The notes under the pieces: generated by a model
Told to the model about the DNA's origin: nothing
The model's input: only the letters and a program-made list of their open reading frames with translations
Databases searched by the model: none
Shown here: positions 1-49,943 of the stretch, piece by piece
Numbering within the stretch: the first letter of the stretch is position 1
Layout: the number at the start of each line of letters is the position of its first letter
Origin: Oscillospiraceae bacterium
GTDB lineage: Bacteria; Bacillota; Clostridia; Oscillospirales; Oscillospiraceae
NCBI GenBank assembly: GCA_017398725.1
Contig: JAFQFA010000020.1
Coordinates: 1-49,943 of the forward strand
DNA: 49,943 nt
Direction of reading: 5' to 3'
Program-made: the position numbers and the translations under genes

Positions 1-81
1 AGATATATTCATTTCTATAACCACGAGCGCATCCAGAATAAAACCGGAGTGGCGCCGCTGACGCTGCGCCACTCCGCATAA
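1..81 (+). CDS. IS3-family transposase, C-terminal end only (partial)
   Basis: Reading frame 1 gives 26 residues and then TAA: R-YIHFYNHERIQ followed by NKTGVAPLTLRHSA. The pattern Y-x-x-F-Y-N-x-x-R-x-Q followed by K-x-G-x-x-P-L is the usual extreme C-terminus of the rve integrase domain in IS3-family OrfB proteins, just past the last residue of the DDE triad. The protein would cut and join DNA to move the element. Everything upstream lies outside the window, so activity cannot be judged. The family call is by motif memory only; a related IS3-family group is possible. Confidence 0.75.
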   Translation, partial: RYIHFYNHERIQNKTGVAPLTLRHSA

Positions 82-141
82 AACTAAATATTTCCTACAC
101 AGGTGCTTTTTTGTGCTGTCCGCACAAACTGGGGCAGTTCA
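1..141 (+). mobile_element. Right end of an IS3-family insertion sequence
   Basis: The window opens inside an IS. It holds the last 26 codons of the transposase (1-81) and about 60 bp of terminal sequence ending in CAGTTCA at 141. The terminal stretch at about 106-141 is an imperfect inverted match to 49803-49838 at the other window edge. Shared blocks, read inward from the tip, are TGAACTG, CCAGT (CCAGT/CCAGTT), CGGACA and a run of A. Insertion is 31 bp downstream of the thiolase stop codon, so any original terminator of the leftward operon may have been displaced. The exact tip is inferred from the inverted repeat; no target duplication can be tested because the other end of this copy is outside the window. 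Confidence 0.75.
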
Positions 142-172
142 ATGCATGTCTGCTTTTTTATGTAGAGATCAA

Positions 173-1381
173 TTATCTGCGCAGGTTCTCGATCAAAGTG
201 GTAACGCCCTGACCACCGCCGCAGCAGGAGGAGAACAGACCGTAACGGCCGCCGGTGCGGGCCAGCTCCTTCATGCAGAAGATGCCGATCCGGGCGCCGG
301 ATGCACCGTTGGGATGGCCAAAGGCAATGGCACCGCCGTTGGGGTTCCACTTTGCCTGATCGATGGTAGCGCCGGATTGGGCTTCCATCTCCTTGATGAC
401 GGATAGGTTCTGAGCAGCAAAGGCTTCGTTGCACTCAAACACATCAATATCGCCCACAGTCAGACCGGCTCTTTGGATGGCCATCAGGTTGGAGTAGGCG
501 GGGCCGATGCCCATGAACCGGGGCTCTACGCCGAAATCAGCGCCGGTGACCCAGCGGGCAAAAGGCTCATAACCCAGTTCCTTGGCTTTCTCGGCGGTCA
601 TCATCAGCACGAAAGCAGCACCGTCATTCAAACCGGAGGCGTTGCCGGCGGTGGTAACGGAATCTTCGGTGCCCCGGACAGCCTTCAGCTTGGCAAGGCC
701 TTCCATAGTGGTGGTGGGGCGAAGATGCTCGTCCTTATCAAAGATCACCTCAGGGGTCTTCTTGGTGGCGGGGATCACCACGGGGGCGATCTCTTCCGTG
801 AAGTAGCCCTTTTCCACGGCTGCGGCAGCACGCATCTGGCTGCGGAATGCGAACTCGTCGCAAGCCTCCCGGGTGATGCCCCATTTCTGGGCCATCAGGT
901 CGGAAACCTCGATCATGGGAATCCGCTGGGCGGGATCGTTGTGGATGATGGCTTGGATCACCTGCGGGCCGAGACCCTTGTAAGGCTGGACACAGGTGGA
1001 GTAGCGGACATACTTCTGGCTGTGGGATTCCATACCGCCGGCGATGACCACATCGGCAGCGCCTGCGAGGATCTTCCAAGCGGCGTGGTTGATGGCGTCA
1101 ATGGCGGAGCCGCACTGCATTTCAACATAAGAAGCGGAGGTCTCAAAAGGCAGACCGGCAGCCATGGAAACATACCGGGCAGGGCTGTGGGAGTGGGGGC
1201 AGTGGGCAGCGGAGCCGCACATAACGGAATCCACCTTGCCGCCCTTTTCCAGAATCTGGGTCTTTTCTACCAAGGCCTTGACCACCAAAGCGCCCAAGTC
1301 GGTAGCGAAAATATCCCGCAGGGTGCCGCCCTGCTTGCCGAAGGCGGTACGCATACCGTCAACAAATACAACTTCTCTCAT
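173..1381 (-). CDS. Thiolase (acetyl-CoA acetyltransferase type)
   Basis: A 402-residue protein of normal length for a type II thiolase, which cleaves 3-ketoacyl-CoA with CoA or condenses two acetyl-CoA in reverse. Catalytic residues are visible: nucleophile Cys90 in VEMQCGS, His356 in GHPNG and Cys386 in SSCCGGGQG, preceded by the NPNGGAIAFGHP block. No signal peptide, so cytosolic. It is the last gene of a leftward operon after a 3-hydroxyacyl-CoA dehydrogenase and a class III CoA-transferase, the expected order for the last steps of a beta-oxidation-like route. The 41-nt gap from the preceding stop carries a ribosome site (AAAGGAA) before ATG. Substrate chain length cannot be read from sequence; the context suggests a degradative role rather than butyrate synthesis, since no crotonase or butyryl-CoA dehydrogenase is nearby. 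Confidence 0.93.
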   Translation of the reverse strand: MREVVFVDGMRTAFGKQGGTLRDIFATDLGALVVKALVEKTQILEKGGKVDSVMCGSAAHCPHSHSPARYVSMAAGLPFETSASYVEMQCGSAIDAINHAAWKILAGAADVVIAGGMESHSQKYVRYSTCVQPYKGLGPQVIQAIIHNDPAQRIPMIEVSDLMAQKWGITREACDEFAFRSQMRAAAAVEKGYFTEEIAPVVIPATKKTPEVIFDKDEHLRPTTTMEGLAKLKAVRGTEDSVTTAGNASGLNDGAAFVLMMTAEKAKELGYEPFARWVTGADFGVEPRFMGIGPAYSNLMAIQRAGLTVGDIDVFECNEAFAAQNLSVIKEMEAQSGATIDQAKWNPNGGAIAFGHPNGASGARIGIFCMKELARTGGRYGLFSSCCGGGQGVTTLIENLRR

Positions 1382-1422
1382 AAGAATATTCCTTTCAAGT
1401 GGTGTTTATGTAGCCCGGTGTA

Positions 1423-2277
1423 TTACTCGTAATCGTAGAAACCGTGGCCGGTCTTGCGGCCATAGTAGCCCTTGTCGTACAGCTCCTTGAAGTGGTCGTA
1501 CATATCGGGCTTAACGCCGGTCTTCTTGTATTTTTCCTGCATCATGGTAAAGCTCAGGTCGATACCGGTCAGGTCGGTCATGCGGAACACGCCCATCTTG
1601 TGGTTAAAGCCGTACTCCAGCGCGATATCCACTTCCTGCGGGGTGCAGTAGCCTTCCTGCACAAGGTGTCTTGCCCGTTCGGTCAGACCGCCGAGGAGGT
1701 AGTTGCCGGCGAAGCCGGGGATTTCCTTCTTCTGCCAGATGGGCATCTTGCCGATGTTCTTGCAGAAATTGTAGGCAGCTTCCGCGGTTTCGGTGCTGGT
1801 GTGGGGACCCTGCACCACTTCCACGAACTTCATGACCAGTGCGGGGTTGTAGTAGTGCATGTTGCAAAGGCGGCTGGGGTTGCGCAGGCAGTCAGCGAAC
1901 AGGGAAGAGACCATAAAGCTGGAGTTGGTGCAAACGATCACATCTTCGCCGATGATCTGATCCAGCTGACGGAAGAAGTTGGCCTTCACATCCTGAATCT
2001 CCACGATGCACTCGATGACGCAATCTACGCCTTCCACAGCCTTTTCCAGAGAAGCTTCCAGATGGAACTTAGCCTTGGTGGCAGCGACCTGCTCCTCGGT
2101 CATACGGCCCTTGGCGATACGGCCTGCCAGATAATCCTCTTCCCAAACCTTCACTGCATCCAGCACTTCGGGCTTCAGGTCGTACACAGTGGCATCATAG
2201 CCGTGGATGGAGGCACACAGGGCGATCTGCCGGCCCATCAGGCCGCCGCCGACTACACAAATCTTTTTGATTTCCAT
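1423..2277 (-). CDS. 3-hydroxyacyl-CoA dehydrogenase
   Basis: 284 residues, the usual size of a stand-alone 3-hydroxybutyryl-CoA dehydrogenase, which oxidises L-3-hydroxyacyl-CoA to 3-ketoacyl-CoA with NAD. The N-terminal Rossmann motif GGGLMG is at 10-15 and an acidic Asp33 follows strand 2, favouring NAD over NADP. The catalytic pair His141 and Glu153 sits in HYYNPALVMKFVE, and the substrate-side serines are in the TNSS block around 118-120. The C-terminal half is the dimerisation/substrate domain. YYNP replaces the commoner FFNP. The neighbours supply the acid activator (CoA-transferase, upstream) and the cleaving thiolase (downstream). The ATG is preceded by AAGGAGAAA at good spacing. Exact acyl chain unknown. 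Confidence 0.92.
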   Translation of the reverse strand: MEIKKICVVGGGLMGRQIALCASIHGYDATVYDLKPEVLDAVKVWEEDYLAGRIAKGRMTEEQVAATKAKFHLEASLEKAVEGVDCVIECIVEIQDVKANFFRQLDQIIGEDVIVCTNSSFMVSSLFADCLRNPSRLCNMHYYNPALVMKFVEVVQGPHTSTETAEAAYNFCKNIGKMPIWQKKEIPGFAGNYLLGGLTERARHLVQEGYCTPQEVDIALEYGFNHKMGVFRMTDLTGIDLSFTMMQEKYKKTGVKPDMYDHFKELYDKGYYGRKTGHGFYDYE

Positions 2278-2296
2278 GTTTGTTTCTCCTTAATGC

Positions 2297-3508
2297 TTAT
2301 TTAATAGCACCGCTTTGGTGCATAGCTACAAGTTGTTCGGGGGTATAGCCCAGATCGGACAGCACACGGTCGGTGTCGGCGCCGATGCCCGGGGCGGTCT
2401 TGGTGACCGGCAGGCCTACGGAGTCCATCTCGATGGGGCTGCTGGGCATCACGCTGGTGTTGCCGCTGGCAAACTGCACATGCTCTAAGTAATCGTTGGC
2501 CCAAGCCTGTTCGTCCTTGTGGATATCCCGGAAATGGTTCATTCGGGTCATGGGAATATCCAGCTCCTTCGCCTTTTGCAGCCAGTAGGCTGCCGGCTGC
2601 GTCAGGAAAGCCTGCCGGAAGATCTCATAGTATTCGGCTCTGCGCTTCCAGCGGCCTTGGGGGGCCTTAAGCTCTTCGTCCAGCGACAGATCCTCCCGAC
2701 CGATCATGGTGTGCATCCGGGCGTAGAGGGCTGCGTTGTAACCGGAAATGAAGATCCATTCGCCGTCAGCGCACTGATAGTCGTTGCCGGGTACGGCGGA
2801 GGAGGGACGGTCCACAGGGTATTGCTTGAATTCCGGGAACTGGGTAACGATGTTCATGGTGCCCATGGTGAAGATGCTGTTGTGCATCAAACCGGAGCGG
2901 ACGCAGTCACCCAGACCGGTCTGGGTGCGGCGATAGAGGGCAGCACAGATCTCTGCCAGCAGCAGGTAACCGGAAACCGTGTCACCCATGCTGGAGGGGG
3001 GCTGCGCCGGGGAATAGTGGTCGCCGGCCAGCGACATATCCCGGAGGAAACCGCCTCTGGCCCAGAATGCGCTGGTGTCGAAAGCGGGCATGTCCTTATC
3101 AGGACCCTTTTCGCCGTAGCCCAGCAAGATGGCGTAGATCAGCTTGGGATAACGGTCCTTCAGGTCTTCGTAGTCAAGGCCCAGTTTATGCAAGGCTTTG
3201 GGCCGGGTATTGGTGATCAGCACATCCGATTGTTCCAAAAGCTTGTGGAAAGCCTCCATGCCCTCGGGGGTCTTCAAGTTCAGGGCAATGTGCTTTTTGC
3301 CGGAGTTATAGATGTCAAACACCGGATTTTCTGCATCGCTGAAACGGCTGGAGATGTAGTTGACACCTGTGATTCGCCAAGGGTCACCTTCCGGGCGTTC
3401 CACTTTGATGACCTCAGCACCCAGATCAGCCATCAAACGGGCGGCAACCGGGGCAGCCACAAAGGTGGAAAATTCCAGAACCCGAATACCGGATAAAGGT
3501 TTATTCAT
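2297..3508 (-). CDS. Class III CoA-transferase (CaiB/BaiF family)
   Basis: 403 residues, typical for the CaiB/BaiF (formyl-CoA transferase) family, which moves CoA from an acyl-CoA donor to a carboxylic acid through an aspartyl anhydride. It opens with the family signature LSGIRVLEFSTFVAAPVAAR and the block LGAEVIKVERPEGDPWR. The likely catalytic Asp is Asp144 in PAFDTSAFWARGG. First gene of the leftward operon, 19 nt before the dehydrogenase, with a near-consensus promoter at 3545-3573. It probably activates the pathway's acid, using a later CoA intermediate as donor (inference). The family is broad, so the acid cannot be named. Confidence 0.92.
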   Translation of the reverse strand: MNKPLSGIRVLEFSTFVAAPVAARLMADLGAEVIKVERPEGDPWRITGVNYISSRFSDAENPVFDIYNSGKKHIALNLKTPEGMEAFHKLLEQSDVLITNTRPKALHKLGLDYEDLKDRYPKLIYAILLGYGEKGPDKDMPAFDTSAFWARGGFLRDMSLAGDHYSPAQPPSSMGDTVSGYLLLAEICAALYRRTQTGLGDCVRSGLMHNSIFTMGTMNIVTQFPEFKQYPVDRPSSAVPGNDYQCADGEWIFISGYNAALYARMHTMIGREDLSLDEELKAPQGRWKRRAEYYEIFRQAFLTQPAAYWLQKAKELDIPMTRMNHFRDIHKDEQAWANDYLEHVQFASGNTSVMPSSPIEMDSVGLPVTKTAPGIGADTDRVLSDLGYTPEQLVAMHQSGAIK

Positions 3509-3537
3509 AAGTAATCCCTTCTATTATCTATAAATTT

Positions 3538-3556
3538 CCTTTCTATTATAGAAAGG
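3538..3556. promoter_or_regulatory. 19-bp palindrome over the -10 of the CoA-transferase operon
   Basis: CCTTTCTAT-T-ATAGAAAGG: two perfect 9-bp arms about one central base, covering the TATAAT box of the leftward promoter and the expected transcription start. Its placement is what one expects of a repressor operator, or of a short hairpin at the 5' end of the message. The binding protein is unknown; AraC proteins usually prefer direct repeats, so a second regulator encoded elsewhere is possible. Confidence 0.5.
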
Positions 3557-3573
3557 AGTGTCTATAAAGTCAA
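3545..3573 (-). promoter_or_regulatory. Sigma-A type promoter of the CoA-transferase/dehydrogenase/thiolase operon
   Basis: On the minus strand TTGACT (3568-3573) is followed by exactly 17 bases and TATAAT (3545-3550). The start codon at 3508 lies about 30 nt beyond the predicted start of transcription. It is close to consensus, and an overlapping palindrome suggests it is held off by a repressor. Confidence 0.75.
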
Positions 3574-3652
3574 TGCCAAAAAACGAATATTTTACAATTT
3601 GTGCAACCCAGTGATTGGAGCATGGCGGAGACAATCGGAATATTCCGCAAAA

Positions 3653-4552
3653 CTACTGGTCTTCCCACAAACACCGGTACTGGGAGGGGGTCACCCCGGC
3701 GATTTTCAGGAAGTTCCGGTAGAAGGTGGTGTCATCCTGATAGCCAACGGAGGTAGCCACTTCCGATAAGGAAAGTTGTTTTTGAGAACGGATCAGCATT
3801 TGCGCCTCGGCAATCCGTTTCTGGGCGATATATTGCCGCAAAGGCAGCCCGGAGAGCTGCGGGAAGGCGGCACAAAACACACTGCGGGACATACCGAATT
3901 GTTTGCATAGCTCGTTCAGAGAAAGCGCTTCCCGGAAATGGGCATCGATATATTCCAGACATTGCTCCACTGTGCCCGTATCTCTGGCGGTGGGGGTGTG
4001 GGGGGCGTTTTGCGGCTGGGAGTAATAGCTTTGGATCAGCAGCTGAAGGGCGCTTGCCACCAGATTGGGGGCGGCGGAAACAAAATCCGGGATCTTTTCT
4101 TGCTGCTGCCAGATCAGGCAGTCCAGAATATTTTGCAAATGCTGCCGCTGGGGGTTATCCAAAACGGTTCGCAGGCGCATACCGATGTGCCGCGGGTCTT
4201 TTGCGTGGAGACCGGTGAGGAACCGGCCTGCTTCGCTTTGGGAAAAACCGGGGCCGAACAAGTCCCATTCAAAGGCAAGGGAATAGACCTCCGACCGGGT
4301 GTTTTCAAAGTGCAGGGCATGGATAAAGCCGGGGGGTACGATAAAGGCGTTTCCGGCGGTGAGCCGCACGGTTTCTCGCTGCTGGATATGCTGCAGTTCC
4401 CCGCTGACCACAAAACAGATTTGATAGTAGTTGTGGTAGTGGGGCTGGTGATCCAAGTATGTACTGCGGATGCGGTAAATGTGGTAGTGCCGCGCTTTGG
4501 CATGAAAGCGCTCCAGATTCACAAATTCAGCCAAAAGCATACCTCCTTCCAT
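3653..4552 (-). CDS. AraC-family transcriptional regulator with cupin sensor domain
   Basis: 299 residues in two domains. An N-terminal cupin-like sensor (about 15-150, with YHIYRIRSTYLDHQPHYHNYYQI and PGFIHALHFEN) probably binds a small ligand. The C-terminal double helix-turn-helix (about 205-297) has LNELCKQFGMSRSVFCAAF and a second helix set in VATSVGYQDDTTFYRNFLK, ending with the conserved GVTPSQYR. It lies between the two arms of the catabolic locus and reads divergently from the fumarase-type genes, so it probably controls both and itself. The ATG at 4552 has no visible ribosome site and falls on the predicted transcription start; TTG at 4534, 7 nt after GGAGG, is the better translation start and would give 293 residues. 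Confidence 0.9.
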   Translation of the reverse strand: MEGGMLLAEFVNLERFHAKARHYHIYRIRSTYLDHQPHYHNYYQICFVVSGELQHIQQRETVRLTAGNAFIVPPGFIHALHFENTRSEVYSLAFEWDLFGPGFSQSEAGRFLTGLHAKDPRHIGMRLRTVLDNPQRQHLQNILDCLIWQQQEKIPDFVSAAPNLVASALQLLIQSYYSQPQNAPHTPTARDTGTVEQCLEYIDAHFREALSLNELCKQFGMSRSVFCAAFPQLSGLPLRQYIAQKRIAEAQMLIRSQKQLSLSEVATSVGYQDDTTFYRNFLKIAGVTPSQYRCLWEDQ

Positions 4553-4559
4553 TTTCTAT

Positions 4560-4588
4560 ATTATTGCACTTGTTAGGACGAATTGCAA
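4560..4588 (-). promoter_or_regulatory. Candidate promoter of the AraC regulator gene
   Basis: Minus-strand TTGCAA (4583-4588), 17 bases, then AATAAT (4560-4565), giving a start near 4553. Two ATTGCA repeats (4563-4568 and 4582-4587) cover its -10 and -35, so the regulator may repress itself. The match to consensus is fair, not strong. Confidence 0.5.
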
Positions 4589-4611
4589 GAAAAATGAAAC
4601 GAAATGCAATT
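4563..4611. promoter_or_regulatory. Cluster of three ATTGCA/TGCAAT sites between divergent promoters
   Basis: ATTGCA occurs at 4563-4568 and 4582-4587 (direct, 19 bp apart) and inverted as TGCAAT at 4605-4610. The outer pair forms AATTGCA-N17-TGCAATT (4581-4611). The last copy abuts the -35 of the rightward fumarase-type promoter, the usual place for an AraC-type activator to touch RNA polymerase. The other two overlap the regulator's own promoter. Binding is inferred from position only. Confidence 0.5.
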
Positions 4612-4638
4612 ACTATTTTTATATATGTGCTGTAGAAT
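4610..4638 (+). promoter_or_regulatory. Candidate promoter of the rightward catabolic operon
   Basis: TTACTA (4610-4615), 17 bases, TAGAAT (4633-4638), about 26 nt before the TTG start of the first gene. The -35 is poor, which fits a promoter that needs an activator; an AraC-type site candidate abuts it. Confidence 0.5.
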
Positions 4639-4663
4639 GAAAGCATAAAAGGAGGGGAATGCC

Positions 4664-5581
4664 TTGATTTCCAGAGAGATTTATGAGGAAGTGATTTTTC
4701 AGGCCATCGCCAAGGGCGCTACCACTATTGCTCCGGATATCCGCCAGGGCTTTGAAAACGCCATCCGCCGGGAAACCAAACCGGCTGCCAAAGAGGGTCT
4801 GGAGAAGACATACGGAAGTATTTTGCGTTCTGCCGAGCTGCGCAATCCTGCTTGCCCGGACACCGGCTGGCCTATCTTCTATTTTAAGGTAGGCAACGAG
4901 TGCAGGCTGGAAGGTGGCATGATGGCGTTGGAAGAAGCCACTCGTAGCGCCGTGCGCAGAGCCACCCGTGAAGGCTTTTTGCGCTCTACTATGAAGCATC
5001 CCCTCACCGGCTTTGATCCCGGCGACAATATTGGCAGCAATGTGCCCAACTTTACCTACCAGTTCGTACCCGGCGACAGCATGGAGGTGACTTATGTTGC
5101 CAAGGGCGGCGGCAGCGAATGTTTTGGCGGTACCCGGCATCGGGTGGTTGCCTTTGCTGACGGCGTGAAGGGTATTGAAAAATTCGTGATCGATTCTTTT
5201 GTGGAGGCTACCCGGTCCGGTGGTATTTGCCCCCCTAATGTGCTGGGCATTGGCATTGGCGGTACGGCAAATATTGCCGCCAACCTTGCCAAGGAAGCCG
5301 CCTGTCTGCGAACATTGGGTTCCAAAAACCCGGATCCTCAGTTTGCAAGGATCGAGGAAGACCTTTACAAGGCGCTTAACAGCCTGGGTGTTGGCATCAT
5401 GGGCATTGGCGGCGATACCTCGGTGCTGGGCGTGCATGTGGAATACGCCTACACCCACATTGCCGGTATCTGCGTTGCTATCAGCAGCAACTGCATGGTT
5501 GCCCGTCGGGGCAGCTTCCGCATTACCGCTGACGGTACTGTAGAGGAAATGGACAGCCCCGATTGGTTCGGTGGGAGGTAA
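4664..5581 (+). CDS. Class I fumarase / tartrate dehydratase-type hydro-lyase, alpha subunit
   Basis: 305 residues, matching the alpha subunit of two-part iron-sulfur hydro-lyases (TtdA or split fumarase). These add or remove water at a beta-hydroxy dicarboxylate such as L-tartrate, malate or citramalate. The three cluster-ligating cysteines are visible: Cys64 in PACPDTGWP, Cys153 in GGGSECFGGTRH and Cys189 in SGGICPPN, followed by GIGIGGTANIAANLAKEA. Start is TTG at 4664, 6 nt after a strong GGAGGGG; no in-frame ATG fits. The beta subunit follows at once. An oxygen-sensitive [4Fe-4S] enzyme suits an anaerobe. Co-location with CoA-transferase and thiolase genes argues for a pathway-specific hydro-lyase rather than the citric-acid-cycle fumarase. 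Confidence 0.9.
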   Translation: MISREIYEEVIFQAIAKGATTIAPDIRQGFENAIRRETKPAAKEGLEKTYGSILRSAELRNPACPDTGWPIFYFKVGNECRLEGGMMALEEATRSAVRRATREGFLRSTMKHPLTGFDPGDNIGSNVPNFTYQFVPGDSMEVTYVAKGGGSECFGGTRHRVVAFADGVKGIEKFVIDSFVEATRSGGICPPNVLGIGIGGTANIAANLAKEAACLRTLGSKNPDPQFARIEEDLYKALNSLGVGIMGIGGDTSVLGVHVEYAYTHIAGICVAISSNCMVARRGSFRITADGTVEEMDSPDWFGGR

Positions 5582-5585
5582 GAAA

Positions 5586-6209
5586 ATGGCTACATATCAT
5601 TTAAAAACGCCGTTATCCCAGACCGATGTGGAGCAGCTGCGCATCGGTGATGTGGTCTATGTTTCCGGCGATGCCTTTACCTGCCGTTCCCGGTTGCATC
5701 GCTGGGTGCTGGACGAAGGGCATGCATTGCCCCAGGCCGGCAAGGACCGGGATCTTTTGATCCATGTAGGACCCATCGTGTTGCGGGAAGAGAATCGGTT
5801 CAAGCTGGTCTCTTTTATGCCAACCTCCAGCATCCGCTTTGAAAAGTGGGGTGCCCGGGCGGTGGAGCAGTGGGGCTTGCGGATGATCATCGGCAAGACC
5901 ACCATGGGACAGGAAACCATGGACATGATGAAAGAAAAAAAGTGCGTCCATGTATCGCCCCAGTGCGTCAGCCCCAACAGCTGGGTGCAGAACATCGATA
6001 TTACCGATGTGGAGCTGTTCGACGAGCTGGGTACCATCGAAGCCACCTGGAGCATGACGGTAAAGGAACTTGGCCCCTTTGTGGTGGATATCGATTGCCA
6101 GGGCAACAACCTGTATAAAAATCATGAAAAAGAAGTGGACGAAGCCCGGGATAAGGCATTAAAAGCCCTGGGCATCGACCCCGACTTCCAGTATACAAAA
6201 CTGTATTGA
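5586..6209 (+). CDS. Class I fumarase / tartrate dehydratase-type hydro-lyase, beta subunit
   Basis: 207 residues from ATG 5586, preceded by GGGAGG at 5572-5577; a GTG at 5571 is in frame but would put the ribosome site inside the gene. The family core is visible in LRIGDVVYVSGDAFTCRSRLHRW near the start, in DLLIHVGPIV, and in IGKTTMGQETMDMMKEKKCV, which resemble the substrate-binding swivelling domain of fumarase/TtdB. It pairs with the alpha subunit 4 nt upstream to complete the active site. Typical beta subunits are about 200 residues, so it is full length. Substrate specificity among tartrate, fumarate and mesaconate cannot be decided from sequence. Confidence 0.9.
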   Translation: MATYHLKTPLSQTDVEQLRIGDVVYVSGDAFTCRSRLHRWVLDEGHALPQAGKDRDLLIHVGPIVLREENRFKLVSFMPTSSIRFEKWGARAVEQWGLRMIIGKTTMGQETMDMMKEKKCVHVSPQCVSPNSWVQNIDITDVELFDELGTIEATWSMTVKELGPFVVDIDCQGNNLYKNHEKEVDEARDKALKALGIDPDFQYTKLY

Positions 6210-6221
6210 GGAGGGAGTAAC

Positions 6222-7580
6222 ATGAAAGAACTGAAAATCCTTTCTCCCAGTGGGATCGTGGGCTACGGTTTTCCGGAGGATTCTTTTTGGGCAGGTGTGG
6301 CGTTAAAGCCGGATCTCATTGCCTGCGATGCCGGATCTACCGATCCCGGTCCTTATTACCTGGGCAGCGGCGTGCCCTTTACCAACGCCACCGCGGTAAA
6401 GCGGGATTTGAAGCTGATGCTCAAAGCCGCCTGCCAGCTGAATATCCCCTTGGTGATCGGCTCCATGGGATCCAGCGGTACGGATGTACAAATGGCCCGG
6501 GAACTGGCGACTATCCGGGAGATCGCGAAGGAGGAAAACCTGTCCTTTAAAATGGCGGTGGTCTCTTCTGAGTTTGAAAAGCAGACCTTGGTGGAAGCCC
6601 TGCAGGATGGCAAGATCGAAAAGCTGGGTCCTGCCCCCATGCCCACCGAAGCAGATATCCTGGAAAGCACCCACATCGTTGCCCAAATGGGAATCGAGCC
6701 TATTATCAAAGCGCTGGACGACGGCGCCCAGGTGGTGATCTGCGGTCGGTGTTATGACCCGGCAGCCTTTGCGGCCCCTGCCATTCGGCTGGGCTACGAT
6801 AAAGCGCTGTCGCTGCATCTGGGCAAGATCCTGGAATGCGCCGCCATTTGCGCCACCCCCGGCAGTGCATCCGATTGCATCATGGGTTACTTGGGCGAGG
6901 ATTACTTCTGCGTAGAGCCGGTAAGTCCGGAGCGCAAATGCACCCCCACTTCGGTATCTGCCCATACCCTGTATGAAAAGAGCAATCCTTACATCCTGCC
7001 CGGTCCCGGCGGACACCTGGACCTTTCCGATTGCGTGTTTACTGCTGATTCTGACCGCCGTGTCCGGGTCACCGGCTCCCGGTTCGTGCCGGAGGCTGTT
7101 CCATCTGTAAAGCTGGAGGGCGCCAAAGAGGCAGGCTGCCGTACTCTTTCCATCTGTGGCAACCGGGATCCCATTTTCATTTCCCAGCTGGACGATATCC
7201 TGGAAAATGTGAAAAAGCGCACTGCCGATAACCTGTCTGCCGACTTTGACTACCGGCTGGACTTCATCGTTTACGGCAAAAACGGCGTGATGGGCGCTTT
7301 GGAACCCCAGACAGAGGTTACTTCCCACGAGGTGGGCATTGTGATCGATGTGGTTGCCCCTACCCAGGAACATGCCAATGCGGTGTGCGCTGTGGCGCGC
7401 TCTACCATGCTCCATTACGGCTATCCCGGACGGATCGCCACCGCCGGCAACCTGGCGTTTCCCTTCTCTCCGTCGGATATCAAGGTGGGTCCGGTGTATG
7501 TGTTCAGCGTGTACGCCCTGCTCCGGACAGAGCATCCGGAAACCCTGTTTACCCCTGTTTATGAGGAGGTGGGCAAATGA
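6222..7580 (+). CDS. AtuA-family protein (DUF1446, acyclic terpene utilisation-like)
   Basis: 452 residues with the AtuA/DUF1446 N-terminal pattern: ILSPSGIVGYGFPEDSFWAGV, DLIACDAGSTDPGPYYLGSG, PLVIGSMGSSGTDVQM and DGAQVVICGRCYDPAAF. The name comes from AtuA of the Pseudomonas acyclic terpene (citronellol/geraniol) pathway, whose own reaction is unclear. Related proteins sit beside CoA-acid catabolism genes in many bacteria, often with a DUF4387 partner, as here (4-nt overlap with the next gene). It is cytosolic, with no signal. The usual DUF1446 core is about 350-450 residues, so this is full length. The enzymatic role is unknown; its place between a hydro-lyase and CoA-ester enzymes suggests a step on the hydroxy-acid or enoyl intermediate (inference). 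Confidence 0.85.
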   Translation: MKELKILSPSGIVGYGFPEDSFWAGVALKPDLIACDAGSTDPGPYYLGSGVPFTNATAVKRDLKLMLKAACQLNIPLVIGSMGSSGTDVQMARELATIREIAKEENLSFKMAVVSSEFEKQTLVEALQDGKIEKLGPAPMPTEADILESTHIVAQMGIEPIIKALDDGAQVVICGRCYDPAAFAAPAIRLGYDKALSLHLGKILECAAICATPGSASDCIMGYLGEDYFCVEPVSPERKCTPTSVSAHTLYEKSNPYILPGPGGHLDLSDCVFTADSDRRVRVTGSRFVPEAVPSVKLEGAKEAGCRTLSICGNRDPIFISQLDDILENVKKRTADNLSADFDYRLDFIVYGKNGVMGALEPQTEVTSHEVGIVIDVVAPTQEHANAVCAVARSTMLHYGYPGRIATAGNLAFPFSPSDIKVGPVYVFSVYALLRTEHPETLFTPVYEEVGK

Positions 7581-7888
7581 TCTTAAAAGATGTTGCCAAT
7601 GTGATCCGGTCTAAAAATGCAGGTCCTTATGAACTGACCCTGGATGTTATCTTGAAAGATGGGGAAATGTTTGATAAAATCAAAACTGCCGGCATTATCA
7701 ATTCCGATATGATCGCCAAGCTTTATAAGATCCCTGTAGAAGATGTTTTGAGCATTGTGTATTTCCCCAATGCCTTGGCCATCAAGGCAACCATCGTCCG
7801 CCCATTGGCTTCCGGCAATATGGGGGAGCGGGATGTGTATGGCGCCCAGCAGCATGCGCCGCTGGTGAATTATGAATTCGAGGTGTAA
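7577..7888 (+). CDS. DUF4387 family protein, partner of the AtuA-like protein
   Basis: 103 residues: LKDVANVIRSKNAGPYELTLDVI, then FDKIKTAGIINSDMIAKLY and IKATIVRPLASGNMGERDVYGAQQHAPL. This matches the short DUF4387 family, which is commonly fused to or directly follows AtuA-type (DUF1446) proteins. Its ATG overlaps the TGA of the upstream gene (ATGA), which implies coupled translation and probably a 1:1 complex. No catalytic motif is recognisable. It is likely an accessory or second subunit of the AtuA-like protein; function unknown. Confidence 0.8.
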   Translation: MILKDVANVIRSKNAGPYELTLDVILKDGEMFDKIKTAGIINSDMIAKLYKIPVEDVLSIVYFPNALAIKATIVRPLASGNMGERDVYGAQQHAPLVNYEFEV

Positions 7889-7891
7889 CAT

Positions 7892-8833
7892 ATGAGCTTT
7901 GCAAGCGATAAGGAAAAAGAACTGCAGGGAAAAGTGATCCCCCAAACCAAGCAGCCCGACTTCGAAGAATTCTGGATGGATGCCGTTGCCGAAATGCGGA
8001 AAGTTCCCTTGCAGATCAAGCGCAAGAAGATGAATACCCCCTATAGCGGCATGGTGACCACATGGGAGATCTCCTACAACACCCATGACGATACATGGAT
8101 CGATGCATACTTCTCTTATCCCACCGCCAAGGAAGGCCAGAAAATGCCTTGCGTGGCATGGTTCCACGGCGGCAGTCTGGAAAAGGGGCTGCATCTGGAT
8201 GTGGTGAATACCGGCGTTGCATGCTTTTCTGCCGATGTACGCGGTCAAGGCGGCACCAGCATCGACCGGGCAGTCTACCACAGCGGCGATATTAACGGAG
8301 CGCTGATGACCCGGGGCGTTCTGGATAAAAACGAATTTTATATGAAGCATATTTTCTTGGATGCTGTCCGGCAGATGGATGTGATCGCATCCTTGCCTGA
8401 GGTAGATCCGGAGCGGATCGTTACTTATGGCGGCAGCCAAGGCGGCGGCCTTTCCGTGGTAGCATCCGGTCTTTCCGGTCACAGCAAGAAGGCCTATGTG
8501 TCTGAGCCCAGCTTCTGCTGCATCAAGCAGCGGATCATTCTTGGCAGCCGGATCTTTGGCAGCACCAACGGCTTCCTGAAAAAGTATCCCGGCTACACGG
8601 ATCAGGTGTTTGAAACCGTCAGCTATTTTGATGTAAATAACATGGTCTCCTTCCTGAAGGTGCCCAGTATGTTCGTGATCGGTCTGGCTGACGATGTGTG
8701 CCTGCCGCACTTTGTGTATTCCGCTTACCACCATGCCGGCGGCGATAAACAGCTGTATGTCTACCCCTTCCAGCCTCACACCGAGATCAAAGACAGCAAA
8801 AACCTGATCCATGAAGAATTTACGAAACTGTAA
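7892..8833 (+). CDS. AXE1-family esterase (acetylxylan esterase / cephalosporin-C deacetylase type)
   Basis: 313 residues, close to the 318-325 of the AXE1 alpha/beta hydrolase family, which removes acetyl or other short acyl groups from sugars and related alcohols. The family start FEEFW (in QPDFEEFWMDA) is present. The nucleophile is Ser182 in TYGGSQGGGLS, the family's GxSQGG elbow. The acid is probably in GLADDVCLP and the base His in PFQPHTEIK near the C-terminus. No signal peptide, so it acts inside the cell, probably on an imported acylated compound that feeds the pathway. Only 3 nt from the upstream gene, with GAGGTG before the ATG. The acyl group is unknown. Confidence 0.88.
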   Translation: MSFASDKEKELQGKVIPQTKQPDFEEFWMDAVAEMRKVPLQIKRKKMNTPYSGMVTTWEISYNTHDDTWIDAYFSYPTAKEGQKMPCVAWFHGGSLEKGLHLDVVNTGVACFSADVRGQGGTSIDRAVYHSGDINGALMTRGVLDKNEFYMKHIFLDAVRQMDVIASLPEVDPERIVTYGGSQGGGLSVVASGLSGHSKKAYVSEPSFCCIKQRIILGSRIFGSTNGFLKKYPGYTDQVFETVSYFDVNNMVSFLKVPSMFVIGLADDVCLPHFVYSAYHHAGGDKQLYVYPFQPHTEIKDSKNLIHEEFTKL

Positions 8834-8846
8834 GGAGAGAAAAGTT

Positions 8847-9908
8847 ATGAAAAGAATCGTTACTTTGATCCTGAGCCTGATTTTGATGCTTAACCTGTTT
8901 GCCGCATGCGGCAATAACGCCCCTGCCGAGACTGCCGCACCTACCACTGAGGCCACCATCCCAGCCCAGAGCCCGGAAGAGGAAGCGGTATTTAAAATTC
9001 TGATGATCGGGCAGAGCCACGCGCAGGACGCCTCTTGGCTGGTGTGCGATGTGCTGAGTGCGGAAATGCCTGACCGGGAGTTCCTTGTGGCAGATATTTA
9101 TCAGCCGCTGCATCTGGATCAGCATATCAAGAACATCAAGGAAGACAATGCCGTCTATGATTATGCGGAGATCAAGAACGGCAGCGATCTGGTGATTACA
9201 CAGAATTTCAGCATCAATGTTGCGGTGAAGAAGCATCAGTGGGATCTGATCGTCTTCAATGAGGCCACATGGCCGCAAACCGAGGAAGCAAGCTATACCG
9301 ACGGCGATTTCCAGTGGCTGACCGATTGGCTGCGGGAGAATGCCGCATGGCCCTATTTCAAGTTTGCCTACAACGCCACATGGGCGCAGCCGGTTTCCAA
9401 GGAAAACTATGCCCCCGGTCGGCAGACCGCGCCGGACAGCTTCCGCGGCACCTATATCGAAAAGTTTGACGGAGATCGCACCAAGCACTTTGCCCGGATC
9501 TGCGAGATGATGGAAAAGTATGTGGAAACCGACCCTGACTACGACTTTGTGTTCCATAGCGGCACTGCCATCCAGTATGCCAGTGAGACCTTCGGCGTTC
9601 CGGAAGGTGACCCTATGCGCAGATACGAGCTGTACCGGGACTACACCCACATGTCTGATTTTGGCCGTCTGATCGTTGCATACCAGTGGTACTGCCAGAT
9701 TTTCGGGATCGAGGAGCTGAAGGAAGTCAATGTGAATATGATCCCTGCCCACATGCGGACAAAATGCGCCAAGATCTACGGCGATCTGCAGATCGACGAG
9801 ACCATGAAGCAGGCCATCATCGAGTCGGTCAATTATGCCCTGAAGAACCCCAACATCGCACCGCCCCAGACAGCCAGACAGACCCCTGTTCTGGAGCCGT
9901 TGTCCTAA
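8847..9908 (+). CDS. DUF4886 / SGNH-like lipoprotein
   Basis: 353 residues from ATG 8847, 9 nt after TAAGGAGAG; a longer frame from 8811 overlaps the esterase and is unlikely. The N-terminus is a lipoprotein signal ending LFAAC, with lipidated Cys21, then an Ala/Thr/Pro-rich linker. The catalytic region begins FKILMIGQSHAQDA; the Ser57 block fits the first SGNH-hydrolase motif. DYTHMSDFGR near 275 gives the late D-x-x-H motif carrying Asp and His. It is therefore a probable extracytoplasmic esterase or acyl hydrolase of the DUF4886 group. It ends the rightward catabolic operon and is followed by a strong terminator, suggesting it releases or trims the pathway's substrate outside the cell. Confidence 0.8.
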   Translation: MKRIVTLILSLILMLNLFAACGNNAPAETAAPTTEATIPAQSPEEEAVFKILMIGQSHAQDASWLVCDVLSAEMPDREFLVADIYQPLHLDQHIKNIKEDNAVYDYAEIKNGSDLVITQNFSINVAVKKHQWDLIVFNEATWPQTEEASYTDGDFQWLTDWLRENAAWPYFKFAYNATWAQPVSKENYAPGRQTAPDSFRGTYIEKFDGDRTKHFARICEMMEKYVETDPDYDFVFHSGTAIQYASETFGVPEGDPMRRYELYRDYTHMSDFGRLIVAYQWYCQIFGIEELKEVNVNMIPAHMRTKCAKIYGDLQIDETMKQAIIESVNYALKNPNIAPPQTARQTPVLEPLS

Positions 9909-9916
9909 AGAATCGC

Positions 9917-9954
9917 AATCGCCCCGTTGTCAACCGGCAACGGGGCGATTTTTA
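9917..9954 (+). terminator. Rho-independent terminator of the rightward catabolic operon
   Basis: A perfect 13-bp stem (9917-9929 with 9938-9950) and 8-nt loop, followed by a run of T. It lies 8 nt after the lipoprotein stop codon. The stem is AATCGCCCCGTTG and its complement, so it may also stop transcription from the other side. Confidence 0.92.
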
Positions 9955-10142
9955 TTCAGTTTTGTTTTGCTCTTCTGCCGGATCGGCAAGGGTATCAAGG
10001 CTGCTTCTCCCTATATAAAATCCCGATTTACCCTCCTGCGGCATTGCTATGGGCGGTGGGCAACAAAATACTTTTGTGCCTTCTTATTTCGTTTTTTCCT
10101 GAATTTGGATAAAACATTACAAAATTTTTAATGCAAATGTAC
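9955..10142. other. Intergenic stretch without recognised gene
   Basis: Runs from the terminator to the first surface-protein promoter. It becomes AT-rich just before the promoter (runs of A and T around 10110-10135), as an UP-element would. No credible coding frame, RNA gene or repeat is seen here. Confidence 0.5.
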
Positions 10143-10198
10143 TTTACAAAGGGGCTTGACTGTGCTACAATGTTAGAACACAGTGGTGTAGTGTAGGG
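10143..10198 (+). promoter_or_regulatory. Promoter and conserved start region of surface-protein unit 1
   Basis: TTTACA (10143-10148), exactly 17 bases, TACAAT (10166-10171). The next 27 bases (10172-10198) match 25 of 27 positions downstream of an identical promoter at 13871-13926. They contain ACAC-AGTG-GTGT, a short inverted repeat, and end in GTAGGG. Because the two spacers differ while the boxes and the downstream block agree, the shared block could be an operator or an early-transcript signal. Confidence 0.75.
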
Positions 10199-10691
10199 GC
10201 AGTGTGTCCATTTCGCGAACCCCGGTGCTGCATAAGCAATATACATATTTATATATGCAGCCCCACCGCTTGCAGCCAAATCGTGGCTCCACAGTTCGCT
10301 TCTTCTTGCCCCCCCGCGCTTGCGAGGGGGGTGGCCCGAAAGGGCCGGGGGAGCGGTGTGGGAAAGTAAGCTTGCTTGCTTTCTGTTGCGGCGCTCCGGC
10401 TGATCCGGTCTCGCCACCCGGACCCCCGGTTCCCGCGGTATCCCCTTTGGCTTCAAGTGCATACCCCCGGTAGGGGAGAGTCTTGACCCTCCCTTGCGGC
10501 GAAGGCGGCAACCGCCACCTTTCAACGCGCAGCCGAACCTTTGCCGCGTGGGAGGCTCAAGAGCCTCCCCCATGCAGAGGAAGTCCCTCCCCTGAACTAC
10601 ATTGTACATGTTACTGTTCCCGCATCTATCCCGCTGTGAAACCCCTGCGGAGAGATCTCCGCAAATCTGTAATAGGAGGAAATAAACAAGA
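10172..10691 (+). promoter_or_regulatory. Long structured 5' leader of surface-protein unit 1
   Basis: About 515 nt separate the predicted transcription start (near 10178) from the ATG at 10692. The leader is GC-rich and full of hairpins: a C/G-run stem at 10309-10331, GGCCC-GAAA-GGGCC at 10333-10346, a 9-bp inverted repeat at 10550-10569, and TGCGGAGA-GA-TCTCCGCA at 10646-10663 just before the ribosome site AGGAGG. No known riboswitch is recognised. Parts may be inserted palindromic repeats rather than a regulatory RNA. Confidence 0.55.
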
Positions 10692-12668
10692 ATGAAAAAG
10701 CGTATTATTACACTTCTGGCAGTTCTGGCACTGTTGGTCACTTGCGCAGTGTTTGCTGTTCAGGGCGCGGAAGGCACTGCTCCCACTGTGCTGAGCACCT
10801 TCAAGTGCCCCTGCAGCACTTGTACCGAAACGCGTAAAACCACCACAACCTACACTTGCCCTGCATGGAGCGATTGGACGGTTATTACGACTTCTACATC
10901 CAAGAGTGTGGCCGCTGGACATTACTATGTTCCCAGTGGCACGCTCACCACGACTGTCCAGCTGACACCTACAGCAAATAGTGAGGTCGTAATCTTGGTT
11001 GATGGCACCCAATGGACTGTGCCGAGCAGAGGCATAAATCTGGTCAGTGCAGGTTCTAAATTGCATCTGATTGGCAACAACGGTGCTGTAATTAAGGTAT
11101 CTCCTGCTTCCGGCACTCAGGGTTCCTTGGCTCAGATCGGAAACCAGACTAGTGGAACTTACGACTACCATGTCTACGGAGACCTGACTTTTAAAAACAA
11201 GGGTACAGACACCAGTGCTCAGGGCGGCTATTTTAGAATGGTTCGTGGTAGACTGTTTGTCCACGATTCTGCCAATTTGGGTCTGACTGACAGTACCAAG
11301 GATCCTGTTTTCTACGGCATCGAGACGAAAAGTGGTACCTATGGTGGTGTGGTGGCAACAACTGGCTATGGTGGTATCAATGTTTATTTGGAAGCGGGTA
11401 CATTCCATAGCGGCAGTACCGGCTCGATCTACATGGGTATAAGCAGCAATTTGTATATTTCGGGTGATACCAATTTCGTAACCGCTACTGGTGGCACCTA
11501 TGATATCTACAGAACTAAAGGCACCGTCAATGTCACCACCGATTGGTGCGACAATGACAACACCGGCTTCCGCCTGAAAGACGCAACAATTACTGCTAAA
11601 ATTACATCTGTAGGCAATGGCGGACTTTGCGATGAGGATGTCATTTTATATGGCACTCTGAGCGGAACTACTTTCCAAAAGGCGACTTCCGGCGGTGATG
11701 GCAAGTCTCCTGAAACCGGAATTGTTTTGGATTTCCCTGATCGGGATAATCCTCCGCTGCATAGAATTTCCGGCAGCGGCTATGTTGGTTTCATTACTCC
11801 CCGTTCCGTGGTCTATAAGAATGGTGTGTCCACCGGCCACTGGGGTATGCGACCGCAGGATGCTTTCCCGTGGTACCGTGATACCACCGGCACAAAGCAT
11901 CTGAAGATATGGGCTGATTGGACTGGTACCAGCTCTACCACCGTTACCATCGACAATCTGTATGTGGATGCCAACGGCTTTGATACCAAGTGGAAGACTA
12001 ACGCCAATATGGATCTGTATGTGTTCGACAGCGCGGCAACGACCGATGCTGCCGGCGCAACGGTTACCGTAGCCTCTGGCGATGCCGGCAAGGTCCACTT
12101 TGTGGCTAAGAATGGCGATGCTACCTATATTCTGGCTCCCACTGCAACTGCAGGCGAGTACACCGTTAACAAGATCGAGGGTGTTACTGCTTCCATGAAG
12201 AGCGTGACTGTGCGTCCCAGTGCCAATGGTATTTATTATACCGCAAAGATGGGCACCGGAATTACCGCTCCCACTGGCGTGGCTGATCTGCTGTCCATCG
12301 GCGTGGCTGTTTCCTTGCAAGAGGATGCGAAAACACTGGCTACCACTGCTTGGACCAAGTCCGATCCCGGTGCTACCACCGGTAACGGCATTCTGGTCAA
12401 GAACATCATCAAAGATGGCAATGTCACCAATGTTGGCACTGCTATCTACGCCCGTCCCTGCGTCACCTACAACGATGAGCTGGTTTACATGGGCGAGTAC
12501 GTAAAGGATGGCGAGGGTAATGCTTACTCTCTGACCGGCGTGATGAAGCTGATGAACGACAATGCTGGCGCTCTGGCAGGCGCTGGCGGCTTGGATTCTG
12601 CAAAGGCCTTCTACACCAAGTGGAAGGTGCCCTGTGGTTGGGACTTTGCTAACCTCGAGACTGCTTGA
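10692..12668 (+). CDS. Secreted surface protein with Cys-rich/HYY module and beta-helix-like region
   Basis: 658 residues. A classical signal peptide spans 1-26 (charged KKR, hydrophobic core, cleavage near AVQGA). Immediately after it comes a cysteine module: CPCSTC at 39-44, a further Cys near 56, W-S-D-W, then AGHYYVPSG. The same Cys..Trp..HYY pattern occurs three times in the 2381-residue protein at 14559-21704. Next is a region rich in Thr, Gly and Asn with short strand-like repeats (LHLIGNNGAVI, LTFKNKGTD, INVYLEAGTFHSG) that suggests a parallel beta-helix. The C-terminal 250 residues are Ala/Thr-rich beta-sandwich-like, with ARPCVTYNDELVYMGEYV near the end. No LPxTG, dockerin or SLH domain is seen, so anchoring is unclear. 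AGGAGG precedes the ATG. Adhesin or envelope role inferred. Confidence 0.8.
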   Translation: MKKRIITLLAVLALLVTCAVFAVQGAEGTAPTVLSTFKCPCSTCTETRKTTTTYTCPAWSDWTVITTSTSKSVAAGHYYVPSGTLTTTVQLTPTANSEVVILVDGTQWTVPSRGINLVSAGSKLHLIGNNGAVIKVSPASGTQGSLAQIGNQTSGTYDYHVYGDLTFKNKGTDTSAQGGYFRMVRGRLFVHDSANLGLTDSTKDPVFYGIETKSGTYGGVVATTGYGGINVYLEAGTFHSGSTGSIYMGISSNLYISGDTNFVTATGGTYDIYRTKGTVNVTTDWCDNDNTGFRLKDATITAKITSVGNGGLCDEDVILYGTLSGTTFQKATSGGDGKSPETGIVLDFPDRDNPPLHRISGSGYVGFITPRSVVYKNGVSTGHWGMRPQDAFPWYRDTTGTKHLKIWADWTGTSSTTVTIDNLYVDANGFDTKWKTNANMDLYVFDSAATTDAAGATVTVASGDAGKVHFVAKNGDATYILAPTATAGEYTVNKIEGVTASMKSVTVRPSANGIYYTAKMGTGITAPTGVADLLSIGVAVSLQEDAKTLATTAWTKSDPGATTGNGILVKNIIKDGNVTNVGTAIYARPCVTYNDELVYMGEYVKDGEGNAYSLTGVMKLMNDNAGALAGAGGLDSAKAFYTKWKVPCGWDFANLETA

Positions 12669-12685
12669 TAAGGAGGAAAAAGCTA

Positions 12686-12853
12686 ATGAAGAAGATTTAT
12701 ACTGCTCCTGAGGCTGAACTCCTCTGCTTCCGTCCCGTGGAAGAGCTGGCCCTGCAAGGCGGCGTCGCTATGGACAACCTGCTGGACACCAAGGGCTTTC
12801 AGACTGCTGCCAAGGATGGCGGCGCCAGCGACTTTACCTTCAATTTCTCCTAA
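12686..12853 (+). CDS. Small peptide gene following the surface protein
   Basis: 55 residues from ATG 12686, 7 nt after AAGGAGGAAAA; a frame from 12665 lacks a ribosome site. It begins MKKIYTAPEAELLCFRPVEE and ends DGGASDFTFNFS. The start MKKxYxxPExExxxF resembles a widespread, uncharacterised class of short proteins in gut Firmicutes and Bacteroidetes that often begin MKKxYxKPxxE. It has one Cys and no signal peptide or membrane segment. It lies 17 nt after the 658-residue protein, so it is co-transcribed with it. Possible roles are a peptide precursor, a chaperone-like partner or a regulator; none is shown. Confidence 0.7.
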   Translation: MKKIYTAPEAELLCFRPVEELALQGGVAMDNLLDTKGFQTAAKDGGASDFTFNFS

Positions 12854-12879
12854 TTGAAGAAACAAAAGTGAATTCACCC

Positions 12880-12903
12880 CGCAGGGGACTTCGGTCCCCT
12901 GCG
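12880..12903. repeat. Stable hairpin with TTCG loop
   Basis: CGCAGGGGAC-TTCG-GTCCCCTGCG, a perfect 10-bp stem closed by a UUCG-type tetraloop, 27 nt after the small peptide gene. No T run follows, so it is more likely a message-stabilising hairpin or palindromic repeat than a terminator. Confidence 0.65.
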
Positions 12904-12913
12904 TGGGTACGCC

Positions 12914-12955
12914 AAACGGCGGGGAATGGAGTGGCTCTCCATCCCCCGCCGTTTT
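12914..12955 (+). terminator. Probable terminator of surface-protein unit 1
   Basis: Arm AAACGGCGGGGAATGGAG (12914-12931) pairs with 12937-12954 with a single A-C mismatch and a 5-nt loop, followed by TTTT overlapping the stem end. The T run is short, so it may be a weak terminator or another palindromic repeat. Confidence 0.55.
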
Positions 12956-12978
12956 CCGTGCGCATACCGCGCCATCTC

Positions 12979-13050
12979 GTAGGGCGGGGGCTCTGCTCCC
13001 GCCGCTCGTGCGCAAAGGTTCTTTCCGGCGGGACCAAGGCCCCGCCCTAC
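12979..13050. repeat. 72-bp REP/BIME-like double hairpin, copy A
   Basis: Starts GTAGGGCGGGG and ends with its inverse CCCCGCCCTAC (11-bp terminal repeat). It contains two hairpins: one around GCGGGGGC-TCT-GCTCCCGC, and one around GGCGGGACC-AA-GGCCCCGCC. Copy B, the same 72 bp with only a handful of differences, lies on the other side of the tyrosine transposase gene. The GTAG foot is the signature that E. coli REP transposase needs next to its hairpin (established knowledge), so this is a likely substrate of the enzyme encoded at 13118. Confidence 0.85.
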
Positions 13051-13071
13051 AGCTGGATTCTTCACGGGCTC

Positions 13072-13100
13072 TTGCGCAAGGCTGCATTATGTTGTATAAT
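13072..13100 (+). promoter_or_regulatory. Promoter of the tyrosine transposase gene
   Basis: TTGCGC (13072-13077), 17 bases, TATAAT (13095-13100). Transcription would start near 13107, only about 11 nt before the ATG at 13118, and no good ribosome site is present. Translation should be weak or nearly leaderless, which would keep transposase levels low. Confidence 0.6.
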
Positions 13101-13117
13101 TTGTTACGGTGATTGAA

Positions 13118-13618
13118 ATGGAAAATTGCTTTCCAAAAAGAAAACATCCAAGATTGAAAAACTTTGATTATAGCAATGCGGGTGCATACTATATAACAAT
13201 TTGCGCCCACAATCGTCGCTGCTTGTTTTCGAAGATTGTTGGCGGTGGCGATAATCCTGCGCAACTGATATATTTGCCATTTGGTAAAGTTGCGGAGGAA
13301 CAGTTGCATTTGCTTGAGAATAGATACCCTTCGTTAAAGATAGATCAATATGTAATCATGCCGAATCACATTCACGTAATTTTTACGCTTGGTGAACAGG
13401 TGAAATTGGATTGCAAACCGTCAATATGTGATATTGTTTGCGCGTATAAATCTTTAACGACCAAGGCGTGTAAGCAATTAAGACCTATCGATAAGCTCTT
13501 TCAGACATCGTTTTATGAGCATGTTATTCGCGGCAGTCGGGATTATGATGAAATTGCAGAGTATATCGCAAACAATCCGAAGCAATGGGAATTGGATCAT
13601 CTATATAGCAAGGAATAA
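13118..13618 (+). CDS. REP-associated tyrosine transposase (IS200-like Y1 family)
   Basis: 166 residues from ATG 13118; GTG at 13109 is an alternative. It is a single-domain HUH nuclease: YYITICAHNRRCLF at 24-37, the metal-binding pair His84 and His86 in MPNHIHVIFTL, and Tyr149 in the block DYDEIAEYIANNPKQWELD, the expected catalytic tyrosine. These features match REP-associated Y1 transposases (RAYT), which cut single-stranded REP hairpins. It is flanked by near-identical 72-bp double hairpins at 12979-13050 and 13624-13695, both beginning GTAG and ending CTAC. AT-richer codon use than its neighbours suggests a separate origin. A domesticated housekeeping role is possible, as in enterobacteria. 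Confidence 0.9.
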   Translation: MENCFPKRKHPRLKNFDYSNAGAYYITICAHNRRCLFSKIVGGGDNPAQLIYLPFGKVAEEQLHLLENRYPSLKIDQYVIMPNHIHVIFTLGEQVKLDCKPSICDIVCAYKSLTTKACKQLRPIDKLFQTSFYEHVIRGSRDYDEIAEYIANNPKQWELDHLYSKE

Positions 13619-13623
13619 TAACC

Positions 13624-13695
13624 GTAGGGCGGGGGCTCTGCTCCCGCCGCATAAACGCAAAGGTTCTTTCCGGCGGGACTAAGGCCCCGCCCTAC
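13624..13695. repeat. 72-bp REP/BIME-like double hairpin, copy B
   Basis: Same length and ends as copy A (GTAGGGCGGGG...CCCCGCCCTAC), 5 nt after the transposase stop codon. Differences from copy A are confined mainly to the 6-nt spacer between the two hairpins and one base in the second loop. The direct orientation of A and B brackets the transposase gene symmetrically. Confidence 0.85.
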
Positions 13696-13753
13696 ATGTT
13701 GCGGTCGGCAGGAAAACTTGCCGAATATGCTAAAATAACCACACAAACATGCA

Positions 13754-13790
13754 AAATCCGCTTCCACAGGTTGTGGTAGCGGATTTTTTT
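13754..13790 (+). terminator. Rho-independent terminator after the transposase unit
   Basis: Arms 13754-13768 and 13772-13786 (AAATCCGCTTCCACA and its complement, one T-T mismatch), 3-nt loop, then T to 13790. It isolates the transposase unit from the second surface-protein promoter. Confidence 0.85.
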
Positions 13791-13870
13791 GTGTCAATAT
13801 ATGGTATGCGGCAAATGGAAAATTTGGCGGGAATCATGGGAAATTTGTTAAAAATCTGCCCATATTTCTC

Positions 13871-13926
13871 TTTACAATTGACCGGTCATATGCTACAATG
13901 TTAGAACACAATGGTGTACTGTAGGG
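13871..13926 (+). promoter_or_regulatory. Promoter and conserved start region of surface-protein unit 2
   Basis: TTTACA (13871-13876), 17 bases, TACAAT (13894-13899), followed by a 27-base block (13900-13926) that matches 10172-10198 at all but two positions. Further similarity (G-rich, then G-C/T-CCCATTT) continues to about 13945. Boxes and spacing are identical to those of unit 1. Confidence 0.75.
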
Positions 13927-14558
13927 TTCGTGCGCCCATTTTACATAATGCCCTTGTGTACCGGTGCAAAACAGGAATTCGCAAAGTTCTTCTTCTGCAA
14001 GCACTTTCGGCGTTTTCGCAGCGCCGTGAACCCCTAGTTTTCAGCAGCGTTTTCAGCCGTGCCGCCGAGGCTTGCCGCGGATGGTGTCAAGGTAGGCCCG
14101 GAGCAGGGTCGGAAAGGCTGCTGTAGCGAATATTTTTCACCCCGGGGCGCCTGCCCCAAGCATACTTGCCCAATTGAGCAAGCCCTTCATCCCAAAGCGG
14201 TATCGTTATTCCCATGCCCCACGCCACATCGGTGCGTAGGGGAGGGGCAGTGCCCCTCCCAAATTTCCGGTAAGGCCATGGAAGTGTGGGAGGGGCATTG
14301 CCCCACCCCTACGAAGGACAGGGGAATGACTAATACCGTCGCAAGGCGCTTTTTTCGCATCCCCCGCTGGGGATGCCGCACGGGAAACACCTTGCATAAT
14401 GTGTCCGGCTTTACCCGGCGGTGGCATTGTACGCCCGGTAACCGGCGATGATTTGGGAATGCAGGAGACTGCTCATGCAGAAAAGTATGGGGCATAGCCC
14501 AAACCAGCGAAACCTCAATCACGCGGCACTTTCGTGCCGTCCCAGAAAGGGGATCCCT
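13900..14558 (+). promoter_or_regulatory. Long 5' leader of surface-protein unit 2
   Basis: About 650 nt from the predicted start (near 13906) to the ATG at 14559. It holds a near-palindrome at 14165-14182 (CTTGCCCAATTGAGCAAG), a 77-bp double-hairpin repeat at 14236-14312, and no convincing coding frame with a ribosome site. Apart from the first 45 bases or so it does not obviously match leader 1. Confidence 0.5.
14236..14312. repeat. 77-bp GTAG...CTAC double-hairpin repeat of a second type
   Basis: The first and last 25 bases are inverted repeats with two mismatches: GTAGGGGAGGGGCAGTGCCC at the left end, with the right-end complement starting GTAGGGGTGGGGCAATGCCC. Each end itself folds (GAGGGGCA-G-TGCCCCTC type). 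It has the same GTAG foot as the transposase-flanking repeats but a different body, so it may be a second REP family served by the same or another enzyme. It lies inside the leader of the giant protein. Confidence 0.75.
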
Positions 14559-17500
14559 ATGAGAAAAGAAACATCCAAGAAAAGCAAGCTTTGGATCTGG
14601 ATCGTAGCGATTGCGCTCCTGCTGCTGGCTGCTGGCGGTGGTGTTCTGGCCTTCCTGATGGGTCAGGGCGGCAATGACACCCCTGCGGCTGATCCTGTTT
14701 CCGGCCCCCGTGCAGACTTGTACTGGAACTTGGACCGGGAATTCTACACCAAGGATTCTTTGACCGGCCTGTCTACCCGTGAGGCAGACGCCAACGGCCA
14801 GTTCAAGATCCGCTTTGCCTACAATGGCGAGATCGTTGAGCTCGTGATCGTGGACAAGAAGCTGGTCAACGTCATCGATACGCAGGACGTTGTCGGCCTG
14901 CAGTTCGATGAGAACGGCGTTGTCATCGGCTCCATCAATGTCCGTGATCTGGCTACCGAAGTCGGCAAGCGTATTTACGTGAAGCGGACCGAGGAAGGCA
15001 TGATCTATGCAAACTCCTCCATGGCTATGAACGGCATGGAGCTGTTCCTGAAGCTGGGTCAGTACTCTGAGATCTATGACCTGCGGGAAGGCTCTGAGAC
15101 CTTCGGCAAGAAGGTTGACCACACTGCTATTCAGGCAATGGACTGCATCACCGTCTACGGCAATGCCGACGGCGAAAACACCCACATCTACCTGCTGTCC
15201 AGCTCCATCCGTTCCAAGGTCTACTGGCGTGCTGAGCAGTGGTACGACTCCTCCAACAAGAAGACCAGCCGTATTCCTGACGCAGAAGGCGTTTACACCA
15301 TCGACTTCTACTGCGAAGGCAAGCTGGTTACCTTCAAGACCAAGGATACTGAGTCTCTGCGCAAGATCGACAGCTTGGGCCGCCACAATGCATTTACCGG
15401 CCTGATCTTCGATGAGAACGGTTACATTGTCGGTACCATGGATGTGGCAGCCGGTCTGCCCGGCATGGAGTTGTTCCGTTATCTGGACATCCTCAGCATC
15501 GACAATGGCAACTTCAAGTTCAAGAACCGTTTCTCCACCAGTGGTGTTCAGAGCTGGGAAGGCACTCTGCCCGAGGACATGGAGATCTACGACGTCAGTA
15601 ACTGGGCGTTTGTAGAAGGTGTCAAGGGTCAGAAGATCAGCACCAGCGAGCTGCGGGTGGGCGACCGTTTGACCGTTTGGGCCGATATGGACGGCAAGCC
15701 CGCTTACGCACTGGTCACCATGCGCCGTGTGTATGACATGAAGCCCATGTTCAACAACAGCGCTAAGTACGACAGCGCTACCCACACCACCACCCGTACC
15801 AAGGACGAGGACGGCTACTACTCCTTCCGGTTCATCTCCGAGAAGGGCGTCGCCGACTATAAGACCAAGGACGAAGCACTGGCTAACTACATCGATAGCT
15901 GGCCTGAGCGTGTGTTCGGTATCGTCACCAAGGGCGATAAGCTGATCAAGGCTTACGACTATGAGTGCTTGTTCGGCTACACCCGTTTCGGTACTGCCCT
16001 GTATGTGGACTCCATTAACGGTCCCATCCTCTCCGCCTCCGATAACAAAAAGGCGAACACCTACAATGCGGTGATCGCTGATGACCTGAAGGTTCTGGAT
16101 ATCTCCGGCGTCTCCAAGGAGTACGGCACCAAGATCACCCTGCAGGAGCAGGATGCAATGGTTGCTTTCCGTAACGAGAACGCAGAAGTTTGTCTGGTTT
16201 ACGTTACCAAGCGGTCTATGGGTGGTAATTACTATGTGAATACCAACCCCGACTCCGAGCGTAAGCCCGATGCCGACGGCAACTATGTTTACGAGATGAC
16301 CGACCTGAACGGTAAGAAGGTCACTCTGAAGCTGCCTGCCGGTAAGAAGGCTGCTGACGGCACTTACGCCAAGCAGTGGCTGGCTCGCCGGATCGACGGC
16401 ATGAGCAAGGGCGTCGTTGGCCTGAAGGTCAGCGGCAGCAAGATCACCAATGCTTACTCTCCCGCTAACGTGGCTTCCGGCAACACCGTCGGCACCGTGA
16501 TCATCACCAAGGCCGGCGCTACCGAGTATGAGTTCAAGACGGCCGCCAAGCCCAATGATGAGGCCACCATCTATCCCGGCTGGGTGGGTGACGCAGGCGT
16601 CAAGAAGGTTAACATCAGCGGCGCTTACACCTCCTACAAGGGCGAAAAGTACAAGGCTGCTATGAAGGTCAACGATGTGTACTTCGTGATCCGTAACAGA
16701 GCCAATGATACCATCGCAATGCTCCTGACCAGCCGCGTGATCCTCGACGATCTGTTCTTCGTGAAGGATGCCCAGAGCACAAGCACGAAGACCTTCCGCC
16801 AGAAGAATGCCGAGGGCTACTACACCATTGATGTTATGTGGAAGGGCGAAAAGGCCAGATTCTACACCAAGGACGAGGCAATGGTCGTTGCGCTGGACAA
16901 CAAGCGCACCGGCGCAGTTGTGCAGTTCGAGAAGGATGCCCAGAAGCGCAACATCATTAAGAGTGTCAGCGATCCTGCAAACTCCTCCCGTGCATATACC
17001 AGCTTGGTCAGCAACTGGGATGTTACTTCCGTCAGCGGCAGCAACATCACTGTGAAGCTGAATGTTCCCGCTGTCGGCGCGGAAGTTGGCACCACCAAGA
17101 AGATCAACATCAGCGGTGCGAAGATTTACAACATCAGCCCCGATGCCGGTGATCAGTTTGGTAAGACCACCAAGGTGCAGAAGAACGACCGCCTGCGCGT
17201 CTACACTGACCGCAACGGCAAGGTCGGCATGGTTCTGGTCACTGTCCGTAACGGCTTGAAGACCGAGCTGTGTTCTCACTGCAACAAGAAGGTCACTTGG
17301 AACCCCCTGACCGTTACCAGCGGTATCGGCGCGGGCAATGCCCACTACTACATCTATCAGGATAACTGGAATGTTTACAGCCAGATGTCCGTTGCAAATA
17401 CCTCCATCGATAAGTACGAGGTCGTTGTGGATCTGGACGGCAAGACCGTCACACAGGTCGGCAATAACACCCGTATCTTCCAAGTTGTCTATCCGGGCAA

Positions 17501-20500
17501 GACCCTGACTATTTTGGACAGCAAGGGCGGCGGTACGCTGCAGGGCTACGGTGTTGCTTATCCCACCAAGGAAGACGGCACACCTAAGCTCAAGTCCAGC
17601 GGCGCCATCGACGGCGGCAACGGTAACGTGCTGCAGGTTGCCTACGGCGGTACTTTGAACCTGCTGGGCGGCACCTACAAGATGCTTGAGGCTGCTGATA
17701 AGGTCACCCCAATTCAGGGCGGCGTTATCTTTAGCTATACAGAAACCAAGCACGGCCGTAACACCATCAACATCAAGGGCGGTACAATTGAGGGCGGCAA
17801 TATTGTCAACCCCTTGCAGGAAACCGACCTCGAGATGTTGACCCACTCTACTTACGGCGGCTCTATCTATGCGTACCTGACCGACATTAAGATGTCCGGC
17901 GGTACCATCACCGGCGGTACGGCAAACCGTGGCGGCAACCTGTACTTGATCGAAAAATCCACCTTCACCATGACCGGCGGTGAGATCACCGGCGGTACGG
18001 CAAGAAACCGTGGCGGTAACATCTATGCCGGTTCCGACTCCACCGTTACCATTAAGGGTGGTAAGGTCACCAACGGTACCATTACCGGCTACGAATTTGA
18101 AAGTGGCAAGAAGATCAAGGGTCAGCATGGTGGTAACATCGTTGCTTCCCTCCTGAACGTCTCCGGTGGCGAGATCACCGGCGGTACTGCATTGGCTTCC
18201 GGCGGTAACATCTTCATGGCTGGCACCGATGGCAAGATTAATGTTTCCGGCGGTAAGATCTCCGGCGGTTCTGCTGTGAACGGCAATAACGTCTATATTT
18301 ACGGCAATAACGGCGTTCTGAATCTTTCTGGCGGCGAGATCATCGGCAACGGCAACAACAATGTGCTTATCGCAGCTGAAACTGTCACGAACGAAGAGAC
18401 CAAGGTGACGGAAGTGAAGTCCATCTCCACTCTGAACCTGACCGGCGGTTACATCGACGGCGGCGTTATCGTCAGCAAAGAATGTAAGGTTCTGGTCTCC
18501 GACAATGCGAAGGTTGGCGACAAGGGCAACGGTCTGGGCATGAGCGCAGGCTCTGTTATGGGCATTGAAAAGCTCAGCGAGACCGCAAAGCTCTACATCA
18601 ATGCTAACGGCAAGTTCGCCAAGGCTGCCAAGGCAGCTGTGGATCTGGATATCACTGCATATGTGGGCAAGCAGATCGTTCCCGATGACAAGCAGCTGGG
18701 CAACATCTACACCGAAAAGGATGCAGATGGCGTTCTGTGGCTTGCAATGGGCAAGCAGGAAAATGTTGGCGAAGTCTTCGGCAGCATTTATGAGCAGGCC
18801 GTTAAGATGACCACTGACAATGTCTTCGCTTCCGGCGAGGTCGTGTCTGCTGAGTGCCCCTACTGCGGCGAAACTGCTCAGTGGGCGCCTCTGAACGCTA
18901 CTACGATTGCTGCGCTCACTCTGGACGATGCTAACTGCTACGTCGTGGACGGCAGCACCCATACCCACTATTACATGGCTGCTGATGTAAAGATGCCTGC
19001 TGCGAATGATAAGGCTACCCGCCTGCTGATTTCCAACGGCGAGATCTGCCTGCATCTGAACGGTAAGACCATTGATCAGGATAGCACCGCGTCTACCGAG
19101 GGCCTGTTCAAGGTCAGCAAGGGCGTTACCCTGAATATCTTGGGTGACGGTGTTGTTATCGGCGCCGGCTCTACCGCGGAGGTAAGCGGTGTAAAACAGT
19201 ACACCGGCGGCGCAATTGACGCCCGTGGCACTGTCAACATCGTGGGCGGTACTTATAAGTCCGGCCATGCGGATCGTCCTGCCATCGGCGTTTGGGATGG
19301 TTCTGCGATTGTGAACCTGTACGCAGGTAAGATCGTCAAGGGCGACAATGTTGACGGTGTCGCAGGAGCCGGCTCCAGCAACGTCCGTCTCAGAACCGGT
19401 ACATTTAATATGTACGGCGGCGAGATCTCCGGAGGATCTGCTGTGCAGGGCGGTAACGTCTATGTGTATGCCGGCACCTTCAACCTGAAGGACGGCGTCA
19501 TTAAGGACGGCGTCAGCAACAATCTGGGTGGTAACATCCGTGTTGTCGGCGGTACTGTGAATATCTCCGGCGGTCAGGTCCTCAACGGCACTTCCGGCGG
19601 CACCGCTACTATTACCGGCGGTAGCATCGGCGTGGGTGCTGGCACTGACACCATCACCGGCAAGCTGAACATCTCCGGCGGCGTCATTGACGGCGGCTCC
19701 GGTGCTGCCAATGGCGGCCTGATCGGTAACAACGGCGGCGCTGTGAACATCTCCGGCGGCGAGCTGAAGAACGGTGTTGCTACCGGCAACGGCGGTAACC
19801 TCTATGTCATGAGAGGCACTGCTACCATCACTGGCGGTACCATTACCGGCGGTAAGGTTGGCGGCGCAGCCAACGATATCTATGTTGCTTCCGGCAAGAC
19901 CGCAGCTGTCAGCGGCGCTACCATCGGCTACATCAAGACCTCCGGCACGCTGGAACTGGGCAACGGTGTTAAGACCACTGTGGAAAGATCCAATAAGAAT
20001 GCCAAGCTGGTTCTGGCTGATGACCTGTCCACCGGCACTGAGATCAAGCTGGTCTACGCTGCCAACGACGAGGCTCCTCTGACCGAGGCAAACGAAAATG
20101 CAGCGGCATATCTGGAAAACAAGTATGTTGTCTCTGCCAATGCCGCAAGAGATCTGATGGTCAATGCTGACAAGCAGATCTACCTTGCTTCCATGGAGAC
20201 TGCTATCGAAAATCTGGATGCTCTGTTGGATACTGTGGTTCCCGAGGGCAAGACCTATCACGAGGCCTACTGCCCTGTCTGCGGTGAGTTTGCTCAGTGG
20301 GTGCCTGTGACTAAGACCACCACCACCTTGGATGGCGGCGAGCATACCCACTACTACTTCGATTCCGACATTACCCGTGAGGATGGCAAATGCCTGATTA
20401 CCAGCGAAAAGAGCGGCAGCGTGACCTGCATCCATCTGAATGGTAAGACCTACGATCAGGGCTCTGCCACTACCACCAAGTCTCAGGGTGCGATTACAGC

Positions 20501-21704
20501 CAACGCAGGCACTACGGTCAACATCATGGGCAACGGTACTGTTGTGGGTACCGGTATCCAGTATCCCTATGCAGAGCCCACCTTGTTCGGCGGCGGTGCG
20601 ATCGATGTTCGCGGTACTGTGAATATCTACGGCGGTACTTACAAGGCTGCGAATGTTGGTCCTGCGGTAGCTCTGTTTGCAGGCAATGGTGCAACTGTCA
20701 ACATGTATGACGGCGAGATCCTGAGTAACGAGGCTATCACTGATACCTCCTCTGTGATTTCCAGCAACGTCAGAATGTATGACACTTCCCATAAATTCAA
20801 TATGTATGGCGGCACCATCACCGGCGGCAAGGCCGAAAATGGCGGCAACCTGCGCATGCAGGGCGGTGAATTCAACATGTACGGCGGCACCATCTCCGGC
20901 GGTACATCCAAAAACTTGGGCGGCAATATTTGCGTCCGTGGCGGCACCTTCAACATGACTGGTGGCGAAGTGCTCAACGGCGTAACGGCCGCATCCGGCG
21001 GTAACTTTGGCTTGGTTACCGGTACAGTGAACATCTCCGGTGGTACTGTTTCCGGCGGTGACGGCACACAGAAAGCGAATGCAGTAGACGGTGGCCTGAT
21101 CTATGTCTACAACGGTACGCTGAAGATCACTGGCGGTACATTTGTAAACGGCAAGGCTACTAACGGCGGCATCTTTGGCGTTGGCGATAAGCACACCGGA
21201 ACCGTCACCATCAGCGGTGGCACCTTCTCCGGCGGCACTGCTACCGCAATTGGCGGCATTATGCATGTTGCTAGCGGCACCGGTAAAATCAATGTTACCG
21301 GCGGCACCTTCACCAACGGCACAGCAGTAACCTGCAACGGCATCAACGTTTCCAACAATAGAACGCTCACAATCGGCGGTAATACCGGCGTTGTGGATGT
21401 CCGCATGAACGGTACTGCAGCTCTGGCTGTGAACAATGGTGCTAAGGTAAATGTGGATATGGTTGGTACCGGCCTGATGACACTGGCTGACGATCTGGCT
21501 GAGGGCACTGAGATCTTCGTGACTGCAACTGCCACCAAGACCATTGCAAGCCATGCCACCAAGGCAGCTGAATACCTGACCTACTTCAAGACCACTGTGG
21601 AGAATGCAACCTTTAGCTTGGCTACAGATTCCACCACCGACATTCAGATCGTGATCCCTGTTGTGGAGCCCGCTCCCGAGCCGACTCCCACGCCTGCGGT
21701 TTGA
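14559..21704 (+). CDS. Giant membrane-anchored surface protein with three Cys/HYY beta-helix modules
   Basis: 2381 residues from ATG 14559, preceded by AAAGGGG at 14546-14552. A short positively charged N-terminus and one hydrophobic segment (about 11-34, WIWIVAIALLLLAAGGGVLAF) make it a type II anchored or signal-anchored exported protein. Residues 52-902 form five tandem repeats of about 170 residues; each begins with a D-A-D/E-G-x-Y strand pair and K-T/D-K-D, and ends near L-V-T-x-R. Residues 905-2381 form three modules of about 470. Each opens with CxxC (905/908, 1433/1436, 1905/1908), then W-x-P/A-L/V, H-Y-Y, L-N/D-G-K-T, and a long run of GGTITGG/ISGGT strands typical of a right-handed beta-helix. 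The last two modules end near L-A-D-D-L..G-T-E-I. The C-terminus is Pro/Thr-rich, without LPxTG. Likely a cell-surface fibre or adhesin (inference). Confidence 0.85.
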   Translation: MRKETSKKSKLWIWIVAIALLLLAAGGGVLAFLMGQGGNDTPAADPVSGPRADLYWNLDREFYTKDSLTGLSTREADANGQFKIRFAYNGEIVELVIVDKKLVNVIDTQDVVGLQFDENGVVIGSINVRDLATEVGKRIYVKRTEEGMIYANSSMAMNGMELFLKLGQYSEIYDLREGSETFGKKVDHTAIQAMDCITVYGNADGENTHIYLLSSSIRSKVYWRAEQWYDSSNKKTSRIPDAEGVYTIDFYCEGKLVTFKTKDTESLRKIDSLGRHNAFTGLIFDENGYIVGTMDVAAGLPGMELFRYLDILSIDNGNFKFKNRFSTSGVQSWEGTLPEDMEIYDVSNWAFVEGVKGQKISTSELRVGDRLTVWADMDGKPAYALVTMRRVYDMKPMFNNSAKYDSATHTTTRTKDEDGYYSFRFISEKGVADYKTKDEALANYIDSWPERVFGIVTKGDKLIKAYDYECLFGYTRFGTALYVDSINGPILSASDNKKANTYNAVIADDLKVLDISGVSKEYGTKITLQEQDAMVAFRNENAEVCLVYVTKRSMGGNYYVNTNPDSERKPDADGNYVYEMTDLNGKKVTLKLPAGKKAADGTYAKQWLARRIDGMSKGVVGLKVSGSKITNAYSPANVASGNTVGTVIITKAGATEYEFKTAAKPNDEATIYPGWVGDAGVKKVNISGAYTSYKGEKYKAAMKVNDVYFVIRNRANDTIAMLLTSRVILDDLFFVKDAQSTSTKTFRQKNAEGYYTIDVMWKGEKARFYTKDEAMVVALDNKRTGAVVQFEKDAQKRNIIKSVSDPANSSRAYTSLVSNWDVTSVSGSNITVKLNVPAVGAEVGTTKKINISGAKIYNISPDAGDQFGKTTKVQKNDRLRVYTDRNGKVGMVLVTVRNGLKTELCSHCNKKVTWNPLTVTSGIGAGNAHYYIYQDNWNVYSQMSVANTSIDKYEVVVDLDGKTVTQVGNNTRIFQVVYPGKTLTILDSKGGGTLQGYGVAYPTKEDGTPKLKSSGAIDGGNGNVLQVAYGGTLNLLGGTYKMLEAADKVTPIQGGVIFSYTETKHGRNTINIKGGTIEGGNIVNPLQETDLEMLTHSTYGGSIYAYLTDIKMSGGTITGGTANRGGNLYLIEKSTFTMTGGEITGGTARNRGGNIYAGSDSTVTIKGGKVTNGTITGYEFESGKKIKGQHGGNIVASLLNVSGGEITGGTALASGGNIFMAGTDGKINVSGGKISGGSAVNGNNVYIYGNNGVLNLSGGEIIGNGNNNVLIAAETVTNEETKVTEVKSISTLNLTGGYIDGGVIVSKECKVLVSDNAKVGDKGNGLGMSAGSVMGIEKLSETAKLYINANGKFAKAAKAAVDLDITAYVGKQIVPDDKQLGNIYTEKDADGVLWLAMGKQENVGEVFGSIYEQAVKMTTDNVFASGEVVSAECPYCGETAQWAPLNATTIAALTLDDANCYVVDGSTHTHYYMAADVKMPAANDKATRLLISNGEICLHLNGKTIDQDSTASTEGLFKVSKGVTLNILGDGVVIGAGSTAEVSGVKQYTGGAIDARGTVNIVGGTYKSGHADRPAIGVWDGSAIVNLYAGKIVKGDNVDGVAGAGSSNVRLRTGTFNMYGGEISGGSAVQGGNVYVYAGTFNLKDGVIKDGVSNNLGGNIRVVGGTVNISGGQVLNGTSGGTATITGGSIGVGAGTDTITGKLNISGGVIDGGSGAANGGLIGNNGGAVNISGGELKNGVATGNGGNLYVMRGTATITGGTITGGKVGGAANDIYVASGKTAAVSGATIGYIKTSGTLELGNGVKTTVERSNKNAKLVLADDLSTGTEIKLVYAANDEAPLTEANENAAAYLENKYVVSANAARDLMVNADKQIYLASMETAIENLDALLDTVVPEGKTYHEAYCPVCGEFAQWVPVTKTTTTLDGGEHTHYYFDSDITREDGKCLITSEKSGSVTCIHLNGKTYDQGSATTTKSQGAITANAGTTVNIMGNGTVVGTGIQYPYAEPTLFGGGAIDVRGTVNIYGGTYKAANVGPAVALFAGNGATVNMYDGEILSNEAITDTSSVISSNVRMYDTSHKFNMYGGTITGGKAENGGNLRMQGGEFNMYGGTISGGTSKNLGGNICVRGGTFNMTGGEVLNGVTAASGGNFGLVTGTVNISGGTVSGGDGTQKANAVDGGLIYVYNGTLKITGGTFVNGKATNGGIFGVGDKHTGTVTISGGTFSGGTATAIGGIMHVASGTGKINVTGGTFTNGTAVTCNGINVSNNRTLTIGGNTGVVDVRMNGTAALAVNNGAKVNVDMVGTGLMTLADDLAEGTEIFVTATATKTIASHATKAAEYLTYFKTTVENATFSLATDSTTDIQIVIPVVEPAPEPTPTPAV

Positions 21705-21741
21705 TTGATCTGCTTGATAAAGGTCCAATAACCCAATAAAC

Positions 21742-21778
21742 ACCCGGGGCAGGTCCTACCTGCCCCGGGTAAATTATT
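21742..21778 (+). terminator. Rho-independent terminator of the giant protein gene
   Basis: ACCCGGGGCAGGT (21742-21754) pairs perfectly with 21758-21770 around a CCT loop, followed by an A/T stretch with a T run. It lies 37 nt after the stop codon. Confidence 0.88.
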
Positions 21779-21787
21779 TCTTTTTAA

Positions 21788-21843
21788 AGCCCCCGCCCTA
21801 CAATGGTATACGTCAACTGTTCGATAAATCAGAATTTAAAGAT
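21788..21843. repeat. Half copy of the argH-argF REP/MITE-like element
   Basis: CCCGCCCTAC at about 21794-21803 is followed by about 40 bases that match the right end of the 22937-23208 element. The shared part is centred on CTGTTCGATAAATC at about 21823-21836, compared with CAGTTCGATAAATT at 23182-23195. The left half is missing. It is a remnant of the same repeat, placed between two convergent terminators. Confidence 0.65.
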
Positions 21844-21897
21844 CGGATTCAAACACCGTACTTGCCTTCGGTATCCTCTGACGAGGTGCTATTCTAT

Positions 21898-21936
21898 AAC
21901 AATAAAAGATCCCAAGTGCTTTCGCACTTGGGATCT
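21898..21936 (-). terminator. Rho-independent terminator of argF
   Basis: On the minus strand AGATCCCAAGTGC-GAAA-GCACTTGGGATCT (21907-21936) followed by TTTTATTG. A perfect 13-bp stem with a GAAA tetraloop, immediately after the argF stop codon at 21940. Confidence 0.92.
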
Positions 21937-21939
21937 ACT

Positions 21940-22923
21940 TTACATAGTAGCAGCCATCACTGCCTTGATGGTGTGCATCCGGTTTTCTGCCTCATCAAAT
22001 ACGATGGATTGGGGGCTTTCAAACACCTCGTCGGTGACCTCCATGCAGTCAATACCGAATTTTTCGAACACTTCCTTGCCGGTGGCGGTATTTAAGTCGT
22101 GAAAGGCGGGTAAGCAGTGCATAAACCGGCATTGGCTTCCGGCAGCATCCATCAGCGTTTTGGTTACCCGGTAGGGGGTAAGATCATTGATCCGCTCCGC
22201 CCAAACTTCATCCGGCTCACCCATGGATACCCACACATCGGTGTAGATCACATCTGCACCCTGTACGGCGGCTATCGGATCGGTAATAAATTCCAAGGTA
22301 GCGCCGGTCTCGGCGGCGATGGCTTGGCATTGGTCAATCAGTTCCTTGCCGGGGAAATATTTTTCCGGGGCGCAGGCAACAAAATGCATGCCCATTTTGG
22401 CACAGCCCACCATCAGAGAGTTGCCCATATTGTATCGGGCATCCCCCATATATACCAACTTTTTGCCCTTTAAAGAACCGAAATGCTCTTGAATCGTCAA
22501 AAAATCCGCCAAAATCTGTGTAGGATGGAATTCGTTGGTCAAGCCGTTCCAAACCGGTACACCGGCATATGCTGCCAAGGTTTCCACGATCTCCTGTCCA
22601 AAACCCCGATACTCAATGCCGTCAAACATCCGGCCCAGTACCCGGGCGGTATCGGCAATGGATTCCTTTTTGCCGATCTGAGAGCTTTTGGGATCCAGAT
22701 AAACCGGGTGCATGCCCAGATCCGCGGCGGCGACCTCAAAGGCACACCGGGTCCGGGTGCTGGTTTTTTCAAACACAAGGGCGATGGATTTGCCCTCGCA
22801 CAGCCGGTGGGGGATGCCGGCTTTTTTCTTGGCTTTCAAGTCCGCAGCCAAGTCCAAAAGGCCTGCAATTTCTGCAGGGGTAAAATCCAAAAGCTTTAAA
22901 AAGTGCTTATTTTTCAAATCCAT
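21940..22923 (-). CDS. argF: Ornithine carbamoyltransferase
   Basis: 327 residues, normal length. It catalyses carbamoyl phosphate + ornithine to citrulline in arginine synthesis, as a cytosolic trimer. The carbamoyl-phosphate loop STRTR is at 55-59 ([13 protein letters not shown]), the ornithine-binding/catalytic HCLP is at 269-272 (MHCLPAFHD), and the mid-protein block [14 protein letters not shown] is intact. It is the third arginine gene in the row argG-argH-argF on the minus strand, but is separated from argH by a 270-bp repeat element. Degradative OTC (arcB) is less likely, because argG and argH are next to it and no arcA or arcC is seen. A minus-strand AGG-rich ribosome site precedes the ATG. 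Confidence 0.95.
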
Positions 22924-22936
22924 TTTCCTACCTCAT

Positions 22937-23208
22937 CATTCTCATAAAAATCCGATTTAGCGAACAGTTTCCAAGCCATATTGTAGGGCGGGGGGGAGCG
23001 ATGCGACCGCCGCCTGTGGCGGGTAAAGGGAGCAGAGCGAGTGGCCGCGGTCGGTGTGCAACGCAGCCGCGCTGTCGGCAAGGCGCACACCGGGCACCGC
23101 AACAGGAACTGCGACCGCCGCCCTGTTGCAACGGCTTTTGACGGCGGGACCAAGGCCCCGCCCTACGGTGTTATATGACAAACAGTTCGATAAATTGGAA
23201 TTTTTATA
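22937..23208. repeat. REP/MITE-like element between argH and argF
   Basis: The core at 22983-23166 (184 bp) starts GTAGGGCGGGG and ends CCCCGCCCTAC, like the 72-bp repeats around the transposase, but has a longer, different interior. Outside the core, both flanks carry an extended inverted repeat of about 40 bp. Read outward, each has CCCTAC, then about 18 bases, then GTTCG-A/C-TAAAT, then a GGAATTTTTAT-like end. The right edge stops 3 nt from the argH stop codon. It is non-coding and strongly structured, so it may weaken or stabilise the message reaching argF. Confidence 0.7.
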
Positions 23209-23210
23209 GG

Positions 23211-24584
23211 TTAGCCCAACTGTTCTCTTACAAATTGAATCTGCGCTTTCACGGATTGGGTGGAGGTACCGCCCTCGCTGATGCGCTTTTCTACGCAGGT
23301 CTGAAGGTCGATATCCTTGTAAAGATCATTGTCAAACAGATCGGAGTATTCCTGATAGATTGACAAGGGCAGCTCTTCCAGAACCGTGCCCTTTTGGATG
23401 CACAAGGCGACCAACTGACCGGAGATCTTGTAAGCGCTGCGGAAGGGAAGCCCCTTCTTTACCAAATAGTCAGCCAGATCTGTAGCATTGATAAAGCCGG
23501 TTTGCGCCGCCCGCTTCATGTTCTTGGTGTTGGCGGTCATGGTGGCCACCATGGGGGCAAACACCTGCAAACACATTTTCACAGTGTCCACAGCATCGAA
23601 AATGCTTTCTTTATCTTCCTGCATGTCCTTGTTATATGCCAAGGGAAGTCCTTTTAACGTGGTCAGCAGACCCATCAGATCGCCAAATACCCGGCCAGCC
23701 TTACCCCGGACCAGCTCTGCCATGTCCGGGTTCTTCTTTTGAGGCATGATGGAAGAACCGGTGGTGTAGGCATCCGACAATTCCACGAACTTAAATTCCC
23801 AGCTGGACCAGAGGATGATCTCCTCCGAGAACCGGGAAAGATGTACCATCAGAATGGACAGATCGCTCATCAGCTCGGCACAGAAATCCCGGTCGGAAAC
23901 ACCGTCCAGAGAGTTCATGCAAATGCCGTCAAAGCCCAGTTTTTCCGCTTCAAACCGGCGGTCTGTGTCGTATGTGGTGCCTGCCAAAGCGCAGCAGCCG
24001 ATGGGGGACATGTTCATTCGCTTTTTGCAATCTGCCAACCGGTCCAGATCCCGCAGCAGCATCATGGCGTAAGCCATCAGGTGATGACCGAAGGTGATGG
24101 GCTGGGCCCGCTGCAGATGGGTGTAGCCGGGCATAATGGCGTCGGCGTATTGGTCGGCCTTGTCAGTTACCGCGGTGATCAGGGCTTTTACGAAACCGGC
24201 AATTTCGGTGATCTCATCGCGAAGATACATCCGGATATCCAGTGCCACCTGATCGTTCCGGGAGCGGGCGGTGTGGAGCTTTTTGCCCACATCTCCCAGC
24301 CGTTGGGTCAGCACCTGCTCTACAAACATGTGGATATCTTCACATTCCATATCAATGGCAAGCGCACCGCCATCCAAATCCTCCAGAATCTGGGATAGCC
24401 CGTCGATCAGTTGATCCGCGTCGGCTTGGGTGATGATATTTTTGGCAGCCAGCATGGCTGCGTGGGCCATAGAGCCCTGAATATCCTGCCGGTACATCCG
24501 GCAGTCAAAACGGATGGAGGAATTAAAGTCATCCGCGATTTTTTCCACTTGGCCGTCGGTTCTGCCGGCCCACATTTTTGCCAT
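23211..24584 (-). CDS. argH: Argininosuccinate lyase
   Basis: 457 residues from ATG 24584, which lies 8 nt after AAGAGG; a GTG three codons earlier is too close to the ribosome site. It splits argininosuccinate into arginine and fumarate, the last step of arginine synthesis, as a homotetramer of the fumarase/aspartase superfamily. The signature GSSIMPQKKNPD (about 276-287, active Ser in the flexible loop) and the catalytic-His block PGYTHLQRAQP (His156) are intact, as is the N-terminal MWAGRTDGQVEKIADDFNSSIRFD. It lies 60 nt after argG, across a small hairpin, in the same operon. Confidence 0.96.
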   Translation of the reverse strand: MAKMWAGRTDGQVEKIADDFNSSIRFDCRMYRQDIQGSMAHAAMLAAKNIITQADADQLIDGLSQILEDLDGGALAIDMECEDIHMFVEQVLTQRLGDVGKKLHTARSRNDQVALDIRMYLRDEITEIAGFVKALITAVTDKADQYADAIMPGYTHLQRAQPITFGHHLMAYAMMLLRDLDRLADCKKRMNMSPIGCCALAGTTYDTDRRFEAEKLGFDGICMNSLDGVSDRDFCAELMSDLSILMVHLSRFSEEIILWSSWEFKFVELSDAYTTGSSIMPQKKNPDMAELVRGKAGRVFGDLMGLLTTLKGLPLAYNKDMQEDKESIFDAVDTVKMCLQVFAPMVATMTANTKNMKRAAQTGFINATDLADYLVKKGLPFRSAYKISGQLVALCIQKGTVLEELPLSIYQEYSDLFDNDLYKDIDLQTCVEKRISEGGTSTQSVKAQIQFVREQLG

Positions 24585-24605
24585 TTTGAACACCTCTTAA
24601 AATAC

Positions 24606-24633
24606 GCAAGGGGCGGACATTGTCCGCCCTTGC
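24606..24633. repeat. Hairpin in the argG-argH gap
   Basis: GCAAGGGGCGGACA pairs with TGTCCGCCCTTGC with one bulged G. It has no T run in the transcribed direction, so it should not terminate. The core GGGGCGGACA-TGTCC resembles the GTAGGGGCGGACA-type palindromes common between clostridial genes. It probably protects the argG message or is a degenerate REP. Confidence 0.55.
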
Positions 24634-24644
24634 AAAGATGGATT

Positions 24645-25865
24645 TTACAGCTTGCCCTGCTCCCGCAGTGCCTGCACCTGCGTGGGCAGACCCCACAGAT
24701 TGATGAAGCCTTCTGCCTGCTTCTGGTCGTAATCACTCTCGTCGAAGGTTACCAGACTCTCGGAGTACAGGGTGTAGGGAGAGGTGGTGCCGGCGGGAAT
24801 GATGTTGCCCTTGTAGAGCTTCAGCTTTACAGTGCCGGTAACGAACTTGTTGGATTCGTTGGCGAAGGCGGTCAGCGCCTCCTGCAGGGGGGAGTACCAC
24901 TTGCCGTTGTAGATCAGATCGGCGTAGTCCACAGCCAGCTTCTGCTTGGTGTGCAGGGTGTCCTTGTCGATGGTGATCATCTCCAGCTGGTTGTGGGCAA
25001 AGTACAAAATGGTGCCGCCGGGGGTCTCGTATACGCCCCGGTCCTTCATGCCTACCAACCGGTTTTCCACGATGTCGATGATGCCGATGCCGTTGGCACC
25101 GCCGATTGCATTGAGCTTCTCAATGATCTTGGAAGCCTTCATCTTCTCACCGTTCAAAGCTACGGGAGCGCCGGCTTCAAAGTCAATGGAAACATAGGTG
25201 GGTTCGTCGGGAGCCTGCATGGGGGAGACGCCCATTTCCAAGAAACCGGGCTTTTCGTACTGAGGCTCGTTGGCGGGATCTTCCAGATCCAGACCTTCGT
25301 GGCTCAAGTGCCACAGGTTCTTATCCTTGGAATAGTTGGTTTCCCGGCTGATCTTCAGAGGAATGTTGTGGGCCTCGGCGTAGTCGATCTCCTGCTCTCT
25401 GGACTTGATGTCCCACTCACGCCAAGGGGCGATGATCTTCATATCGGGAGCAAACCGCTTAATAGCCAGCTCAAACCGGACCTGATCGTTGCCCTTGCCG
25501 GTAGCACCGTGGCAGACGGCATCCGCACCTTCGGCCAGCGCGATCTCCGCCAGCTTCTTGCCGATGACAGGACGGGCAAAAGCGGTGCCCAGCAGGTAAG
25601 TTTCGTACTTGGCATCCATCTTCATGGCGGGAACGATGATCTCGTCCACCATCTCATCGATAAGATCTGCCACGATCAGCTTGGAAGCGCCGGTCTTCAG
25701 TGCCTTCTCTTCCAGACCCTCCAGTTCGTCAGCCTGACCGACGTTGGCGGCAAAGGCGATCACTTCGCAATTATTATAGTTTTCCTTCAGCCAAGGGATG
25801 ATGATAGATGTATCCAGACCACCGGAGTAGGCCAAAACAACTTTTTTGATATCCTGATTATTCAT
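24645..25865 (-). CDS. argG: Argininosuccinate synthase
   Basis: 406 residues from ATG 25865, placed 7 nt after GGAGG; an upstream TTG five codons earlier would swallow the ribosome site. It joins citrulline and aspartate with ATP to give argininosuccinate, as a cytosolic tetramer. The PP-loop SGGLDTS is at 14-20, followed by the family blocks [17 protein letters not shown] and [15 protein letters not shown]. First gene of argG-argH-argF under a consensus promoter; an ARG-box-like sequence lies just upstream of the -35. Confidence 0.97.
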
Positions 25866-25906
25866 TGTAAATTCCTCCAAAGAATTTATTCTTTAATATG
25901 CACTGA

Positions 25907-25935
25907 ATTATACATCCGAAGCCGAATATTGTCAA
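25907..25935 (-). promoter_or_regulatory. Consensus promoter of the argGHF operon
   Basis: Minus-strand TTGACA (25930-25935), exactly 17 bases, TATAAT (25907-25912): a perfect sigma-A match in both boxes and spacing. About 35 nt of leader follow before the argG ATG. A promoter this strong normally needs a repressor, which fits the ARG-box-like site beside it. Confidence 0.88.
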
Positions 25936-25938
25936 CAG

Positions 25939-25956
25939 TATTTGCATAAATATCCA
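25939..25956. promoter_or_regulatory. Possible ArgR (ARG-box-like) site upstream of argG
   Basis: TTTGCATAAATATCCATG fits the general ARG-box form W-N-TGAAT-WWWW-ATTCA-N-W at 16 of 18 positions (TGCAT for TGAAT, ATCCA for ATTCA). It lies 4 bp upstream of the argG -35. Only one box is seen and such short AT-rich matches arise by chance, so this is tentative. Confidence 0.35.
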
Positions 25957-26140
25957 TGGTTTGTGAGTTCTATACAGAACCACATGGGATTACTGCGCGG
26001 TTTTGGACACATTGACAAGGGATTTTCGTTTTTCGGGGAAGAACAGATGCAATTCACAGAAAAACAAACCCTTTCTATATTTATATATGTGTCCCGGCGC
26101 ATGGGCATCCGGATGGGAAGCGTATATTCGTTGTTGCATA

Positions 26141-26162
26141 TATACAAATCTTATACAAATCT
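26141..26162. repeat. Tandem 11-bp direct repeat upstream of the YwaF-like gene
   Basis: TATACAAATCT occurs twice head to tail (26141-26151 and 26152-26162), one helical turn apart, and ends 14 bp before the -35 of the next promoter. Direct repeats with this period are typical of sites bound by response-regulator or AraC-like activators. No regulator is identified. Confidence 0.45.
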
Positions 26163-26176
26163 TATAAATTGCCGGA

Positions 26177-26205
26177 TTGTTTTGGAAAGGGGAATTTGGT
26201 AGAAT
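26177..26205 (+). promoter_or_regulatory. Candidate promoter of the YwaF-like gene
   Basis: TTGTTT (26177-26182), 17 bases, TAGAAT (26200-26205). The predicted start lies just before the ribosome site GGGAGG (26215-26220), so the leader is very short. Fair but not strong match. Confidence 0.5.
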
Positions 26206-26228
26206 ATGGTCGAAGGGAGGCACTCGAT

Positions 26229-26990
26229 ATGGAATTGTGGACCGCAGAACACACTCGCACATTGCTGCCGGCACTGGCGGCGATGCTGCTGTTTACCTTT
26301 ATACTGCGCAAGCTTTTGGGTGGTAAATCCCACCGTGTACGCATGATCCCGCTGAAGGTGGTTGCCTGCATTTTAGTGGTGCTGGAAATCGGAAAACAGG
26401 GTCTTTCCTTGTACCGCGGGTATGACCTATATAATCTGCCTTTTCATTTCTGCTCCCTGTTTATTTTTGCAATGCCGGTCATGGCGTTTTACAAGGGTCG
26501 AAATCAGCAACATGTGTACGGTGTTGTGACGGCATTGTCCGCAGCGATGACTCTTTTACTTCTGATCTACCCCAATTTGATTTACGGAGCCGGCAGTGTT
26601 ACCCGTTATTTTAAAGACTATATGAGCTTTCATACGGTCACATTTCATAATCTGGTGATGCTGGCGTTCCTTTTGATTTTGGGGCTGGAATTGCACGAGC
26701 CGGCACCGAGAGGGGAAGTGCGGTGCCTGCTGCTGTTTACACTGGTGTTTTGCATCGTAGCAGCCACCATGTCCCAGCTGCTGAAAACCAATTATGCCGG
26801 CTTCTATTCCTGTAATGTGCCGGTATTTGAGACCGTGCGCTTGGCTCTGCAGCCGGTGATCGGCAGTGTGCTGGCGCAAGCTGTGTATGTGTCGGTGGTG
26901 GCGGTACTGCACATTGCCTTTACATACGGCGCCTACTGGCTCTACCGTCTGCTCAGATACATGACTGCCACCCATAAACAAGCGGTTTAA
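26229..26990 (+). CDS. YwaF-family integral membrane protein
   Basis: 253 residues from ATG 26229, 8 nt after GGGAGG. About seven hydrophobic segments are visible (for example TLLPALAAMLLFTFIL, VVACILVVLEI, FCSLFIFAMPVMAF, LLLFTLVFCIVAA). Characteristic polar motifs inside the membrane are LPFHFCSLFIF and FHTVTFHNLVMLA, as in the YwaF/TMEM164-like family. The biochemical role of bacterial members is not established. Related eukaryotic TMEM164 has been linked to acyl transfer between phospholipids, so a lipid-modifying role is conceivable but not shown. A single-gene unit with its own promoter and terminator. Confidence 0.75.
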   Translation: MELWTAEHTRTLLPALAAMLLFTFILRKLLGGKSHRVRMIPLKVVACILVVLEIGKQGLSLYRGYDLYNLPFHFCSLFIFAMPVMAFYKGRNQQHVYGVVTALSAAMTLLLLIYPNLIYGAGSVTRYFKDYMSFHTVTFHNLVMLAFLLILGLELHEPAPRGEVRCLLLFTLVFCIVAATMSQLLKTNYAGFYSCNVPVFETVRLALQPVIGSVLAQAVYVSVVAVLHIAFTYGAYWLYRLLRYMTATHKQAV

Positions 26991-27006
26991 ATCCTGATAC
27001 GACTTT

Positions 27007-27036
27007 GCCCCGGAGCATCGCTCCGGGGCTTTTTTT
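27007..27036 (+). terminator. Rho-independent terminator after the YwaF-like gene
   Basis: GCCCCGGAGC-ATC-GCTCCGGGGC followed by seven T. A perfect 10-bp stem, 16 nt after the stop codon; it separates this gene from the polysaccharide operon. Confidence 0.95.
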
Positions 27037-27140
27037 ATGCCGGAAAAAACTGACAACAGAAAGGCAAAATGCCGTTTTCCAAAAAACAACATATATCTTG
27101 AAAAAGGAAGAAATCGCATAGGTTTTTCGGCAAACTGCCC

Positions 27141-27169
27141 TTGATTTTGACAGACAAATAGTGTATAAT
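27141..27169 (+). promoter_or_regulatory. Promoter of the polysaccharide operon
   Basis: TTGATT (27141-27146), 17 bases, TATAAT (27164-27169). A TTGACA six bases further on is too close to the -10 (11 bp) to serve. The leader to the first ATG at 27257 is about 80 nt. No other strong promoter or terminator was seen within the next 22 kb, consistent with one long transcript. Confidence 0.7.
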
Positions 27170-27256
27170 TTACAGGTGAAGGTTTATGCAGATTGGGCGT
27201 TTGCAATTGTGCGTCAAGCCCGGTTTGCGCATGATTATTCAATTAGGAGTGAACAT

Positions 27257-27901
27257 ATGTACGCGAAGTTTTTTAAGCGTTTGCTGGACTTTGTCTTATC
27301 CCTCATGGCACTTTTGGTGCTGTGGCCGGTGCTGCTGATATTGATGGTTCTGGGGTGGATCAAAATGAAGGGCAACCCCTTCTTCACCCAAGACAGACCC
27401 GGTAAGGACGAAAAGATCTTTAAGCTGATCAAATTCCGCTCCATGACTTGCGAGAAGGATGCAGAAGGCAATTATCTTCCTGACGATCAGCGGCTGACCA
27501 AGTACGGTCGCATCCTGCGCTCTACCTCTTTGGATGAATTGCCGGAACTGATCAATATTTTAAAAGGGGATATGTCCATCGTCGGCCCCCGGCCTTTGCT
27601 GCCGGAGTACCTGCCGTACTATACATATGAAGAAAACCGCCGCCATGAAATCAGACCCGGTTTGACGGGGTGGGCGCAGGTCAACGGACGGAATATTACG
27701 GCATGGGATGAGCGCCTGCAGCAGGATGTCTATTATGTGGATCACTGTAGTTTTCTGTTGGACTGCAAGATCTTTTGGATGACGGTGGTCAAGACCGTCA
27801 AGCGTTCGGATATTATCGTGGGAAAACAGCACGGTGAAGGTCATGGACGGCTGGATGTGGTTAGAAGCGAAATGGCAAAGAAAGAGGAGATATCGCTTTG
27901 A
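27257..27901 (+). CDS. Initiating sugar phosphotransferase (PglC-type, monotopic)
   Basis: 214 residues from ATG 27257 after TAGGAGTG. This size fits small monotopic phosphoglycosyl transferases of the PglC type, which move a sugar-1-phosphate from a UDP-sugar to undecaprenyl phosphate and so start glycan assembly at the inner face of the membrane. One N-terminal hydrophobic re-entrant helix (about 12-35) carries a Pro near its centre (LVLWPVLLIL). The catalytic Asp-Glu dyad is at 93-94 in STSLDELPEL, followed by MSIVGPRPLLPEYLPYY and RPGLTGWAQVNGRN. First gene of the operon; its TGA overlaps the next start. The transferred sugar is unknown. Confidence 0.93.
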   Translation: MYAKFFKRLLDFVLSLMALLVLWPVLLILMVLGWIKMKGNPFFTQDRPGKDEKIFKLIKFRSMTCEKDAEGNYLPDDQRLTKYGRILRSTSLDELPELINILKGDMSIVGPRPLLPEYLPYYTYEENRRHEIRPGLTGWAQVNGRNITAWDERLQQDVYYVDHCSFLLDCKIFWMTVVKTVKRSDIIVGKQHGEGHGRLDVVRSEMAKKEEISL

Positions 27902-29175
27902 GAAAACTGTTGGTTTTGGGAAGTGACTACGGCACTGTTCAGGTTGTTAAAGAAGCAAAACAACTTGGGCTGTACACCATTGTGGCGGACCTTATGAACA
28001 ACTCGCCTACAAAAGCTTTGGCAGATGAAGCATGGCTGATCAGCACAACAGAAATTGACGAATTGGCCGAACGGTGTCGCAGAGAAGGCGTTACCGCGGT
28101 TATGTTTGGTGCCAGCGATTTTAATATCTCTAATGCCAGATTGCTGTGCAAACGGCTTAACCTGCCCATTTACTGCGATAACGATCAAACGTGGGCGCTT
28201 GTCCGAGATAAGCGCACGTTTAAGAATGTGTGTCGTGAGGTTGGCGCCAATGTGGCGCAGGACTATTATTTGGATGACCGGCTTGCGGAAGAAGATCTTG
28301 CCCTTGTGCAGTATCCTGTTGTTTGCAAACCTTCCGATAAGAGCGGAAACCGGGGCATGAGTTATTGCGATAACAAAGAAGCCTTGTGTGCCGGTTACCG
28401 GAATGCCCGGGAAATATCCGACCAACCCATCATCATAGAGCGCCGACTGCGTGGACCGGAATATAACATACACTATGTTTTGGCGGATGGGGAGGCCAGA
28501 TTACTATATTTGAATGCAACCCACCATCAGCCGGGACAGCCGGAGAATCTTTATTCATTTAAGTGTACCACCTCCTCCTACTTGAAGCAGTATATCGAGG
28601 AAATGAACGAGGCAGCCAAACGCGTGATCCGCAAGATGGGCTGCAAGGAAGGCATCGTATGGTTTGACTGCATACGGGACACTGACGGGAAATTTTATTT
28701 CTTGGAAATGGGCTACCGATTTGGCGGTGTAATGACCTATGCGCCTTATGAGAAAGTTCATGGGTTTAATACGGTGCGCTGGATGCTGGAATGTGCGTTA
28801 GGCGTAAAGCATACAAAGGAAGACCTCCCTGAGGAGCTGAATCGGGCGCTTACCGGATGCGCGGCATCGTACCATCTGTTTTCTGTAGAGGCCGGTAAAA
28901 TAGACCGCATTGAGGGCATGGATGCGTTGCAGCAAATGCCGAATGTGTATATTGATATGCCCAAACGCGAGGGGGATTCCCTGCGCTTGCTGACGAATTC
29001 CGGCCTGCTTGGAATCTACGGTGAAAATGCAGATGAACTGTGTGAAACGGTTGCCCGGATCAATGAAATACTGCGCATTTATAACGAATCTGGCGATAAT
29101 ATGTTTATCTATTTCAACGATTTCGAGACGATTCGAAAGGAATACTACAAGGGGTTGAAGGAATTTGGTTGCTGA
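27898..29175 (+). CDS. ATP-grasp protein 1 (carboxylate-amine ligase-like)
   Basis: 425 residues from a TTG start at 27898, which overlaps the previous TGA and follows GAGGAG by about 8 nt. Members of this fold activate a carboxylate with ATP and join it to an amine or thiol. It has an N-terminal pre-ATP-grasp Rossmann region (KLLVLGSDYGTVQVVKEAKQLG), a central lid with VVCKPSDKSGNRGMS, and a metal region IVWFDCIRDTDGKFYFLEMGYRFGG. The canonical E-x-N-x-R is here Glu270-Met-Gly-Tyr-Arg274, so the metal-binding Asn is missing. The enzyme may use a different metal site or be a non-catalytic partner. Followed at once by the PLP enzyme and ATP-grasp 2, suggesting one amino-acid-attaching module. 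Confidence 0.82.
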   Translation: MRKLLVLGSDYGTVQVVKEAKQLGLYTIVADLMNNSPTKALADEAWLISTTEIDELAERCRREGVTAVMFGASDFNISNARLLCKRLNLPIYCDNDQTWALVRDKRTFKNVCREVGANVAQDYYLDDRLAEEDLALVQYPVVCKPSDKSGNRGMSYCDNKEALCAGYRNAREISDQPIIIERRLRGPEYNIHYVLADGEARLLYLNATHHQPGQPENLYSFKCTTSSYLKQYIEEMNEAAKRVIRKMGCKEGIVWFDCIRDTDGKFYFLEMGYRFGGVMTYAPYEKVHGFNTVRWMLECALGVKHTKEDLPEELNRALTGCAASYHLFSVEAGKIDRIEGMDALQQMPNVYIDMPKREGDSLRLLTNSGLLGIYGENADELCETVARINEILRIYNESGDNMFIYFNDFETIRKEYYKGLKEFGC

Positions 29176-30115
29176 TCATACCCAGCTGATGACACCGATC
29201 CAACGCCTAGGCGATTGGGATAACAATTGTTTGTGGGTTAAGCGGGAGGATTTTATTCCGTTTTCCTTTGGCGGTAATAAGGCTCGGAAGGCGCAGTTGT
29301 TTTTCTTGGAAATCGATGCAGGAAAACACGATGCGGTAGTGACTTACGGTTCGAGCAGTTCAAACCATTGCCGTGTGGTTGCCAATATGGCTGCGCAGCG
29401 GGGGATCGGCTGTTACATCATCTCTCCGGAAGAAGCTTCAGAAGAGACATTTAATACGAACTTGATGCGCCTCTTCCGGGCGGAAATTACCGTTTGTCCG
29501 GTGGAAAAGGTATCCGCTACCATCGACGCGGTTTGCAACACCCTCCGCGGCCGGGGAATGAATCCGTATTTCATACCGGGCGGCGGCCATGGAAATACTG
29601 GAACGCAGGCATATGTGGATTGCTACGAAGAAATCGAAGCGTTTGAGAAGCAGCAGAGCATACGGTTTGACTATATTTTCTTGGCCTCCGGAACGGGAAC
29701 GACCCATGCCGGGCTAGTCTGCGGACAACTGATCCGTTGTGACGACAGGAAAATTGTTGGAATCAGCATAGCCAGACGCAATCCCAGAGGCCGCGATGTT
29801 GTGTTGGAAAGCATTCGGCAGTATTTAATGGCAAAAGGCGGATGCTTTGATGATGCGACCATCGAGGACGCAACGGTTTTTTTGGATGATTACATAGGTG
29901 AAGGTTATGGAAGATACTTGGACAGTGTTGGAAAAACCGTCGATATCGTTATGAAAAAATATGGCATACCTCTTGATGCTACCTATACCGGAAAGGCATT
30001 CTGGGGAATGGCGGACTATATAGAAAAAAATGACATAAGGGATAAAAATATTCTTTTTATCCATACTGGCGGAACACCTTTGTTTTTCGATTATTTAAAG
30101 AGCAAAGAGCGATGA
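29165..30115 (+). CDS. PLP-dependent D-cysteine desulfhydrase / ACC deaminase-family enzyme
   Basis: 316 residues from TTG 29165, overlapping the previous gene by 11 nt; ATG at 29189 is an alternative. A fold-type II PLP enzyme: the Schiff-base Lys39 is in SFGGNKARKAQ, the phosphate/substrate block is TYGSSSSNHCRVVANMAA, and the glycine loop is FLASGTGTTHAGL. Family members eliminate or deaminate small amino acids (D-cysteine, ACC, D-serine). Inside a glycan operon beside ATP-grasp ligases and an opine dehydrogenase, it more likely makes or isomerises an amino acid, or supplies a 2-keto acid, for attachment to sugar (inference). Length is slightly under the 325-340 usual for the family. Confidence 0.85.
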   Translation: MVADHTQLMTPIQRLGDWDNNCLWVKREDFIPFSFGGNKARKAQLFFLEIDAGKHDAVVTYGSSSSNHCRVVANMAAQRGIGCYIISPEEASEETFNTNLMRLFRAEITVCPVEKVSATIDAVCNTLRGRGMNPYFIPGGGHGNTGTQAYVDCYEEIEAFEKQQSIRFDYIFLASGTGTTHAGLVCGQLIRCDDRKIVGISIARRNPRGRDVVLESIRQYLMAKGGCFDDATIEDATVFLDDYIGEGYGRYLDSVGKTVDIVMKKYGIPLDATYTGKAFWGMADYIEKNDIRDKNILFIHTGGTPLFFDYLKSKER

Positions 30116-30130
30116 AAGAGGGAGCATACC

Positions 30131-31102
30131 ATGAATATTTTGATTTTAAGCGCCGGCACCCGGAATAAGATCGTGCAGTATTTCAAAAGAGCCGTTGGGC
30201 AGACCGGAAATATTGTGGCTACCGACATGAGCGAACTGGCACCAGCGGTATACGAGGCAGACAAGTTCTACAAAGTGCCCCGTATGACAGATCCCGGTTA
30301 TATGGATGTGATCTTCGATATTTGCCGCAAGGAGAGAATCGGTGCGGTGTTGACCCTGATCGATCCGGAGCTTTCCTTGCTGGCAAAGCATAAGGCGGAT
30401 TTCGAAGCGATGGGTGTTACTGTGATCGGCAGCTCTTATGAACTGTGCGAGCGGGCACTGGACAAAATGGAGATGTTCAACTGGCTCACCCAGCGGGGCT
30501 ATGCCTGCGCCAAGAGCTATGTGGACAAGGAAGCCTTTTATGCGGATGTGGAAGCGGGCCTTGCTACTTATCCGGTATTTGTCAAGCCGGTTTGCGGCAG
30601 CGCCAGCATCTCTATCTCCAAGGTTTATGATCGGGAAACGGTGGAAATGCTGTTTGCCCACAGCGATAACCTGATGATCCAGCAGTTCATGGACGGACAG
30701 GAAATCGGCGCCGATGTCTACATCGATATGGTTTCCGGCGAAGTGGTATCCATCTTCACCAAGAAGAAGATCGTTATGCGTGCCGGCGAGACCGACAAGG
30801 CGGTATCTTTTAAGGATGAAAAACTGTTTGATCTGATCACAAAGTTTGTAAAAGAAAGCGGCTGGTCCGGACAGATCGATATCGATATCTTCGATGTGGA
30901 CGGTACTTATTACATTTCCGAGGTAAACCCCCGGTTTGGTGGCGGTTACCCCCATGCCTATGAGTCCGGTTGCGACCACATGACATTGATTTTGAACAAT
31001 TTGAACGGAAAAGCAAATGCCCCCCAGATCGGCAACTATGAAGAGGGTATCTACATGATGAAATACAACGAACTGATGATCAGAAAGGGAAATGGCGTAT
31101 GA
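30131..31102 (+). CDS. ATP-grasp protein 2 (CarB-like ligase of polysaccharide loci)
   Basis: 323 residues. The N-terminal domain starts MNILILSAGTRNKIVQYFKRA, and the ATP-binding block is FVKPVCGSASISISKVY. The intact metal triad ISEVNPRFGGGYPHAYESG closely resembles the carbamoyl-phosphate-synthase-like ATP-grasp proteins common in exopolysaccharide clusters. Unlike ATP-grasp 1 it keeps the E-V-N-P-R motif, so it should be active. Expected reaction: ATP-driven amide or ester formation between a carboxylate and an amine. 15 nt after the PLP enzyme, with GAGGGAG before the ATG, and an ATGA overlap with the next gene. Confidence 0.9.
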   Translation: MNILILSAGTRNKIVQYFKRAVGQTGNIVATDMSELAPAVYEADKFYKVPRMTDPGYMDVIFDICRKERIGAVLTLIDPELSLLAKHKADFEAMGVTVIGSSYELCERALDKMEMFNWLTQRGYACAKSYVDKEAFYADVEAGLATYPVFVKPVCGSASISISKVYDRETVEMLFAHSDNLMIQQFMDGQEIGADVYIDMVSGEVVSIFTKKKIVMRAGETDKAVSFKDEKLFDLITKFVKESGWSGQIDIDIFDVDGTYYISEVNPRFGGGYPHAYESGCDHMTLILNNLNGKANAPQIGNYEEGIYMMKYNELMIRKGNGV

Positions 31103-32190
31103 GAAGCGGCTTTAGAAAAAAATGGGACGATCTTGATTTGAAGGTCGAAGCTACCTTTAGAAAATTTAATAACCGCAGGAAAGCGAAGCTGCGCCTAAAG
31201 CGTATGAACGGCGGCTTTGCCTGCGACAAGGAATACAAAGAGATCGTTTTGCCCTACTGGAAAAAGTACGGCTATAAGCCGGGTAAAATATGGTACAAGA
31301 TCTACTCCAACCGGGAGCAAAAGGTGGATCCCAGATATATTCCGGACGATCTGTATTACGGCGAGCTGATTCCTTATTTCAGCAACTCTCAGTTCCGGCG
31401 TTTTGGCGAGGACAAGTGCTACCACGATGTGTGGATCCCGGATATCAAAAGACCGCAAACCATCTGCAAAAACATCGCCGGTGTCTATTATGATGCGGAT
31501 ATGAATCCCGTCACCAAGGCACAAGCCATTGCGATGGTGCTGGCTTTTGAGGATGAGTTTTTGATCAAGCCCTCCATTGACACCGGAGAGGGGCGCCTGA
31601 TTCAGTTCTTCACCAAGGAAACAGCTACGGAAGCGTCTGTGGAAGCTGCTTTCGACGGCATGAAGGCAAACTTTATTTTGCAGGCTGCAGTGAAGCAGCA
31701 TCCGGTACTTTCCCAGCTGAACCCCTCCTCTTTGAACACCATGCGGGTGATCACCTTCTTCTTTGAGGGTGAGGTACATGTGCTGTCCTGCATTCTGCGT
31801 GTTGGCGCACCCAATTCCAAGGTGGATAACGTGGGAGCCGGCGGCTATGCCTGCGCCATCAAGGCCGACGGCAGCCTGAACGACAAGGCGGTTAACAGAA
31901 AGGCCGAATGGGTAGAGGAAACCAGCACCGGCATCAAGTTTGCGGGCATTCGGCTTCCGGAGTTTGAGCGGGTGGTGGACGCTGTCAAGAAAGCCCACCG
32001 GCGTATGGCACATTTTAAGCTGATCGGTTGGGATATGTCTGTGGATGTGGACAACGATCCCGTATTTATTGAGTACAACACCTGTCCCGGCGCCAATCAG
32101 AACACCAGCGGGCCTACCTTTGGTGATCTGACCGAGAAGGTGCTGGAAGAATATTTTATCACCCGGACATTGGAAACTGCTCAGAATTGA
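31099..32190 (+). CDS. Sugar-transfer-associated ATP-grasp protein (ATP-grasp 3)
   Basis: 363 residues. The pattern fits the family named sugar-transfer associated ATP-grasp: a basic helical N-terminus (FRKFNNRRKAKLRLKRM), then DVWIPDIKRPQTICKNIAGVYYD. The ATP site follows with FLIKPSIDTGEGRLIQFF, LNPSSLNTMRVITFF and the metal block FKLIGWDMSVDVDNDPVFIEYNTCPGAN, where E-Y-N replaces the classical ExN. These proteins occur with capsule genes but have no proven reaction; ligation of an amino acid or lactate-like acid to a sugar carboxyl or amine is plausible. Coupled to ATP-grasp 2 by ATGA. Confidence 0.88.
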   Translation: MRSGFRKKWDDLDLKVEATFRKFNNRRKAKLRLKRMNGGFACDKEYKEIVLPYWKKYGYKPGKIWYKIYSNREQKVDPRYIPDDLYYGELIPYFSNSQFRRFGEDKCYHDVWIPDIKRPQTICKNIAGVYYDADMNPVTKAQAIAMVLAFEDEFLIKPSIDTGEGRLIQFFTKETATEASVEAAFDGMKANFILQAAVKQHPVLSQLNPSSLNTMRVITFFFEGEVHVLSCILRVGAPNSKVDNVGAGGYACAIKADGSLNDKAVNRKAEWVEETSTGIKFAGIRLPEFERVVDAVKKAHRRMAHFKLIGWDMSVDVDNDPVFIEYNTCPGANQNTSGPTFGDLTEKVLEEYFITRTLETAQN

Positions 32191-32286
32191 CCGTCAACAG
32201 CGGATTTGACCGCCGGTGTGTTTGCGACAATTGCTACGGGTTACATTAGATCAAAAGGTTTTTTCGAAAACAGAGGGAGTTTTACA

Positions 32287-33396
32287 TTGAAGATTGCAAT
32301 TTTAGGAGCGGGAAATGCCGGCTGCGCCCTTGCAGCGGACCTGACCATGCATGGGCATGAGGTCACGGTTGTCAAAACCTCTCATGCAATGCATGATGAA
32401 AATTATGATTATTTGCTGGAACATAATGGGGAAATGACCCTGCATGAATTTGGCGAGGTGAAGACTGCCTATATTCACAAGGTTACCCGTGATGTTGCTG
32501 CCGTAAAGGGTATGCAGATCGTTATTATCAATACCCAGTCCAATTACCATGAGCAGCTTATTCAAAGGGTGGCGCCCCATCTGGAAGATGATCAGATTCT
32601 GCTGGTTAATCCCGGCTATCTTTCCACGGCCTATGTGCTGAAGTACTGCCCTGACAAGAAGATCATGATCGCAGAAGCCCAGAGTGCGTTTATCGATGGA
32701 CGCATCACAGAACCGGGACATTTCCGTGTGGGCTTCCGCAATGTAAGAAATCCCATTGGCATATATCCCGCCTACCGGAGGGAAGAGGCAATCGCCAAGC
32801 TGGATCAGCTGGATGAGCGCCTTGTATATCTGGATTCTGTGGTAGAGGCGGCGCTGCACAATCCCAATCTGATCGTACATACTGTGGGTTCTGTAATGAG
32901 CATTCCCCGTATTGAAAAATCCCATGGGGACTTTTGCATGTATCACGAGGCATATACCCGGGAAAATCCGGCAACTTGGCGAATCCTCGAAGCGCTGGAC
33001 GCAGAGAAGATGGATGTTCTGGATGCGTTGGGATTTGAGCGGCTACCTTATGTAGAGGCGTGCAAATACCGCAATTCTCTGGACGAGAGTATTGATGCCA
33101 AAGAAGTGTTCCTGAATTATGCGGAAATGCCCACCAGAGCCAAGGGCCCCACAAAGGTGGATTCCCGCTATATTTCCGAGGATGTGCCGCAGGGACTGGT
33201 CATGTTGGAGGCATTGGGAAAAGCGCTGAATGTGCCTACCCCCATTTGCACCGCCCTGATCGAGATCGCAACGGTGGCGCTAGGCAGAAGCATGCGGGCC
33301 GAAGGCAGAACACCCCAGCGACTTGGCTATGAAAACATAGGGAAAATTATTGCGGATGCGAAAAAAACAGAAGAGCGAGCCGTGAGTGTGTTATGA
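32287..33396 (+). CDS. Opine dehydrogenase-family enzyme (octopine/nopaline type)
   Basis: 369 residues from a TTG at 32287, 7 nt after GAGGGAG; a longer frame from 32206 has no ribosome site. The N-terminal Rossmann motif is GAGNAG (KIAILGAGNAGCALAADL); the C-terminal all-helical octopine-dehydrogenase domain includes NLIVHTVGSVMSIPRIE, CKYRNSLDESIDAKEVF and TKVDSRYISEDVPQGLV. The family reduces the imine between a 2-keto acid (pyruvate) and an amino acid to an N-(1-carboxyalkyl)amino acid. In this operon it could make an opine building block for the glycan, with ATP-grasp enzymes attaching it. Some family members act on other 2-hydroxy or keto acids, so the product is inferred. Confidence 0.87.
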   Translation: MKIAILGAGNAGCALAADLTMHGHEVTVVKTSHAMHDENYDYLLEHNGEMTLHEFGEVKTAYIHKVTRDVAAVKGMQIVIINTQSNYHEQLIQRVAPHLEDDQILLVNPGYLSTAYVLKYCPDKKIMIAEAQSAFIDGRITEPGHFRVGFRNVRNPIGIYPAYRREEAIAKLDQLDERLVYLDSVVEAALHNPNLIVHTVGSVMSIPRIEKSHGDFCMYHEAYTRENPATWRILEALDAEKMDVLDALGFERLPYVEACKYRNSLDESIDAKEVFLNYAEMPTRAKGPTKVDSRYISEDVPQGLVMLEALGKALNVPTPICTALIEIATVALGRSMRAEGRTPQRLGYENIGKIIADAKKTEERAVSVL

Positions 33397-34496
33397 AAAT
33401 ACTGTATGTAACAACAATTGGTGGAACGATGTCCTTTTTCAAGAGCTTTATCCGTGAGCTGATCGAGGCGGGACATACCGTAGATATTGCGACACACGAA
33501 AGCGCAGGAAGCAACGCACTGGACTATTTCCGGGAACTGGGATGCGCAGTGTATCCAATCGACTTTTCCCGTTCTCCCCTGAACAAAGGAAACCTGCGGG
33601 CAATCAAGCAGCTGGAAAAGCTGGTGCAGGGGCAAGGTTATGATATTGTCCATTGCCACACCCCTGTTGCGGCAGCCTGCACCCGGGTCGCCTGCCGGAA
33701 AGCCCGGAAACAGGGCGTTAGAGTGTTCTATACGGCTCACGGTTTCCATTTCTATAAGGGTGCACCACTAAAAAACTGGCTGATATTCTATCCAATTGAA
33801 AAGCTTTGCGCCGGTTGGACGGATGTACTTATTACCATTAACGGGCAGGATTATGCTTTGGCGCAGAAGAAACTGCGGGCGAAGAAAGTATGCTATATGC
33901 CCGGTGTCGGCATCAATGTAGAGAATTTCGCCAATGCCCAAGTAGATCCCGCCGCAAAACGGGGGGAGCTGGGAATTCCGGAGGAGGCCCGGCTGTTGCT
34001 GTCCGTGGGTGAACTCAATGAAAATAAAAATCATCAGGTGGTTTTGCGGGCAATGGCTCGGCTGAACGACCCGAATATGCACTATATGATTGCAGGCAAT
34101 GGTAGTTGGCAGGATCGGCTTTTGCAGTTGGCAAAAGAACTGGGCTTGGAAAAGCAGTTCCATCTGCTGGGTTTCCGTCGGGATGTGGCGGAGCTTTGCA
34201 AAACTGCCGATGTGTACATCCATTGCTCCTACCGGGAAGGCTTGCCGGTTTCTGTGATGGAAGCCCGGGCTGCCGGAATCCCCGTTGTTTGCTCCGATAT
34301 TCGGGGTAATGGCGATTTGATCAACGAAGCCTTCCGCTTCCAACCCGGCGATCCGGAGGGGCTGATCAAAGCCATTTCCAAAGTGGGTGATCGCGAGCAG
34401 GCCGCAAAAGCCTGCGCGGAGGGCATGCTCCCGCTGGAGCAGATGAGCAAGGATGCCATTAACGCACAGCTTTTGGAGCTGTATTTGTCTGTTTGA
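33393..34496 (+). CDS. GT4 glycosyltransferase 1
   Basis: 367 residues; ATG overlaps the previous TGA. A GT-B fold with an N-terminal acceptor domain (KILYVTTIGGTMSFFKSFIRELIEAGH, HCHTPVAAA, FYTAHGFHFYKGAP) and a C-terminal nucleotide-sugar domain with the EX7E motif in REGLPVSVMEARAAGIPVV. The TAHGFHFY block and overall look resemble EpsD/CapM-type transferases that act early on lipid-linked oligosaccharide. Cytosolic face of the membrane. Linkage and donor sugar cannot be read from sequence. Confidence 0.92.
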   Translation: MKILYVTTIGGTMSFFKSFIRELIEAGHTVDIATHESAGSNALDYFRELGCAVYPIDFSRSPLNKGNLRAIKQLEKLVQGQGYDIVHCHTPVAAACTRVACRKARKQGVRVFYTAHGFHFYKGAPLKNWLIFYPIEKLCAGWTDVLITINGQDYALAQKKLRAKKVCYMPGVGINVENFANAQVDPAAKRGELGIPEEARLLLSVGELNENKNHQVVLRAMARLNDPNMHYMIAGNGSWQDRLLQLAKELGLEKQFHLLGFRRDVAELCKTADVYIHCSYREGLPVSVMEARAAGIPVVCSDIRGNGDLINEAFRFQPGDPEGLIKAISKVGDREQAAKACAEGMLPLEQMSKDAINAQLLELYLSV

Positions 34497-34543
34497 TTTT
34501 TGAACGATTTTCCGGAAACAAAAGGAAAGTGGGAATATAAGTT

Positions 34544-35581
34544 ATGAAGATTCTGCATTTGTTACAAACGAATCACTTCTCCGGTGCCGAAAATGTGGCG
34601 TGCCAAATCATTGATATGATGAGCGCCTATCCTCAATATGAAATGGTGTATTGCAGCCCGGACGGTCAGATCCGCAAAGCGCTGCAGGATCGGTGCGTGA
34701 CCTTTGTTCCTATAGAAAACTGGTCGGTCGCCGGCCTGAGAGAAATTATCCGGGAGGAAAGACCGGATGTCATTCATGCCCACGACCGGGGCGCTACCTT
34801 CTTGGCGGCATTGGCCTGCGGGAGAATACCGCTGATTTCTCATTTCCATAATAATGCGGTGGATTCCCGCAAGGTAAACGCCAGATCCATCGGTTATTAC
34901 TTGGCAGCCTTGAAAGCACGACATATTTTCTGGGTCTCTCAAAGCGCATTTGAGGGCTACCGGTTCCATAAGCTGCTGCGGCATAAAAGTACGGTTTTAT
35001 ATAATATTATCAACTTGGATGCGGTGTATCGCCGAATGGCGCAGGATAGCGCTGCGTATTCCTATGATATTGTATATCTTGGCCGTATGAGCTACCAGAA
35101 GAATCCCCAGCGGTTGATGCGGGTTTTGGCTAAAATTGCAGAGCAAAAGCCGGATCTGAAAGCGGCAGTTGTAGGCAATGGAGAACTGGAAGCGGTCACC
35201 AAGGCCGAATGCAAGCGCCTTGGCATTGAAGAGAATGTGGCGTTCTTGGGCTTTTGCGGAAATCCGCTGAAACTTTTGCATGATGCAAAGCTGATGCTGA
35301 TGGTTTCCCGCTTTGAGGGAACGCCGATGTGTGCACTGGAAGCAATGGCACTGGGTGTTCCAATTGTTAGCACACCGACGGACGGATTGTGCGAGTTGGT
35401 GGTAGACGGACAGACAGGCTATCTGCATACCGATGATGATGTTTTGGCGGAATCCTGCCTGAAGATCCTTTCTTCGGAGGAACTGTACAAGGCGATGAGC
35501 GAGGCATCTTTGGAAAGATCCCGGGATATGAACGATGCGCAAAGCTATTGTGAAACTTTGAACGGCGCATACCAGAAGTAA
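34544..35581 (+). CDS. GT4 glycosyltransferase 2
   Basis: 345 residues. N-terminal MKILHLLQTNHFSGAENVACQII (the S/T-G-A-E block of GT4), HAHDRGATF and SHFHNNAVDSRKVNARSIG; C-terminal donor domain with YLGRMSYQKNP and EX7E in FEGTPMCALEAMALGVPIV. A cytosolic retaining glycosyltransferase adding one residue of the repeat unit. Located 48 nt after glycosyltransferase 1. The donor is unknown. Confidence 0.92.
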   Translation: MKILHLLQTNHFSGAENVACQIIDMMSAYPQYEMVYCSPDGQIRKALQDRCVTFVPIENWSVAGLREIIREERPDVIHAHDRGATFLAALACGRIPLISHFHNNAVDSRKVNARSIGYYLAALKARHIFWVSQSAFEGYRFHKLLRHKSTVLYNIINLDAVYRRMAQDSAAYSYDIVYLGRMSYQKNPQRLMRVLAKIAEQKPDLKAAVVGNGELEAVTKAECKRLGIEENVAFLGFCGNPLKLLHDAKLMLMVSRFEGTPMCALEAMALGVPIVSTPTDGLCELVVDGQTGYLHTDDDVLAESCLKILSSEELYKAMSEASLERSRDMNDAQSYCETLNGAYQK

Positions 35582-35615
35582 GGCCGACCACTTGCTGGCA
35601 GAAGGAGTGATCATA

Positions 35616-36701
35616 ATGCAGCCGAAAAAACTGATGTTTTATATCAACATGATCAGTACGGGTGGTGCAGAGCGTGTCATGTCGCAGCTGGTAAACCATT
35701 TTTCCCGTGCCGGTTATGAGGTGCACTTGGTGACATCCTTTCCCGTGGAGGGTGAATACCCTGTGGATAAAATGGTTCACAGATATTCTTTGGAAGAACG
35801 GGAATTAAGCCAGTCCCGTTTGATGCGGAATATTTCCAGAATCGCAAAATTGAGAAAGCTGTGCAAAAAAATCAAACCCCATGTGCTGATCTCATTCATG
35901 CAGGAGCCGAATTTTCGGGCAATATTGGCGGCGTCCGGCTTGCCGGTCAAGACCGTTGTATCTGTGCGTAACGATCCCAACAGAGAGTACGGTGGAAAAA
36001 TTGGCCGTTTTGTTGGAAAATATATTATGCCCAGAGCCGACGGCTGCGTATTCCAGACCGCTCAGGCCCAAGCATGGTTCCCCGAAAAACTGCAGAAGCG
36101 CTCAGCAATTATTTTCAATGATGTGAATGAATCCTTTTTTAAAACGGAACGAATAGGCGCACAGCACGTGGTTTGTCTAGGCAGACTCAGCGCCCAGAAG
36201 AATCACGCTATGCTGATCCGTGCTTTTAGCCGAATTGCGGATAAGCATCCGGATCAGAATCTTCTTATTTACGGAAAAGGCGATTACGCCGAAATGCTGG
36301 AACAGTTGATTCAAGATCTGGGGCTGCAGGAGCGGGTAAAGCTAATGGGCGTTACCAATCAAGTCCACGAGGTGCATTCCAAAGCAGGTGTCTTCGTGCT
36401 TTCTTCTAATTATGAAGGTATGCCAAACACCTTGATGGAAGCGATGGCTGTGGGCGTACCCAGCATTTCTACGGCGTGTCCCTGCGGCGGGCCGGAGATG
36501 TTGATCCGGGATGGGGAAAACGGTCTGCTTGTTCCGGTGCGCGATGAAGAAGCCATGGCTGCAGCGCTGGATCAATTGTTGTCCGACCCCCAGCTTGCCC
36601 AGAAAATGGGCGACCAAGCCCGGGCGGATGCCCAGCGTTACACCCCGGAAAAAATCTTCCGGGAATGGAAAGATTTTATAGACCGGTATATTGAAGAATA
36701 G
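35616..36701 (+). CDS. GT4 glycosyltransferase 3
   Basis: 361 residues from ATG 35616, after GAAGGAG; an in-frame start 8 codons earlier lacks a ribosome site. MFYINMISTGGAERVMSQLVNHF gives the GGAERV block typical of GT4 enzymes acting on UDP-GalNAc/GlcNAc-type acceptors (for example PglA/PglJ-like). The donor domain has CLGRLSAQKNHAML and EX7E in YEGMPNTLMEAMAVGVPSI. A cytosolic face enzyme of the same repeat-unit assembly line. Exact sugar unknown. Confidence 0.92.
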   Translation: MQPKKLMFYINMISTGGAERVMSQLVNHFSRAGYEVHLVTSFPVEGEYPVDKMVHRYSLEERELSQSRLMRNISRIAKLRKLCKKIKPHVLISFMQEPNFRAILAASGLPVKTVVSVRNDPNREYGGKIGRFVGKYIMPRADGCVFQTAQAQAWFPEKLQKRSAIIFNDVNESFFKTERIGAQHVVCLGRLSAQKNHAMLIRAFSRIADKHPDQNLLIYGKGDYAEMLEQLIQDLGLQERVKLMGVTNQVHEVHSKAGVFVLSSNYEGMPNTLMEAMAVGVPSISTACPCGGPEMLIRDGENGLLVPVRDEEAMAAALDQLLSDPQLAQKMGDQARADAQRYTPEKIFREWKDFIDRYIEE

Positions 36702-36734
36702 CGGAAACAAAAATAGCTTATTGGGGTGTTGGAA

Positions 36735-37802
36735 ATGAAAAAAACACGCTTAAGCATCGTTTTAGGCGGATTTGCAATCGGCGGTGCGGAAAATATGGTC
36801 TTTGAACAGATCAAGAAAATGAACACTGACCGGTTTTGCGTTAATGTACTTTGCTGTTCCCCAAAAAAGAACAATGCGCTGGAAGCGGCGGTGGAAAAGC
36901 TGGTTCCGGTCACATACCTGACTGAAACGGGGAGAATTACGCCCGGTTCGCTGATTCGGGTGCTGAAAGCGCTGCGCAAGCAGAAACCGGATGTGGTCCA
37001 TACGCATCTGGGCGGAAATGGGTTTGGTGCGATTTGGAGCATCCTGTTCGGAAAGCCCTTGGTGATCACTGTGCATACTACCCCTCAAAAAGCTTTTACG
37101 GCAAAAGTGGAAAAGCTTGTAAGGCAAGCGCTACGCAAAGGAAAGACCAGACTGGTAGCGGTATCTGAAGAAAATGCAAAGGCGGTCAAAGCGTATTTTG
37201 GGCTGGATGACAAGAAATGTGTTTTTGTAAATAACGGTATAGATTTAGACCGTTTTTATAGAAGCGCCCATGAAAACGTTACCATCATTCATGTGGGAAG
37301 ACAGGATGATAATAAAAATCAAGCGGCGTTGATCCGATGCTTTGCCCGTTTGCGTGAAAAAGAACCCAATGTAAAATTGCTGCTTTTGGGAGATGGCCCG
37401 AATCATGGCGCACTTGCCCAACTGGCAAAGGAACTGAATGTGGCAGATGCAGTAACCCTCACAGGCAATGTTTCCAATACAGAAGATTACTATGCGGTAA
37501 GTGATTTGTATGTCCAGTGTTCCCACAGGGAGGCAATGCCTCTTTGCGTGTTGGAAGCAATGGCGGCGGGACTGCCCATAGTTTCTACAGATGTAGGCGG
37601 TCTTAGGGACGTGGTTCAGGATAACGGGATTCTTGTACCGGATAACAATGAAGAAGCTCTGTACCAAGCGATTGAGACGATCTACAGGCAAACGCCGGAA
37701 GAGGCGGCCGCAAGACAGCACGCCTCCGGCAGACTTGTGCAGGGGTATTCTTCTCAGGCGATGGCCCGCGCGTATGAAGATATTTATAAGCAAATGTGTT
37801 AA
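36735..37802 (+). CDS. GT4 glycosyltransferase 4
   Basis: 355 residues from ATG 36735, 8 nt after GGGG; GTG 36726 is possible. LGGFAIGGAENMVFEQIKKM gives the acceptor-side motif, VHTHLGGNGFGAIWS follows, and the EX7E site is REAMPLCVLEAMAAGLPIV. Slightly more AT-rich and Lys-rich than its neighbours. Four GT4 enzymes plus the initiating transferase imply a repeat unit of about five sugars, if each adds one residue. Confidence 0.92.
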   Translation: MKKTRLSIVLGGFAIGGAENMVFEQIKKMNTDRFCVNVLCCSPKKNNALEAAVEKLVPVTYLTETGRITPGSLIRVLKALRKQKPDVVHTHLGGNGFGAIWSILFGKPLVITVHTTPQKAFTAKVEKLVRQALRKGKTRLVAVSEENAKAVKAYFGLDDKKCVFVNNGIDLDRFYRSAHENVTIIHVGRQDDNKNQAALIRCFARLREKEPNVKLLLLGDGPNHGALAQLAKELNVADAVTLTGNVSNTEDYYAVSDLYVQCSHREAMPLCVLEAMAAGLPIVSTDVGGLRDVVQDNGILVPDNNEEALYQAIETIYRQTPEEAAARQHASGRLVQGYSSQAMARAYEDIYKQMC

Positions 37803-37817
37803 CTAGCGAGGTTTGCA

Positions 37818-39119
37818 ATGGCAAAAAAAGATCGAAACCTATTGATCCTTATGGCGGTAGGACTGAGTATGTTGCTGGTCCTGCGTGATATTTTGGATGT
37901 TTCCATTTCAAAATATCTGTTTTTGGTGTATATTGTCCTTTTTATGGCAGTGGCGCAGTACAAAGTGATGGTGCACATGGTATGCTTCATCTTGCCGCTG
38001 GTATGCGGTTTGCCGGGAACATATATCATGCCTTGCGCACTGGGATTACTGCTTTTCAAAAAGGAGAGAGTAAATTTAAAATTTTTACTCTCAATTATTA
38101 TACTGATGTTGTTGGAACTGGTGGCCAGTTTTTGGTATCCCAATCAGAATTTGACGTTGATTGTCCAGTATGTTTCCTTTGCCAGCATCTTGCTCTATTT
38201 AATATATGATGACACAGCGATAGACAATCTTATGTGCGTGCGTATGTTCTTTCTAGGCACGATATTGCTTTGCGGAGTTATCATTGTTACCGGCTTGCAA
38301 GAAGCCCCCGATAACTGGCTTGAACTGTTTGAAAAAGGCCAGTTCCGTTTCGGTCAAACACATTGGCAGCAAGGGACAGGTTTGGTACTTAACGTAAACG
38401 CAAATTCCTTGGCATATTATAGTGCGGCTGGTTTTGCTTGTGGTTTGCTGTTTGTTGACCAAAGCATAGGAAAGAGAAAGTTGTTTTGGCTGGCAGGCCT
38501 GTTGGTGTGTATTATTGCAGGCTTTCTTACCCTTTCCAGAACATGGATCATTACTGTATTTATTATTCTGATTCTGTATACTGCCAGCAAGCTGCGCAGC
38601 CCAAAGCAATTTTTGACTCTGCTGCTCGTACTGGCTGTGTTGGCTACTGTTGCCGTTGTATATTTCAATCAGAATCCGGAATTGCTTGCCGGCATCACAA
38701 CCCGACTGGAAGACACAGATGTGGAGGGCGGCAACGGAAGAGTGGAGCTGTTCTTCCAATATATGGATATATATTCGAAAAATATCCGGTATATTCTGCT
38801 TGGCATGGGTGTCACCCAGTACCGTGCGATCAGTGAAATTAATTCCTTGCACAACGGCACACAGCAGATTTTGGTGTGCTGCGGCCTTGTTGGCTTCGTT
38901 GTATACATGATCGCTTTGGTCGGGTCGGTGTGGGGAGCTTGCAAAGGAAAGAAATGCGCAATGATTTATTGGCTGCCGCTTCTTGCCGTGGTGTTTTTTG
39001 TGCAGTCAATCCAATTTTTAAATCCCATGATGTTGATGCTGCCCTATGCGGCCGGTGTGTATGCATTAAAGGCAGGAGGGGAAAAGGATGAAGAGCTTTC
39101 TCATAACAGTGGACACTGA
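37818..39119 (+). CDS. Wzy-type polymerase / O-antigen ligase-like membrane protein
   Basis: 433 residues with about 11-12 hydrophobic segments and one larger outward loop (about 285-340, LAGITTRLEDTDVEGGNGRVELFFQYMDIYSKN), the layout of Wzy/WaaL-family proteins. The first half contains FLVYIVLFMAVAQYKVM; the later AGFLTLSRTWIITVFIILIL carries the Arg-containing conserved element seen before the large loop. It should join lipid-linked repeat units at the outer face of the membrane. It overlaps the next gene by 32 nt. Confidence 0.85.
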   Translation: MAKKDRNLLILMAVGLSMLLVLRDILDVSISKYLFLVYIVLFMAVAQYKVMVHMVCFILPLVCGLPGTYIMPCALGLLLFKKERVNLKFLLSIIILMLLELVASFWYPNQNLTLIVQYVSFASILLYLIYDDTAIDNLMCVRMFFLGTILLCGVIIVTGLQEAPDNWLELFEKGQFRFGQTHWQQGTGLVLNVNANSLAYYSAAGFACGLLFVDQSIGKRKLFWLAGLLVCIIAGFLTLSRTWIITVFIILILYTASKLRSPKQFLTLLLVLAVLATVAVVYFNQNPELLAGITTRLEDTDVEGGNGRVELFFQYMDIYSKNIRYILLGMGVTQYRAISEINSLHNGTQQILVCCGLVGFVVYMIALVGSVWGACKGKKCAMIYWLPLLAVVFFVQSIQFLNPMMLMLPYAAGVYALKAGGEKDEELSHNSGH

Positions 39120-39999
39120 GGGCGACGACCTGTGGCACTGGAAACCCGGGCGGGAGATTACAACAGAGAATACGAAATATATTCCCCGTTTTCAGGAGCT
39201 GTGTGAAAAATACGGCTTCAAGCCGGTGTATCTGACCAATTATGAAATGGCGAAGGATGACCGGTGGGTACAGTATTCCGCAGAAAAAGCCCGGGATGGG
39301 CAGTGCGAGATCGGTATGCACCTGCACGCATGGAACACGCCGCCGGAGCATCCCATGGAGAACCGCTTTGGAGGAAATCCCTACATTACGGAGTATCCCC
39401 CGGAAGTTATGGAGCAAAAGGTTGCAACGATGATGGAGCTGCTGCAGCAACGCTATGAAATGCCGATCCGATCCCACCGTGCCGGCAGATGGGCAACCAA
39501 TGCTGATTATTTTGACATTCTGGCTCGTAACGGAATCCAAATTGATTGCTCCGTTACGCCGGGATTGGATTTGTCCGGTATTCCCGGTTGTTCAGCCAAT
39601 TGCGGAAATGATTATCGCCGTGCGCCTAAGACACCGTACAGAATTCATCCGGATATTCTGGAGATCCCAATGACGACGCGTCGAATTCATCATTTTGGTG
39701 GGCGCTCAATCCGTAACCGGCTGAAGAATGTGTTGTTGGGCGATGAGATGTGGCTTCGCCCGATTCGTCTGTCCGCAGAACCGATGAAGCGGTTGTCTGA
39801 GCGTGTTATAAAAGAGGGAAATGGAGAATACTTAGAATTTATGATCCATTCCTCAGAATTGATGCCCGGTGGCAGTATTTACTTTAAGACGCCGGAAGTG
39901 ATTGAGCGGATGTATGAAGTTTTGGACAGCTATTTTGCCTATGTGAGCCAAATGGGCTATTGTGGCAAGACATTGCAGGAATACGCTGATAATAAATAA
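39088..39999 (+). CDS. Polysaccharide deacetylase-like protein
   Basis: 303 residues. NodB-like features: an early acidic metal block TVDTEGDDLW, the His pair in IGMHLHAWNTPPEHP, RSHRAGRWATNADYF in the middle, and IDCSVTPGLDL. The C-terminal MIHSSELMPGGSIYF fits the family's last strand. No signal peptide is seen, which is unusual for an extracellular deacetylase, so it may act on a lipid-linked or nucleotide-linked sugar in the cytosol. The start overlaps the polymerase by 32 nt, with AGGAGGGG at good distance. Related glycan-cluster proteins (WalW-like) have no proven reaction. Confidence 0.8.
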   Translation: MKSFLITVDTEGDDLWHWKPGREITTENTKYIPRFQELCEKYGFKPVYLTNYEMAKDDRWVQYSAEKARDGQCEIGMHLHAWNTPPEHPMENRFGGNPYITEYPPEVMEQKVATMMELLQQRYEMPIRSHRAGRWATNADYFDILARNGIQIDCSVTPGLDLSGIPGCSANCGNDYRRAPKTPYRIHPDILEIPMTTRRIHHFGGRSIRNRLKNVLLGDEMWLRPIRLSAEPMKRLSERVIKEGNGEYLEFMIHSSELMPGGSIYFKTPEVIERMYEVLDSYFAYVSQMGYCGKTLQEYADNK

Positions 40000-40040
40000 A
40001 CGGTTCAGATGTGTTTTGATGCGAAGAGTGGAGGATACTT

Positions 40041-41108
40041 ATGAATAAAGTGGGCGTAATCACATTTCATAGGACGTCGAATTTCGGTTCGTGCCTGCAG
40101 GCGTTTGGTTTGTGCAGAAAGATTGCGGATTTGGGTCATGAATATGAGTTGATCGATTATCGCTGCCCTGCAATCGAAAGCCGGGAAGAAATTACCGGTC
40201 CGTCGTCATGGAATCTTCGCAGCATTGCAAAACGTTTTCTCTATCAGCCGATTATTATCAAAAAGTATAAGAAGCTGATGGGCTTTCTGGAGCGCAACAC
40301 GAAAATCAGTCCGGCGTATACGCCGGACACGATTCATCAGGCCAATGATTTCTATGATAAGATCATGGTAGGAAGCGATATCGTGTGGGGGTTGGATATT
40401 ACCAAGGATGACTACAACTACTTCCTTGATTTTGTAAAAGCACCGGTAAAGAAGCTTGCGTTTGCGTCTTCTGTAGGTGAGTACGATGGGCTGTCTGATA
40501 CACAGCGCGTCGCGGCACTGTTATCTGATTTTGACCGCATTGCTGTGCGGGAGGAAAAGGCGGTTGCATGGGTGCGCAGGCTTTCCGGGCAGGAGTCAAA
40601 CTGGGTTTGCGATCCCACTATGCTTCTGACGGCTGAACAATGGGATGCGTATTTACAGCCAAAGACATACAAAAGCGACTATGTGCTGGTTTATTTTCAG
40701 GATAACCACGGAAAAAGCATGAAAGACGCACAGCGTTATGCCCGGGAGCATGGTCTGAAAGTGCGCTATATTAATTATGCTGTACTGCCCCCGAAGGGTG
40801 TACACTCAGAAAAGCCCAGTTCTCTGGCGGAATTTGTCGGTTTGATACGCAATGCGAAGTTTGTGTTTACGGCGTCTTATCATGGCATGTTGTTTGCCTT
40901 GTATTACCACAAGGACTTTGTGTTCTACACCCGAGCGCACAGCGATCGGGTGCTGTCGCTGGCTAAACGTTTGGGCGTGGAGAAAAATTGCGCAGACGCA
41001 ATGGATATCCATGAATATGCGCCTGCCGATTATCAACAGGTAGAGGAAAAAATGCAGACATTCAGAGCAAAGTCTGTGGAAGTGCTGTCGGAGATGTTGC
41101 GATTATGA
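40041..41108 (+). CDS. Polysaccharide pyruvyl transferase family protein
   Basis: 355 residues. MNKVGVITFHRTSNFGSCLQAFGL is the N-terminal pattern of the CsaB/pyruvyl-transferase family, which puts a pyruvate ketal on a sugar using phosphoenolpyruvate. The middle has KIMVGSDIVWGLDIT and the C-terminal half FVFTASYHGMLFALYYHKDFVFY, with the conserved S-x-H-x-x (SYHGM) element. It is followed, with an ATGA overlap, by an F420-dehydrogenase-beta-like Fe-S protein, a recurrent pair in gut bacterial glycan loci. Pyruvyl groups would make the polymer acidic. Confidence 0.88.
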   Translation: MNKVGVITFHRTSNFGSCLQAFGLCRKIADLGHEYELIDYRCPAIESREEITGPSSWNLRSIAKRFLYQPIIIKKYKKLMGFLERNTKISPAYTPDTIHQANDFYDKIMVGSDIVWGLDITKDDYNYFLDFVKAPVKKLAFASSVGEYDGLSDTQRVAALLSDFDRIAVREEKAVAWVRRLSGQESNWVCDPTMLLTAEQWDAYLQPKTYKSDYVLVYFQDNHGKSMKDAQRYAREHGLKVRYINYAVLPPKGVHSEKPSSLAEFVGLIRNAKFVFTASYHGMLFALYYHKDFVFYTRAHSDRVLSLAKRLGVEKNCADAMDIHEYAPADYQQVEEKMQTFRAKSVEVLSEMLRL

Positions 41109-42325
41109 CAGAAATGACCTTGGTCGGACCGGATCAGTGTACGGCATGTGGTGCATGTGCAGCGAACTGCCCCAAGAAATGCATACAGATGGTGCAGGAT
41201 GAGTTGGGGTGCTATTATCCTAAAATTCAAAATGACAAATGTGTTCAGTGCGGGTTGTGCCGGAAAACGTGTCCCGCAATTACGCCACCGGAGAAACTGC
41301 CCAAGGGAACAGTGTATGCCGCATGGAATGCTGACGACGAACAGAGAAAAAATGCAGCCAGCGGCGGCATTGCTACAGCAATTTATGAGCACGCGCTAAT
41401 CAAGGGGTATAAAACCTTTGGTGTGTGCAGCTTGCCGGAAGGAACGGCGGAATATATCGAAATCAAAACCCGTGAAGACATTGAGCGATGCCGTAATTCT
41501 AAGTATGTCTATACGGACATCGGCCGGATCTTAATGTCAGTCAAGCGGTACATTAAGGACGGAAAGACAGTTATATTGCCGGCACTACCGTGTCAGGCTG
41601 CGGCAGTGCTGAATTATTTGGGAGATCGATCTGATAATCTGATCTTGGTGGATATTGTTTGTCACGGTGTCTGTCCGGATACTTATCTGAAGCAACATGT
41701 TGCGTGCATAGAAAAAAAGCGCAAAAAAAGAGCGGATGCACTATTTTTCAGAGATCCGAGATATGCCACAAATCAATTTGTATTTTCCCTTTATCAGAAT
41801 GAGAAACCGTTCTATCATGCGAAGGTACATGCAAACGACGTATACCAGTTGGGCTATCATAAAGCGCTTTCTTACCGCGAGAATTGTTACCACTGCGCTT
41901 ATGCAACGAAGCAACGCTTGGGCGACATGACCGTTTCCGATTTTAGTGGCTTAGGAAGATTGGCACCTTTTGAGTACCCGCGGGATTCTGTTTCTTGTAT
42001 GATCGTGTCCTCAGAAAAAGGTGAGAAACTGCTGAGTGCGCTGATCTCGGAGAACAGAATTCTTTGCCACCAACGACCATCCGGGGAAGCTTTTGATTAT
42101 GAGAAACAATTGCGCGCACCGTCTGTACCCCATGCCGGCAGACAAGTCTTTATACAGCACTATCTGAATAGCGGAGATTATGTTTCTTCCGCGCGTAGAG
42201 CCTTGAAGCGGGACATTGCGAAGAACAATATAGTAAATGGCTTGCATATCCCGCTGATAAAAAAACGGCTGTCTGGTATTTTGCCTAAGAATATTAAAAA
42301 ATGGATTAGGAATGTGATCAAATAA
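41105..42325 (+). CDS. Ferredoxin / coenzyme F420 hydrogenase-dehydrogenase beta-like protein
   Basis: 406 residues. N-terminal double [4Fe-4S] ferredoxin: CTACGACAANCPKKC (cysteines 12, 15, 18, 22) and CVQCGLCRKTCP. The rest follows the FrhB/FpoF C-terminal family: NAASGGIATAIYEHALIKGYK, ILPALPCQAAAVLNYLG, DIVCHGVCPDTYLKQHV and CAYATKQRLGDMTVSDFSG with further Cys. F420 is not expected in these bacteria, so the flavin/Fe-S protein probably carries out a redox step on a sugar or its pyruvyl group. The reaction is not established for cluster members. Confidence 0.88.
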   Translation: MTEMTLVGPDQCTACGACAANCPKKCIQMVQDELGCYYPKIQNDKCVQCGLCRKTCPAITPPEKLPKGTVYAAWNADDEQRKNAASGGIATAIYEHALIKGYKTFGVCSLPEGTAEYIEIKTREDIERCRNSKYVYTDIGRILMSVKRYIKDGKTVILPALPCQAAAVLNYLGDRSDNLILVDIVCHGVCPDTYLKQHVACIEKKRKKRADALFFRDPRYATNQFVFSLYQNEKPFYHAKVHANDVYQLGYHKALSYRENCYHCAYATKQRLGDMTVSDFSGLGRLAPFEYPRDSVSCMIVSSEKGEKLLSALISENRILCHQRPSGEAFDYEKQLRAPSVPHAGRQVFIQHYLNSGDYVSSARRALKRDIAKNNIVNGLHIPLIKKRLSGILPKNIKKWIRNVIK

Positions 42326-43801
42326 ATGAACAGTGAAAAAAAGCTTTCGCAAAAGGAGTCCATACTTTCAGGGGTAGGTTGGTCTTATGCTGCACGCATT
42401 ATGACACAAGCAATTACTCTGTTGATATCAATTGTCCTTGCCCGCATATTATCCCCGGATCACTATGGTCTCATATCTATCGTCACAGTATTTATCACCA
42501 TTGGCGATGCGCTGGTTGTGGGTGGCTTCGGCAATGCTCTGGTGCAGAAAAAAGAGACAGAGGAAATTGATTTCAACTCTATTTGTTGGGTTAGTATAAC
42601 TGTGTCTTTTGTTGTTTATTGTGTTTTATTCCTCAGTGCGCCGCTGGTCAGTGCATTTTATTCAATGCCCCAATTGACCCCCATTATTCGGGTTATGGGT
42701 ATTAAATTTGTTTTCTCGGCGTTCAATTCCGTGCAGCATGCCTATGTGCAGAAAAACATGATGTTCCGCAAACTGTTCTATTCTTCTGTAGGTGGATCTG
42801 TTGTATCTGCGGCAGTCGGCATTGCCATGGCACTCTCCGGCTTTGGAATATGGGCGCTGGTGGCACAGTATATATCCCTTTCCGTCATTAATACACTGGT
42901 GTTGTTCTGTACCATTGCGTGGAAGCCAAAATTGGAGATATCATGGAAAAGTGTCAAACAGCTTTGGAACTACGGTGCCAAAGTGCTTGGCGCAACTATG
43001 GTATTCACCATTCGGGACAATATTCGCACCTTGCTGGTTGGCAAGCGTTTCTCTTCCGCTGATCTGGCCCATTATAATCAAGGCCAAAAGTATCCCTCTC
43101 TTTTGGTGACAGATATTGTTGCCTCCTTGGGAAATGTTCTTTTTCCGCTGATGTCAAAGAATCAGTCTAATGTTGGCAGGGTCAAGCAATTGATGCGGGA
43201 TGCTATTTGTGTGAGTAGCTACATTTTGACGCCTGCAGTGCTTGGTATTTTCGCAGTCGCCGACACATTTGTACAAGTTGTTTTAACGGAAAAATGGATG
43301 CCCTGCGTCCCATTTTTGCGGATTATGTGTCTTGTATATGTTACCAGAAGCCTGAGCACGATTTTTCAAAAATCGCTGTTGGCACTGGGGAAAAGCAATT
43401 TGAACCTGATACATGAAACCCTTACATCTCTCACGACATTAGGCTTGTTGTTTGTGGCAGTCTTCGCATTTAACAGTGTAATACTGATTGCACTCAGCCA
43501 GATTGCGGTGATGATGCTTGGCGTGAGCCTCCAAATGATTTGGGTTAGGAAATATTTGGGTTACGGTTTCCGGGAGATGGCTCGGGATTATTTGCCCTCT
43601 GCATTTATGTCGATTGCAATGGCGGTCGTTGTGATTTTGATCGGAACCATTCCTATGCCCATGCTGATGAAGCTTGTGATTCAGATTCTGGCAGGGGTCA
43701 TCATCTATGTGGGATTGTCGGTTGCTTTGAAAAATCCTTCGTTTATTAAGCTGAAGAAGTTGCTTATGGAACTTATAAATAGAAATAAAGCGAAAATATG
43801 A
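42326..43801 (+). CDS. Wzx-type oligosaccharide flippase
   Basis: 491 residues with about 12-14 membrane segments. The N-terminus GVGWSYAARIMTQAITLLISIVLARILSPDHYGLISIVTVF is the standard MATE/MOP-superfamily polysaccharide exporter signature. It would turn the finished undecaprenyl-linked repeat unit to the outer face for the polymerase. The ATG follows the previous TAA directly (TAAATG). With the Wzy-type polymerase it defines a Wzx/Wzy pathway; no Wzz or tyrosine-kinase chain-length genes are in the window. Confidence 0.92.
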   Translation: MNSEKKLSQKESILSGVGWSYAARIMTQAITLLISIVLARILSPDHYGLISIVTVFITIGDALVVGGFGNALVQKKETEEIDFNSICWVSITVSFVVYCVLFLSAPLVSAFYSMPQLTPIIRVMGIKFVFSAFNSVQHAYVQKNMMFRKLFYSSVGGSVVSAAVGIAMALSGFGIWALVAQYISLSVINTLVLFCTIAWKPKLEISWKSVKQLWNYGAKVLGATMVFTIRDNIRTLLVGKRFSSADLAHYNQGQKYPSLLVTDIVASLGNVLFPLMSKNQSNVGRVKQLMRDAICVSSYILTPAVLGIFAVADTFVQVVLTEKWMPCVPFLRIMCLVYVTRSLSTIFQKSLLALGKSNLNLIHETLTSLTTLGLLFVAVFAFNSVILIALSQIAVMMLGVSLQMIWVRKYLGYGFREMARDYLPSAFMSIAMAVVVILIGTIPMPMLMKLVIQILAGVIIYVGLSVALKNPSFIKLKKLLMELINRNKAKI

Positions 43802-43826
43802 TTGCTTGGAAGTGTAGGAGGAAAAT

Positions 43827-44900
43827 ATGCTTACACCCAATATTGATTTGAAAAACAAGACCATTCTGGTCACCGGTGCGGCCGGCTTTATCGGTGCCAA
43901 TCTGGTACTGGAGCTGCTGCGCACCGTCGAGCCGGTGACCGTCATCGGTCTGGATAACATGAACGACTACTACGATGTGTCCATCAAGGAATATCGACTG
44001 ACTGAGATCGTGCAGGAGGCGGCGAAGCATTCTGCCTCTAAGTGGGAATTTGTCAAAGGCAGTTTGGCGGATAAAGCCTTGGTGGACGGGCTGTTCCAAA
44101 AGTACGGCTTTGCCGTGGTCGTGAATCTGGCGGCACAGGCAGGTGTCCGGTATTCCATCACCAACCCGGATGTGTACATCGAAAGCAACATCATCGGCTT
44201 CTATAATATCTTGGAGGCCTGCCGGAACTATCCCGTGGAGCATCTGGTGTATGCCAGTTCCAGCTCTGTCTACGGCTCCAACAAGAAGGTGCCCTATGCC
44301 ACCGAGGATAAGGTGGACAACCCGGTATCTTTGTATGCCGCCACCAAAAAGTCCAACGAACTATTTGCCCATGCTTACAGTAAGCTCTATAACATTCCCT
44401 CCACCGGCCTGCGGTTCTTCACCGTCTACGGACCTGCCGGCCGCCCGGATATGGCGTATTTCGGCTTCACCAATAAGCTGCGGGAAGGGAAGACCATTCA
44501 GATCTTCAATTTTGGCAATTGTCAGCGGGACTTTACTTATGTGGATGACATCGTTACCGGCGTCAAGCATGTGATGTGCAATGCACCCGAGAAGAAAATC
44601 GGCGAGGACGGCCTGCCCATCCCGCCTTACCGGGTGTATAACATCGGCAACAATAGTCCTGAGAACCTTCTGGACTTTGTGGACATCCTGCAGCAGGAGT
44701 TGATCGCTGCCGGCGTATTGCCTGTCGATTATGATTTTGAAGCCCATAAGGAACTTGTTCCTATGCAGCCCGGCGATGTGCCTGTTACCTTTGCGGATAC
44801 CTCCGATCTGGAGCGGGATTTCGGTTTCAAACCTAGTACCTCCCTCCGGGAAGGCCTGCGCCGCTTCGCCAAGTGGTACAAGGAATTCTATATGGCATAA
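43827..44900 (+). CDS. NAD-dependent sugar epimerase (UDP-glucuronate 4-epimerase-like)
   Basis: 357 residues of the extended SDR family. Gly-rich loop TGAAGFIGANLVLELL at about 19-34, GLDNMNDYYDVSIKEYRL, a Ser in YASSSSVYGSNKKVP, and the catalytic Tyr170-x-x-x-Lys174 in SLYAATKKSNELFAHAY. The N-M-N-D-Y-Y-D and SNKKVP-type blocks are those of UDP-glucuronate 4-epimerases (giving UDP-galacturonate). A UDP-sugar 6-dehydrogenase that could supply its substrate is encoded at 47370. Strong AGGAGG before the ATG. GC-rich again after the AT-richer transferases. Confidence 0.88.
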   Translation: MLTPNIDLKNKTILVTGAAGFIGANLVLELLRTVEPVTVIGLDNMNDYYDVSIKEYRLTEIVQEAAKHSASKWEFVKGSLADKALVDGLFQKYGFAVVVNLAAQAGVRYSITNPDVYIESNIIGFYNILEACRNYPVEHLVYASSSSVYGSNKKVPYATEDKVDNPVSLYAATKKSNELFAHAYSKLYNIPSTGLRFFTVYGPAGRPDMAYFGFTNKLREGKTIQIFNFGNCQRDFTYVDDIVTGVKHVMCNAPEKKIGEDGLPIPPYRVYNIGNNSPENLLDFVDILQQELIAAGVLPVDYDFEAHKELVPMQPGDVPVTFADTSDLERDFGFKPSTSLREGLRRFAKWYKEFYMA

Positions 44901-44927
44901 GGAAGTATACCGGAAGGTTGGTTATAC

Positions 44928-45389
44928 ATGCGAAAAGTAATTGCATTTGCGTTGATGGCATTGCTCATGATCTGTTTTATCTGGGGAAATTCTTTGAAAA
45001 CCGTAGAGCAGTCGGCCGACCAGAGTGCTCCGGTGGCAGAGTCTTTGCGGCCGGTGCTGGATCCTCAGGAGAAGATTGAAAAACCGGTATTTCATGACTT
45101 TGTGCGTAAACTTGCCCATGTGGTGGAGTTTTTTGCTTTGGGCGTGTTTGTTGCCGGCTTTGCTGTCAGCTTGGGCGCATATCTGAAAAAAACACTCGTG
45201 TCCATGCCCATCCTTTTGGTGCTTTCGGTGGCAGTGATCGATGAGTATATCCAGCATTTTACAAAACGGGGCAGTCTGGTGACGGATGTAGTGCTGGATT
45301 TCGCCGGCGCTTTGGCTGGACTCGGTTGCGCATGGCTGCTTTTTTGGCTTTGGCGCTACATCAAAATGCGTAAGGAGCATGCGGTATGA
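44928..45389 (+). CDS. VanZ-like membrane protein
   Basis: 153 residues. Signal-like or first membrane helix at 1-21 (KVIAFALMALLMICFIWGN), the typical VanZ block FVRKLAHVVEFFALGVFVAGF, and IDEYIQHFTKRGSLVTDVVLDFAGALAGLG, where the E-x-x-Q-x-F and D-x-x-x-N/D pattern is conserved. VanZ-like proteins occur with surface-glycan genes and teicoplanin resistance; their reaction is not established. ATGA overlap with the following kinase gene. Confidence 0.85.
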   Translation: MRKVIAFALMALLMICFIWGNSLKTVEQSADQSAPVAESLRPVLDPQEKIEKPVFHDFVRKLAHVVEFFALGVFVAGFAVSLGAYLKKTLVSMPILLVLSVAVIDEYIQHFTKRGSLVTDVVLDFAGALAGLGCAWLLFWLWRYIKMRKEHAV

Positions 45390-46561
45390 AATGTGTAGAA
45401 GTATTTCAAACGATCTATAAGAAAGATCCCCAGAATGTTTCTTTCTGCCCCTACCGGATCTGCCCCATCGGTGCCCACTCTGACCACCAATTAGGCAAGA
45501 TCACCGGCCTTGCCATTGATAAGGGCATCCATATCGCCTACAGCCCCAAGCAAAACGGCGTAGTGGAGCTGATGAGCCTGCAATTTGACAAGCGGGCCCA
45601 GTGGCATGTGAGCGCAGTTCCCGAGCAGAAGCAAAATGATTGGGCGGATTACCTCCGGGGCGCAACAGACGCTTTAAATCAAAGATATCCTCTGCGTACC
45701 GGCTTGTCCGGTGTCATCGAGGGCAGCTTGCCCATCGGCGGTCTTTCTTCTTCTGCGGCGGTTATTCTGTCTTTTTTGACCGCCCTTTGTGATGTGAACG
45801 ATTTGCGTTTAGAGCCGCAGGAGCTGATCCTGACGGCACTGGCTGCGGAAAATAACTATGTGGGCGTGTCCTGCGGTAAGCTGGACCAATCCTGCGAGGT
45901 TTATTCCAAGCAGGATCATCTGTTGTATCTGGACACCAAGGACGATAGCTATGAGCTGATCCCCACAAGCCCCAACATGAAGCCCTATAAGATCGCCATC
46001 TTCTTCTCCGGCATCGAGCGGACCTTGGCAGGCTCTAAATTCAATATGCGTGTGGACGAGTGCCGCAGCGCCGCTTATGCCCTAAAAGCCTATTCCGGCA
46101 TGGAGTACGGCAAATTCAATGAAACCAACCTGCGGGATGTACCCTATGAAACTTACCTGCAGTATAAGAATAAGCTGCCCGAAAACTTTGCCAAGCGGGC
46201 AGAGCATTGGTATACCGAGTTTTTCCGTGTCCAGAAGGGCGCGGAAGCATGGCGGCGGGGTGACTTGGAAGAATACGGCCGTCTGTCCTTTGAAAGCGGC
46301 AGATCTTCCATCTATAACTGGGAAACCGGCTCCGATGAGCTGAAAAAGCTCTACGAGATCATGACGAGAACCGACGGCATCTACGGCGGTCGCTTCTCCG
46401 GCGCAGGCTTTAAAGGCTGCTGTATGGCACTGATCGACCCGACCTTTGAAGACTCCATTCGGGAAGCTGTTACGAAAGCGTACTTAAAAGCCTTCCCCCA
46501 GCTGGAAGGAAAATACTCCGTCCATATCTGCCAAAGTGCCAACGGCATTTTGCATAGATAA
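45386..46561 (+). CDS. GHMP-family sugar kinase (galactokinase-like)
   Basis: 391 residues, the length of galactokinase. The sugar-binding start is PYRICPIGAHSDHQLGKITGLAID (galactokinases have GRxNLIGEHTDY). The ATP loop GSLPIGGLSSSAAVILSFL is at about 113-131, and the C-terminal motif GRFSGAGFKGCCMALI. The altered G-A-H-S-D-H suggests a substrate other than galactose, perhaps galacturonate, arabinose or another sugar salvaged for the polymer (inference). With the downstream nucleotidyltransferase it would make an NDP-sugar from free sugar. Confidence 0.85.
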   Translation: MKCVEVFQTIYKKDPQNVSFCPYRICPIGAHSDHQLGKITGLAIDKGIHIAYSPKQNGVVELMSLQFDKRAQWHVSAVPEQKQNDWADYLRGATDALNQRYPLRTGLSGVIEGSLPIGGLSSSAAVILSFLTALCDVNDLRLEPQELILTALAAENNYVGVSCGKLDQSCEVYSKQDHLLYLDTKDDSYELIPTSPNMKPYKIAIFFSGIERTLAGSKFNMRVDECRSAAYALKAYSGMEYGKFNETNLRDVPYETYLQYKNKLPENFAKRAEHWYTEFFRVQKGAEAWRRGDLEEYGRLSFESGRSSIYNWETGSDELKKLYEIMTRTDGIYGGRFSGAGFKGCCMALIDPTFEDSIREAVTKAYLKAFPQLEGKYSVHICQSANGILHR

Positions 46562-46570
46562 ATGATTTTG

Positions 46571-46609
46571 TTGTCATTGCGAGGCTGCGTCAGCAGCCGT
46601 GGAAATCTC
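46571..46609. repeat. Palindromic repeat of the TTGTCATTGCGAG...AATCTC type inside the operon
   Basis: TTGTCATTGCGA leads into GGCTGC-GTCA-GCAGCC (46583-46598) and then GTGGAAATCTC. This layout (GTCATTGCGAG, hairpin, GTGGCAATCTC) is a widely scattered bacterial intergenic repeat. It sits in the 77-nt gap between the kinase and nucleotidyltransferase genes, one of the wider gaps in this part of the operon. No T run, so not a terminator. Confidence 0.65.
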
Positions 46610-46638
46610 ATGAAACATCGCAACCAAAAGGTGATTTT

Positions 46639-47373
46639 ATGAAATGTTTGATCTTAGCGGCAGGCTACGCCACCCGGCTGTACCCCCTGACCGAAAATTT
46701 CCCTAAGCCCCTTTTAAAGGTGCAGGAGAAAACCATTCTGGATTGGCTGATGGATGATATCGAACAATCAGGGGAAGTGGACGAATACATTGTTATCTCC
46801 AACCATAAATTTGCTCACCAATTTGATGCTTGGGCAAAGGATAAAAAGAAAGTCACCGTGGTGGATGACGGTACGGAAAGCAACGAGACCCGCTTGGGCG
46901 CCGTAAAAGATATCCAGTTCACCATCGAAAAGTTGGGCTTGGATGATGATATGCTGGTGATCGCCGGCGACAATCTGCTGGACTTTTCGCTGACTCGTTT
47001 TATCCGCTACGCCAAGGATAAAAACGCCTCCTGCATCATGCGTTATTATGAGGCAAACGAGCAAAAGCTTTTGAAATGCGGCGTGGTTACCATCGACGAA
47101 AATGACCGGATCTTGCGGATGACGGAAAAATCTCCCAACCCGGAAACCCATTGGTGCTGCCCGCCTTTTTACTACTACACCAAAGGCGATGCCCGGTTGG
47201 TGGAACAGGGCATTAACGCCGGCTGCGGCACCGATGCCCCCGGCAGTTATATTGCATGGCTGTGCACCCAGACACCGGTGTATGCTATGGAAATGCCCGG
47301 CAGCCGGTATGATATCGGCAATTTAGAAAGCTATGAAAAAGTACAAACGGAATATAAGGGGATCTTAAAATGA
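46639..47373 (+). CDS. Sugar-phosphate nucleotidyltransferase
   Basis: 244 residues. The N-terminal signature [23 protein letters not shown] (G-x-G/A-T/R-L-x-P-L-T...P-K-P) marks the RmlA/GlmU-like pyrophosphorylase fold, which makes an NDP-sugar from sugar-1-phosphate and NTP. The metal Asp is in [11 protein letters not shown] and the sugar-binding Glu in [12 protein letters not shown]. Shorter than RmlA (about 290), closer to single-domain monomer types. It lies between a GHMP kinase and a UDP-sugar dehydrogenase, so it probably activates the kinase product. ATGA overlap with the next gene. Confidence 0.9.
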
Positions 47374-48608
47374 AAATTGCAGTTGCAGGCACTGGTTATG
47401 TAGGCCTGTCTATGGCAGTGCTGCTGGCGCAGCATAATGAGGTCACCGCGGTGGACATTGTCCCGGAAAAGGTGGATATGATCAACCGCCGGCAAAGTCC
47501 GATCCAAGATAACGAGATCGAAGAATATCTGGCGACCAAGTCTTTAAACCTCACCGCAACCTTGGATGCGGATGTAGCCTATAAGGATGCGGAGTTTGTT
47601 GTGATTGCTGCACCCACCAATTACGACACCCGGCAGAATAATTTTGATACCTCTGCGGTGGAGTCTGTGATCGAGAAGGTGATGCAGGTCAATCCCAATG
47701 CCATCATGATCATTAAATCCACCATTCCCGTAGGCTTTACCAAGTCCATCCGGGAAAAGACCGGTAGTGAAAATATCCTCTTCAGCCCGGAATTTCTGCG
47801 GGAAAGTCGGGCGCTGTACGATAACCTGTATCCCTCCCGGATCATCGTGGGTACCGTTACCGAAGATCCCCGGCTGATGAAAGCTGCCGAAACCTTTGCG
47901 GGCCTTTTGCAGCAGGGAGCGATCAAAGAAAATGTGGATACCCTGTTTATGGGCTTTACCGAGGCAGAGGCAGTGAAACTCTTTGCCAATACATATCTGG
48001 CCCTGCGGGTCAGCTTCTTTAATGAGCTGGATACCTATGCGGAAATGAAGGGCTTGAATACCCGCAATATCATTGATGGTATTTGCTTAGATCCCCGGAT
48101 CGGCGCCCATTACAATAACCCCTCCTTCGGTTACGGCGGCTACTGCTTGCCCAAGGACACCAAGCAGCTGCTGGCTAACTACAAGGATGTGCCGGAGAAC
48201 CTCATCGAGGCTATCGTGGAAGCCAACCGCACCCGGAAAGACTTTATTGCCGACCGGGTGCTGCTGAAAGCCGGCTACTATGGCTATCACGAGGATATGG
48301 ATTACGATCCCGGCAACGAGAAACAGGTGACCATCGGCGTGTACCGACTGACCATGAAGGCCAATTCCGATAATTTCCGCCAGAGCTCTATTCAGGGCGT
48401 GATGAAGCGGGTCAAGGCCAAGGGCGCAGAGGTTATTATCTACGAGCCCTCCTTGGAAGACGGCACGACCTTCTTTGGCAGCAAAGTCGTAAATGATTTG
48501 GAATCCTTCAAGGCCCAGTGCGATGCCATTGTTGCCAACCGGTATGACAGCTGCTTGGACGATGTGCAGGAAAAGGTCTATACCAGAGATTTGTTCCGCA
48601 GAGATTAA
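47370..48608 (+). CDS. ugd: UDP-glucose 6-dehydrogenase-type nucleotide-sugar dehydrogenase
   Basis: 412 residues. N-terminal NAD site [25 protein letters not shown], then VIAAPTNYD, the block KSTIPVGFT, and [23 protein letters not shown]. Nucleophile Cys259 is in [14 protein letters not shown]. It oxidises a UDP-hexose (most likely UDP-glucose) to the uronate with two NAD. Together with the epimerase at 43827 it should give UDP-glucuronate and UDP-galacturonate for an acidic polymer. The short UGD subgroup (about 390-415) fits in length. Confidence 0.93.
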
Positions 48609-48626
48609 CAGAAAGGAAGAAGGAGC

Positions 48627-49787
48627 ATGGATGAATCGAGCTTGCTGATTGGCTTGCTGCGCGCAGAGGTTTGCGGCGTGGCGGCAGACATAGAAAATGC
48701 TCCTTCTAAGGAGTGTCTGGAAAAACTTTATCCATTGGCAGCCCGGCACGATTTGGCACATATTGCCGGACAGGCGCTGAGTAAACTGGGATTATTGGGG
48801 CAGGATGAGGCTTCTAATAAGCTGAAAAACGCAGCCATGCAGGCGATTTGCCGGTATGTGCAGCTGGAGTATGAGCTGGGGCAGGCCTGTGCCGTGCTGG
48901 AGCAGGCGCAGATCCCTTTTATTCCCCTGAAAGGCTCGGTGCTGCGCAGCTTCTATCCGGAGCCATGGATGCGCACCAGCTGCGACATTGATATTCTGGT
49001 GCGGGAGGAAGATCTGGACCGGGCTGTGGCGTTTCTGAAAGAGAAGCTCCATTATCATGGCAACGGCAAAAGTGACCATGATGTGTTTTTGCGTTCTCCC
49101 GGCGGAACGGCGCTGGAATTGCATTATGATACTGTGCAGGAGCGCTATGCCGGCAATGCCACCCGGAATGTGCTTGCCCGGGTTTGGGAAGATGCCGCAC
49201 CTGTTGGAGAAAGCCCTTGGCACATGGCAATGTCTGATGCCATGTTCTACTTTTACCATATGGCCCATATGGCAAAGCATTTTGAGGTAGGCGGCTGCGG
49301 TGTCCGGTCCTTTTTGGATATTTGGATCATGAACCGCAAAATGGAATTTAATAAAGAGACCCGGGATGCCCTTTTACAGGAAGGCGGCCTTCTGAAATTC
49401 GCACAGGCGGCAGAAAAACTGGCAGATGCATGGTTTTCCGGTGCGCCTATGGACGAAAAGACTTGCTGGCTGGATCGGTATATTTTGCGAGGCAATATAT
49501 ACGGTGGCGAAGAAAACAGAGCTGCCTTGGGGCAGGCCAAAGCCGGCGGCAAGCTGCGGTATGTGTTTCTGCGGCGGGTGTTCCTGCCCTATAAATACTT
49601 GAAAGCGGAGCATCCGGTTTTGGAGAAGCATAAGTGGCTGACCCCAGTTTATCAGGTGATTCGCTGGTTTAGCGTTCTGCGCCGGGGCGATGTAGGCCGC
49701 CGGGTTCGGGAATTGCAGACCAATGCCGCTGTGTCCGGCAAGGATACCGCCTCCGCAGCGGAGCTACTAAAATATTTAGGCCTTTAA
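48627..49787 (+). CDS. Nucleotidyltransferase-fold protein (NTP_transf_5 family)
   Basis: 386 residues. IPFIPLKGSVLRSFYPEPWMRTSCDIDILVREEDL carries the pol-beta-like G-S and D-x-D pattern (Asp120, Asp122) of the putative nucleotidyltransferase family often called NTP_transf_5. The helical N-terminus has LAARHDLAHIAGQALSKLG, and a later HMAHMAKHFEVGG segment is His-rich. These proteins commonly close capsule and exopolysaccharide operons, but their target is unknown; they may modify a protein or glycan by nucleotidylation. GAAAGGAAGAAGGAG precedes the ATG. Last gene of the operon before the IS. Confidence 0.85.
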   Translation: MDESSLLIGLLRAEVCGVAADIENAPSKECLEKLYPLAARHDLAHIAGQALSKLGLLGQDEASNKLKNAAMQAICRYVQLEYELGQACAVLEQAQIPFIPLKGSVLRSFYPEPWMRTSCDIDILVREEDLDRAVAFLKEKLHYHGNGKSDHDVFLRSPGGTALELHYDTVQERYAGNATRNVLARVWEDAAPVGESPWHMAMSDAMFYFYHMAHMAKHFEVGGCGVRSFLDIWIMNRKMEFNKETRDALLQEGGLLKFAQAAEKLADAWFSGAPMDEKTCWLDRYILRGNIYGGEENRAALGQAKAGGKLRYVFLRRVFLPYKYLKAEHPVLEKHKWLTPVYQVIRWFSVLRRGDVGRRVRELQTNAAVSGKDTASAAELLKYLGL

Positions 49788-49839
49788 AAAGCAGCCGTCG
49801 ATTGAACTGAACCAGTAAAAACGGACAATAGACAAAAAG

Positions 49840-49873
49840 CCCCCTGATGTAGGATAATAACTACATCAGGGGG
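49840..49873. promoter_or_regulatory. IS hairpin covering the transposase ribosome site
   Basis: CCCCCTGATGTAG (49840-49852) and CTACATCAGGGGG (49861-49873) form a perfect 13-bp stem with an 8-nt loop. The AGGGGG ribosome site (49868-49873), 7 nt before the ATG at 49881, is entirely inside the 3' arm. Transcripts entering from the upstream polysaccharide operon would fold it and hide the site, a known way for IS elements to avoid activation by outside promoters. Confidence 0.75.
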
Positions 49874-49880
49874 TGTTATT

Positions 49881-49943
49881 ATGTCTGGTAAGAAAGGCAT
49901 GAAAAAGTATCCTATAGAGATACGAGAAGAAGTTGTTATGAGG
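49881..49943 (+). CDS. IS3-family transposase OrfA, N-terminal end only (partial)
   Basis: 21 codons are present before the window ends, starting MSGKKGMKKYPIEIREEVV. The pattern KKYP-x-E-I/F-R-E-x-V-V fits the start of the IS3-family OrfA helix-turn-helix (HTH_28/HTH_Tnp_1-like) that recognises the element's ends. The start codon follows AGGGGG by 7 nt. The remainder, including the frameshift region and OrfB, is outside the window. Confidence 0.65.
   Translation, partial: MSGKKGMKKYPIEIREEVVMR

Follow-up and report, generated by a model that had tools for sequence, protein, structure and literature searches.

How does an opine dehydrogenase come to lie among ATP-grasp ligases within a Wzx/Wzy glycan operon, and what could such a set of genes produce? 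The question is raised by a contig of an Oscillospiraceae bacterium (JAFQFA010000020.1), whose 49,943 nucleotides are referred to here as the window. Positions 27898-33396 of its plus strand hold five open reading frames (ORFs), flanked by an initiating sugar-phosphate transferase on one side and glycosyltransferases on the other. Their order is ATP-grasp 1, fold-II PLP enzyme, PylC-like ATP-grasp, sugar-transfer-associated ATP-grasp (ATPgrasp_ST, hereafter ST) and opine dehydrogenase (ODH). The original prediction, made from the DNA letters alone, had placed genes of these families at these positions. An ORF check together with a Pfam scan of 20 window proteins (26169-48608) confirmed all five, and Pfam likewise recovered the three ATP-grasp (carboxylate-amine ligase) families (Table 1).

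Layout and family affiliation of the genes

The genes had been described as joined by overlaps or very short gaps. This holds at five junctions (-11 to +15 bases), namely transferase/gene 1 (-4), gene 1/gene 2 (-11), gene 2/gene 3 (+15), gene 3/ST (-4) and ODH/glycosyltransferase (-4), but not between ST and ODH. The most likely start of ODH is a TTG at 32287 behind a GGGAG box rather than 32206, where the ORF opens, and the gap to ST consequently measures 96 bases. For gene 2, ATG 29189 is an alternative start. A terminator-like hairpin (27007-27029) and a promoter-like site (27141-27169) are compatible with a transcription unit beginning at the transferase, in scans that were overall near chance across the window (12 terminator-like sites for 10.4 expected, 13 promoter-like sites for 11.6 expected). 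An Rfam search of the window found no element.

Table 1 Features of the glycan cluster in the window
Feature	Position	Strand	Assignment
Initiating sugar-phosphate transferase (Bac_transf)	27257..27901	+	PF02397 210.6 bits; ORF from 27161, likely start ATG 27257
Gene 1: ATP-grasp ligase	27898..29175	+	CPSase_L_D2 46 bits, ATP-grasp_4 40.7 bits
Gene 2: fold-II PLP enzyme, D-cysteine desulfhydrase/ACC deaminase superfamily	29165..30115	+	PALP 117.5 bits
Gene 3: PylC-like ATP-grasp ligase (PRK12767 type)	30131..31102	+	PylC-like_N 135.6 bits
Gene 4: sugar-transfer-associated ATP-grasp (ATPgrasp_ST, ST)	31099..32190	+	PF14397 121.7 bits, cut-off 31.4
Gene 5: ODH, HTVG/EDVPQG subfamily	32287..33396	+	PF02317 (Octopine_DH) 140 bits, cut-off 30
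GT4-type glycosyltransferases (n=4)	33393-34496, 34544-35581, 35592-36701, 36726-37802	+	Pfam
Wzy-type polymerase	37818..39119	+	Wzy_C 36.7 bits, cut-off 31.7
Wzx-type flippase	42326..43801	+	Polysacc_synt_3 283.7 bits
Nucleotide-sugar epimerase/dehydratase family protein	43827..44900	+	Epimerase 177.2 bits
UDP-glucose 6-dehydrogenase (UGDH) type protein, uronic acid supply	47370..48608	+	TIGR03026 323.4 bits, cut-off 189.8

In PDB searches with its single sequence, gene 1 matched 1ulz best and 4dim fourth; with a profile, 4dim came first and the L-amino acid ligases 3vot and 4wd3 appeared further down. Kinship to these two ligases was seen via the profile only, and assignment of gene 1 as an L-amino acid ligase was rejected by domain and cut-off: the C-terminal domain of that family (PF18603) is absent from its Pfam matches, and no NCBIfam model exceeded its cut-off among the 25 of 35 matches listed. 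Gene 2 was rejected as an equivalog of D-cysteine desulfhydrase, ACC deaminase or CuyA, with none of 12 NCBIfam families reaching the cut-off (CuyA best at 200 of 450 bits, the TIGR01275 subfamily at 172.7 of 289.4, ACC deaminase at 116.7 of 392). Alignment to 7ysk, 4d97 and 4d8t nevertheless shows it to be a member of their fold-II superfamily, and it retains the PLP lysine as well as the HTGG and YxGKA motifs. Gene 3 is a confident PylC-like ligase (NF009406 517.6 bits, cut-off 271; PDB 2pn1, E 1.8e-88); its stretch SEVNPRFGG contains the E-x-N that presumably provides the ATP-grasp metal ligands.

The ST protein had no PDB relative at E 0.1 by single sequence, and its best profile match was a weak one to tubulin-tyrosine ligase (E 0.034). 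Relationship to TupA (PF14305) was considered and not detected: PF14397 is its only Pfam match, and when its profile was set against two TupA-like proteins, a shallow comparison, the probability was 1.0%. Compared with the profiles of the PylC-like and gene 1 proteins, the values were 1.2% and 0.5%. The host genome yielded no PF14397 match other than gene 4.

Gene 5 is a genuine member of the opine dehydrogenase family, as had been proposed, with the Octopine_DH domain and its catalytic residues kept. Rossmann-type matches (ApbA/NAD_Gly3P) at the N-terminus precede the alpha-helical PF02317 domain; ketopantoate reductase is a further match of this N-terminal part (33.7 bits). The nearest solved structure, 1bg6, is distant (101.7 bits by single sequence, E 3.6e-28). 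Residues His198, Arg294 and Asp299 are kept in 27/27 aligned rows, His198 and Asp299 aligning with His202 and Asp297 of 1bg6. The catalytic roles of the His-Asp pair and the nearby Arg we take to be those of the 1bg6 and octopine dehydrogenase literature. At E 1e-90, the window ODH matched one of 199 genomes across the phylum, namely the window's own, and plasmid and phage record collections (E 1e-30 and 1e-20) yielded no match.

Two of the nucleotide-sugar enzymes resist closer naming. The best NCBIfam model for the protein at 43827..44900 is dTDP-glucose 4,6-dehydratase (158.3 bits, below the cut-off of 365.1), and the UGDH-type protein scored 573.8 bits against PRK15057, below the cut-off of 757. 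The latter nonetheless agrees with the anticipated dehydrogenase for a uronic acid, since a UGDH-type gene is present both here and in the cluster of a related locus (L055).

A conserved four-gene unit composed of two pairs

In two loci from metagenome-assembled genomes (L054 and L055) the order PLP-PylC-ST-ODH is kept with identities of 57-77%. The PLP enzyme shares 57% and 61% with L054 and L055, respectively, the PylC-like ligase 68% and 72%, and ST 72% and 70%, as well as 61% with a third locus (L056). The transferase directly upstream of the block is 57-58% identical in all three. No close counterpart of gene 1, the glycosyltransferases, Wzy, Wzx or the pyruvyl transferase was found in the compared stretches of L054, L055/L129 and L056. 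A search for the five-gene order in other genomes had been proposed as a check; genes 2-5 are co-conserved, but the five as one unit were rejected because gene 1 is without match (E 1e-5) both in the relatives carrying the other four (L054, L055/L129) and in L056. The conserved unit is therefore one of four genes. In L054 and L055 a GNAT acetyltransferase adjoins the PLP enzyme. L056 and L086 retain ST-ODH with another ATP-grasp directly upstream (a weak match of 23.6 bits in L056), and in L045 the ODH is paired with a TupA-like ATP-grasp.

The arrangement exceeds chance, both in the four-gene order of the two other genomes and in the link between ODH and ATP-grasp genes, which survived a control. 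With loci retrieved by ODH alone and a link defined as an ATP-grasp gene within 1.5 kb, 17 of 20 loci of this ODH subfamily (13/16 genomes) were linked, two of the 17 by fragments only, as opposed to none of the 21 loci (0/13 genomes) with distant ODHs (Fisher p = 7.5e-9 by locus, 1.1e-5 by genome). Two subfamily loci, L087 and L088, had none of the four ATP-grasp types near the ODH, L087 with little upstream sequence; their neighbours appear catabolic, as judged by eye. These neighbours would suit an ODH acting on an unrelated substrate, e.g. a keto-sugar acid or hydroxy acid, whose place in the operon would reflect nothing more than the tendency of glycan clusters to accumulate genes. The sequence does not reveal the substrate, and the ketopantoate reductase match also fits such a role. 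The strength of the Octopine_DH match, the kept His, Asp and Arg and the non-random ATP-grasp link speak against it, and we consider it quite improbable. The subfamily is only distantly akin to enzymes of known substrate and could act on another compound.

ST-ODH is a pair that frequently occurs by itself, away from glycan operons: nine loci (L046, L047, L048, L049, L051, L079, L080, L081 and L082) have ST with one or two ODHs and no glycan genes, so the product of the pair need not be glycan-borne. No neighbour of the stand-alone genes is constant. A DUF362 gene was confirmed by Pfam near those in L082 only, and recognized by eye in L080 and L084. Rfam returned nine matches (T-box, SAM, Moco, tRNA) for 11 ODH loci, spread over four different places or genes, and no RNA element was constant at ST/ODH.

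PLP-PylC forms the second pair, present without ST-ODH in the examined stretches of L052, L053, L109, L113 and an Escherichia coli IncR plasmid (NZ_LR890610.1). A sugar-aminotransferase-type (DegT) gene accompanies it in 5/8 loci, which suggests an amino sugar as acceptor. Such a gene is absent from the window cluster, and a search of the window's own genome (66% complete) gave only two weak partial matches. On the plasmid, genes for a 4,6-dehydratase, RfbA, a lipopolysaccharide biosynthesis protein, a DegT protein resembling VioA, GNAT, the PLP enzyme, the ATP-grasp and a glycosyltransferase stand in a row. Its PLP enzyme and PylC-like ATP-grasp are adjacent in the same order as in the window, with 36% identity to gene 2 and 32% to gene 3. 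Unlike the window, it carries the 4,6-dehydratase, RfbA, the VioA-like aminotransferase and GNAT, whereas neither ST nor ODH is among the 17 features annotated there, in a gene table incomplete by design.

The separate occurrence of both pairs, and the lack of a constant neighbour around the nine glycan-free loci, would be expected if two cassettes had met here: PLP-PylC, with or without GNAT, aminoacylating an amino sugar, and ST-ODH as an independent opine-amide metabolite pathway captured by glycan operons. The opine would then be a separate decoration or not reside on the glycan. We regard this as rather unlikely. In the window, L054 and L055, one pair directly follows the other and their order is constant. 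The ODH tree also unites the enzymes of five glycan loci in a clade (100/100) separate from the stand-alone ODHs, with that of the glycan locus L086 outside this clade.

A putative route to an opine-type aminoacyl group

We propose, with about an even chance of being right, that genes 2-5 constitute a portable cassette by which an N-carboxyalkyl (opine-type) aminoacyl group would be amide-linked to the Wzx/Wzy repeat unit. The sequences show which genes are present, how they are ordered, conserved and paired, and which active-site residues are kept; the chemistry of the proposal is read from the enzyme families. The PLP enzyme would prepare an amino acid. The PylC-like ATP-grasp, often found with this enzyme and judged by its family and the E. 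coli plasmid context, may then activate a carboxylate for coupling with an amine, so that either a dipeptide or an aminoacylated sugar results. With NAD(P)H, the ODH would reductively join an alpha-keto acid to the free amino group, as its family and conserved catalytic residues suggest. ST, the companion of ODH, may form a further amide at the carboxylate of either the opine or a glycan. Gene 1 would add a strain-specific ligation where L054 and L055 have an N-acetyltransferase instead.

The original prediction is a special case of this cassette, in which the alpha-amine of the amino acid would be amide-linked to a uronic acid and the ODH would alkylate a side-chain amine. Apart from the window's own UGDH gene, a 73% identical UGDH lies in the L055 cluster with a TupA-like ATP-grasp, and the L054 genome has, on another contig, a UGDH (71%) with a nucleotidyltransferase (63%) for a neighbour, which is also the arrangement of the window. 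The accessible text of PMC11800379 describes demonstrated uronate amidation by a TupA-like enzyme of Campylobacter jejuni, and an opine-type lysine on GalA is part of a Providencia structure (PMC10609480, accessible part). UGDH is nevertheless near universal (13/14 control genomes) and its match is missing in 3/9 cassette genomes (G139 and G430, about 65% complete; G429, 96%). The DegT genes beside PLP-PylC relatives and the lack of detectable TupA likeness in ST also count against a uronic acid, and this version seems doubtful.

Extending the cassette proposal, the VHTVG...EDVPQG ODH subfamily might be a general partner of carboxylate-amine ligases whose joint opine-amide chemistry, as yet undescribed, would have three outlets; we put this forward tentatively as an unlikely possibility. 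Glycan decoration by at least two successive ATP-grasp ligases would give an opine-capped non-ribosomal peptide side chain. Free-standing ST with one or two ODHs would make a small metabolite across Clostridia. The third outlet would be a phage cassette, its ODH gene overlapping a fused amidoligase/DAM-like/GNAT gene, possibly for DNA modification.

Comparison with known systems

Opine dehydrogenases also occur in staphylopine and pseudopaline clusters, where they catalyze the last step on an amino-acid conjugate, together with a nicotianamine-synthase-like enzyme and metal transporters. A metallophore cluster of this type was rejected for the window, as no nicotianamine-synthase-like or metal export/import match was found among the 20 proteins scanned. 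The closest structural relative, N-(1-D-carboxyethyl)-L-norvaline dehydrogenase (1bg6), shares the aligned catalytic His and Asp and differs around the His, with MHPLPT in place of VHTVGS; we know of no ligase partner for this enzyme. In the literature searched, we found no paper joining opine dehydrogenase, polysaccharide and carboxyethyl and no described gene cluster with ATP-grasp and opine dehydrogenase; opines are unmentioned in the accessible part of PMC2824669.

For glycan amides, the available text of PMC11800379 offers C. jejuni Cj1438C, a TupA-like ATP-grasp amidoligase that transfers serinol-P or ethanolamine-P onto capsule glucuronic acid. Like ST, it is a capsule-cluster ATP-grasp; in contrast to ST it belongs to the TupA family, and an opine dehydrogenase is unmentioned in that text.

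The products with the closest resemblance are two Providencia O-antigens described in the accessible part of PMC10609480. The O14 antigen of P. rustigianii carries N-epsilon-(1-carboxyethyl)lysine as an amide on GalA, which resembles the predicted uronic acid bearing an opine-type amino acid and requires alkylation of a side-chain amine. The P. alcalifaciens O35 antigen carries alanopine, N-(1-carboxyethyl)alanine, as an amide on Qui4N and thereby places an opine, a group of the kind that our model would yield, on an amino sugar of a surface polysaccharide, although it is a Gram-negative O-antigen and the window cluster is without a DegT gene. Genes for these two decorations were not found in the literature searched. 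Opine-bearing glycans are known structurally from a few O-antigens, those of Providencia among them, and a gene cassette for opine attachment was not found described in that literature. If our proposal is correct, the cassette would serve as a sequence signature for locating opine-decorated glycans, and an undescribed small-molecule pathway in Clostridia would lie behind the ST and ODH genes that stand alone. The opine-glycan chemistry seen in Providencia would then extend to Clostridia, with a small, expressible set of enzymes at hand.

The gene block and its enzymes

The five forward-strand ORFs that the original prediction placed between the initiating transferase and the glycosyltransferases were confirmed, with the start of the opine dehydrogenase (ODH) gene corrected to 32287: its frame is open from 32206, and the earliest conserved residues occur only from TTG 32287, preceded by a GGGAG box. 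The junctions from the transferase through the first glycosyltransferase measure -4, -11, +15, -4, +96 and -4 bases. Third-position G+C is uneven over genes 1 to 5 (0.54, 0.50, 0.63, 0.64 and 0.55), which hints weakly at a mosaic origin. The glycosyltransferases (GT_a to GT_d) are followed by Wzy, one further protein, a pyruvyl transferase, an FrhB-like protein and Wzx, and then by an epimerase/dehydratase, a VanZ-like protein, a galactokinase-like kinase, a nucleotidyltransferase and a UDP-glucose 6-dehydrogenase (UGDH). The source genome has 1.4 Mb and is 66% complete.

Coordinates of features in the window and in other contigs
Feature	Stretch	Position	Strand	Content
Five-ORF block	window	27898-33396	+	preceded by Bac_transf initiating transferase, followed by four GT4 glycosyltransferases
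Pyruvyl transferase pair	window	40041-42325	+	polysaccharide pyruvyl transferase, then directly FrhB/FdhB-like protein with ferredoxin-type motifs, within glycan operon
Long ORF	window	14448-21704	+	2418 aa, hydrophobic N-terminal segment, glycine-rich; likely giant surface protein
Arginine genes	window	21940-25880	-	consecutive ornithine carbamoyltransferase, argininosuccinate lyase, argininosuccinate synthase
Perfect TTGACA-17-TATAAT site	window	25935-25907		ahead of the arginine genes
ODH tandem	L050 (genome G086)	7490-10912		three distant ODHs
Phage-like contig	L114 (IMGVR_UViG_3300021255_002126)	5953-12552		ODH of this subfamily with 42% identity
Glycan cluster	L057	7120-17724		five genes matching gene 4 at 28-39%

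Opposite the long ORF, the reverse strand also has an open frame, of 2518 codons, covering nearly the same region; G+C by codon position speaks for the forward strand.

Gene 1 encodes an ATP-grasp protein for which a profile search ranked 4dim first and the L-amino acid ligases 3vot and 4wd3 further down. Gene 2 is a fold-II PLP enzyme (PLP) whose closest structures are D-cysteine desulfhydrase, and it did not reach the threshold of any of the 12 NCBIfam families listed. Gene 3 encodes a PylC-like ATP-grasp (PylC; 517.6 bits against a cut-off of 271), and gene 4, assigned to ATPgrasp_ST (ST), had no PDB match at E 0.1. Gene 5 was assigned as an ODH by its C-terminal domain. Its His198 and Asp299 align with His202 and Asp297 of 1bg6, the nearest solved relative, and the His, Arg294 and Asp are conserved in 27 of 27 rows, including two distant ODHs and the phage-contig copy; the literature on this enzyme family gives these residues a catalytic role.

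A four-gene unit composed of two pairs

The original prediction treated the five genes as one unit and proposed a search for their order in other genomes. The order transferase-PLP-PylC-ST-ODH was recovered in L054 (RUG11797) and L055 (a Peptostreptococcaceae MAG), with gene 1 missing; the named relatives of the cassette are from MAGs labelled Ruminococcaceae, Peptostreptococcaceae and Blautia. Identities to L054 and L055, respectively, are 57 and 57% for the transferase, 57 and 61% for PLP, 68 and 72% for PylC, 72 and 70% for ST, and 77 and 75% for ODH. Comparison at E 1e-5 with the available stretches of L054, L055/L129 and L056 left seven products unmatched (gene 1, GT_a, GT_b, Wzy, Wzx, pyruvyl transferase and FrhB-like protein), and GT_c and GT_d reached only 23-25% identity; the L054 contig stops ahead of any flippase, so that the comparison covers the near part of that cluster. 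The L055 cluster has its own flippase and a UGDH 73% identical to that of the window. Since order and identity are kept while gene 1 and the surrounding glycan genes are unmatched, the unit comprises four genes within otherwise different glycan clusters, and gene 1 is an accessory to it.

The unit consists of two pairs, PLP-PylC and ST-ODH, each of which is also found apart. ST-ODH lies inside glycan clusters in L056 and L086, where a further ATP-grasp directly precedes it (in L056 by a weak, 23.6-bit match), and in L045 an ODH adjoins a TupA-like ATP-grasp without ST. Outside glycan clusters, the order is ODH-ST-ODH in L046, L047, L080, L082 and, with the first ODH a fragment, L048; ST-ODH in L049, L079 and L081; and ODH-ST in L051. 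L083 and L085 hold only an ST fragment, L087 and L088 have no ST, and L084 reaches the contig edge. These nine free-standing loci with ST and one or two ODHs occur in several families of the class without a constant neighbour, and would represent a putative small-molecule pathway. The L057 cluster (Table) also encodes an ATP-grasp that bears the C-terminal domain of L-amino acid ligases, along with a protein resembling LicD by eye.

As a control, all places from two ODH-driven searches (29 and 13, one own-genome duplicate dropped) were scored for any of four ATP-grasp profiles within 1.5 kb of the ODH. The close ODH subfamily had one in 17 of 20 loci and, by a hand count of genomes, in 13 of 16; none of the distant ODHs did (0 of 21 loci, 0 of 13 genomes; Fisher p 7.5e-9 by locus, 1.1e-5 by genome); tandem copies are non-independent, the ST profile was trained partly on these loci, only four ATP-grasp types were covered, and certain flanks are cut at contig ends, including L064 and L067, both misses. 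The 17 positives include two ST fragments and one TupA-like gene. The subfamily is uncommon: with the own genome counted, 11 of 391 class genomes have it, and of 199 phylum genomes only the own one does.

No gene of the four ATP-grasp types lies within 1.5 kb of the L050 tandem. In L114, the ODH gene overlaps by 4 bases a gene whose product joins a phrog_2443 amidoligase to DAM-like-phage2 and GNAT-phage-like domains; next come genes for a ParB-like protein, an ATP-grasp of D-Ala ligase-like type and terminase subunits. This is possibly a DNA- or protein-modification cassette with an opine.

In the ODH tree, the window, L045, L054, L055 and L056, from genomes whose names place them in different families, form one clade (100/100). 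Two copies fall outside this clade, unplaced: L086, the sixth ODH from a glycan cluster, and L051, a stand-alone one. L087 and L088 pair apart. The other stand-alone copies form a group of five rows (98/98) upstream of ST and one of ten (88/92) downstream, where position is visible. In the ST tree, whose bootstrap had not settled, two groups have 100/100 support: the window with L054, L055 and L056, and nine stand-alone STs; L086 lies elsewhere. These groupings fit horizontal spread of the cassette.

Sugar context of the PLP-PylC pair

Close PLP relatives were found in seven other genomes (two from one search, with ten weaker matches set aside, and five from another). A PylC-like gene shares the stretch in four of them (G066, G092, G409 and G429) and is absent from it in G436 and G597; in G593 the contig end truncates the PLP gene. 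Among eight PLP-PylC loci (window, L052 to L055, L109, L113 and an E. coli plasmid), five have a DegT-type gene (split into two ORFs in L109) and four a fused or adjacent GNAT. The GNAT domain is fused to the PLP N-terminus in L054 and the C-terminus in L053, and is a separate gene upstream of PLP in L055.

The E. coli plasmid row reads 4,6-dehydratase, rfbA, lipopolysaccharide biosynthesis protein, DegT, GNAT, PLP, ATP-grasp and GT. Among the 40 of 171 matches listed, its DegT shares 65-69% identity with part of chromosomal DegT genes, many annotated as vioA. This context fits aminoacylation, with an N-acetylated amino acid put on a 4-amino-4,6-dideoxy sugar. The plasmid (IncR, NZ_LR890610.1) carries transposase genes on either side of the sugar cassette, and plasmids of 4 among 5,426 complete E. 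coli genomes cover at least 80% of the DegT-to-ATP-grasp part.

Proposed chemistry and acceptor

From the gene content, order, conservation, pairing and residues observed, we infer the following reactions. The PLP enzyme would prepare an amino acid, the PylC-like ligase would couple it, ODH would alkylate an amino group with a keto acid and ST would form a further amide; gene 1 may contribute a strain-specific ligation. Opine and amide chemistry on the glycan is kept from the original prediction as the best reading, and the uronic acid it named becomes one of two candidate acceptors. An amino sugar is favoured by the PLP-PylC relatives; a 4-amino-4,6-dideoxy sugar is not claimable for the window, because its genome (66% complete) yielded only two DegT matches, weak, partial and on other contigs (best 34.3 bits). 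The UGDH genes of this cluster and of L055 point to a uronic acid, as does the TupA precedent. On another contig of the L054 genome, UGDH (71%) adjoins a nucleotidyltransferase (63%), the same pairing as in the window. UGDH is weak evidence for a uronic acid because the family is matched in 13 of 14 control genomes and, among nine cassette-bearing genomes, in six, with no match in three.

In the open-licence literature, we found no paper linking ODH with ATP-grasp gene clusters, which is weak evidence of novelty. Comparable products are known for both candidate acceptors: a review (PMC10609480) lists alanopine on Qui4N for the O35 antigen of Providencia alcalifaciens and, for O14 of Providencia rustigianii, N-epsilon-(1-carboxyethyl)lysine on GalA, and PMC11800379 assigns glucuronic acid amidation to the TupA-like ATP-grasp Cj1438C of C. 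jejuni.
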